From the NCBI GenBank assembly GCA_945868085.1, contig CAMBKF010000019.1, positions 1-37,191 of the forward strand: a DNA stretch of 37,191 nucleotides, in the 5' to 3' direction. Source of the DNA: an uncultured Oscillibacter sp. Its GTDB lineage: Bacteria > Bacillota > Clostridia > Oscillospirales > Oscillospiraceae. The stretch's first letter is position 1. Every line of letters begins with the position of its first letter. A program made the position numbers and the translations under genes. The notes under the pieces were generated by a model. It saw only the letters and a program-made list of their open reading frames with translations. It ran no database searches and was not told where the DNA came from. Positions 1-37,191 of this stretch are shown here, in pieces.

Positions 1-980
1 GGGAACAGGCTGCGGCCGGACATATACATCTCGTCGTTGGGCAGCTCGCCCCGGGTGGTGTCCACGGGGAAGGTGTTGGAGAGCTTCAGACCGAACTCCA
101 GACCGTTCTTATCGGCCAGGGCCTGCAGGCGCTCGAACATGGGCACGGCGTCGGCCCACTGGAGGTCCTCACGGAAGTGGTGATCGTCAAAGACGATGTA
201 GTCATAGCCCATGCCGTCCAGAATGGTCCGGGCGGTCTCGTAGCCCAGGATGGTGGGGTTGCACTTGACGAAGGTGTGCAGATGCTTCTCGGAGATGAGG
301 TAGGAGGCGATGCGCTCGATCTCATCCGGGGGGCAGCCGTGGAGGGTGGACACGGTGACGCTGCGGGAGACGCAGGGGGAGATGGCGTCGATATAGTCGC
401 TCTCCTCCGGGAACAGCTCCTTGAGCACTTCCTTGCACTCGCCGAAGATGGCGGTCTTGGTGGCGTCCATCATGCCGTTGAGGTAGGTGTCCACCTTCTC
501 GCCCTTGATGCCCTCCAGGTCATAGCCCACGGACATGTTGAACACGAACCCGTTGGGGTCGCCCAGGCCGTAGACCTTGGAGAGGACCTTCAGAGCGCAC
601 CAGGCCTTGATGTATTCGTCCATAGCCTGGGGCACGGTGAGCTCCGTGGACCACTCCTGGTTGTAGCCCTCGTCATTGGCCAGGATGCAGGGACGGGGCA
701 CGCAGGCGGCCAGGTCGGCGCCGTCCATCTTCTGCACGGTCTTCACTTCGAAGAAGCGGGCACCGGCAAAGTAAGCGGCGATGATGTTCTGGGCCAGCTG
801 GCTGTTGGGGCCGGCGGCGGGACCGAAGGGGGTCTCGATGCGCTCGCCGAAGATGGGCAGGCTCTTGCCGGTGGCCTTGTAGGCCTTGTGGACGCCGAAA
901 ATTTCGCCGCTCATGGCATACTCGGTGACCACCCAGTTCATGAGAGACTTAAAAGGAATGGGATACATTTTCTCAGACAT
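1..980 (-). CDS. ygfK: YgfK, putative selenate reductase / purine-catabolism FAD-NAD oxidoreductase (5' part only)
   Basis: The gene runs off the left edge, leaving the N-terminal 326 residues. The start at 980 is preceded by AGGAGGAATCCCT. The visible part resembles the dihydropyrimidine/dihydroorotate-dehydrogenase-like barrel of YgfK: PFGPAAGPNSQ at residues 51-61, HGCPPDE at 214-220 and VKCNPTILG at 238-246. In the family, FAD/NAD-binding and ferredoxin-like regions follow further on; they lie outside this window. YgfK occurs with SsnA and selenium-dependent molybdenum hydroxylases in E. coli and in gut anaerobes, where the cluster has been linked to anaerobic urate/purine breakdown. Neighbouring ssnA, on the same strand upstream, supports that role. 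The original selenate reductase label is probably misleading. Identity is fairly firm; the substrate is inferred. Confidence 0.9.
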   Translation of the reverse strand, partial: MSEKMYPIPFKSLMNWVVTEYAMSGEIFGVHKAYKATGKSLPIFGERIETPFGPAAGPNSQLAQNIIAAYFAGARFFEVKTVQKMDGADLAACVPRPCILANDEGYNQEWSTELTVPQAMDEYIKAWCALKVLSKVYGLGDPNGFVFNMSVGYDLEGIKGEKVDTYLNGMMDATKTAIFGECKEVLKELFPEESDYIDAISPCVSRSVTVSTLHGCPPDEIERIASYLISEKHLHTFVKCNPTILGYETARTILDGMGYDYIVFDDHHFREDLQWADAVPMFERLQALADKNGLEFGLKLSNTFPVDTTRGELPNDEMYMSGRSLF

Positions 981-998
981 AGGGATTCCTCCTATTGT

Positions 999-1496
999 TT
1001 ATTCTTGATAGTACTCGTCCTCCGTCCAGCGGACGGGGTTTTCCTCCATATATTGCCGGATACGGAGATAGTCGGGCTCGTTGCGGATGACGTGGTCGTA
1101 GTAGCCCCGCTGCCAAAGAGAAAAACCGGCTTTTTTGTTTGTAAGTCGTTTCCATGTGGAGAGAAACGCTGGCAATCGCGCGTTCGTAGGGGCCGGCGTC
1201 CCCGACGGCCCGCGCTCCCCACAAATGGAAAGAATGAAATGCACATGGTTGGGCATGATGACATAATGATCGATGGTTATGTCATCATAGAAAGTGTCCA
1301 TTTCTGCCAGGGTGTCCCGAACCATCGTACCATATTTTGATAGCCGTACATACGGGGCGTCGAGGACGCCGCCCCCTACGGAATGGCCCAAGATGTGCTG
1401 CTTATCCCTGGTACACACGGTTATATAATAGGACCCATTGGCACTATAATCGTACCCTGTCAGCCGGCCCTTTTTCCGCTTCGGCAGCTCCGCCAA
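999..1496 (-). CDS. REP-associated tyrosine transposase (RAYT, Y1_Tnp / IS200-like)
   Basis: This 165-residue protein has the Y1 transposase layout: an N-terminal YYITVCT strand, the HUH-type metal motif HVHFIL, and a C-terminal LWQRGYYDHVIRNE segment carrying candidate nucleophilic tyrosines. The start is TTG at 1496, only 4 nt after the ssnA stop, and the stop lies 18 nt before the ygfK start, so the gene fills the ssnA-ygfK gap exactly and is probably co-transcribed. Single-copy RAYTs of this kind process short palindromic REP sequences rather than moving a full insertion sequence. Two GC-rich REP-like palindromes (about 1186-1213 and 1354-1379) lie in frame within the coding region. No terminal repeats or target duplication are visible around it. 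Confidence 0.88.
   Translation of the reverse strand: MAELPKRKKGRLTGYDYSANGSYYITVCTRDKQHILGHSVGGGVLDAPYVRLSKYGTMVRDTLAEMDTFYDDITIDHYVIMPNHVHFILSICGERGPSGTPAPTNARLPAFLSTWKRLTNKKAGFSLWQRGYYDHVIRNEPDYLRIRQYMEENPVRWTEDEYYQE
1186..1213. repeat. REP-like palindrome inside the RAYT gene (family B, copy 1)
   Basis: The sequence starts GTAGGGGCCGGCGTCCCC and continues to GACGGCCCGC, a hairpin with arms GGGCCGTC-like and GACGGCCC. It is in frame and encodes RGPSGTPAPTN of the transposase. It resembles the copies at 1354-1379, 3966-3995, 4018-4046 and 5627-5652. Confidence 0.6.
1354..1379. repeat. REP-like palindrome inside the RAYT gene (family B, copy 2)
   Basis: GGGGCGTCGAGGACGCC followed by GCCCCCTAC is the reverse-oriented equivalent of the copy at 1186-1213, with GGCGTCC/GACGCC arms and the terminal GTAGGGG signature read on the minus strand. 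It encodes VGGGVLDAPY of the transposase, in a stretch between the N-terminal strand and the HUH motif. Confidence 0.6.
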
Positions 1497-1500
1497 GGGA

Positions 1501-2844
1501 TCAATACACCCGGTGATTCAGATCGCCCCAGAGCTTCTTGGCGGCCTCGAGAATATGGGCGTTCTCGGCCTCCTCGTCAATGCCCACCAGCACGCGGTCC
1601 TGCATGAGGACCTTGCCGTTTGCGATGGTGGTCTGGCACTGGCGGCCGGTCATGCCGAAGATCATGTGGCCGTCGATATTCTCGTCGGAGAAGGGGGTGA
1701 AGGGCTTATAGTCCATGACGATGATGTCGGCGGCGGCGCCGGCCTTCAGCACGCCCAGGGTGGCGGGGAAGTACTTCTCGCCGATCTTGGCGTTGTTCTT
1801 AAAGAGCATATCCGTGACCTCGCACCAGCCCACGTTGGGCAGGCAGTTCTGGCTGCGCTGGGAGCACAGGGCCACCTTGATGGACTCCAGCATGTCGTTG
1901 GTATAGGCGTCGGTGCCCATGCCCAGGAGGATGCCCCGCTTATACAGCTGGATCACCGGGCAGATGCCGATGGCGTTGCCCATGTTGCTCTCGGGGTTAT
2001 TCACCACCATGGTGCCGGTCTCCTTGATGATCTCCATCTCGGCGGTGTTCACATGGATGCAGTGGCCCAGGATGGTCTTTTCACCCAGGATGCCGTGGTC
2101 CTGCAGGCGCTGCACCGGGCGGCGGCCATAGTTCTGCAGGGAGTCATACACATCGTTCATGCCCTCGGACACGTGGATGTGGTAGCCGGTGCGGCCGTTG
2201 TTGGCGGCGACCATGCGGTCAAAGGTCTTGTCGGAGATGGTGAACAGGGCGTGCCCGCCGAACATGGCGGCCAGCATGGGATCCTTGTTCTTCTCGCACT
2301 CGGTGATGAAGTCGGCGTTCTCCTGGATGGCCTGGAGGCACTTCTCCTCGCCGTCCCGGTCGGAGACCTCGTAGCACAGGCAGGAGCGCAGGCCCAGGCG
2401 CTTACTCTCCTCGGCAATGGTGTGCAGGGTGCCGGGGATCTCGCCGTAGGAGGCGTGGTGGTCAAAAATGGTGGTGACGCCCTGCTTGATGGAGTCCATA
2501 TACAGGGCGGTGGCGCTGGCGCGGGTGCCGTCCATCATCAGGTGGCGGTCAATGGCCCACCAGGTGCCGTCCAGCACCTCGTAGAAGTTGGTGGGGTTGT
2601 TGCCCACGATGCTCAGGCCACGGGCCAGGGCGGAATAGATATGGGTGTGGGCGTTGATGAAGGCGGGCATGATGACGCCGCCCTTGGCGTCGATGATCTG
2701 GGCGTCCGCGTACTTTTTCCGCAGGGCGCTCTCCTCGCCCACTTCCACGATGCTGCTGCCCTCGTAGGCCACGGCGCCGTGCTCATAGTAGCCCTTGCCG
2801 TCGGGATCCCGGGTGATAAGTCTGCCGTTGGTGACTAAATACAT
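1501..2844 (-). CDS. ssnA: SsnA, putative metal-dependent aminohydrolase
   Basis: A 447-residue amidohydrolase-superfamily protein of full family length. Metal ligands can be placed: the HTH pair at His66/His68 within NAHTHIYSA, His222/His224 in YHIHVSEG, His261 in GHCIHV and Asp312 in GMGTDAYTND. The N- and C-terminal beta-sandwich pieces (residues 1-60 and about 360-447) are typical of cyclic amidohydrolases. SsnA is a cytosolic deaminase-like enzyme repeatedly found with ygfK in purine or urate catabolism clusters; its exact substrate here is not evident. Start ATG at 2844 follows AAGGAGG with good spacing. It is the first gene of a minus-strand operon ssnA-RAYT-ygfK, with a promoter at 3040-3068 and a long leader. 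Confidence 0.93.
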   Translation of the reverse strand: MYLVTNGRLITRDPDGKGYYEHGAVAYEGSSIVEVGEESALRKKYADAQIIDAKGGVIMPAFINAHTHIYSALARGLSIVGNNPTNFYEVLDGTWWAIDRHLMMDGTRASATALYMDSIKQGVTTIFDHHASYGEIPGTLHTIAEESKRLGLRSCLCYEVSDRDGEEKCLQAIQENADFITECEKNKDPMLAAMFGGHALFTISDKTFDRMVAANNGRTGYHIHVSEGMNDVYDSLQNYGRRPVQRLQDHGILGEKTILGHCIHVNTAEMEIIKETGTMVVNNPESNMGNAIGICPVIQLYKRGILLGMGTDAYTNDMLESIKVALCSQRSQNCLPNVGWCEVTDMLFKNNAKIGEKYFPATLGVLKAGAAADIIVMDYKPFTPFSDENIDGHMIFGMTGRQCQTTIANGKVLMQDRVLVGIDEEAENAHILEAAKKLWGDLNHRVY

Positions 2845-3033
2845 ACTTTTTCCTCCTTGCTGTTTTCTTGCTGTTGCTGTTTTGAGTCAAGACCTTTCTC
2901 CCTATATTCGCCGCTGATAAAGAAAAATGTTCCAAACCCTCCGGAGAGGATCTGAAACACTCAAGCACAGCGCCGAGTGATAGTTGCAGCCCGTGCGCAA
3001 AGCACTTCCTTACAGCTACCAATCTTGATTGTA
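2845..3033 (-). promoter_or_regulatory. Structured 5' leader of ssnA (candidate cis-regulatory RNA)
   Basis: From the predicted transcription start near 3033 to the ssnA start there are roughly 190 nt with no convincing ORF but several paired segments on the minus strand. They are CAATC/GATTG, an imperfect stem GGTAG...CTATC enclosing GTGC-TTTGC-GCAC, CACTC...GAGTG, and CCTC-TCCG-GAGG. The last is followed after a short gap by ATTTTTCTTT. The layout suggests a regulated leader, but it does not match the purine, guanidine or Moco riboswitch cores I know. Unassigned. Confidence 0.4.
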
Positions 3034-3039
3034 TTTTCT

Positions 3040-3068
3040 ATTTTACACGAATGCCCCGCAAAACGCAA
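3040..3068 (-). promoter_or_regulatory. Promoter of the ssnA-RAYT-ygfK operon
   Basis: On the minus strand TTGCGT (3063-3068) and TAAAAT (3040-3045) are separated by 17 nt, a good sigma-A match. It lies downstream of the upp terminator, so ssnA has its own transcription start and a long untranslated leader. Confidence 0.7.
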
Positions 3069-3209
3069 CAGGAAATTATGCGATTTTATCTATAAAAGCT
3101 AAAAAATGTTTCCATCGGAGCGGCGCGCGCACCATGTGAGGAGAGAAAGGCAAAATTTTTGCGGTGTATCGGTCTGCATGCCCTGCCTCGCGGACGCGAT
3201 GGCTGGCGC

Positions 3210-3238
3210 AAAAAGGGCGGGGTAAAACCCCGCCCATA
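3210..3238 (-). terminator. Rho-independent terminator of upp
   Basis: On the minus strand a perfect 8-bp stem GGGCGGGG / CCCCGCCC with loop TTTTA is followed directly by TTTTT. It lies just after the upp stop at 3253. Confidence 0.9.
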
Positions 3239-3252
3239 AGCGCTGCTTTATT

Positions 3253-3894
3253 TTACTTCGTGCCGAAAATACGGTCGCCGGCGTCGCCCAGACCGGGGAC
3301 GATGTAGCCGTTTTCATTCAGATGGTCATCCAGAGCGGCGCAGTAGATCTCCACGTCGGGATGGCGGTCATAGATGAACTGCACGCCTTCGGGAGCGGCC
3401 ACCAGGATCATGAGCTTGATGTTCTTGCAGCCCAGCTCCTTCATCTTGGTGATGGCCATGTCGGCGCTGCCGCCGGTGGCCAGCATGGGGTCAACGATGA
3501 GCACATCCCGGTCGGCGATGTCCTTGGGATACTTCAGGAAGTAGAAGTGGGGCTCCAGGGTCTCCTCGTCCCGGTACATGCCGATGTGGGCCACCCGGGC
3601 GGAGGGCACCAGGGTCAGAATGCCATCCTCAAAGCCAAGGCCCGCCCGCAGGATGGGGACGATGGCCATCTTTTTGCCGGCCAGCACCGGAGCTTCATAA
3701 GAGCACAGGGGGGTCTCGATGGTCTTGGTGGTCATGGGCAGGTCCCGGGTGGCCTCGTAGGTCAGCAGCATGGCGATCTCACCCACCAGGGTGCGGAAAT
3801 CCTTCACACTGGTGTTCTTGTCACGCATCACCGACAGCTTGTGCTGCACCAGAGGGTGGTTCACAATGTGCAGGGTGGGGAATTTGGCGCTCAT
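3253..3894 (-). CDS. upp: Uracil phosphoribosyltransferase
   Basis: A 213-residue cytosolic enzyme of pyrimidine salvage that converts uracil and PRPP to UMP and diphosphate. The PRPP-binding loop is [15 protein letters not shown] (about residues 131-145), and the C-terminal uracil-binding region has [18 protein letters not shown], characteristic of Upp. The length equals the usual bacterial enzyme. ATG at 3894 is preceded by ACGGAGGATACTTCT, a clear ribosome site. The gene is monocistronic as far as visible: a strong terminator follows at 3210-3238, and the upstream side is a repeat-filled gap rather than another gene in the operon. Pyrimidine salvage beside purine catabolism is compatible with nucleobase scavenging in the gut, but the two are separately transcribed. 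Confidence 0.97.
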
Positions 3895-3965
3895 AGAAGT
3901 ATCCTCCGTATATATAAAAAATTTTAAAACGAAATAATGAAGGGGAGCGAAGCGGGAATATAACC

Positions 3966-3995
3966 GTAGGCAGGGGCCGATGTGAGCATCGGCCC
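3966..3995. repeat. REP-like palindrome (family B, copy 3)
   Basis: GTAGGCAGGGGCCGAT, GTGAG, then ATCGGCCC: an 8-bp perfect stem GGGCCGAT/ATCGGCCC preceded by the GTAGG signature shared with the other family B copies. Confidence 0.55.
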
Positions 3996-4017
3996 GCTGG
4001 CAGGGATTCCTTGTCCT

Positions 4018-4046
4018 GCGTAGGGCGGGCTGCCCTCAGCCCGCCG
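4018..4046. repeat. REP-like palindrome (family B, copy 4)
   Basis: GCGTAGGGCGGGCTG, CCCT, CAGCCCGCC: a perfect 8-bp or longer stem (GGCGGGCTG-type arms) behind the same GTAGGG lead-in. Confidence 0.6.
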
Positions 4047-4100
4047 CCATCAACCGCCACGCCCTTACCCATGACGGAGGATGCGGCGCACGGGGAATAC

Positions 4101-4138
4101 GGATTCCCACGCCAGTGTGCGCACTGGCTCGGAATGAC
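4101..4138. repeat. Dispersed palindrome (family A, copy 1)
   Basis: GGATTCCCAC, then GCCAGTG-TGCG-CACTGGC, then TCGGAATGAC. A 7-bp inner stem is flanked by ATTCC/GGAAT outer arms. Related copies lie at 4161-4202, 5718-5759 and 25331-25369. Confidence 0.65.
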
Positions 4139-4160
4139 ACGGGAAAATTAAGAAGTCTGC

Positions 4161-4202
4161 CATTGCGCACCAGTGACCGATGTCACTGGTGTGGCCATCC
4201 GT
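4161..4202. repeat. Dispersed palindrome (family A, copy 2)
   Basis: CATTGCGC, then ACCAGTGAC-CGAT-GTCACTGGT, then GTGGCCATCCGT. It has a perfect 9-bp inner stem with the same ATTGCG and GGC-ATCC borders as the other copies. Confidence 0.65.
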
Positions 4203-4229
4203 CCGCCCTAAAAACCGGCAAGCCTGCCG

Positions 4230-4943
4230 TCAGTCTACCGTGATCTTCAGCCCCTTGGCAAGTCTTTCCCGCTCTGCCTGGGAAAGGCGCAGATAGGTGG
4301 GCACCAGATCCCGGCCGCTGACGGTCTCGCCCCGGCGGGCCATGTCCTCCGCTGCCAGGGCCACGCCCACGGCGGACTGGTACAGCGCGTTTTCCGGCGC
4401 CAGGCGGCAGGGGATGCCGTGGCTGGTGAGATACTCCCAGCACAGCCGGGCGCCGTCGCCCACGGCCAGCTTGGGGCGCTCGTCCTTCTTCAGCTCCTGC
4501 GCCAGCTCCCCCAGGCCGATGGCCCGGTCCGGGCACAGGCGGGTCAGGACCCCGTTTTCGCAGCGGAACAGGGCGTTATACACCTGGCTGCGCCGGGCGT
4601 CCATGGCGCAGATGACGGTGCCCTCAAACAGCCGCCCGTTCTGGGCCATGGCCTCCAGGGTGGACACACCGCAGCAGGGCTTGTCCTCCGCCCACGCCAG
4701 GCCCTTCAGAGCCGACACGCCGATGCGCAGGCCTGTGAAGCTGCCGGGCCCTGCCGCCACGGCCAAAAGGTCCATGTCCGAAAGGACCAGCCCCGCGTTG
4801 CGCAGCATCCCGTCCAGCAGCGGCATCAATGTCACGCTGTGGGTCAGGCCGATATTCTGGTAGGAGGAGGCCAGCACTTTCCCCTCCTCCGTCACGGCCA
4901 CGGACACGCTCTTGGCCGAGGTCTCCAGCGCCAGAGTTTTCAC
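4230..4943 (-). CDS. tsaB: tRNA threonylcarbamoyladenosine biosynthesis protein TsaB
   Basis: A 237-residue member of the ASKHA/Kae1-like fold that partners TsaD and TsaE to transfer threonylcarbamoyl to A37 of ANN-decoding tRNAs. The family hallmarks are LALETSAKSVSVAV at the N-terminus and AAGPGSFTGLRIGVSALKG (about residues 63-81), followed by a divergent C-terminal half as usual for TsaB, which lacks TsaD's catalytic metal site. I chose GTG at 4943 because it begins exactly at the family N-terminus, overlaps the tsaE stop in a GTGA quartet and has GGGAGGCG upstream. A longer in-frame extension exists but is not family-like. It forms a two-gene unit with tsaE. Confidence 0.94.
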   Translation of the reverse strand: MKTLALETSAKSVSVAVTEEGKVLASSYQNIGLTHSVTLMPLLDGMLRNAGLVLSDMDLLAVAAGPGSFTGLRIGVSALKGLAWAEDKPCCGVSTLEAMAQNGRLFEGTVICAMDARRSQVYNALFRCENGVLTRLCPDRAIGLGELAQELKKDERPKLAVGDGARLCWEYLTSHGIPCRLAPENALYQSAVGVALAAEDMARRGETVSGRDLVPTYLRLSQAERERLAKGLKITVD

Positions 4944-5368
4944 AGTGCTTCGCCTCCCGTAATGGTGATGATCCGGGCGTCTTCGCCCTCCGGAGAGCGC
5001 TGGATGGTCACATACACCGTGCCCTCGGGCATGGCGTCGGCCACGTTCTCGCTCCATTCCACGGCGCACACGCCGCCCCGGTCCAGATAATCCTCCCAGC
5101 CGATGTCAAAAAGGGCGTCGGAGCTGTCCAGCCGGTACATATCGAAGTGAAACAGGGGAATTTTCCCCCGGTATTCGTTGACAATGGTAAAGGTGGGGCT
5201 TGTGACCCGGCCTGTGCAGCCCAGGCCCCGGGCCAGACCCCGGGTGAAAGCGGTCTTGCCCATGCCCAGCCCGCCCCGGAAGGCCACCACGCTGCCGGGG
5301 GCCAGGGTGCGGCCCAGCTGCTGCCCCAGGGCTTCTGTCTGGGCTGTATTTTCCGTCCGGTAGACCAT
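4940..5368 (-). CDS. tsaE: tRNA threonylcarbamoyladenosine biosynthesis ATPase TsaE
   Basis: A 142-residue P-loop ATPase that drives turnover of the TsaB-TsaD complex in t6A modification. The Walker A motif GLGMGKTA spans residues 33-40, TSPTFTIVNEY 56-66, FHFDMYRL 73-80 and the conserved VEWSE 103-107, all in the order known for the family. The length is normal. Start ATG at 5368 follows GAGGGTGAGCGC. It heads a translationally coupled tsaE-tsaB unit driven by the promoter at 5399-5427. The partner TsaC/Sua5 activity, which makes the threonylcarbamoyl-AMP substrate, is also in this window as the first half of the fusion at 13730. Confidence 0.96.
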   Translation of the reverse strand: MVYRTENTAQTEALGQQLGRTLAPGSVVAFRGGLGMGKTAFTRGLARGLGCTGRVTSPTFTIVNEYRGKIPLFHFDMYRLDSSDALFDIGWEDYLDRGGVCAVEWSENVADAMPEGTVYVTIQRSPEGEDARIITITGGEAL

Positions 5369-5398
5369 GCGCTCACCCTCTCTGTTCCAAATCGACCT

Positions 5399-5427
5399 AT
5401 TATACCACGGAAAAAAACAAAAGAAAA
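5399..5427 (-). promoter_or_regulatory. Promoter of tsaE-tsaB
   Basis: On the minus strand an extended -10, GTGGTATAAT (TATAAT at 5399-5404), has only a weak -35 (TTTTCT, 5422-5427) at 17-nt spacing. It points away from the rodA-type gene. Confidence 0.7.
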
Positions 5428-5441
5428 GAGCGAAGGAAGCG

Positions 5442-5470
5442 TTTACAGAAAAAACTTCTTGTGGTAAACT
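5442..5470 (+). promoter_or_regulatory. Promoter candidate for the RodA/FtsW-type gene
   Basis: TTTACA (5442-5447), 17 nt, then TAAACT (5465-5470), with the GTGG that also precedes other -10 boxes in this window. It is divergent from the tsaE promoter and leaves a leader of about 350 nt before the ATG at 5831. Confidence 0.5.
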
Positions 5471-5626
5471 ATATACTGTCGTGGTATTTCCTGCGGAAGA
5501 AACGCGCCCCGGTGACCGATAATCACCACGCCCCGGCGGTGTGAGGGCACGCCGCCCTGCGCATCACACGGAAGCATGGGGGGATGAGCGGACAGAGCCG
5601 GCCGCCCCTGCAAGCTGTACCTGCCC

Positions 5627-5652
5627 GGCAGGGCACACGGGCCCTGCCCTAC
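5627..5652. repeat. REP-like palindrome (family B, copy 5)
   Basis: GGCAGGGC-ACACGG-GCCCTGCC, a perfect 8-bp stem, ending CCCTAC, which is the GTAGGG signature in the opposite orientation to copies 3 and 4. Confidence 0.6.
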
Positions 5653-5717
5653 AAAAAATTATATGGAGCGTGCCCCGTGCGTTCCGCCGCGCACCGCACC
5701 ACATGTGACAAACTACG

Positions 5718-5759
5718 CCATTGCGAGACCGGTCCGCAGACCGGCCGCGGCGATCCGCA
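5718..5759. repeat. Dispersed palindrome (family A, copy 3)
   Basis: CCATTGCGAGA, CCGGTC-CGCA-GACCGG, CCGCGGCGATCCGCA. The borders ATTGCGA and GGC-ATCCG match copy 2, while the inner stem differs in sequence but keeps its pairing. Confidence 0.6.
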
Positions 5760-5830
5760 AACCCCGTTTTCTAAAAACCCTTCACCTTTTACTTTTATTT
5801 TTCTTCTCCCCACGAAAGGAGGCCGGCCAT

Positions 5831-6979
5831 ATGCTGCGCAAAATATGGGACTTTTTCATCGGCTGCTTCCGCCAGGTGGACTTGGTGCTGCTGGCCCTGT
5901 GTACGGGCACGACCCTTTTCGGCTGCCTGATGATCGCCAGCGCCACCCACTATACGGGCTCTTATAAAAACGTTATCGTTCAGCTGGCGGCTCTGTGCCT
6001 GGGCATTGTGGCCTATGTGCTCATGAGCATGCTGGACCTGGCGGAGATCAGCAAGTACTGGAAGTGGCTCCTGGGCGGCAGCCTGGTGCTGATCCTGCTG
6101 CTGAAAACGCCCCTGGGCATGGAGTCCGGCGGCAACCGCGCCTGGCTGGGTGTGGAGGGCATCCCCGTGAGCCTGCAGCCGGCGGAGATCGTGAAGATCA
6201 CCTTCATCCTTGTGCTGGCCCGGCAGCTGGTATATCTGCAGGAAAACCGCGACCTTAAGTCCATCCCATCCATCGCCATGCTGGGCGGACACCTGATCCT
6301 TATTGTGGGGACCTACGCCGTGGTGTCCGGCGACATGGGCAGCGCCCTGGTGTTTATTTTCATCTTCGCCTGCATGTGCTTTGTGGCGGGGGTGGCCAAG
6401 CGGTGGTTCGTCATCGGTATTCTGGGCGGCAGCTTCGCCTTTTATGTCCTGTGGGAGACGGATAAGATCGACCCCTATATGAAGGAGCGGTTCATGACCC
6501 TCTTTGACCACGACCTGGACAGCATGGGCGTGGGCTGGCAGCAGACCCGCAGCCTCCTGGCCCTGGGCGGCGGCAAGCTCACGGGTCAGGGCCTGTTCCA
6601 TGGCACCCAGACCCAGGCCAAGGATACCTGGAGCCTGCCGGCCCGGCACACGGATTTTATCTTCTCCGTTATCGGCGAGGAGCTGGGCATGCTGGGCTGC
6701 CTGTTTACCATCGCCCTTTTGGCGGCTATCATCTTCCGCTGTGTGCTCATCGCGCGGCATGCCCAGCAGAGAATGGACATGTATATCTGTGTGGGTGTGG
6801 CGGCCATGCTGATCTTTCAGGTGGTGTGCAACATCGGCATGTGCCTGTTTGTGATGCCCGTCATCGGCCTGACGCTGCCGTTTGTCAGCTACGGCGGCAC
6901 CTCCATCGTGACCCTGTTTGCCGCCATGGGGATGGCCTCCGGCATACAGAAACGCGCCCGGCCCGAGTGGCTGCGGTGA
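5831..6979 (+). CDS. SEDS-family peptidoglycan glycosyltransferase, RodA/FtsW type
   Basis: A 382-residue polytopic membrane protein that polymerises lipid II glycan strands together with a class B penicillin-binding protein. Family signatures are GNRAWL at 101-106, QPAEIVKI at 116-123, ALGGGKLTGQGLFHGTQTQ around 244-262, RHTDFIFSVIGEELG at 272-286 with the presumed catalytic Asp275, and LPFVSYGGTS at 349-358. The pattern is closer to RodA than to FtsW, but SpoVE-type function cannot be excluded. I start at ATG 5831 because AAAGGAGG lies just upstream; the in-frame extension back to 5663 is repeat sequence without a ribosome site. It is closed by its own terminator, so it is transcribed separately from the ddl operon next door. 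Confidence 0.92.
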   Translation: MLRKIWDFFIGCFRQVDLVLLALCTGTTLFGCLMIASATHYTGSYKNVIVQLAALCLGIVAYVLMSMLDLAEISKYWKWLLGGSLVLILLLKTPLGMESGGNRAWLGVEGIPVSLQPAEIVKITFILVLARQLVYLQENRDLKSIPSIAMLGGHLILIVGTYAVVSGDMGSALVFIFIFACMCFVAGVAKRWFVIGILGGSFAFYVLWETDKIDPYMKERFMTLFDHDLDSMGVGWQQTRSLLALGGGKLTGQGLFHGTQTQAKDTWSLPARHTDFIFSVIGEELGMLGCLFTIALLAAIIFRCVLIARHAQQRMDMYICVGVAAMLIFQVVCNIGMCLFVMPVIGLTLPFVSYGGTSIVTLFAAMGMASGIQKRARPEWLR

Positions 6980-7001
6980 CAAAATTCAGAGATCAGATCC
7001 C

Positions 7002-7039
7002 ACCGGGCGCGGCGTCAGGCCGCGCCCGGTTTTTATTTT
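7002..7039 (+). terminator. Rho-independent terminator after the RodA/FtsW-type gene
   Basis: CCGGGCGCGGC - GTCAG - GCCGCGCCCGG, an 11-bp perfect stem, followed by TTTTTATTTT. Confidence 0.95.
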
Positions 7040-7066
7040 CCATCCCAAAATCTTCCCGCGTATCCG

Positions 7067-7095
7067 TTGTAATCCGCTGCGTGGTATGCTATACT
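7067..7095 (+). promoter_or_regulatory. Promoter of the ddl-murF operon
   Basis: TTGTAA (7067-7072), 17 nt, TATACT (7090-7095). It lies between the preceding terminator and ddl and is the only obvious promoter before the eight-gene run to 16745. Confidence 0.75.
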
Positions 7096-7148
7096 ATACT
7101 ATCTATTGGTATATCATCTCGCCGGTTGGCAGAATCGAGGTTTGCTTT

Positions 7149-8210
7149 ATGAAAATCGTTGTTTTGGCAGGAGGTCTCAGCACCGAGCGCAACGTGGCGC
7201 TCACCAGCGGCACCGGCATCTGCCGCGCCCTGCGCCGCCTGGGACACAAGGCGGTGCTGGTGGATATGTTCCTGGGCCTGGAGAACTACACCGGGGACAT
7301 AGAGGATATCTTTGATGCGCCGGACGGCCTGTGCGCCGACCATACGGTGTCCTCCGATGCACCGGACCTAGAGGCGGTGCGCCGCTCCCGGAAGGACCAG
7401 AGCCCCTCCATGCTGGGCCAGGGCGTTCTGCAGGTGTGCGCTATGGCGGACCTGGTGTTCCTGGCCCTCCACGGCTCCTGCGGCGAGGATGGGCGCATCC
7501 AGGCCACACTGGATCTGCTGGGCGTGCCCTACACAGGCAGCAACTATGTCTCCAGCGGCATGGCCATGGACAAGGCCATCACCAAGCGCTTTATGGACGC
7601 CGAGGGCATCCGCACCGCCCCGTGGCACGACGTGCGCTACACCGAGGCGGACATCCCCGCTCTGGTGGAGAAGCTGGAGACGCCTTGCGCGGTGAAGATC
7701 GTCAACGGCGGCAGCTCCATCGGCGTGGAGCTGCCGGACACCAAGGAAGAACTGGCGGACACCCTGCACCGGATGCTTAAGTACGGCGACCACGTGGTGG
7801 TGGAGAAGAAGATCAAGGGCAGGGAAATTCAGGTGGCCGTTCTGGGCGACACCTATCTCCCCGCCGTGGAGATCATCCCCAAGAATGCGTATTTCGACTA
7901 TGAATCCAAGTATCAGAAGGGCGGCGCAGAGGAGATCTGTCCTGCGCCCATTACGGACGACGAGTGGAAGCAGGTGGGCCAGGCGGCCCTGAAGCTGCAC
8001 AGGGCCCTGGGCCTTTCCGTCTACTCCCGGACGGACTTTATCCTGGATGAGGAGGGCCGGGCCTGGTGCCTGGAGGTGAACACCCTGCCGGGCATGACCC
8101 CCACCAGCCTGGTGCCCCAGGAGGCGGCGGCGGCCGGCATGGACTACGACACCCTGTGTGAAAAGATCGCAGAGGAATCTCTGCGGGTGAGAAAGGCGGA
8201 ACGGCTATGA
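7149..8210 (+). CDS. ddl: D-alanine--D-alanine ligase
   Basis: A 353-residue ATP-grasp ligase that makes the D-Ala-D-Ala dipeptide of peptidoglycan. Visible family features are GGLSTER (8-14), HGSCGEDG (108-115), KIVNGGSSIGV (183-193), the omega-loop YESKY (251-255) and EVNTLPGMTPTS (309-320). The YESKY loop is the form usual for true D-Ala-D-Ala ligases rather than D-Ala-D-Lac or D-Ala-D-Ser ligases, so this copy predicts ordinary vancomycin-sensitive precursors. ATG 7149 has a modest GAGG upstream; longer in-frame starts run back through the promoter and terminator and are rejected. It overlaps murF by ATGA, as expected for enzymes acting in sequence. Confidence 0.95.
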   Translation: MKIVVLAGGLSTERNVALTSGTGICRALRRLGHKAVLVDMFLGLENYTGDIEDIFDAPDGLCADHTVSSDAPDLEAVRRSRKDQSPSMLGQGVLQVCAMADLVFLALHGSCGEDGRIQATLDLLGVPYTGSNYVSSGMAMDKAITKRFMDAEGIRTAPWHDVRYTEADIPALVEKLETPCAVKIVNGGSSIGVELPDTKEELADTLHRMLKYGDHVVVEKKIKGREIQVAVLGDTYLPAVEIIPKNAYFDYESKYQKGGAEEICPAPITDDEWKQVGQAALKLHRALGLSVYSRTDFILDEEGRAWCLEVNTLPGMTPTSLVPQEAAAAGMDYDTLCEKIAEESLRVRKAERL

Positions 8211-9562
8211 GGATCCCCTGTACGGCCCGGGAGATCGCTGCCGCCGTTGGCGGCAGGCTCCTGCAGGACGGCGATGCCGCCCGGCGCGTCAGCACCGACA
8301 GCCGGGACATCCTGGCCGGGGACCTGTTCGTGCCACTGGTGGGCGAGCGGTTCGACGGCCACGCCTACATAGACATGGCCCTGCAGAAAGGCGCGGCGGG
8401 CTGCCTGTGCGCCCAAACGCCCGGGACACTGCTGCCCGAGAAATTCTATATCGCCGTAGACGACACCGAGGCGGCGCTGGGAAAGCTGGCGGGTTGGTAC
8501 CGGGGCAAGTTTGACATCCCCATGGTGCAGGTCACAGGCTCTGCGGGCAAAACCACCACCAAGGAGATGCTGGCGGCGGTGCTGAGCCAGCACTTTCACA
8601 CCCTCAAGACCCTGGCAAACTTCAACAACTTCGTGGGCACGCCCCAGACCCTCCTGCGGCTGGAGAAAGAGCATCAGGCGGCGGTCATTGAGACGGGCAT
8701 GGACCACTTCGGCGAAATTCGCCGCATGGGCGTCATGGTGCGGCCCACCATCGCCGTTATCACCAACATCGGCGACGCCCACATCGGGAACCTGGACGGG
8801 ACCCGGGAGGGTGTCCTCCGGGCCAAGAGCGAGATCTTCGAGAACCTGCAGGCGGGCGGTCTCGCCGTGCTCAACGGGGACGACCCGCTGCTGAACACCC
8901 TGGATCTGCCCTTTCAGACCCTCCGCTGCGGCGAGAGCGAAAACTGCAATGTCCGGGTGACGGACATCTGTGAGCATGGCATCGAGGGGCTTAGCTGCAC
9001 CGTGACCACGGAAAAGGACAGCTATCCGCTGAATATCCCGTCCCCGGGACGGTTTATGATCTATTCGGCGGCCATGGGTGTGGCCATCGGGGAATACCTG
9101 GGCCTTACTAAGGACGAGATCATCCGGGGCGTGGCGGCCTACACCCCTACGGGCTCCCGGATGCACCTGATCCACCGGCCCGAGAATCGGCTCATCATCG
9201 ACGACTGCTACAACGCCAACCCCCAGGCCATGGCCGCGGCTCTGCGCCTGCTGGCCGCCACTGACCGCCCCCGCCGCATGGCCGTGCTGGGGGACATGGG
9301 CGATCTGGGCGAACTCTCGCCCAAGGCTCACGGAGACATCGGGCGGCTGCTGAATGAACTGAAGCTGGACTGCGTGGTGGCCATCGGCCGGTGGATGGCC
9401 TATCTGGCCGATGCCGCAGGGGGCAATGTCTACCACTTTGACACCCTGGAGCAGGCCTATGAGACCCTGCACCGGGAGTTTACCCCCGGCACCGTGGCGC
9501 TGGTGAAGGCCTCCCACGCCATGCATTTTGAAAAAATCGTTGAGGAACTGGAAAAAGCATGA
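8207..9562 (+). CDS. murF: UDP-N-acetylmuramoyl-tripeptide--D-alanyl-D-alanine ligase
   Basis: A 451-residue cytosolic Mur ligase that adds the Ddl product to UDP-MurNAc-tripeptide. The N-terminal substrate domain contains VSTDSRDILAGDLFVPLVG (about 28-46). The central ATPase has VTGSAGKTTTKEM (109-121), TNIGDAHIGNL near 187, and the C-terminal domain carries DDCYNANPQAM. The length is standard. It overlaps ddl upstream and the ABC-F gene downstream by ATGA, so all three are translationally coupled. Nothing looks truncated. The order ddl-murF is common in Firmicutes. Confidence 0.96.
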   Translation: MRIPCTAREIAAAVGGRLLQDGDAARRVSTDSRDILAGDLFVPLVGERFDGHAYIDMALQKGAAGCLCAQTPGTLLPEKFYIAVDDTEAALGKLAGWYRGKFDIPMVQVTGSAGKTTTKEMLAAVLSQHFHTLKTLANFNNFVGTPQTLLRLEKEHQAAVIETGMDHFGEIRRMGVMVRPTIAVITNIGDAHIGNLDGTREGVLRAKSEIFENLQAGGLAVLNGDDPLLNTLDLPFQTLRCGESENCNVRVTDICEHGIEGLSCTVTTEKDSYPLNIPSPGRFMIYSAAMGVAIGEYLGLTKDEIIRGVAAYTPTGSRMHLIHRPENRLIIDDCYNANPQAMAAALRLLAATDRPRRMAVLGDMGDLGELSPKAHGDIGRLLNELKLDCVVAIGRWMAYLADAAGGNVYHFDTLEQAYETLHREFTPGTVALVKASHAMHFEKIVEELEKA

Positions 9563-11454
9563 TCGACATTGGCGTCTCGGGACTTGTGAAGTCCTTCGAC
9601 CTGGAAAAGAAAATACTGGATGGGCTGACCTTTCAGATAGACACCGGCGAACGGGTGGGCATCCTGGGCCGCAACGGCGCGGGAAAGACCACGCTGTTCA
9701 AGATCCTCACCGGGGAGCTGGACTATGACGGGGGGCAGGTGTTCATCGCCCCCGGCAAGCGCCTGGGGCTCATCTCCCAGATCCCCGTCTACCCGGCGGA
9801 ATACACCGTGGAGGATGTGCTGCGCACCGCCTTTTCCCGGATGCAGGAGCTGAAGGCGGAGATGGACGCCCTGGCCGAAAAAATGGCCGCCGGGGACAGC
9901 AGCGCCGCCACCTTAAAGCGCTACGGCGAGATAAACGCCCGCTTTGAGGGCCTGGGCGGCTGGGACACGGACACGGCGGTGAACAAGGTGGCAAACGGCC
10001 TGACCATTGACGACGCTATGCGGGAGAGGCTGTTTTCCGAGCTTTCCGGCGGGGAAAAGACCCGGGTGAATCTGGGGCGGCTGATCCTGGAGGATACGGA
10101 CATCCTGCTGCTGGACGAGCCCACCAACCACCTGGACCTGCAGGCCACCATGTGGCTGGAGGAGTATATTCGGGCCTTCCGGGGCACGGTGCTGACCATC
10201 TCCCACGACCGGTATTTCCTGGACCGCACCGTCACACGCATTATCGAAATTGCCGACGGCAAGGCGGAGTTTTACAGCGGAAATTACAGCTTCTACGCTG
10301 TGGAAAAGGAGCGGCGCTATCAGGAGCGCATGAAGCAGTATCTCAAGGAGCAGGCCAAGATCCAGCAGTTGGAAAAGGCTGCCGAGCAGATGCACCTGTG
10401 GGCCTTTATGGGCAACGACGCCCTGCACAAGCGGGCTTTTTCCATGGAAAAGCGCATTGAGCGTATGCGCACCACGGAAAAGCCCACCAAGGCCAGGAAG
10501 ATGAATGCCCAGTTTGCCAGCCGGGAGTTCCGGGGCGACGAGGTATTGCAGCTCCGGGGCCTTACAAAATCCTTTGGGGACAGGACGCTGTTTTCTGACA
10601 TCTATCTCCGGGTGGAGCCCGGGGAACGCATCGCGCTCCTGGGTGAAAACGGCACCGGGAAGACCACGCTGCTCAATATGATCGTGGGCCAGGAGCGGCC
10701 GGACAGCGGCTCCATCCGCCAGGGGCCGGCGGTGGTCACGGCGTACCTGCCGCAGATCATCCGCTTTGACCACCCGGAGCGGAGCCTCCTGGACACCATG
10801 CTCTATGAAAAGAAGGGGATGACCGCCCAGAGCGCCCGGAACCGCCTGGCCCAGTACCAGTTTCAGGGGGAGGACGTGTTCAAGAGCGTTTCTGCCCTGT
10901 CCGGTGGGGAGCTGAGCCGCCTGCGGCTGTGCATGCTCATGGACGAGCAGACCAGCTTTCTCATCCTGGACGAGCCTACCAATCACCTGGACATCGCCGC
11001 CCGGGAGTGGATCGAGGAGGCGGTGGAGGCCTTTGACGGCACGCTGCTGTTCGTCAGCCACGACCGGTACTTTATCAACCGCTTTGCCACCCGCATCTGG
11101 GAGCTGGCCGGTGGCACCATTACGGACTATCCCATGGGCTTTGCCCAGTACCAGGCCGTGAAGGCCAGGGAAAAGCAGGACAGCGCCCCGGCCACTGTCC
11201 GGGAGAAGAAGGGCGATACCCGCCCCGCCAAGGGAAACCGATCCCAGCAGGCGGCCCGGCGGCAGCTGACCATCTGCGAGAGCACCATCGCCAGGCTGGA
11301 GGGGGAGATAGCCGCTCTGGACGAGGAGATGCAGCGGGTGGGCTGCGACGCAGGCAAGCTGGCGGAGGTCTACGCCAAAAAGCAGGAGACCGAGCGCCAG
11401 CTGCAGGAGCAGATGACCCGCTGGGAGGAACTGAGCCTGCAGCTGGAGGAATGA
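9559..11454 (+). CDS. ABC-F family ribosome-associated ATPase
   Basis: A 631-residue soluble protein with two ABC ATPase domains and no membrane segments. Domain 1 has Walker A GRNGAGKT (37-44), signature LSGGEKTRV and Walker B ILLLDEPTNHLD. A charged helical linker with repeated K/R/E residues (about 230-320) matches the P-site tRNA interaction arm. Domain 2 has GENGTGKTT near residue 362, LSGGELSRL and FLILDEPTNHLD, followed by a C-terminal coiled coil (about 545-631). ABC-F proteins of this shape act on stalled or initiating ribosomes; some give antibiotic resistance by target protection. Its place between cell-wall genes and prfA favours a housekeeping translation role. I cannot assign it to Uup, YheS or another subgroup from motifs alone. 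Confidence 0.93.
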   Translation: MIDIGVSGLVKSFDLEKKILDGLTFQIDTGERVGILGRNGAGKTTLFKILTGELDYDGGQVFIAPGKRLGLISQIPVYPAEYTVEDVLRTAFSRMQELKAEMDALAEKMAAGDSSAATLKRYGEINARFEGLGGWDTDTAVNKVANGLTIDDAMRERLFSELSGGEKTRVNLGRLILEDTDILLLDEPTNHLDLQATMWLEEYIRAFRGTVLTISHDRYFLDRTVTRIIEIADGKAEFYSGNYSFYAVEKERRYQERMKQYLKEQAKIQQLEKAAEQMHLWAFMGNDALHKRAFSMEKRIERMRTTEKPTKARKMNAQFASREFRGDEVLQLRGLTKSFGDRTLFSDIYLRVEPGERIALLGENGTGKTTLLNMIVGQERPDSGSIRQGPAVVTAYLPQIIRFDHPERSLLDTMLYEKKGMTAQSARNRLAQYQFQGEDVFKSVSALSGGELSRLRLCMLMDEQTSFLILDEPTNHLDIAAREWIEEAVEAFDGTLLFVSHDRYFINRFATRIWELAGGTITDYPMGFAQYQAVKAREKQDSAPATVREKKGDTRPAKGNRSQQAARRQLTICESTIARLEGEIAALDEEMQRVGCDAGKLAEVYAKKQETERQLQEQMTRWEELSLQLEE

Positions 11455-11471
11455 GAAAGGAGCGCACAGCA

Positions 11472-11957
11472 ATGAGCGACATTTTATGCGTATATTACTC
11501 CCGCACCGGGAGAACGGAAAAGGCCATGGGCGAGATCGCCCAGGCACTGAACGCGGAGCTGGTGAAGATCGAGGACGGCCAGGACCGCAGCAAGCTCCGG
11601 GGCTATCTGCGCTCGGGTATGGAGGCTATGAGCAAAAAGCTCTGCCCCATTGAGCCCGTGCAGACGGAGCGGCCCTTGAACGAATATCGTCTGGTCATCA
11701 TCGGCACACCCGCCTGGGCGGGCCGGTGCGCCAGCCCCGTCAAGAGCTTTTTGGCTCAGAACGCCGGGAAGCTGCCCCAGGTCTCCTGCGTGGTCACCCG
11801 CAGCGGCGCGGATCGCTGCGACGATGTGCTGGCCCACATGGCCACCTTCTTAAAGCGTATGCGCCTGACGGATGCGTCCCTGCGGCCGGACGACGCTGGG
11901 TACGAGTTCTGGCGGGATAAGTTCATCCAGGACACCAAAAACGCCCTGGGGCTGTGA
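11472..11957 (+). CDS. Flavodoxin family protein
   Basis: A 161-residue FMN-binding electron carrier-like protein. The FMN phosphate loop is the N-terminal YYSRTGRTEKA (residues 8-18), and the second flavin loop is seen in IIGTPAWAGRCASPVKSFL in the middle of the protein. I prefer ATG 11472, which has AAAGGAG 9 nt upstream, over an earlier ATG at 11451 that overlaps the ABC-F stop. The next gene, prfA, begins immediately after the stop. The redox partner is unknown. Flavodoxins of this short class are common in anaerobes and often annotated only by fold. Confidence 0.88.
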   Translation: MSDILCVYYSRTGRTEKAMGEIAQALNAELVKIEDGQDRSKLRGYLRSGMEAMSKKLCPIEPVQTERPLNEYRLVIIGTPAWAGRCASPVKSFLAQNAGKLPQVSCVVTRSGADRCDDVLAHMATFLKRMRLTDASLRPDDAGYEFWRDKFIQDTKNALGL

Positions 11958-11959
11958 GC

Positions 11960-13030
11960 ATGGAGGAGAAGCTGAAGCGGGCGGCCCTGCGGCTGCAGGA
12001 GGTGGAAATGCTCCTGTCCCAGCCGGAGGTGTACGCCGACCCTGCCCGTCTGCGGGACCTGAATCGGGAGCAGAAGGAGCTTGCGCCGGTGGTGACAGCC
12101 TTCCGGGAGCTGGAAGCAGCCCGGGACATGCAGCGGGAGGCGGAGAGGATGCTCTCCGACCCGGAGCTGCGGGACCTGGCCCGGGAGGAGCTGCTGGAGG
12201 CCCGGGAGCGGCAGGAGCGGCTCACACAGGAGCTGAAGCTGCTGCTTTTGCCCAGGGATCCGGATGACGGACGCAGCGTGGTTCTGGAGCTGCGGGCCGG
12301 AGTCGGCGGCGAGGAGGGCGCCCTGTTTGCCGCCGACCTGCTGCGCATGTACCTGCTCTACGCGGATAAATGCGGCTGGCAGGCGGATGTGGTCTCCCGC
12401 AGCGACACGGAGCTGGGGGGCGTGAAAGAAGCGTCGGTCACCGTGGAGGGGGCCGGGGTCTATGCCCGGCTGAAGTTCGAGGGCGGCACTCACTGCGTCA
12501 AGCGTGTGCCGGAAACGGAGAGCGCCGGGCGCATCCACACCTCCACCGCCACCGTGGCCGTGCTGCCCGAGGCGGAGGAGACGGAGGTTTTCATCTCTCC
12601 GGAGGACCTGCGCATTGACACCTACCGCTCCGGCGGCGCCGGGGGCCAGCATGTGAACAAGACCGAGAGCGCCATCCGCATCACCCACCTGCCCACGGGC
12701 CTGGTGGCGGAGTGCCAGGATGAGCGCAGCCAATATAAAAACAAGGACAGAGCCATGAAGATCCTGCGCTCCCGGCTCTACGCCCGGCAGCGGGCGGAGG
12801 CGGACGCCGCCCAGGCGGCCCAGCGCAGGAGCCAGATCGGCGGCGCCGAGCGGGCCGAGCGGATCCGCACCTACCGGTTCCACGAGAAGATCGTGGTGGA
12901 CCACCGCCTGTCCGGCGACAGCAAGAGTTTTCCCCTTGGCCCGGTGCTGGACGGGAATCTGGACGGGATCATTGACGCCCTCACCGCCCAGCAGCAGGCT
13001 GAGAAATTATTACAGCAAGCCAACAACTAA
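11960..13030 (+). CDS. prfA: Peptide chain release factor 1
   Basis: A 356-residue class I release factor recognising UAA and UAG and triggering peptidyl-tRNA hydrolysis. The catalytic GGQ is at residues 228-230 in SGGAGGQHVNKTESAIRI. The codon-recognition tripeptide is Pro184-Glu185-Thr186 in RVPETESAGRIHTS, which fits the RF1 PxT class rather than the RF2 SPF class. The rest (LRAGVGGEEGALFA; ECQDERSQYKNKDRAMKIL) is typical. The start is either ATG 11960 or the GTG at 11954 that overlaps the flavodoxin stop; neither has a good ribosome site, suggesting translational coupling. No HemK/PrmC methyltransferase gene for the GGQ glutamine lies beside it. Confidence 0.97.
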   Translation: MEEKLKRAALRLQEVEMLLSQPEVYADPARLRDLNREQKELAPVVTAFRELEAARDMQREAERMLSDPELRDLAREELLEARERQERLTQELKLLLLPRDPDDGRSVVLELRAGVGGEEGALFAADLLRMYLLYADKCGWQADVVSRSDTELGGVKEASVTVEGAGVYARLKFEGGTHCVKRVPETESAGRIHTSTATVAVLPEAEETEVFISPEDLRIDTYRSGGAGGQHVNKTESAIRITHLPTGLVAECQDERSQYKNKDRAMKILRSRLYARQRAEADAAQAAQRRSQIGGAERAERIRTYRFHEKIVVDHRLSGDSKSFPLGPVLDGNLDGIIDALTAQQQAEKLLQQANN

Positions 13031-13048
13031 TCAGATAAGGAGGAAACG

Positions 13049-13690
13049 ATGATGTTGAAACAGAGAAAAATGCAGTATGATAAGGCCGGCCCCAAGGTGG
13101 CCGAGGCCCTGAACAAGCGCTATTTTGAAGCCTACTATTGCTCGGGCCGCGACGAGGCCCTGGAAAAGATCCTGGAGCTGATCCCCCAGGGGCATGTCGT
13201 TTCCTGGGGCGGCGCTACCACTGTGGATGAGCTGGGCGTGAAGGATGCCCTGCGCCAGCGGGGCCAGGCCGTTATCGACCGGGACACCGCCAAGGACGCC
13301 CAGGAGCGCCAGGAGATGCTGAAAAAGGCCCTTACCTGCGATACCTTCCTCATGGGCAGCAACGCTGTCTCCGCCGACGGCCAGCTGGTGAACATCGACG
13401 GCATCGGCAACCGGGTGGCGGCTCTGTGCTTCGGCCCCTCCCAGGTGATCGTGGTGGCCGGCATGAATAAGGTGGCCGGGGACCTGGACGCCGCCATGCG
13501 CCGGGCCCGGGAAGTGGCCGCGCCCATCAACGCCCAGCGATTCCAGCTGAAGACCCCCTGCTCCGTAAACGGCCTGTGCGCCGACTGCAAGGGCCCCGAC
13601 AGCATCTGCGCCCAGATCGTCACCACCCGTATGTGCAAGCCCGCGGGGCGGATCAAAGTCATCCTGGTGGGAGAAGATCTGGGGTTCTGA
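13049..13690 (+). CDS. LUD-domain (LutC-like, DUF162) protein
   Basis: A 213-residue stand-alone LUD-domain protein. The N-terminal region has the family's GHVVSWGGATTVDELGV-type segment, and the C-terminal part carries a cysteine cluster, CSVNGLCADCKGPDSIC (about residues 171-187), typical of this short DUF162 subgroup and possibly metal or iron-sulfur binding. In LutABC systems LUD proteins take part in lactate oxidation, but lutA and lutB partners are absent here, so lactate utilisation should not be assumed. AGGAGG precedes ATG 13049 and the gene sits 18 nt after prfA in the same operon. Function unknown. Confidence 0.85.
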   Translation: MMLKQRKMQYDKAGPKVAEALNKRYFEAYYCSGRDEALEKILELIPQGHVVSWGGATTVDELGVKDALRQRGQAVIDRDTAKDAQERQEMLKKALTCDTFLMGSNAVSADGQLVNIDGIGNRVAALCFGPSQVIVVAGMNKVAGDLDAAMRRAREVAAPINAQRFQLKTPCSVNGLCADCKGPDSICAQIVTTRMCKPAGRIKVILVGEDLGF

Positions 13691-13729
13691 GAACTGGCGA
13701 AAAACCTTTTTAAAAAAGAGGAAATCAAT

Positions 13730-15358
13730 TTGAAAACAAGGGTATTTCACCCCGAAAACGGGGAAAATGAAATCAAGGAAGCGGCGCGGATCCTCCGGGA
13801 GGGAGGCCTGCTGGGCATCCCCACGGAAACGGTCTACGGCCTGGGGGCCAACGCACTCAACGAGGACGCAGTGCTGCACATCTTCCAGGCCAAGGGCCGC
13901 CCCCAGGATAACCCGCTGATCCTCCATGTGCCGGAGGCCGGCTGGCTGGAGCGGTACTGCGCGGCTGTGCCGGAGACGGCCTACCGCCTGGCCCGGGAGT
14001 TCTGGCCGGGGCCGCTGACTATGATCCTGCCCCGGAAGGCCATCGTGCCCCTGCGCACTACCGGAGGGCTGGAGACCGTGGGCGTCCGCTGCCCGGACCA
14101 CGCCGTTACCCGGGAGATCATCCGGGAGGCGGGGGTGCCTGTGGCCGCCCCCAGCGGCAACACCTCCGGTCGGCCCAGCCCCACCAGCGCTGCCGACATG
14201 CTGGAGGATATGGACGGCAAGATAGACGGCATTGTGGACGGCGGACCCTGCCGGGTGGGGGTGGAATCCACCATCATCGACCTGACGGTGACGCCCCCGC
14301 AGCTGCTGCGCCCCGGCGGCCTGCCCCTGGAGGAGCTGCGGCGCGTTCTGGGGGAGGTGGCCGTGGACAAGGCCGTGACACAGAAGGTCACGGGCCGGGA
14401 GCCGCCCCGGGCCCCGGGCATGAAATACCGCCACTATGCCCCCCACGCCCCGGTGACGGTGGTCACCGGCCGGCCCCAACGCAGCGCCGCGTTTATACAG
14501 GCTGCGCTGCAGGAGGGGGAGGGGGTCATCTGCTTTGAGGAGTTCCGGCAGCGGTTTGCGGGCCGGGCACTGCAGTCCCTGGGGGCGGCGGAGGACACCG
14601 CCCAGCAGGCCCACCGGGTCTTTGACGCCCTGCGCCGGTTCGACAGCACGGACGTTACGCATATCTATGCCCAGTGCCCCGACGACACCGGCCTGGGGCT
14701 GGCGGTGGGCAACCGACTGAAGAAGGCGGCGGGCTTTCACATTGTGGACGCCGACCGCCTGCCGGACCTTGTCATCGGCATTACCGGAGGCACCGGCAGC
14801 GGCAAGACCAGCGCCCTGCGGGCCCTGGAGACCCTGGGGGGAAAGATCATCGACTGCGACGCCGTGTACCACCGGGAGCTGGCCGCAAATTTCGACATGC
14901 GCCGGGATATTACCCGGGCCTTCGGCGAGGTGTTCGACGGGGAGAAGCTGGATCGGCAGAAGCTGGGGGGCATCGTCTTTTCCGACCCGGACGCCCTGCA
15001 GAAGCTCAACGACATCGTGAATTTCCACCTGCTGCCGGTGATCCGCCGGGAGGCGGCGGGGCAGCTGATCGTGGGGCTGGACGCCATCAACCTCTTTGAG
15101 AGCGGGCTGGCGGCCCACTGCCGGGAGACGGTGGCGGTGCTGGCGCCCAGAGAGCAGCGGGTGCGGCGCATCATGCTCCGGGACGGCATATCCGAGGACT
15201 ATGCCCGGCTGCGCATCGGCGCCCAGCAGCCGGAGGAATACTATGAGAGCCGCTGCGGGCGGCTGCTGTATAACCAGGCGGAAAGCGCCGGAGAATTTGA
15301 GGCCCAGGCCCGGGCATTTTTCAGAAATCTGATTTGGGAGGTATTTGACCATGAGTGA
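13730..15358 (+). CDS. Fusion protein: Sua5/TsaC threonylcarbamoyl-AMP synthase + CoaE dephospho-CoA kinase
   Basis: A single 542-residue frame holding two normally separate enzymes. Residues 1 to about 340 are a Sua5: PTETVYGLGANAL (31-43), KGRPQDNPLILHV (55-67) and APSGNTSGRPSPTSA in the YrdC domain, then a SPGMKYRHYAP-like linker (APGMKYRHYAPHAP) and the Sua5 C-terminal domain. Residues from about 345 to 542 are CoaE: Walker A GGTGSGKTS (353-361), IIDCDAVYHRELA, and DAINLFESGL for the usual LLFE segment. There is no stop, ribosome site or good internal start at the junction. Predicted roles are t6A precursor synthesis and the last step of coenzyme A synthesis. The start is TTG 13730 with AAGAGG upstream. 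The 3' end overlaps the aminopeptidase by 8 nt. Confidence 0.9.
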   Translation: MKTRVFHPENGENEIKEAARILREGGLLGIPTETVYGLGANALNEDAVLHIFQAKGRPQDNPLILHVPEAGWLERYCAAVPETAYRLAREFWPGPLTMILPRKAIVPLRTTGGLETVGVRCPDHAVTREIIREAGVPVAAPSGNTSGRPSPTSAADMLEDMDGKIDGIVDGGPCRVGVESTIIDLTVTPPQLLRPGGLPLEELRRVLGEVAVDKAVTQKVTGREPPRAPGMKYRHYAPHAPVTVVTGRPQRSAAFIQAALQEGEGVICFEEFRQRFAGRALQSLGAAEDTAQQAHRVFDALRRFDSTDVTHIYAQCPDDTGLGLAVGNRLKKAAGFHIVDADRLPDLVIGITGGTGSGKTSALRALETLGGKIIDCDAVYHRELAANFDMRRDITRAFGEVFDGEKLDRQKLGGIVFSDPDALQKLNDIVNFHLLPVIRREAAGQLIVGLDAINLFESGLAAHCRETVAVLAPREQRVRRIMLRDGISEDYARLRIGAQQPEEYYESRCGRLLYNQAESAGEFEAQARAFFRNLIWEVFDHE

Positions 15359-16745
15359 GGAAAGAAAGGCCATGCGGGAAAAGCTGCTGAGCCAGCGGAA
15401 GAACGGCTATGACCGCATCAAGGCGGAGGAGCTGCAGGCCATGGAGCGCTACTGCGGCCTGTATAAGACCTTCCTGCAGCAGGGCAAGACCGAGCGGGAG
15501 TGTGCACAGAAAACCGTAGAGCTGGCCCGGCAGGCGGGCTTTAAGCCCTATGAGCGGGGCATGGCCCTGGCCGCCGGGGACAAGGTCTACCGGGTGAACC
15601 GGGACAAGAGCGTCATGCTGGCGGTGATGGGCCGGGAGAGCCTGGCGCAGGGCGCGCACATCGTGGCCGCCCATATCGACTCCCCCCGGCTGGATCTGAA
15701 GCCCAATCCCCTGTACGAGGACAGCGAGATGGCCTTTTTCAAGACCCACTACTACGGCGGCATCCGCAAGTATCAGTGGGTGACCATCCCCCTGGAGCTC
15801 CACGGCGTGGTGGCCAAGAAGGACGGCACCGTGGTGCCCGTGAAGCTGGGCGAGGGGGACGAGGCCAAGTTCGTCATCACGGACCTGCTGCCCCATCTGG
15901 GCGGCGAGCAGGGGAAAAAGCCCCTGAACGAGGCCGTGCCCGGCGAGAGCCTGAACATCCTGCTGGGCAGCTGCCCCACCGGGGAGGAGGACGAAAAGGA
16001 CCGGGTGAAGATGCATATTTTGGAGAAGCTGCACGAAAAGTACGGCATCACCGAGGACGACTTCACCTCCGCCGAGCTGGAGGCCGTGCCTGCGGCCCAG
16101 CCCACGGACATCGGCCTGGACGCCAGCCTCATCGGCGCCTACGGCCACGATGACCGGGTGTGCGGCTACGCCGGCCTGCAGGCCATGCTGGAGCTCTCCG
16201 ATCCCGCCAAGACCGCTGTGTGCATGCTGGCAGACAAGGAGGAGATCGGCTCCATGGGTGTCACGGGCATGCAGTCCGCCGCCTTCGATACCTTTATGCA
16301 CGACCTGTGCGACGGGCAGGGTGTGCCTCTGCGGGCGTGCTATGAAAACTCCTTCTGCCTCTCCTGCGACGTAACGGCTGCCTATGACCCCAACTTCCCG
16401 GAGGTGTTTGAAAAGCGCAACGCCGCCTTTGTCAACTACGGCATCGGCCTGTGCAAATATACCGGCGCCCGGGGCAAGTCCGGCGCGTCGGACGCCTCGG
16501 CGGAGACGGTGGCCTATGTGCGCCGGGTGCTGGACGAGGCGGACGTGCTGTGGCACATCTCGGAGCTGGGCAAGGTGGACGCCGGCGGCGGCGGCACCGT
16601 GGCCATGTATATGGCCAACCGCAACATCGCAACTCTGGACGCGGGCGTCCCGGTGCTGAGCATGCACGCCCCCTTCGAGACGGTGTCCAAGCTGGACTGC
16701 TATATGACCTACAAGGGCTGCAAGGCGATTTACGAAGCGGAGTAA
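15351..16745 (+). CDS. M18 family aminopeptidase
   Basis: A 464-residue zinc aminopeptidase of the aspartyl aminopeptidase family, cytosolic and probably forming large oligomers. Metal and catalytic motifs are AAHIDSPRLDLKP (His108), AYGHDDRVCGYAGL (Asp267 region), ADKEEIGSMG (the Glu pair), SCDVTAAYDPNF and SMHAPFE near the C-terminus. The length fits clostridial members. ATG 15351 lies inside the end of the Sua5-CoaE frame with GGGAGG upstream, so it belongs to the same operon and is its last gene, with a terminator following. The role is general peptide turnover; specificity for acidic N-termini is possible but not shown by sequence. Confidence 0.94.
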   Translation: MSEERKAMREKLLSQRKNGYDRIKAEELQAMERYCGLYKTFLQQGKTERECAQKTVELARQAGFKPYERGMALAAGDKVYRVNRDKSVMLAVMGRESLAQGAHIVAAHIDSPRLDLKPNPLYEDSEMAFFKTHYYGGIRKYQWVTIPLELHGVVAKKDGTVVPVKLGEGDEAKFVITDLLPHLGGEQGKKPLNEAVPGESLNILLGSCPTGEEDEKDRVKMHILEKLHEKYGITEDDFTSAELEAVPAAQPTDIGLDASLIGAYGHDDRVCGYAGLQAMLELSDPAKTAVCMLADKEEIGSMGVTGMQSAAFDTFMHDLCDGQGVPLRACYENSFCLSCDVTAAYDPNFPEVFEKRNAAFVNYGIGLCKYTGARGKSGASDASAETVAYVRRVLDEADVLWHISELGKVDAGGGGTVAMYMANRNIATLDAGVPVLSMHAPFETVSKLDCYMTYKGCKAIYEAE

Positions 16746-16790
16746 ATTTGAGCGTGTCGAAAATTCCTGCGAGTTTTTTGATACGCTGAA

Positions 16791-16820
16791 AAGCCGCCGC
16801 CCGCAGGGGCGGCGGTTTTT
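16791..16820 (+). terminator. Rho-independent terminator ending the ddl-aminopeptidase operon
   Basis: GCCGCCGCCC - GCAG - GGGCGGCGG followed by TTTTT. Confidence 0.95.
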
Positions 16821-16821
16821 A

Positions 16822-16849
16822 TTGACAATGCGGCAGATTTTGGTATAAT
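16822..16849 (+). promoter_or_regulatory. Promoter of the DegV gene (and probably glyA)
   Basis: A consensus -35 TTGACA (16822-16827), 16-nt spacer, and consensus -10 TATAAT (16844-16849) preceded by TGG. The strongest promoter in the window, placed directly after a terminator. Confidence 0.9.
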
Positions 16850-16902
16850 GGATGTGTTTACATAATATAGCATATCATTAACGAAAAAGGAGATAGAAGG
16901 AA

Positions 16903-17799
16903 ATGAACAGCCAGTTTACCCTTTCTTGCTGCTCCACGGTTGACCTCCCCTATGCGCACCTGGTGCAGCGGCAGATCCCCGTCCTGTTTTACACCTATGT
17001 GGTGGACGGGCAGGAGTATGTGGACGACATGGGTCGGGATCCGGAGGCCCTGCCCCGGTTTTACCGCTTTTTGCAGGAGGGGAAGCTCCCCCAGACCTCC
17101 CAGATCAATGTGGCCACCTATATGGAGTTTTTCGAGCAGCAGCTGCAGAAGGGCGATCTGCTGCACATTGCCTTCACCTCCGGCCAGTCCGGCTCGGTGA
17201 ACAATGCCTATATCGCCGCCGAGACGCTGCGGGAGAAGTATCCGGAGCGGAAGATCCAGGTCATCGACTCCCTGTGCTCCTCCTCGGGCTACGGCCTGCT
17301 GGTGGACGAGGCCGCCGACCTGCGGGATGCGGGGAAGTCCCTGGAGGAGACCGCCCAGTGGGTGCTGGCGAACCGCAACAAGGTACACCATCAGTTCTTC
17401 TCCTCTGACATGACCCAGTTCCGGCGGACGGGCCGGGTGTCCGGCGCGGCGGCCATGGTGGCCACGGTGCTGAACATCTGCCCCATCATGCGCCTGAACG
17501 ACGAGGGGCGCATCATCGCCTACGACAAGGTCCGGGGCAAGAAAAAGGCCGTGGCCGTGACGGTGGAGAACATGCTGCAGCACGCACAGGGCGGTGCGGA
17601 CTACGCCGGGCGGTGTTATATCTGCAACTCCGCCTGCCCGGAGGACGCGAAGCTTCTGACGGACGCCATCGAGGAGAAGTTCCCGAAACTGAAAGGCAAG
17701 ATCGTCCAGTGCGACATCGGCACCATCATCGGCTCCCACGCGGGCAAGGGCACCGTGGCGGTGTTCTTCATGGGCGACGAGCGGCCGCATATGGAATAA
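16903..17799 (+). CDS. DegV family fatty-acid-binding protein
   Basis: A 298-residue DegV/FakB-type protein. The N-terminal strand with STVDLP, the PQTSQINVATY segment (FakB-like TSQPS position), AFTSGQSGSVNNA and the later DMTQFRRTGRVSGAAA follow the family order. FakB proteins hold a fatty acid for phosphorylation by FakA; family members in clostridia are numerous and their individual ligands are mostly unknown. No fakA kinase gene is nearby. AAGGAG lies before ATG 16903. It is 90 nt upstream of glyA, with a perfect hairpin in the gap but no terminator U-tract, so read-through into glyA is likely. Confidence 0.9.
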   Translation: MNSQFTLSCCSTVDLPYAHLVQRQIPVLFYTYVVDGQEYVDDMGRDPEALPRFYRFLQEGKLPQTSQINVATYMEFFEQQLQKGDLLHIAFTSGQSGSVNNAYIAAETLREKYPERKIQVIDSLCSSSGYGLLVDEAADLRDAGKSLEETAQWVLANRNKVHHQFFSSDMTQFRRTGRVSGAAAMVATVLNICPIMRLNDEGRIIAYDKVRGKKKAVAVTVENMLQHAQGGADYAGRCYICNSACPEDAKLLTDAIEEKFPKLKGKIVQCDIGTIIGSHAGKGTVAVFFMGDERPHME

Positions 17800-17805
17800 A
17801 AAGCA

Positions 17806-17836
17806 TTGCCGGAAAAACCTTTGGTTTTTCCGGCAA
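17806..17836. other. Perfect 14-bp inverted repeat between the DegV gene and glyA
   Basis: TTGCCGGAAAAACC - TTT - GGTTTTTCCGGCAA. On the plus strand it is followed by GGGGTTTGC rather than a U-tract, so it is not a standard terminator for the DegV gene. It could stabilise RNA 3' ends or separate expression of the two genes. Confidence 0.7.
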
Positions 17837-17889
17837 GGGGTTTGCAGCAAAATATTGAATGGGAAAGACGCTATAGGAGAGACAACAGT

Positions 17890-19146
17890 TTGGAGAATTT
17901 TTTGAAGGAAGGCATGGACTATCTGGCCCAGGAGGACGGGGAGGTGGGCGCGTGGCTGCGGCGGGAGTATCAGCGGCAGCAGGAAAACATCGAGCTCATC
18001 GCCTCGGAGAACATCACCTCTCCGGCGGTGATGGCCGCTGTGGGCAGCTGCCTGACCAACAAGTACGCCGAGGGATACCCCGGGCGGCGGTATTACGGCG
18101 GGTGCGAGTATGTGGACGAGATCGAGCGGCTGGCCATTGACCGGGCCAAGGCCCTGTTCGGGGCGGAGTACGCCAACGTGCAGCCCCATTCCGGGGCACA
18201 GGCCAATTTGGCGGCTTACGCGGCCCTTTTGCAGCCGGGCGATACCTTTGTGGGAATGGATCTCTCCGGCGGCGGCCATCTGACCCACGGGGCGGCGGTG
18301 AACCAGTCGGGGAAGCTCTACCGGGCCGTCAGCTACGGGGTGGACCAACAGACCGGACGCATCGACTATGACCGGGTGGAGGACATCGTGAGAGAGGCCC
18401 GGCCCAAGCTGCTGGTGGCCGGGGCGTCCGCCTATCCCCGGGCGCTAGATTTTAAGGCCTTCGCGGACATCGCTCACCGCCACGGGGCGCTGCTGATGGT
18501 GGATATGGCCCACATTGCGGGGCTGGTGGCCGGCGGCCAGCATGAGAGCCCCGTGCCCTATGCCGACGTGGTGACCACCACCACCCACAAGACCCTCCGG
18601 GGGCCTCGGGGCGGGGTGATCCTGGCTAAAGAGGAATGGGCCAAGAAAATAAACAGCGCCGTATTCCCCGGCATGCAGGGCGGGCCGCTGCTGCATGTCA
18701 TCGCGGGGAAGGCGGTGTGCTTCCGGGAGGCCATGGAGCCGGCGTTCCGGGACTACGCCCGGCGGACGGTGGAAAACGCCGCCGCCCTGGCCAAGGCCAT
18801 GCTGGCAAACGGCTTCGACCTGGTATCCGGCGGCACGGACAACCACCTGATGCTGGTGGACCTGCGCAGCCACGGCATCACCGGCCGGGACCTGCAGGAG
18901 CGGCTGGACGGGCTGCACATCACCCTGAACAAAAACGCCATCCCCGGCGACCCGGAAAAGCCCATGGTCACCAGCGGTGTGCGCATAGGCACCCCCTGCG
19001 TCACCACCCGGGGCTTTGGCCCCGCCGACATGGAGGTCATCGCCCGGTGCATCCATCTGGCCTGCCGCAATGACCCGGCGGACCGGGCGTTCATCCTGGA
19101 CACCGTCAGGGAGCTGGCGGAGCGGTATCCTATGTATAAAGGTTGA
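17890..19146 (+). CDS. glyA: Serine hydroxymethyltransferase
   Basis: A 418-residue PLP enzyme interconverting serine and glycine with tetrahydrofolate as one-carbon acceptor. Signatures are [14 protein letters not shown] near the N-terminus, [41 protein letters not shown] and [14 protein letters not shown] with the PLP-binding Lys234. I place the start at TTG 17890 because TAGGAG lies 9-10 nt upstream and the protein then begins at the expected family N-terminus. The open frame extends back through the hairpin at 17806 without a ribosome site; ATG 17914 is a shorter alternative. A terminator follows. Confidence 0.96.
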
Positions 19147-19173
19147 CAAGTAAATGGTTTCTAAGAAAAAAGA

Positions 19174-19205
19174 CCCTCTGCGCGACTGCGCAGGGGGCCT
19201 TTTTG
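19174..19205 (+). terminator. Rho-independent terminator after glyA
   Basis: CCCTCTGCGC - GACT - GCGCAGGGGG, followed by CCTTTTTG; one G-T wobble in the stem. Confidence 0.9.
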
Positions 19206-19241
19206 CGGCCAAAAACTTGGGCAGACCGGGCATCTGCGCTG

Positions 19242-19270
19242 TTTACATCGGGCGGCGGCTGTGGTAGCAT
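19242..19270 (+). promoter_or_regulatory. Promoter of the giant fusion-protein operon
   Basis: TTTACA (19242-19247), 17 nt ending in GTGG, then TAGCAT (19265-19270). It is about 40 nt before ATG 19309, whose ribosome site is AGGGGGG. Confidence 0.65.
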
Positions 19271-19308
19271 AATAGGATAGAAAACCACCGAAACAGGGGG
19301 GCGCCGCC

Positions 19309-22300
19309 ATGAACAAAAAGAGGATCCGGCAGATGAATACGCTTTTGCTGCGCAGACTGCAGAAGCGGCCCGCAGGGGACTATTTCGCCCGGCGGAAGGA
19401 GTTCTTGCAGGGGCTGGAGCGGGAGAACTATATGCAGCGCTTTGCGCCGCTGCTGGATGGCGGACGGGTGCAGTGCGCGCAGGCACTGGAGCTGTGCCGG
19501 GGGGAGCTGGAGCAGCTGTGCCCCCAGGCGCCCCAGGAGGGCTGGCTGCCCTATGCCTTTGACTACGCCAGACAGCAGCTTTTCCCGGAGCCGGGGAAGA
19601 AATTCACCTGCGGGGCCGGGGCGGCCTTTCTGCTGTCGGTATTGCAGGTGCTGTTTGACGCGGAGCGGGAGCTGCAGCCCTTTGACCCCATGTGGGATTT
19701 CGCCTTTTTAAGCGAGGAGGAGCTGGAGGGCAGCCCCTGCGCGGCGGGCTATGGGCAGATGCTGCGGCTGTGGAAGCGGGAGTATGTGTATGAAATGATG
19801 CGCCTGGGCCTGGAGGTCACGCCGTTCCGGGCGCTGGAGCATATTGCGGGAGTGCATCACATCGCCGTGACTATGGGCCGGAAACTGCGGGAGACCGGGA
19901 TCCCTGTGGACCTGGCCCTGGTGTCCGGCAGCGCCGCCGGGCACGACATCGGCAAATTCGGCTGCCGGCCGGGGGAGAGGGTACCGTACCTGCACTACTA
20001 CTACACGGACCTCTGGTTCCGGCGGCGCAAGCTCTCGGACATCGGCCATGTGGCCGCCAACCACTCCGTGTGGGACCTGGAGCCGGACTATCTGTCCGTG
20101 GAGTCGCTGCTGCTGATCTACGCGGATTTCCGGGTGAAGCAGACCTGGGGGCCTCACGGGGAGGAGATCACCTGCATTTCCACCCTGTCCGAGGCCTTTG
20201 ACGTGATTTTGTCCAAGCTGGACGGAGTGGATGAGCAGAAAAAGCAGCGCTACCGCCGGGTCTACACCCGGCTGCGGGATTTTGAGCGCTTTTTGACCGA
20301 GCGGGGGGTGGACACCACCCTCCAGGGCCGGAATATGCCGCCCCGGAAAGAGAAGCCGGCGGCGCTGATGACGGACGAGGAGGCCCTGGATGTGCTGCGC
20401 CTGGTGTGCGTGGAGCACAACATCCGGCTGATGGACCGGCTCACAGGCCTGCGCAGCTTTGCCCAGCTGCTGGAGCAGGCCCGGGGGGAGACGGACTGGC
20501 GGCGGCTGCGGGCTTATCTGGGCGTGATCGAATCCTACTCCCTGTATCTGCGTCTGCCGCAGAAAATGGAGACCCTGGCGTTTCTCTATGAACTACTGAT
20601 GCACCGGGAGGGTGACATCCGCCGCCAGGCGGCGGCACTGATGGGCGCCATCATCGCCGATTTCCACGCGGGCTATGTGAAGGAGCGACCCCGGGACAGC
20701 AAGCCCCTGGGGAATGTCACCGACCTGGGCCAGTGGAAGCTGTATCTGGAGAAGATCATTTTCCCGGATCACAAGCTGATGCCCCAGTACCGCAGCTGGA
20801 TCGGCTATACCCTGAAGTTTGCGGTAAACTCCCTGCTGCAGCACTGCCCGGGCCGGGAGGAGGGCTTTCTCGACTGCCTGCTGGCCTATGGCCGCAGCGG
20901 CGGACGGATGGAGCCGGATGTAGCCTTCCGGCTGCTGGATACCTTTGCGGCGCTGCCCCTGGACCGCTGCACCCCGGCGCAGCGGGAAACGCTGCTGCGC
21001 TTCGCGGAGGTTTCGGCCCGGTCCCGGGAACTGACGGTGCGCACCTCCGCCGCGCTGCTGCTGCGGGCGCTGCTGGCGGCCATGCCCGGGGAGCCGCGGC
21101 TGCAGAACGCGCTGCGGAAAATGCACTGCGGCGACAGCACCTCGCTGACCCTTCTGCGCAGCCGGCTGCTGGAGGGGGAGGCGGTGCGCCTGCCGGACGA
21201 GACCATCTCGGAGATCTTTTTGGATAACCTGAAAACCGCCACCCCGTGGATCATCCGGCGGATGAACATCCTCCTGCTGACGGAGCATGCCAAGGCCGGC
21301 GGCGGCCAGGTGCTGCACATCGCCGCCCATTTTTCCAACCTCATCAAGGTCAGCGACCGGGTCACCGTGCGCCACAGCGCCGGCGGCGCGCTGCTGGAGC
21401 TGGCGCCGCTGCTGAGCGTGGATCAGCGCAATGAGATCGCTGTGGAGCTGTGTCGGGGCCTGGAGCTGGGGCAGCAGGAATTCACCAAGTATATCCCGGA
21501 GTATCTGGGGCGTTTTGCCCTGTGGCTGCCGCCGGAGCAGCTGGATGAGCTTTTGGCGGGGCTGGCCGCCTCCCTCTCCTCCTCGGAGGGGCACATCGTG
21601 GCCTCGGCCCTGGACACCGCCGCGGAGATATTGGAGACCTACACCGTCTATCGCGGACGCTTCCCGGAGGACGAGGAGACCCGCCGCGGCCGGGCCCGGC
21701 GGCTGCTGGGCATGCTGATGAAGGGCACGGCGGGCATCGACATGGGCACCCGGCAGGAGGCCATGTACCTGCTGGGACGGCATGTGTTCGGCTCGCCGGT
21801 GCTGGACCGGGAGGAGAAATGCCGGGCCCTGCAGCTGACGGTCCGGCGCATTTTGGCCATGTGCCAGGCGGAGAGCGAGAGCGGCCTGCACTTTTACTAC
21901 CGGGCCGCCATGCTGGGCCGGCTCTACCGGCTCCTGGTGGAGCAGGAGCTGCTGCGCGGGGGCGTATCCTTTGCCCCGCCCCGGCCCATAGCCTTCTTCC
22001 CCGGCACCTTCGACCCCTTCACCCTGTCCCACAAGGGCATCGTCCGGGCCATCCGGGACGAGGGCTTTGAGGTGCTGCTGGCCATCGATGAATTTTCCTG
22101 GTCCAAGCGCACCCAGCCCTACCGCGTCCGGAGGGAGATCGCGGCCATGTCCGTGGCGGACGAGTTTTATGTACACATATTCCCGGAGGATTTTCCGGTG
22201 AATATCGCCAATCCCGAAAATCTGCGCCGCCTGCGCCGGGCGTTCCCGGGGCGGGAGGTGTCCATTGTGGTGGGCAGCGATGTGGTGGCCCACGCCTCCT

Positions 22301-24078
22301 CGTACCGCAAGCCCGCGGAACCGGATTCCATCCACAGCTTTAACCATGTGATCTTCCGCCGGGCCGGTGCCGACATGGCCGGGGACTACGGCTGCATCAG
22401 CGGCAAGGTGCTGGAGCTGACCCTGCCCGAGGAGCTGGAGGAGATCAGCTCCACCCGCATCCGGGAGGCGGTGGACGCCAACCGGGACATCTCCCACCTC
22501 ATCGATCCCATGGCTCAGGAATTTATCTACCGCCACAGCCTGTACCTGCGGGAGCCCCTGGATAAGCCCGTGCTGCGGACGGAGGACCTGGAATTTATTC
22601 CCTGCGGGCCGGAGGAGGAGCGCCTGAGCGCGCTGCTGCGCCGGGCCCTGCCTGCCTCCGCCGCAGAGACGGTGCTGCGGGCCCTGGGCCAGAGCGGCGA
22701 CGACGTGCTGCTGCTGACCAACGGGGAGACCGGGACGGTGCTGGGGGCGGCCAGCTACTGCTGCATGGATTCCCAGCATCTGTTCTCCCGATTGGGGAGC
22801 GCGGAGCTGGCGGCCTTTGTCCGGCAGAACGCCGGCGGGCGGACGCTGCTGGTGAGCGGCCTGTTCGTACCGCAGACGGCCCAGCAGAATGAGCTGGGAC
22901 AGCTGCTTTTGACGGAGGTGCTGACCCTGGCCCTGGGCCGGGAATACACCTATGCCATCTACACGCCCCTGGAGGGCTTTGCGGACGCCTGGGTGCGGGA
23001 TCTGCTGCGGCTGCAGGGCTTTGTGCCCGTGCCGGGCAGCTGCTCCCGCAGCGCCCTGGCGGTGGATATGCGCCAGCCCATTATCCTCAGCAACAACGTG
23101 GGCACCACCATCAAGCCGCCCTTGTCCACGGCTCCCATGGTGGTGGCCGCCGTGGCGGCGGCCCACCGGCGGCTGCAGGAGACCATGACGCGTCTCCAGC
23201 CGGGGGGACTGGTGCTGAGCCTGTCCGCCGGAGTGATCTACCACCGCCTGCTGCGGCGGATCACCGAGTGCAACGGCGTGCCCGAGGAGCCCACGCAGCC
23301 CCGGCGGCTGGGGCCGGACATCTGCGTGCCCTACGGCAAGCTCATGCGCGGTGTCATCGTGCCCAACACCGTCACCAAGACCCTGCGCACGGACAAGGTG
23401 TATGAACCGGACCTGTCGTCTTATTCCATTGAGGCGTATCCGGATTACTCGCCCCTGGAGGACCAGGTGCGCACCATCCGGGCCTTTGACCGGCCCGCCA
23501 TCCTGGTGGACGATGTGCTCCATGACGGCAAGCGCATCCGCCGCCTGGCGCCGCTGCTGCGAAAGACCGGTACCCAGGTGAAAAAGGTGCTGGTGGGCTA
23601 TCTCACGGGCACCGGCCGGGACCTGATGGAGAGCCTGGGCTATGACGCCGAGGGCGTGTACTATCTGCCCAACCTGCGGATGCGGTTTGTGGAGTCCACG
23701 CTGTACCCCTTCATCGGAGGGGACACCATCCGCCGCAGCGAGCGGATGGAGGGCGGCCTGCAGCCGTCTGTGAACCGGATCCTGCCCTATGCCTCCCCGG
23801 AGTTCGGGCCGCTGGATCCGGAGACCGCCTGGGCCCTGAGCCTGTGCTGCCTGGAAAACGCACGGAATATCCTGCTGGCCCTGGAGACGGAGTACCGGCG
23901 GATCTTTGCCCGGAACCTGACGCTCAGCCGCCTGAGTGAGGCGGTGATCCTGCCCCTGTGCCCCGACAAGGGCAGCAGCATGACCTATGATCTGAGCCGG
24001 GGGGCCTCCACCTACCTGGATGACGACATCGAACTGCTGAAGCGGATGCGCTTTATGACGAAGGAGACGAAGGTATGA
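19309..24078 (+). CDS. Giant multidomain protein: HD hydrolase-like + helical region + NadD-like nucleotidyltransferase + GNAT-like + phosphoribosyltransferase-like
   Basis: A 1589-residue cytosolic protein in one uninterrupted frame; no signal peptide or membrane segment. Residues about 175-300 carry an HD-type metal site: HIAGVHH at 178, GHDIGKFG at 211 and NHSVWD near 251. Residues about 350-870 are leucine-rich, helical and HEAT-like. A nucleotidyltransferase begins with FFPGTFDPFTLSHKG (GTFDPF at 899) and ends with the NadD-type EISSTRIREAV (about 1045-1055) and DPMAQEFIYRHSLY. About 1095-1240 looks like a degenerate GNAT fold (LLVSGLFVPQTAQQNELGQL). About 1260-1480 resembles a type I PRTase with the PRPP-type loop AILVDDVLHDGKRI near 1397. 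Separate NadD and YqeK (HD) proteins often sit together in Firmicutes, so a nicotinamide or related nucleotide theme is plausible. Catalytic activity of each domain is inferred. The next gene overlaps by ATGA. Confidence 0.8.
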   Translation: MNKKRIRQMNTLLLRRLQKRPAGDYFARRKEFLQGLERENYMQRFAPLLDGGRVQCAQALELCRGELEQLCPQAPQEGWLPYAFDYARQQLFPEPGKKFTCGAGAAFLLSVLQVLFDAERELQPFDPMWDFAFLSEEELEGSPCAAGYGQMLRLWKREYVYEMMRLGLEVTPFRALEHIAGVHHIAVTMGRKLRETGIPVDLALVSGSAAGHDIGKFGCRPGERVPYLHYYYTDLWFRRRKLSDIGHVAANHSVWDLEPDYLSVESLLLIYADFRVKQTWGPHGEEITCISTLSEAFDVILSKLDGVDEQKKQRYRRVYTRLRDFERFLTERGVDTTLQGRNMPPRKEKPAALMTDEEALDVLRLVCVEHNIRLMDRLTGLRSFAQLLEQARGETDWRRLRAYLGVIESYSLYLRLPQKMETLAFLYELLMHREGDIRRQAAALMGAIIADFHAGYVKERPRDSKPLGNVTDLGQWKLYLEKIIFPDHKLMPQYRSWIGYTLKFAVNSLLQHCPGREEGFLDCLLAYGRSGGRMEPDVAFRLLDTFAALPLDRCTPAQRETLLRFAEVSARSRELTVRTSAALLLRALLAAMPGEPRLQNALRKMHCGDSTSLTLLRSRLLEGEAVRLPDETISEIFLDNLKTATPWIIRRMNILLLTEHAKAGGGQVLHIAAHFSNLIKVSDRVTVRHSAGGALLELAPLLSVDQRNEIAVELCRGLELGQQEFTKYIPEYLGRFALWLPPEQLDELLAGLAASLSSSEGHIVASALDTAAEILETYTVYRGRFPEDEETRRGRARRLLGMLMKGTAGIDMGTRQEAMYLLGRHVFGSPVLDREEKCRALQLTVRRILAMCQAESESGLHFYYRAAMLGRLYRLLVEQELLRGGVSFAPPRPIAFFPGTFDPFTLSHKGIVRAIRDEGFEVLLAIDEFSWSKRTQPYRVRREIAAMSVADEFYVHIFPEDFPVNIANPENLRRLRRAFPGREVSIVVGSDVVAHASSYRKPAEPDSIHSFNHVIFRRAGADMAGDYGCISGKVLELTLPEELEEISSTRIREAVDANRDISHLIDPMAQEFIYRHSLYLREPLDKPVLRTEDLEFIPCGPEEERLSALLRRALPASAAETVLRALGQSGDDVLLLTNGETGTVLGAASYCCMDSQHLFSRLGSAELAAFVRQNAGGRTLLVSGLFVPQTAQQNELGQLLLTEVLTLALGREYTYAIYTPLEGFADAWVRDLLRLQGFVPVPGSCSRSALAVDMRQPIILSNNVGTTIKPPLSTAPMVVAAVAAAHRRLQETMTRLQPGGLVLSLSAGVIYHRLLRRITECNGVPEEPTQPRRLGPDICVPYGKLMRGVIVPNTVTKTLRTDKVYEPDLSSYSIEAYPDYSPLEDQVRTIRAFDRPAILVDDVLHDGKRIRRLAPLLRKTGTQVKKVLVGYLTGTGRDLMESLGYDAEGVYYLPNLRMRFVESTLYPFIGGDTIRRSERMEGGLQPSVNRILPYASPEFGPLDPETAWALSLCCLENARNILLALETEYRRIFARNLTLSRLSEAVILPLCPDKGSSMTYDLSRGASTYLDDDIELLKRMRFMTKETKV

Positions 24079-25304
24079 ACTACTATCGCTATGAGGGGCA
24101 CACCCTCTGCGCCTGGGACGCGCTGCCCTATGAAAGAATAGACGCCCTGCCGGGGGAGGGAGAGGTCATTTTCCTCTTTGCCCGGGAGATGCTCACGGGC
24201 CGGGAGACCTTTCCCGTGACGGACGCGGCCCTCTTGACGGACAAAGAGAGCGTGGAGACCCTGGACGCCTCCGCCCCGGGCCCGGCCATCCCGCCGGAGC
24301 TGGAGGGGGCCATTCGGGCGGGCCGGGTGCGGGCCGTGAACCGGCTGCACCCCCGCTGGCAGGAGCTGCTCTTGCCCCTGCCGCGGAAGGAAAAGGTCCG
24401 GGTGAACCTCCTGGGCCTGGGGGACGTGGGCAGCACGCTGCTCCAGGGGCTGCGGCTGCTGGGCGGGGACGTCATCTCCTCCATCGGCATCTGCGACCTG
24501 CGGGAAAACGTGCCCCAGCGGTGGGAATTTGAGCTGAATCAGATCGGCCTGCCCTGGGAATATGACGCCCTGCCGCCGGTGGAGGTCATCGGGCCGGAGG
24601 AGCTGTTCAATGGAGATGTGTTCCTGTTCTGCGCGTCCCGGTTCGTGCCGGACACGGCGGTGAAAAACGGAGACGTGCGCATGGCCCAGTATGAGCTGAA
24701 CCGGGAGCTGGCGGCGCTGTACGCGAAAAAGGCCCGGGCGGCCCGGTATAAGGGCCTGTTCTGCGTGGTCAGCGACCCGGTGGACCCCCTGTGCCGGGCG
24801 GTGCTGCTGGAGAGCAACCGGAACGAGGTGGGCGTTCTGGACGGGGAGGGATTGTTCCCCCACCAGGTCAAGGGCTTCGGACTGGGGGTGATGAACGCCC
24901 GGGCGGCCTACTACGCCCAAAAGGACCAACGGTTTGCGGATTTCCTCACGGACGGCCGCAGCTTCGGCCCCCACGGGGAGGATCTGGTCATTGCCAACTC
25001 CATCGCGCACTATGACGATGTCCTCTCCCGGGAGCTGACGGATCTGGCCGCCCACGCCAACCTGGAGATGCGGCGAATGGGCTTCAAGCCATTTGTGGCT
25101 CCGGCCCTGTCATCGGGGGCGCTGAGTTTGCTGCTGTGCCTGCGGGGGCGGTGGCACTGCTCATCAGCCTACTTAGGCGGCGTGTTCATGGGCGGACGCA
25201 ACCGCATGACGCCGGGGGGCGTGGAGTTTGAGCGCCTGCCCCTGCCGAAGACGCTGCTTGACCGCCTGAAAGAGACAGAGGAAAAACTGAGGGCCATTCA
25301 ATAA
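24075..25304 (+). CDS. Lactate/malate dehydrogenase-like Rossmann protein
   Basis: A 409-residue protein overlapping the giant gene by 4 nt, so the two are made together. Residues 1-110 are an N-terminal extension of unknown role. VNLLGLGDVGSTLLQGL (about 113-129) is a dinucleotide-binding loop, followed by an acidic residue at the end of strand 2 (GICDL), which favours NAD over NADP. The LDH/MDH pattern continues: R-x-AQYELNREL, VSDPVD where the family has (T)NPVD, and GPHGEDLVIANS with a histidine near residue 300 at the place of the catalytic His in LDH (GEHGD). The Asn-to-Asp change at NPVD and the long N-terminus set it apart from classical enzymes. The substrate is unknown. Confidence 0.75.
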   Translation: MNYYRYEGHTLCAWDALPYERIDALPGEGEVIFLFAREMLTGRETFPVTDAALLTDKESVETLDASAPGPAIPPELEGAIRAGRVRAVNRLHPRWQELLLPLPRKEKVRVNLLGLGDVGSTLLQGLRLLGGDVISSIGICDLRENVPQRWEFELNQIGLPWEYDALPPVEVIGPEELFNGDVFLFCASRFVPDTAVKNGDVRMAQYELNRELAALYAKKARAARYKGLFCVVSDPVDPLCRAVLLESNRNEVGVLDGEGLFPHQVKGFGLGVMNARAAYYAQKDQRFADFLTDGRSFGPHGEDLVIANSIAHYDDVLSRELTDLAAHANLEMRRMGFKPFVAPALSSGALSLLLCLRGRWHCSSAYLGGVFMGGRNRMTPGGVEFERLPLPKTLLDRLKETEEKLRAIQ

Positions 25305-25330
25305 ACTGCAAACTGCCGAAAAATCCATTT

Positions 25331-25369
25331 TGTCATTCCGACCGTGTGTACACTGGCTTCGCAATGACA
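25331..25369. repeat. Dispersed palindrome (family A, copy 4)
   Basis: TGTCATTCCGA, CCGTGTGTACACTGG, CTTCGCAATGACA. The outer arms TGTCATT/AATGACA pair perfectly and the core GTGTGTACAC echoes the GTG...CAC cores of copies 1 and 2. It sits in the 102-nt gap inside the accessory operon. Confidence 0.6.
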
Positions 25370-25406
25370 GGTTTTTTCGACAGTCTCCATGAAAGAAGGG
25401 GTAAAG

Positions 25407-26444
25407 ATGCCGCTGACCGTTCTTTTGCCGAAAAATGCTTATAGCCCCGGGCTGCGGGACCTGCTCACGCCCCTGCTGCCGGCGGGCAGCACCTTTGCTG
25501 ACCCGGAAAGGGAGCTGGACGGCTTGCGGGGCCGGCGGCTCCTGTTTGCCGTGGCCCTGGACGAGGGGGGCTGCAACGAGGCCTACTATCACATGCTCTC
25601 CCGGCTGCGGCGGGATGCAGATTTGCTCGCCGGCTGCGTGGCCGGGGTAGTGGTCACGGGCGTGGGGGAGTTTTACACCAAGGATGTGGCCCGGGACATG
25701 GTGTTTGCCGCCAATCAGGCGGGCTGCGCCTTTTTGGGCCGGCCGCTGGTGGAGGCCACCGGCTCGCTGCGCAATTTCCGCGTCCAGGCGCAAATTGGCG
25801 GCGTGGACGAGGAAACGGCTTTCCGGGCGGCGATCTCGGAGCTGATCGGGCGGCTTGTGACCTGGGAAAAGCCCGGGCCCATCCGCCGCATTCTGGCCCT
25901 GCATGCCTCCCAGCGCAGCACCTCCAACACTCTGGCCTTCTGGGAGCTGGTGCGCAGAAACCTGCCGCCGGAGATGGCGGTGGAGGAGATCGGCCTGCGC
26001 AACGGCACCGTGCCCGACTGCAACGGCTGCAGCTACACCGCGTGCCTGCATTTTGGCGAGCAGGGCAGCTGCTTTTATGGCAGCGGGCCCATGGTGGAGG
26101 AGGTCTATCCCGCCGTGCGCCGGTGCGATGCCCTGGTGATGCTCTGCGCCAACTATAACGACGCCCTTTCCGCCAATCTGACCGCCTGCGTGAACCGGCT
26201 GACGGCCCTGTTCCGCCAGCAGCGGTTTTACGACAAAAGGCTGTTTGGCCTGGTGGTTTCCGGCTACTCCGGGGGCGATCTGCTGGCCCGGCAGCTGATC
26301 TCGGCCCTGAATATGAACAAGTCCTTTTTCCTGCCGCCCCATTTCTGCCTGCTGGAAACGGCCAACGAGCGGGGGAGCCTCCTGCGCCTGCCGGGTATCG
26401 AGGGGCGGGCGGCGGATTTTGCCCGGCAGATGGAAAAAGCGTAA
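25407..26444 (+). CDS. NADPH-dependent FMN reductase / iron-sulfur flavoprotein-like protein
   Basis: A 345-residue protein. The C-terminal half is flavodoxin-like: ILALHASQRSTSNTLAFWELV (FMN phosphate loop, about residues 160-180), then DCNGCSYTACLHFGEQGSC, whose cysteines match the positions used by iron-sulfur flavoproteins, and LVMLCANYNDALSANLTACVNRL for the second flavin loop. The first 150 residues form an extra alpha/beta region with no motif I recognise. I prefer ATG 25407, preceded by GAAGGGG, to ATG 25389. The gap to the dehydrogenase-like gene holds a family A palindrome but no terminator. The next gene encodes a second flavoprotein. Probable role: NAD(P)H-linked redox chemistry within the accessory operon; substrate unknown. 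Confidence 0.75.
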   Translation: MPLTVLLPKNAYSPGLRDLLTPLLPAGSTFADPERELDGLRGRRLLFAVALDEGGCNEAYYHMLSRLRRDADLLAGCVAGVVVTGVGEFYTKDVARDMVFAANQAGCAFLGRPLVEATGSLRNFRVQAQIGGVDEETAFRAAISELIGRLVTWEKPGPIRRILALHASQRSTSNTLAFWELVRRNLPPEMAVEEIGLRNGTVPDCNGCSYTACLHFGEQGSCFYGSGPMVEEVYPAVRRCDALVMLCANYNDALSANLTACVNRLTALFRQQRFYDKRLFGLVVSGYSGGDLLARQLISALNMNKSFFLPPHFCLLETANERGSLLRLPGIEGRAADFARQMEKA

Positions 26445-26473
26445 ACAGATAATTTTTTGAGGAGGTATACCCC

Positions 26474-27031
26474 ATGACCCTATACATCAACTGCTGCCCC
26501 AGACCCAATTCCCGGACGGACCGCCTGGCCCGGGCACTGCTGAAAAAGCTGGGGGCGTATGAGGAGCTGCGGCTGTACGATGAGCCCATCCGGGCTATGG
26601 ATCCCCAGCGGCTCCCCCACCGGGAGGAGCTGCTGGCCCGGGGCGAGCTGGATGACGAGATGTTCCGCTATGCCCATCAGTTCGCCGCGGCGGACCGGAT
26701 CGTGATAGCGGCGCCCTACTGGGATCTGTCCTTCCCGGCCCAGCTGAAGATCTATATCGAGAACATCTACGCCACAGGCATCGTGACGCGGTATGGCGCC
26801 GACGGCCGGCCGGAGGGCATGTGCCGGGCGGAGGAGCTGATCTATGTCACAACGTCGGGCGGCCCCTTTGACGGGCGCTTTGGCTATGGGTATGTGAAGG
26901 CGCTGGCAGAGGACTATTTCGGCATCCCAGCTACCCGGCTGCTCCTGGCGGAGGGGCTGGACATCCAGGGCAATGACCCGGAGGCGATCCTGCAAAAGGT
27001 CATGGCGGAAAACGGCCTGACAGAGGCGTAA
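26474..27031 (+). CDS. NAD(P)H-dependent flavin oxidoreductase, AzoR / flavodoxin-2 type
   Basis: A 185-residue flavodoxin-fold quinone or azo reductase-like protein. The N-terminal PRPNSRTDRLARALL (about residues 9-23) binds the FMN phosphate; APYWDLSFPAQLKIYIENI (about 76-94) and TTSGGPFDGRFGYGYVKAL are typical flavodoxin_2 segments that shape the isoalloxazine pocket. GAGGAGG lies upstream of ATG 26474, 29 nt after the previous gene, and a terminator follows, so it closes the operon that starts at 19309. Such enzymes transfer electrons from NAD(P)H to quinones, nitro or azo compounds in vitro; the physiological partner here is unknown. Confidence 0.88.
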   Translation: MTLYINCCPRPNSRTDRLARALLKKLGAYEELRLYDEPIRAMDPQRLPHREELLARGELDDEMFRYAHQFAAADRIVIAAPYWDLSFPAQLKIYIENIYATGIVTRYGADGRPEGMCRAEELIYVTTSGGPFDGRFGYGYVKALAEDYFGIPATRLLLAEGLDIQGNDPEAILQKVMAENGLTEA

Positions 27032-27055
27032 GACGCAGCGGAGAAACAATTCAGG

Positions 27056-27086
27056 AAGTGCCTCCCGGCAGCGGGAGGCACTTTTG
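27056..27086 (+). terminator. Rho-independent terminator ending the giant-protein operon
   Basis: AGTGCCTCCCG - GCA - GCGGGAGGCACT followed by TTTG. Stable stem, short U-tract. Confidence 0.88.
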
Positions 27087-27121
27087 TGCCCTTGAGACGG
27101 GGATGAACGGCTCCCGCGCGC

Positions 27122-27150
27122 TTTACAAGGGCGGGCTGCCGTGGTATACT
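27122..27150 (+). promoter_or_regulatory. Promoter of the cob operon
   Basis: TTTACA (27122-27127), 17 nt ending GTGG, TATACT (27145-27150). The leader to ATG 27182 is only about 25 nt, too short for a cobalamin riboswitch, so this operon is not riboswitch-controlled at its start. Confidence 0.8.
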
Positions 27151-27181
27151 TTTCCCGCATAAAAGAAAAAGGAGAAGCGCC

Positions 27182-27940
27182 ATGGATTGCAGCCAGCTCT
27201 ATATTTCTACCGTTTCCGCCGGGTGCGATGAGATCGCCGCCCGGTACGGCCTGGGCCTGGAGATTGCCGAATACTGCACCGCCGCGAATCTGGATGCCCC
27301 CATTCCGGAGGTGGTGACAGCTGCACAGTGCCACCGGCAGGCGGCGAAACGGTTTGTGTTCCATGCGCCGTTCAATGAGCTGTGTCCCGCCGCCATCGAC
27401 CCCCTGGCTGTCAGCCTGGCCCGGCATCGCTACGCCCAGGCCCTGGCCGCCGCCCAGGATTGGGGTTGCCGGCTGCTGGTGGTTCACACGGGATTTATCC
27501 CGTGGGTATACTATCCGGAGTGGTTCGTGGAGAAATCCGTGGAGTTTTGGCGGGAGTTTCTGCCGCAGGTGCCGGAGGGCATGGTCCTGTGCCTGGAAAA
27601 CGTCATGGAGCCGTCGCCGCAGATTCCGGTGGACATCATCCGCCAGGTGGACGATCCCCGGCTGCGGCTGTGCCTGGATGTGGGCCACGCCAATGCGGAG
27701 CTGTCCCGCACCCCGGTCATGGAGTGGGTGGAGGTGTGCAGGCCCTACCTGCGGCATCTGCACCTGCACAACAATGCCGGCGGCGGGGACCTTCACGACC
27801 CCCTGAAGCGGGGCACCATCCCCGTGGAGCAGGTGCTGCACGCACTGGCCCGGGAAGAACACCTAACCTATACATTGGAGACATTACAGGCGGAGGAGAA
27901 CGTCCGCTGGCTGCTGGAAAAAGGATTTTTAACGCTATGA
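27182..27940 (+). CDS. TIM-barrel sugar-phosphate isomerase/epimerase-like protein
   Basis: A 252-residue xylose-isomerase-like (AP endonuclease 2 superfamily) protein. Candidate metal ligands follow the family order: FHAPFNE, LLVVHTGF, CLENVMEP, CLDVGHAN, LRHLHLHNN with GDLHD, and YTLETL at the C-terminus. AAGGAG precedes ATG 27182. It overlaps cobT by ATGA and is first in the cob operon, implying a role tied to corrinoid assembly or to the lower ligand, but no known cobalamin step uses this fold as far as I recognise. A generic isomerase co-opted for ribose-phosphate or base chemistry would be one option. The substrate is unassigned. Confidence 0.8.
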   Translation: MDCSQLYISTVSAGCDEIAARYGLGLEIAEYCTAANLDAPIPEVVTAAQCHRQAAKRFVFHAPFNELCPAAIDPLAVSLARHRYAQALAAAQDWGCRLLVVHTGFIPWVYYPEWFVEKSVEFWREFLPQVPEGMVLCLENVMEPSPQIPVDIIRQVDDPRLRLCLDVGHANAELSRTPVMEWVEVCRPYLRHLHLHNNAGGGDLHDPLKRGTIPVEQVLHALAREEHLTYTLETLQAEENVRWLLEKGFLTL

Positions 27941-29028
27941 ATTACGAAGAACGGCTCCTAAAGGAGCTGCCCCATATCACGCCCGCCAATGCCGATGCCA
28001 TGGCCCGGGCGGCGGTATACCAGGGCACCCTGGCCAAGCCCCCGGGCAGCCTGGGGGCGCTGGAGAATATCTATATCCGCCTGTGCGGCATCAGCGGGAA
28101 GCTGCACCCGGTCTATAGCCCCTGCCGCATTATCGTCCTCTGTGCGGATAACGGCGTGGTGGAGGAGGGCGTATCCGTGACGCCCCGGAGCGTCACGGCG
28201 GCCCAGGCGGTGAACATGACAAACTATTGCACCGGCATGAGCGCTATGGCCCATCACTTTGGAGATGAGATACAGGTGGTGGATGTGGGCATCGCCGATG
28301 AATACGATTGCCCGGCTATCCTGAACCGAAGGATCCTGCCCGGTACCCGCAATTTAGCGCGGGAGCCCGCTATGACCCGGCAGGAGGCGGCCCGGTCCGT
28401 CTGGACGGGTATGGAGCTGGCCCGCCAGGCGAAGGATGAGGGCGTGGCCATATTAGGCGCCGGGGAGATGGGCATCGGCAACACCACCACTTCCGCAGCG
28501 GTACTGGCAGCCCTGACGGGCCTGCCGGTGGAGGCTGTTACCGGCCGTGGCGGCGGCATGACCGACGCAGGCTTCCTGCGAAAAAAGCAGGTCATCACCG
28601 ACGCCCTGGCCCTGCACCGGCCGGACAAAAAAGATGTGCTGGACGTTTTGAGCAAGGTGGGCGGATTGGACATAGCCGCCATGTGCGGCGTGTTCCTGGG
28701 GGCGGCCCGGCAGCGGCTGCCGGTGGTCATCGATGGGTTTATCTCCGTGGTGGCGGCCCTGTGCGCCGGGCGGCTGTGCCCGGCGGCAGAGGACTATTTC
28801 TTCGCCTCTCACGCCTCCCACGAGGTGGGCTATGCCGCCGCTGTAAAGGAGTTGGGCCTGGAGCCGTGGCTGCACCTGGGCATGCGCCTGGGAGAGGGCA
28901 GCGGCTGCCCCATCGCCTTTCGGGTGATGGAGGCGGCCTGCGCCGCCGCCGAGGGCATGGCCACCTTTGCCGGCGCTGCCATCGACGACAGCTATCTGGA
29001 TGACATCCGGGGAAAGGATTGCTTCTGA
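27937..29028 (+). CDS. cobT: Nicotinate-nucleotide--dimethylbenzimidazole phosphoribosyltransferase
   Basis: A 363-residue enzyme that activates the lower-ligand base (DMB or another base) to its alpha-ribotide using nicotinate mononucleotide. Recognised by KPPGSLGALE near residue 30, CADNGVVEEGVSVTP, GEMGIGNTTTSAAVLAALTG, TGRGGGMTDAGF, VVIDGFIS and SHASHEVGY, which together define CobT; a Glu in the LGEGSGCP stretch corresponds to the catalytic region. I start at ATG 27937, which overlaps the previous stop; the frame is open further upstream but that part is the antiparallel reading of the TIM-barrel gene. Nearby cobU and cobS complete the nucleotide-loop pathway. The base used cannot be told from sequence. 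Confidence 0.95.
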   Translation: MNYEERLLKELPHITPANADAMARAAVYQGTLAKPPGSLGALENIYIRLCGISGKLHPVYSPCRIIVLCADNGVVEEGVSVTPRSVTAAQAVNMTNYCTGMSAMAHHFGDEIQVVDVGIADEYDCPAILNRRILPGTRNLAREPAMTRQEAARSVWTGMELARQAKDEGVAILGAGEMGIGNTTTSAAVLAALTGLPVEAVTGRGGGMTDAGFLRKKQVITDALALHRPDKKDVLDVLSKVGGLDIAAMCGVFLGAARQRLPVVIDGFISVVAALCAGRLCPAAEDYFFASHASHEVGYAAAVKELGLEPWLHLGMRLGEGSGCPIAFRVMEAACAAAEGMATFAGAAIDDSYLDDIRGKDCF

Positions 29029-29029
29029 T

Positions 29030-29569
29030 ATGACCGTGTTTCTCTCCGGCGGCTGTAAAAACGGGAAATCCACACTGGCCGAGCAGACCGCCGTGTACTT
29101 GAGCCGGCCGGGGCAGCTGTATTATCTGGCCACCATGATCCCCCACGATGAGGAGGACCGCAGCCGCATTGCCCGCCATGTGGCCAGCCGCTCGGGCCTG
29201 GGCTTTCAGACCATTGAGTGCGGCCTGGGGCTGGAGGCGGCACTGCAGGATGCTGATGTGGAGGGCACCTATCTTCTGGATAGCGTCACCGCCCTGCTTT
29301 CCAATGAGATGTTCCGCCCGGACGGCTCGATAGATCTCACCGCCCCGGAGCGGGTGGCCCGGGAGCTGAAAGCCTTGGCCCGGCGAATGAAAAGCATGGT
29401 GTTCGTCAGCGACTATATCTATTCCGACGCCATGATTTACGGCGACCTCACGGAGCAGTATCGCCGGGGCCTGGCCCATATCGACCGGAGCCTGGCCGCC
29501 GTGTGTGACGCTGTAGCAGAGGTGAGCTTCGGGGGCCGCATCGTTTACAAAGGAGAACTGCCTGTATGA
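29030..29569 (+). CDS. cobU: Adenosylcobinamide kinase / adenosylcobinamide-phosphate guanylyltransferase (divergent CobU)
   Basis: A 179-residue P-loop enzyme that phosphorylates adenosylcobinamide and adds GMP to give adenosylcobinamide-GDP. The P-loop is SGGCKNGKSTLAE (residues 6-18), where most CobU proteins have GGARSGKS. YYLATM and RIARHVASRSGLGFQTIE match the segment that carries the guanylylated His. The C-terminal segment VFVSDYIYSDAM replaces the usual VSNEVGxGIVP, so it is a divergent member. A short second CobU-like gene at 30319 retains that missing signature. ATG 29030 lies 1 nt after the cobT stop with GGAAAGGA upstream, and the stop overlaps cobS by ATGA. Confidence 0.88.
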   Translation: MTVFLSGGCKNGKSTLAEQTAVYLSRPGQLYYLATMIPHDEEDRSRIARHVASRSGLGFQTIECGLGLEAALQDADVEGTYLLDSVTALLSNEMFRPDGSIDLTAPERVARELKALARRMKSMVFVSDYIYSDAMIYGDLTEQYRRGLAHIDRSLAAVCDAVAEVSFGGRIVYKGELPV

Positions 29570-30306
29570 AAAAATGGTTCACCGGCTTTTCTATGTGTTG
29601 GGGGATGTTTTGTGCCATTCCCAACCCCATCCGCCGTTGGGACAGCGGCTGCTACCGGCGGATGCTCCTGTGCCTGCCTTTTTTAGGGGGCGTTTTGGGG
29701 CTTATCTGGGCGGGGATCGGCCTTTTGCTGCTGCGCCTTTCGGCTCCGGGGCCTGTTTTTGCCCTGTGCATGACGGCGGCCCCCTGGTGCCTTACGGGGT
29801 TTATCCACCTGGACGGGTTCATGGACTGCTGTGACGCGGTGCTCTCCCGCCGGGACCAGGCCCGCCGCCGGGAGATCCTCAAGGATTCCCATGTGGGTTC
29901 CTTTGCCGTTATCTGCCTGGTGCTGCTGGCCATGGCCGGCTACAGCGTGTGGTCCTGCCCGGCGGAGGTGGAGACGCTGTGGGCCCTGCCCCTGGTGTGC
30001 GCCGGAGCCCGGTGCGTCAGTGCCGGGGCGGTGCTGAGCCTTAAACCCTTGGAGACCAGCGGCTACCATGCCATGGGGCAGAGTCGGGGCGGCGCGGCCG
30101 CCGCGTGGATTTTGGCGGCGGTATCCATAGGGCTGGGTGCACTGGTTCCCGGATGGGGCTTTTTAGCCCCGGCGGCTGCCACCCTTGTGGCCGGCGTCGC
30201 GGTTTTTTCTCTGCGGCGGAATTTGGGCGGCATGTGCGGGGACATCTCCGGCGCCGCCATCACTTTGGGCGAATTGGCCGGCAGCGCCGCGCTGCTGCTG
30301 TTATAA
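29566..30306 (+). CDS. cobS: Adenosylcobinamide-GDP ribazoletransferase (cobalamin synthase)
   Basis: A 246-residue integral membrane enzyme joining adenosylcobinamide-GDP with the alpha-ribazole nucleotide from CobT, the last assembly step of cobalamin. The metal-binding signature GFIHLDGFMDCCDAVLSRR (about residues 77-95), then ILKDSHVGSFAV, is the CobS hallmark; the canonical form is HxDGxxDxxDxx. Several hydrophobic helices follow, and PNPIRRWD near residue 20 is typical of the N-terminus. The size is normal. It overlaps cobU by 4 nt and is followed after 12 nt by the short CobU-like gene. Confidence 0.95.
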   Translation: MKKWFTGFSMCWGMFCAIPNPIRRWDSGCYRRMLLCLPFLGGVLGLIWAGIGLLLLRLSAPGPVFALCMTAAPWCLTGFIHLDGFMDCCDAVLSRRDQARRREILKDSHVGSFAVICLVLLAMAGYSVWSCPAEVETLWALPLVCAGARCVSAGAVLSLKPLETSGYHAMGQSRGGAAAAWILAAVSIGLGALVPGWGFLAPAAATLVAGVAVFSLRRNLGGMCGDISGAAITLGELAGSAALLLL

Positions 30307-30318
30307 GGAGGGAAGCCT

Positions 30319-30675
30319 ATGGATCTCATCATCGGCGGGGCCTATCAGGGGAAGCTGGCCTACGCTATGGAGCATTTTCATCTGACGCAGGAGGACCTGG
30401 CCTGCTATGAGGGGGGCTTTGACACCTCCCGCCGCTGCATCTGCTATTTAGAGCAGGCGGTATATGCCGCCGTGGCCGCCGGGGAGCCCTTTGTGCTGCC
30501 CCGGCTGCGCCCGGACGCGGTGGTGCTCTGCACGGATGTGTCCTGCGGAGTGGTGCCTATGGATAAGACCCAGCGCCTGTGGCGGGAGGAAGTGGGCCGG
30601 GCCGTGTGCGCCCTGGCCCGGCAGGCGGACTCCGTCACCCGGATCTTCTGCGGTCTGCCGCTGCGGCTGAAGTAA
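30319..30675 (+). CDS. Short CobU-like protein (118 aa)
   Basis: Aligned by eye to CobU, this protein keeps only the two ends. It has an N-terminal P-loop-like IIGGAYQGKLAYA (residues 4-16) with the usual Ser/Thr after Lys replaced by Leu. Its C-terminal half is very CobU-like: VVLCTDVSCGVVPMDK for VSNEVGxGIVP, RLWREEVGRAVCALARQADSV for the FRDxxGxxNQxLA stretch, and IFCGLPLRLK at the very end. The middle with the guanylylated His is missing. It may be a non-catalytic partner or a second subunit that complements the divergent CobU at 29030. AAGGAGGGAAGCCT lies upstream of ATG 30319. It ends the cob operon. Confidence 0.75.
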   Translation: MDLIIGGAYQGKLAYAMEHFHLTQEDLACYEGGFDTSRRCICYLEQAVYAAVAAGEPFVLPRLRPDAVVLCTDVSCGVVPMDKTQRLWREEVGRAVCALARQADSVTRIFCGLPLRLK

Positions 30676-30681
30676 TCTGCG

Positions 30682-30725
30682 CCGCGGCAAAAAATGCCGA
30701 AAAAGGGGCTTGTATTTTGCCGCGG
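30682..30725. other. Inverted repeat spanning the -35 region of the riboswitch promoter
   Basis: CCGCGGCAAAA (30682-30692) and TTTTGCCGCGG (30715-30725) form a perfect 11-bp inverted repeat with a 22-nt spacer. The right arm overlaps the -35 box and spacer of the promoter at 30710-30738, so it could be an operator or the 3' end of the cob transcript; no U-tract follows. Confidence 0.6.
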
Positions 30726-30738
30726 GGTGTGTTAAAGT
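30710..30738 (+). promoter_or_regulatory. Promoter of the riboswitch / surface-protein transcript
   Basis: TTGTAT (30710-30715), 17 nt, TAAAGT (30733-30738). It places transcription start just before the cobalamin riboswitch. Confidence 0.7.
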
Positions 30739-30744
30739 AAAGAC

Positions 30745-30905
30745 AACTCAATAGCGGGACAGCGTGTGCCGGGTCATCCGGCAGCGGAATGGGGTGAAAA
30801 GCCCCGCGAGACGGTCACTGTGAAGCCGGGTTTACCGGATAAGTCAGATACGCAGGGCGCTGCTCCCGGACCACTGCCATACCCGGGGTCGAAGCGCGAG
30901 AAATG
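30745..30905 (+). promoter_or_regulatory. Cobalamin (adenosylcobalamin-class) riboswitch
   Basis: The core has the conserved order: GTGCCGG...CCGGCA hairpin, GGAATGGGGTGAAAAGCCCC (the B12-box region GGTGnAAnnCC), GACGGTCACTGTGAAGCC for the CCCGCnACUGUAA-like part, and AAGTCAGATACGC for the AAGYCAGGAnACC end. It is followed 16 nt later by an intrinsic terminator, so ligand binding should stop transcription before the downstream 1893-residue surface protein. Subtype was not resolved. Confidence 0.9.
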
Positions 30906-30920
30906 ATAGGGATTATTGCG

Positions 30921-30953
30921 CCCGGCTGCCTATGGCAGCCGGGTGCTTTTTTT
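30921..30953 (+). terminator. Riboswitch-controlled intrinsic terminator
   Basis: CCCGGCTGCC - TAT - GGCAGCCGGG, a perfect 10-bp stem, then TGC and TTTTTTT. It lies between the cobalamin aptamer and the coding region and is the likely expression platform. A second hairpin without a U-tract (GGGGG at 30992-30996 with CCCCC at 31017-31021) follows in the remaining leader. Confidence 0.93.
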
Positions 30954-31083
30954 GCCAAGCCGAAGCGGCGCAGCAGCCGCATCTTTCCATAGGGGGCCGG
31001 AGTTTAAGCCGCTCCGCCCCCGATTCCTCGGCAAATTCGCCATAGAGGCGTTTGCATAAAATTCGAAAGAAAGGAAATAAGAG

Positions 31084-34000
31084 ATGAAGAAAAAGATTTT
31101 ATCCCTGCTGCTGGCATTGGTGATGGCCCTGTCCCTGGTGCCCACCTCCGTGCTGGCAGCGCCCGATGACCTGGGCCAGGTCCGTGTCATCGTGGAAAAC
31201 ACTACCTTCACAAAACCTGTGGATGGTAAAGCTCCTGCCTGGACCGGCACGCTGGTGGATACCTGGGTGAAGCTCACCGAGGATTCTACCATGATGAGCT
31301 GTGTCACCGAGGCCCTGAAAGCCGGCAATCACAAGGTGACCGGCGCTGAAAGCGGCTACATCGGCGAGATCGATGGCCTGGGTGAGTTTGACGGCGGCTC
31401 ACAATCCGGCTGGATGGGCACCCTCAACGACTGGTTTGCCAACGAGGGCTTCGCCGCTTTTACCGTGGCGAACGGCAAGCTGGAGAGCGGCGACGAGATC
31501 CGCGTCATGTACAGCTGCGCCTACGGCAATGACCTGGGCGGCAGCTGGGGCAACAATGACACCACCGTCAAGGCCCTGACCTTCAGTGCCGGCGAGCTGT
31601 CTCCCGCCTTCCATAAGGACACCCACAGCTACACGCTGAAGCTGGCCGCCGATGTCAGCAGCGTGGTGGTGACGCCCACTGCCAGCAACAAGAACTTCCA
31701 GGTCCGCACCAGCGTGGACGGCACGGAGTATAAGCGCACGGCGGAGATTCCCGTGGCGGACGGCACCGTCATCACCGTGAAGTGCGGCGATCCCTCCTGG
31801 CCCAGCATGAACGGCAAACCCGAAAAGGCGGAGGAGTATACCATCACTGTGGAGCAGGCGGCTCCCGCCGCCGTGAAGGTGACGCTCCGCTCCCAGATGG
31901 CGGGCGGCTATCTCCACGCGCCCCAGGAGGTGGAGGTCACTGCCCTTGACGCCGAGAAATACGGCTTTACCGATGCGGTGGAGGGCGTTTCCGCTCTGGA
32001 CGCACTGGTCAAGGCCCACGAGCTGGCCTTTGGCAAGGACTTTACCAAGGACACCGTCGGGGAATACCTGGCTGTGGGCAGCAGCGGCTGGATCTCCAAG
32101 ATCTTCGGCATTCCCACCTACGCCTGCGGCTTCTATGTGAACCAGGGCTATCCCAATGACGGTACTCCCTCCTCCTATGGCGGCTACAACGGCACCATGG
32201 TCACCCAGACCGCTCTGCTCAGCGGCGACGTGGTGGACTTCTATATCATGAGCGACGACGCATATTACTCCGACTATTACACCTGGGTGGACGCTCCTGC
32301 CGAGATGTATGTGGGCCAGACGGTCACCGCTACCGTTACCGGTTTCTATGCCATGAGCGGCTACCTGTATAAGGATCCCGCTTCCCTCAAGGCCGCGGCC
32401 AAGCCCCTGGAGGGGGCAAAGCTGGGCTGGATGGATCCCGAGACCGGCAATGTCACCGCCATTGAAGGCGCTGTTACCGATGAAAACGGCCAGGCCACCT
32501 TCACCGTGGCCGATGGCTTCACCGGCTATCTCACCGCCGTGAGCAACGAGGACGAGGAGGTTTACGTCCTGCTCAACCCCACCGCCAAGGTCAAGGAGAT
32601 CCCCGTGGTCACCGTGGACCTGACGGGCCTGCACAGCGCCCAGCTGGCATCCCTGAAGCTGTATAGCTATGCCGGCGGCGTCAAGGGTGACGTGGACCTG
32701 CTGGCCGGCAAGTCCACCGTGGCCGATGGCTACAAACTGAAGTATGCCGATGTGAAGCTGCCTGTCGGCAACTACTGGGTTCAGGGCTACAATGAAGCCG
32801 GCCAGTATAACGGCGGCATCGTTGTCACCGTGGCGGAGGACACCACTGCCATCACCTTCCAGCGGGTCTATGCGATCTATGCCACCAACAACGGCTGGAT
32901 CGAGAACACCGACTACACCATCGACTACCAGGTGGTCAGCGCCGACGGCATGAACCGCAAGGCCGAGCCAGGCACCTCCACTAACTTGGGCACCGCCCGC
33001 ACCTCCGGCATTTTTGTTGAGGGCGACACGCTGAAAGCAACCTTGACTCCTGTGGGGGATAAGGCGGCGGACTATAATCCCATCACCGTCAAAAAATCCC
33101 GCAGCGAAACGACGGATAAAGGTGCGCTGGACCTCACTGCCAAGATCCCCGTGGCCGTGCCCGTCACCGTCACCGCCCCCGCCGGGTCCACTGTCAGCAT
33201 GGGCGAGTTCGGCAACTACTATGTCTATGACTTCGCCACTCCTCTGTCTACCAAGACCGAGGGCGACACCATGACCGTCACCTTCCTCCTGTCGGAGACC
33301 AGCAAGAACCACTTCCTCCGTGTGCAGCACCCGGACGGCGTGACCTACTGGACCTTTGGCAAGTACAAGGCAGGTGCTACCTTCAATGTGACCAAGGACG
33401 ACCTGCACATCGGAGACGAGTCCTTCACCAAGGACACGGTGAACCGCTTCAATAAGAATGTTTATGACCTGGGTAATATATACCTAAATATCAATGAGAA
33501 GGGCTATCTGAACCTGGAGCAGGGGCAGACCCGGGAGCTGGACGTGTTCCGCTGCTGGCAGGCCATTGAAGGCTTCATGAATGCCCAGATCGCCCTGCCG
33601 GATGTGCATTACACCGTGGTGGACCTGAACGGTCAGTCCAGCGATGTGGTGACCATCACCCCCGACGAGAACAACAGCTCCCTGGCGTATATGAAGGCCA
33701 ATAAGGCCGGCACGGCCATCGTCCTGGTGACCTATGACGCCATGACCCATATGCAGGGCCAGACCAGCAACAAGGAAAACCATGGCTTCTCCGCCATCTG
33801 GCCGGAGTGCACCGGCGTGTTCGTGGTGTCCGTGGGGGCGGATGGCTCCTCCATTGCCACCAACATGACCATGGACCGGATGGATGCCACCATAAGCAGC
33901 GATGCACAGAAGGCATTGGATGCCGAGCACGACATCCTGTTCTACCTGGGCGATGCCGGCGCAGCCTACAGCTTTAAGCCCGAGGAAGGCTGCACCGTCA

Positions 34001-36765
34001 CCGTGGCCCGCTCCACCGTCACCGACAAGATGAGCTTTAGCGGCTTCACCGCTGACGGCGTTACCGTGGCCGCCGACGGCACCGTGACGGTTACCGGCCT
34101 CACTACCGGCCGGCACATCCTCTGCGTGGAGAAGGACGGCGTTAAGACCTACCAGGTGGTCACCGCCCGGGGCGTCAGCTATGACTTCCTGGATGCCGAC
34201 GGCAAGGTCCTCCCCGCAGGCACCGAGTTCAAGGCCGGGGACAAGGTGACCGTTCAGTTCCATGGCCTCATTAGCCCCAAGGAGAAGATTTCCGGCGCCT
34301 ATAACTTTAACTTCACCCTGTACTACAAGGGTGCTGACGGCAAATATTATAAGTCCAATCCCGGCGGCTGGGGTGGTGTGTATGACTTCAGCGGCAATCC
34401 TGTCCGCCAGAAGCTTGAGATTACCATCCCCGAGGATTGGGATGGTCTGAGCTTCGACCTGACCGGCGCCATCAATGTGGGCGGCTTTGCAAAAGTCCCC
34501 ACTCACCGCATCCTATCCTATGGTGACGGTATCGACAATCCGTATGGCACAAGTGCTGCTGCTATAGTTTCCCAGCTGCCCGCCCTGTCCCTGAAGCTGG
34601 AGGGCTGGCATGTAAACGACGTTATAGAGAAGATCGACGCCATCGGCGAGGTGACCCTGGAGTCCGAGAGCGCCATCGACGCCGCCCGGGCTGCCTATGA
34701 GGCACTGACGGAGGCTCAGCAGGCCGAGGTCAAGAGCTATGACAAGCTCACCGCCGCCGAGGCTCGCCTGGCCGATCTGAAGGCTGCCAAGGCCGTGGAC
34801 GATATGATCGACGCCATTGGCGAGGTGACCCTGGAGTCCGAGGAGGCCATCGCCGCTGCCCGGGCTGCCTATGAGGCACTGACGGAGGCCCAGCAGGCCG
34901 AGGTCAAGAGCTATGACAAGCTCACCGCCGCCGAGGTTCGCCTGGCGGATCTGAAGGCTGCCAAGGCCGTGGACGATCAGATCGACGCCATCGGCGAGGT
35001 GACCCTGGAGTCCGAGAGCGCCATCGACGCCGCCCGGGCTGCCTATGAGGCACTGACGGAGGCTCAGCAGGCCGAGGTCAAGAGCTATGACAAGCTCACC
35101 GCCGCCGAGGCTCGCCTGGCCGATCTGAAGGCTGCCAAGGCCGTGGACGATATGATCGACGCCATCGGAGAGGTGACCCTGGAGTCTGAGGGCGCCATCG
35201 ATGCTGCCCGGAATGCCTATGACGCTCTGACGGAGGCTCAGCAGGCTGAGGTCAGGAACTATGACAAGCTCACCGCCGCCGAGGCTCGCCTGGCGGTCCT
35301 GAAGCCCGCCAAGCCTGTGGAGAAGCTCATCGACGCCATCGGTGAGGTGACCCTGGGATCCGAGAGCGCCATTGCCGCTGCCCGGAATGCCTATGACGCC
35401 TTGACGGAGGCCCAGCAGGCCGAGGTCAAGAACTATGGCAAGCTTACTGCCGCTGAAGCGGAATACGCCCGGCTGCTGGCCGAGCAGAGCAAGCGCCTGC
35501 AGGAGATCTACGAGACCACCGGCGACTACATCTCCGGCCTGGGCACGCCCGGTGTGGGCTCCGTGGGCGGCGAGTGGATGACCATTGGCCTGTCCCGCTC
35601 CGGCCGCACCGTACCCGCCGGGTACTATGACGCCGTGGTGGAGTATGTGAAGGCCAAGGCCGACGCCAACGAGCGTCTGCACCGGGCCAAGGTCACCGAC
35701 AACGCCCGCATCATCCTGGCCCTGACGGCCATCGGCAAAGACGTGACCAATGTGGGCGGCCATGACCTGCTCAAGGGCCTGGACAACATGGCCTACGTGC
35801 AGAAGCAGGGCATCAACGGGCCCATCTGGACCCTCATCGCCCTGGACAGCCACAATTATCTCACTATGGGCGATGTGACCCGGGAGAAGCTCATTCAGGT
35901 GATCCTGGACGCCCAGCTCACCGACGGCGGCTGGGCCCTCTCCGGCGAGACCGCCGACCCGGACATGACCGCCATGGCCATCCAGGCCCTGGCCCCCTAC
36001 TACAAGACCAATGAGACGGTCAAGGCCGCTGTGGATAAGGCCCTGGAGGCCCTGTCCGCCATGCAGCGCCCGGACGGCGGCTTCGCCAGCTGGGGCACCG
36101 TGAACAGCGAGTCCTGCGCCCAGGTCATCGTGGCCCTGACGGCTCTGGGCATTGACCCCGCCACCGACAGCCGCTTTGTGAAGAACGGCGTGACCGTTCT
36201 GGATGCTCTGACCAGCTTCTATGTCACCGGCGGCGGCTTCAAGCACATCGCGGACGGCGAGCTGGACGGCATGGCCACCGAGCAGGGCTACTACGCCCTG
36301 GCGGCCTACTACCGCTTCGTAAACGGCCAGACCGCTCTGTATGACATGAGCGATGTGACCATCCAGACCGACAGCCACACCCATGCCTTTGGCGCCTGGA
36401 CTGTGACCACTCCCGCCACCTGCACTACGGACGGCGTGGAGACCCGTTCCTGCGCCTGCGGCGAGACGGAGACCCGGGCCATCCCGGCCACCGGCCATGT
36501 GGATGCCGACCATGACGGCAAGTGTGACGTCTGCCAGGCAGTCATCACCCCTGTGGATCCGGATAATCCCGATAAGCCTACGCCGGATAATCCTGACAAG
36601 CCTACGCCGGATAACCCTGATGATCCCGGTAAGACCGATCCGACCGAGCCCGGCACCGATAAGCCCGCCACCGGCGACAGCGGCGTGCTGGTGTGGGTCA
36701 TCGCTCTGCCCACCGCAGCTTTGGCTGCAGCCTTCGTGCTCAAGCGCAAGGAACGGGAGGCGTAA
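31084..36765 (+). CDS. Riboswitch-controlled, exported transcobalamin-like surface protein (DUF4430 domains + alpha/alpha toroid, sortase-type anchor)
   Basis: A 1893-residue secreted protein. A signal peptide (residues 1-25, KKK then a hydrophobic core, cleavage after SVLA) is followed by a DUF4430/transcobalamin-C-like domain (about 30-155; [20 protein letters not shown]), a cadherin-like beta domain (about 160-262) and a second DUF4430-like domain (about 263-410; [19 protein letters not shown]). A long set of beta domains runs to about 1170. Five 58-residue helical repeats follow (1184 to about 1473), then an alpha/alpha-toroid with prenyltransferase-type repeats (about 1478-1755; [26 protein letters not shown]). 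A Cys-containing [14 protein letters not shown] module, a Pro/Asp wall-spanner and a C-terminal KPATGD, hydrophobic helix and KRKEREA tail complete it. Toroid plus DUF4430 is the make-up of intrinsic factor and transcobalamin. With the riboswitch and cob neighbours, corrinoid binding at the cell surface is strongly suggested but not proven. Confidence 0.85.
34633..35502 (+). repeat. Five tandem 174-bp repeats encoding 58-residue helical units
   Basis: Units begin at 34633, 34807, 34981, 35155 and 35329, exactly 174 bp apart, each starting IDAIGEVTL and containing [10 protein letters not shown] and [12 protein letters not shown]. Units 1-3 are almost identical at the DNA level; unit 4 and especially unit 5 have drifted. 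They probably form a coiled or three-helix spacer between the beta-rich N-terminal part and the toroid domain. Copy number is likely to vary between strains. Confidence 0.95.
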
Positions 36766-36810
36766 GCTCTCTGTATAAAGAGCCTGGAAACGCCCGCTGA
36801 AAAACATAAA

Positions 36811-36851
36811 AAAACCTCCGACCCTTCGGGAAACCAAGGGCCGGAGGTTTT
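36811..36851. terminator. Terminator after the surface-protein gene (bidirectional in form)
   Basis: AAAACCTCCG (36811-36820) pairs with CGGAGGTTTT (36842-36851), with an inner CCCTT/AAGGG. T-runs occur on both strands, so it can stop transcription from either side. Confidence 0.85.
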
Positions 36852-37045
36852 ACCGATGTAAGGGTGCTTTTGGGAAGGAGGCGATATTGCCTGAATAGAA
36901 AGAGACGGTAGGATATGGATAATAAAAATGAGCAGCAGATTGGCGCACCGGCTCTGAGCGGCCCGGCTTCCATGTCATGCTGGAGCGCGTAAAAACCGGC
37001 AAGGCCAACATGGTATGCATCGAAAAAAGAAATAAGAATACTGAA
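36852..37045. other. Short gene-free stretch between two terminators
   Basis: Nothing recognisable. A 25-codon frame (36915-36992) has a poorly spaced ribosome site and no family resemblance; it is not called as a gene. Confidence 0.5.
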
Positions 37046-37081
37046 AAGAGCGCTTTGGAGTTTGCACTCCAAAGCGCTCTT
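37046..37081 (-). terminator. Rho-independent terminator of the spore-protein gene
   Basis: A perfect 16-bp stem AAGAGCGCTTTGGAGT / ACTCCAAAGCGCTCTT with a 4-nt loop. On the minus strand it is followed by TTC after the stem's own TT, 25 nt beyond the stop of the gene at the right edge. Confidence 0.9.
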
Positions 37082-37105
37082 ATGCGTTCTTACGGGAAGA
37101 TCAGG

Positions 37106-37191
37106 TTACAGGTTCTTCTCGTAGGACTCGATCATCTTCTTGACCATCTGGCCGCCCACGCTGCCGGCCTCACGAGAGGTCAGGTCGCCGT
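37106..37191 (-). CDS. Alpha/beta-type small acid-soluble spore protein (C-terminal 27 residues only)
   Basis: Only the last 27 residues and the stop (TAA, 37106-37108) lie in the window. They read GDLTSREAGSVGGQMVKKMI and then ESYEKNL, matching the highly conserved second motif of alpha/beta SASPs (TSREAGSVGGxMVKKMI). These proteins coat DNA in dormant spores and protect it from damage; the gene is normally expressed in the forespore. The start and promoter lie beyond the right edge. Its presence argues that the host forms endospores. A strong terminator lies directly downstream, so it is probably monocistronic or last in its transcript. Confidence 0.93.
   Translation of the reverse strand, partial: GDLTSREAGSVGGQMVKKMIESYEKNL

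Follow-up and report, generated by a model that had tools for sequence, protein, structure and literature searches.

What does a surface protein of 1893 residues do beneath a leader RNA of cobalamin type, directly downstream of a cluster of cobamide genes? Less is known about how corrinoids are taken up by bacteria other than Bacteroidetes and Proteobacteria, and a passage of a gut-genome survey treats the finding of B12 transport systems in numerous genomes as an open problem (PMC6593275). The locus lies in the window, by which we mean the whole stretch of 37,191 nucleotides that was analysed. An initial annotation had interpreted the protein as an intrinsic-factor-like protein that captures corrinoids at the cell surface under riboswitch control, an interpretation that our analysis supports, with the binding of corrinoids being the part that we infer.

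Organization of the locus

The genes for a CbiR-like protein, CobT, CobU and CobS occupy positions 27182-30675, directly upstream of the leader of the surface-protein gene (Table 1). Elsewhere, the window contains an ssnA RNA (RF03031; 2978-3025, minus strand; 69.2 bits, gathering score 37.3), four successive open reading frames (ORFs) of 780, 448, 496 and 262 aa with no Pfam match at E 0.01 (13031-19233, minus strand), and a 1589-aa ORF whose only match, in the middle of the protein, is nucleotidyltransferase-like (19309-24078, plus strand).

Table 1. Features of the cobamide cluster, leader and surface-protein gene (positions in the window; residues of the surface protein).
Feature	Position	Strand	Evidence or remark
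CbiR-like TIM barrel (cobamide remodelling)	27182..27940	+	NCBIfam CbiR 33.9 bits, cut-off 105; PF01261
CobT	27976..29028	+	First base is the start of the family match
CobU	28967..29569	+	
CobS	29566..30306	+	Over Pfam cut-off; NCBIfam 101.1 vs 110, just under
Short protein like the C-terminal third of CobU	30319..30675	+	
Variant cobalamin riboswitch aptamer, including P13/L13 hairpin (30869-30890)	30758..30905	+	Model R1; covariation
Intrinsic terminator (13-bp stem, 3-nt loop, T tract)	30918..30953	+	Stem-loop -28.5 kcal/mol
Secreted, probably wall-anchored protein, 1893 aa	31084..36765	+	ORF confirmed; ATG start
Signal peptide, residues 1-25	31084..31158	+	Sec-type, by inspection
DUF4430 (transcobalamin beta-domain-like), residues 26-150	31159..31533	+	
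Cadherin-like beta sandwich, residues 164-257	31573..31854	+	Pfam PF12733, over cut-off
Second, divergent DUF4430-like domain, residues 266-402	31879..32289	+	Local profile; hhalign
Conserved domain of unknown function, residues 769-1151	33388..34536	+	Local profile
Five 58-residue helical-looking repeats (spacer)	34612..35475	+	174-nt direct repeats; five profile matches
Alpha/alpha toroid, residues 1482-1759	35527..36360	+	Pfam (E 2.3e-7 alone); predicted model; Foldseek
Pro-rich wall spacer and sortase-like tail	36559..36762	+	KPATGD at 36661-36678; tail kept in V. fastidiosa

The leader contains a variant cobalamin riboswitch

The initial annotation had recognized a cobalamin aptamer upstream of the surface-protein gene. 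At Rfam gathering scores, the window yields no cobalamin match, only the far-away ssnA RNA; a weak AdoCbl match in the leader, to RF01482, aligns part of the core, scores 18.5 bits against a gathering score of 50 (E 0.53) and is not the top row of its search, and the leader at 30758-30905 is not among the matches listed for RF00174 over the window's whole genome. This Rfam result is outweighed by that of a covariance model, R1, built with the window left out from five leaders, two of them (L038 and L039) belonging to two homologs in a congener and three (L069, L072 and L075) to genes of other genera, that have in common the core GGAA-N-GGGUGA-...-GGUCACUGUGA-...-AAGUCAGA. R1 matches the window at 30758-30905 with 120.7 bits (E 4.3e-35), its sole match there up to E 10. 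In an alignment of 67 distinct sequences, which was itself fitted to the structure, each of the five helices covaries; 93.7% of the cells are paired and covariation is 0.715, compared with 0.192 for shuffled alignments (0/500) and at most 0.094 when the helices are slid, and RNAalifold run on the same alignment predicts 30 pairs, 24 of which are kept through double changes. Six sequences aligned with MAFFT, the window included, gave 81.0% pairing and a covariation of 0.475 versus 0.218. The aptamer therefore stands on its R1 score and strong covariation, though it lies below the Rfam cut-offs.

Across the family sample, R1 has matches in 76 of 200 genomes (E up to 0.01). Pfam analysis of the first ORFs after 65 R1 elements identified CbiK (5), CbiD (2), CobT (2), CbiQ (2), DUF4430 (14) and SLH (16), and because CbiK, CbiD, CobT and CbiQ are among them, the class also belongs with cobalamin riboswitches by the company that it keeps. 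On the strength of its AdoCbl core letters, read by eye, and of this regulon, the R1 class is a cobalamin riboswitch. It shares with RF00174 and RF01482 the core letters, P4, P6, the L5-L13 complementarity (by inspection) and the regulon of B12 genes, and differs from them in that the 20 R1 elements examined all fall short of the Rfam gathering scores; seven of the 20 match a cobalamin family below gathering. B12 regulons in the family of the window organism may thus be under-annotated, since Rfam gathering scores miss the R1 variant. At one locus (L116), less than 50 nt separates an R1 element at 1501-1647 from another aptamer downstream, at 1694-1846, which scores 37.8 bits as RF00174; the two may form a tandem riboswitch.

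Downstream of the aptamer is an intrinsic terminator, as the initial annotation had it, with 13 pairs and not 10; the hairpin proper spans 30918-30946 and the T tract follows. Only one terminator-like site was found and shuffled sequences average 0.8, so the count alone proves nothing. A hairpin and T run also follow the aptamer in the leaders L038 and L039 (by inspection). The promoter that had been read at 30710/30733 (TTGTAT/TAAAGT) was not reported by our promoter scan and is unconfirmed.

A secreted protein with DUF4430 and toroid domains

The ORF encoding 1893 residues was confirmed, and its N terminus reads, by inspection, as a Sec-type signal peptide. Two DUF4430-like domains had been claimed, and Pfam finds the first of them (residues 67-131, E 5.1e-8, over cut-off). 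The second, at residues about 266-402, has no Pfam match even at E 10, but a profile of 9 sequences covering it aligns with a DUF4430 profile of 23 sequences at 90.2% probability (hhalign, E 1.5e-6, 71 columns); that it is a divergent DUF4430 copy is, on these profiles, reasonably supported. No fold match was obtained for this domain, no fifth of the VIA rows spanning it. Relatives' loci contain 13 copies of the domain of unknown function at residues 769-1151, which is also present in some riboswitch-led surface proteins, and in the window protein it is separated from the toroid by the five repeats (motif starts at residues 1184, 1242, 1300, 1358 and 1416). The toroid matches Pfam Prenyltrans at residues 1577-1690 with E 4.5e-6 and 26.7 bits, 0.2 bits above the cut-off of 26.5.

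At the C terminus (residues 1860-1893), KPATGD is followed by a hydrophobic segment and the basic KRKEREA. The initial annotation had read this as a sortase tail; the Pfam anchor matches it only at E 0.1, below cut-off, but the Vescimonas fastidiosa ortholog keeps it as NTPATGDTG. The protein is probably wall-anchored through this sortase-like tail.

Comparison with the animal B12 carriers

The DUF4430 domain has a fold like the beta domains of the animal carriers, both by profile and by VIA-align, in which haptocorrin, intrinsic factor and transcobalamin rank first. For the toroid, the predicted model of residues 1469-1765 has a pLDDT of 96.7 and a pTM of 0.94, and the best Foldseek match is transcobalamin (2v3n, E 1.7e-5), close to those of other toroids. 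In structure and profile comparisons, the toroid fits terpene cyclases as well as or better than transcobalamin, and its closest sequence profiles are those of squalene-hopene and drimenyl cyclases. The transcobalamin-like folds that had been expected are thus borne out for DUF4430 and, as to the fold itself, for the toroid, whose resemblance is not specific to transcobalamin. Sequence comparison, which gave no match to the animal toroids, does not support the toroid as a specific transcobalamin homolog, and VIA is not specific.

The same cyclase profiles would suit a toroid that is an enzyme, for example a class II terpene cyclase relative acting on a lipid or on the bound corrinoid, with DUF4430 as the sole binder. 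DxDDTA is the motif of class II terpene cyclases, and a DPDxTA stretch of the toroid resembles it. Although DPDxTA keeps its second Asp and its Thr without exception in the A4 alignment, the intervening position, an Asp in the cyclases, is hydrophobic in the rows shown; moreover, the protein is secreted and surface-bound, and the toroid is usually encoded with DUF4430 and CbrT (44 of 58 loci, below). We consider an enzymatic toroid distinctly improbable.

Intrinsic factor, transcobalamin and haptocorrin contain the same two fold classes as the window protein, which differs from them in its reversed order (DUF4430, then the toroid far apart), its long spacers and its place on a bacterial surface, and in that its binding is a prediction. 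Reversed order, a claim of the initial annotation, is true of the window protein and not of the system as a whole. Relatives have the intrinsic-factor order as adjacent genes (below) and also within some proteins: among 291 distinct ORFs with either domain (T, toroid; D, DUF4430), single chains are arranged TD in 13 cases, TDD in 2, DTD in 8 and TDT in 1, so that in some bacterial relatives, as in the animal carriers, one chain carries a toroid and then DUF4430. Single proteins with this intrinsic-factor order are encoded at L069, L147, L173 and other loci. Because a toroid directly followed by a beta domain is found in some relatives and not in the window protein, and because the toroid comparison is not specific by sequence, we would not file the window protein in the intrinsic-factor family.

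Relatives encode the same domains beside an ECF-CbrT importer

With the window protein as query, matches were obtained in 120 of 200 family genomes, in some of them through the repeats alone. From these matches we took 35 stretches belonging to 29 other genomes and looked for cobalamin elements, either R1 or RF00174 (E up to 0.1). Such an element lies -400 to 1000 nt upstream of a gene with one of the domains in 22 stretches, five of whose elements had seeded R1, against about 0.10 expected; RF00174 alone accounts for 16 of the 35, with 14 over gathering.

In named genomes, scanning identified 318 relatives, of which the best 80 were used; they include Oscillospiraceae, Flavonifractor plautii, Sporobacter, Clostridium viride, Fusibacter, Vallitalea, Pelotomaculum, Paenibacillus and others. 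Frequently, a gene for a toroid protein of 500-600 aa is followed by one for a protein of 250-360 aa with a C-terminal DUF4430, and then by EcfT and EcfA-EcfA'-S. Among the 58 testable loci (those from the best 80 of the 318 with at least 6 kb after the toroid), DUF4430 follows within 3 kb in 55, EcfT in 48, EcfA in 48 and CbrT in 44, and the whole order toroid-DUF4430-EcfT-EcfA-CbrT is kept in 44 and not in 14. When nine of these loci were scanned with Rfam, a cobalamin riboswitch scored over gathering at some point within six of them (L201, L217, L233, L234, L264 and L265); L218, L229 and L230 have none over gathering. The only PDB sequence matched up to E 10 by the S component of L059 is 6fnp_A (E 1.1e-9; profile E 5.6e-14), which is from ECF-CbrT of Lactobacillus delbrueckii (PMC5997447). 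The linked operon thus has an S component closest to CbrT, with EcfT and EcfA beside it. It differs from the L. delbrueckii system in that a passage of PMC5997447 assigns substrate binding to the S component itself, whereas here two extracellular partners are co-encoded.

The linkage bears on what the domains hold. They might bind another cofactor or a metal and merely be co-regulated with B12 genes: a bacterial structure that also matches the DUF4430 domain, 3u7z, is titled putative metal-binding protein, and DUF4430 matches occur in two of 14 control genomes, those of Lactococcus lactis and Methanosarcina acetivorans. That the domains are linked time and again with cobalamin riboswitches as well as with CbrT argues against a ligand other than a corrinoid, and we regard one as highly improbable.

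The compact toroid proteins have SLH domains in all 20 scanned and signal-peptide-like N termini in all eight printed, and the DUF4430 partners have an N-terminal hydrophobic segment in eight of ten printed (by inspection). At L187 and L192, the first ORF after R1 encodes a standalone DUF4430 protein (168 and 173 aa, respectively) with a lipoprotein-like signal. These proteins suit ligand capture better than they suit a B12-regulated adhesin that fixes the cell to B12 producers, mucus or host B12 carriers and in which DUF4430 and the toroid are adhesive or structural rather than vitamin-holding, as does the encoding of a compact toroid-SLH protein and a short DUF4430 protein right at the transporter. 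An adhesin would be in keeping with the size, repeats and surface location of the window protein and with the several large surface proteins among the riboswitch-led proteins of relatives (SLH in 16 of 65); on balance we think it unlikely.

Searching with the toroid by tblastn also returned three plasmid and three phage records, which say little on origin. Toroid relatives at 30-41% identity are encoded on MT837027, MT835727 and MT835962, three contigs from human faeces that carry no annotation and are labelled 'Bacteriophage sp.'; they may be bacterial DNA.

The window genome and a Vescimonas ortholog

For the window's own genome we had a draft of 1.96 Mb and 84.5% completeness, in which DUF4430 occurs at five places. 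CbrT (E 1.9e-63) is encoded on its contig 14, where a DUF4430 protein and EcfT-like and EcfA proteins are found in the same stretch. Because no CbiD was found in this incomplete draft and it contains one protein with a B12-binding domain, its gene content is consistent with corrinoid salvage. On one strand of contig 7 (L138) are a second R1 element, a 2477-aa protein, a weak DUF4430, MoxR, DUF58, a transglutaminase and a toroid protein. Three other genomes of the same genus were sampled; one has a match to the window protein together with CbrT, and two match neither.

In V. fastidiosa MM35, the ortholog WP_212821896.1 (1566 aa, annotated 'cadherin-like beta sandwich domain-containing protein') has the same domain order with one repeat instead of five, and is 80.7% identical to the window protein over residues 1-1237 and 73.7% over 1395-1780. 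An R1 element of 135.9 bits lies 169 nt before its gene, and the V. fastidiosa copies sit on a replicon of 860 kb that was deposited under the name of plasmid. As the ortholog has other neighbours, we dropped the idea of a single conserved locus made up of the cobamide cluster and the surface-protein gene.

A model for corrinoid capture

Riboswitch structure, folds and gene linkage were established by computation. We consider it likely that the window encodes an AdoCbl-repressed surface protein that captures corrinoids for ECF-CbrT, of which we infer the binding, the hand-over and the direction of control. When AdoCbl is bound to the leader, the aptamer would hold the P13/L13 arm, the terminator would form and transcription would stop, and switching off by cobalamin is the rule stated for cobalamin riboswitches in a passage of PMC11477304. 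When AdoCbl is scarce, termination would be lifted, and the surface protein would be made, exported and anchored in the wall. There, one or both of its DUF4430 domains, alone or with their own or another toroid as in intrinsic factor, would bind corrinoids outside the cell, and the captured corrinoids would be concentrated locally for the membrane importer ECF-CbrT, encoded elsewhere in the genome with another DUF4430 protein. Once imported, they would be remodelled by the CbiR-like, CobT, CobU and CobS enzymes; a passage of PMC7733943 describes the activity of CbiR and its tendency to be encoded close to cobamide genes.

Many relatives would have a split system, in which the secreted toroid is held by SLH domains and the DUF4430 protein, with its N-terminal hydrophobic segment, is encoded just before EcfT-EcfA-CbrT. 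More speculatively, and with less than even confidence, we propose that this is a 'prokaryotic intrinsic factor' of Bacillota, in which a clamp of two parts, a surface toroid and a DUF4430 domain at the membrane, closes on corrinoids and delivers them to the ECF importer, so that ECF-CbrT would have an extracellular partner; the window organism and Vescimonas would have a fused, sortase-anchored form. The domains of BtuG and BtuH of Bacteroides presumably differ from those of the window protein. Like the window protein, BtuG and BtuH are surface proteins linked to corrinoid transport, and the extracellular capture role that we propose is the same as theirs, but they serve a Gram-negative outer-membrane receptor, whereas here there would be an ECF importer and a Gram-positive surface (passages of PMC6143338 and PMC8941943).

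Among the matches listed in open-licence PMC literature, we found no description of a bacterial DUF4430-toroid B12 system. Because relatives place the same domains beside a B12 importer, our analysis suggests an unnamed Gram-positive route of B12 capture outside the cell. If this is true, a widespread gut and environmental group would have surface B12 scavengers that resemble host carriers and might compete for dietary B12, and a dedicated system of external capture would serve an ECF importer. A function would also be at hand for proteins whose present annotation goes no further than 'prenyltransferase/squalene oxidase repeat', 'cadherin-like' or 'DUF4430'. The animal carriers may have derived from, or converged on, the same toroid-DUF4430 pairing, and these proteins would provide a bacterial comparison for their origin.
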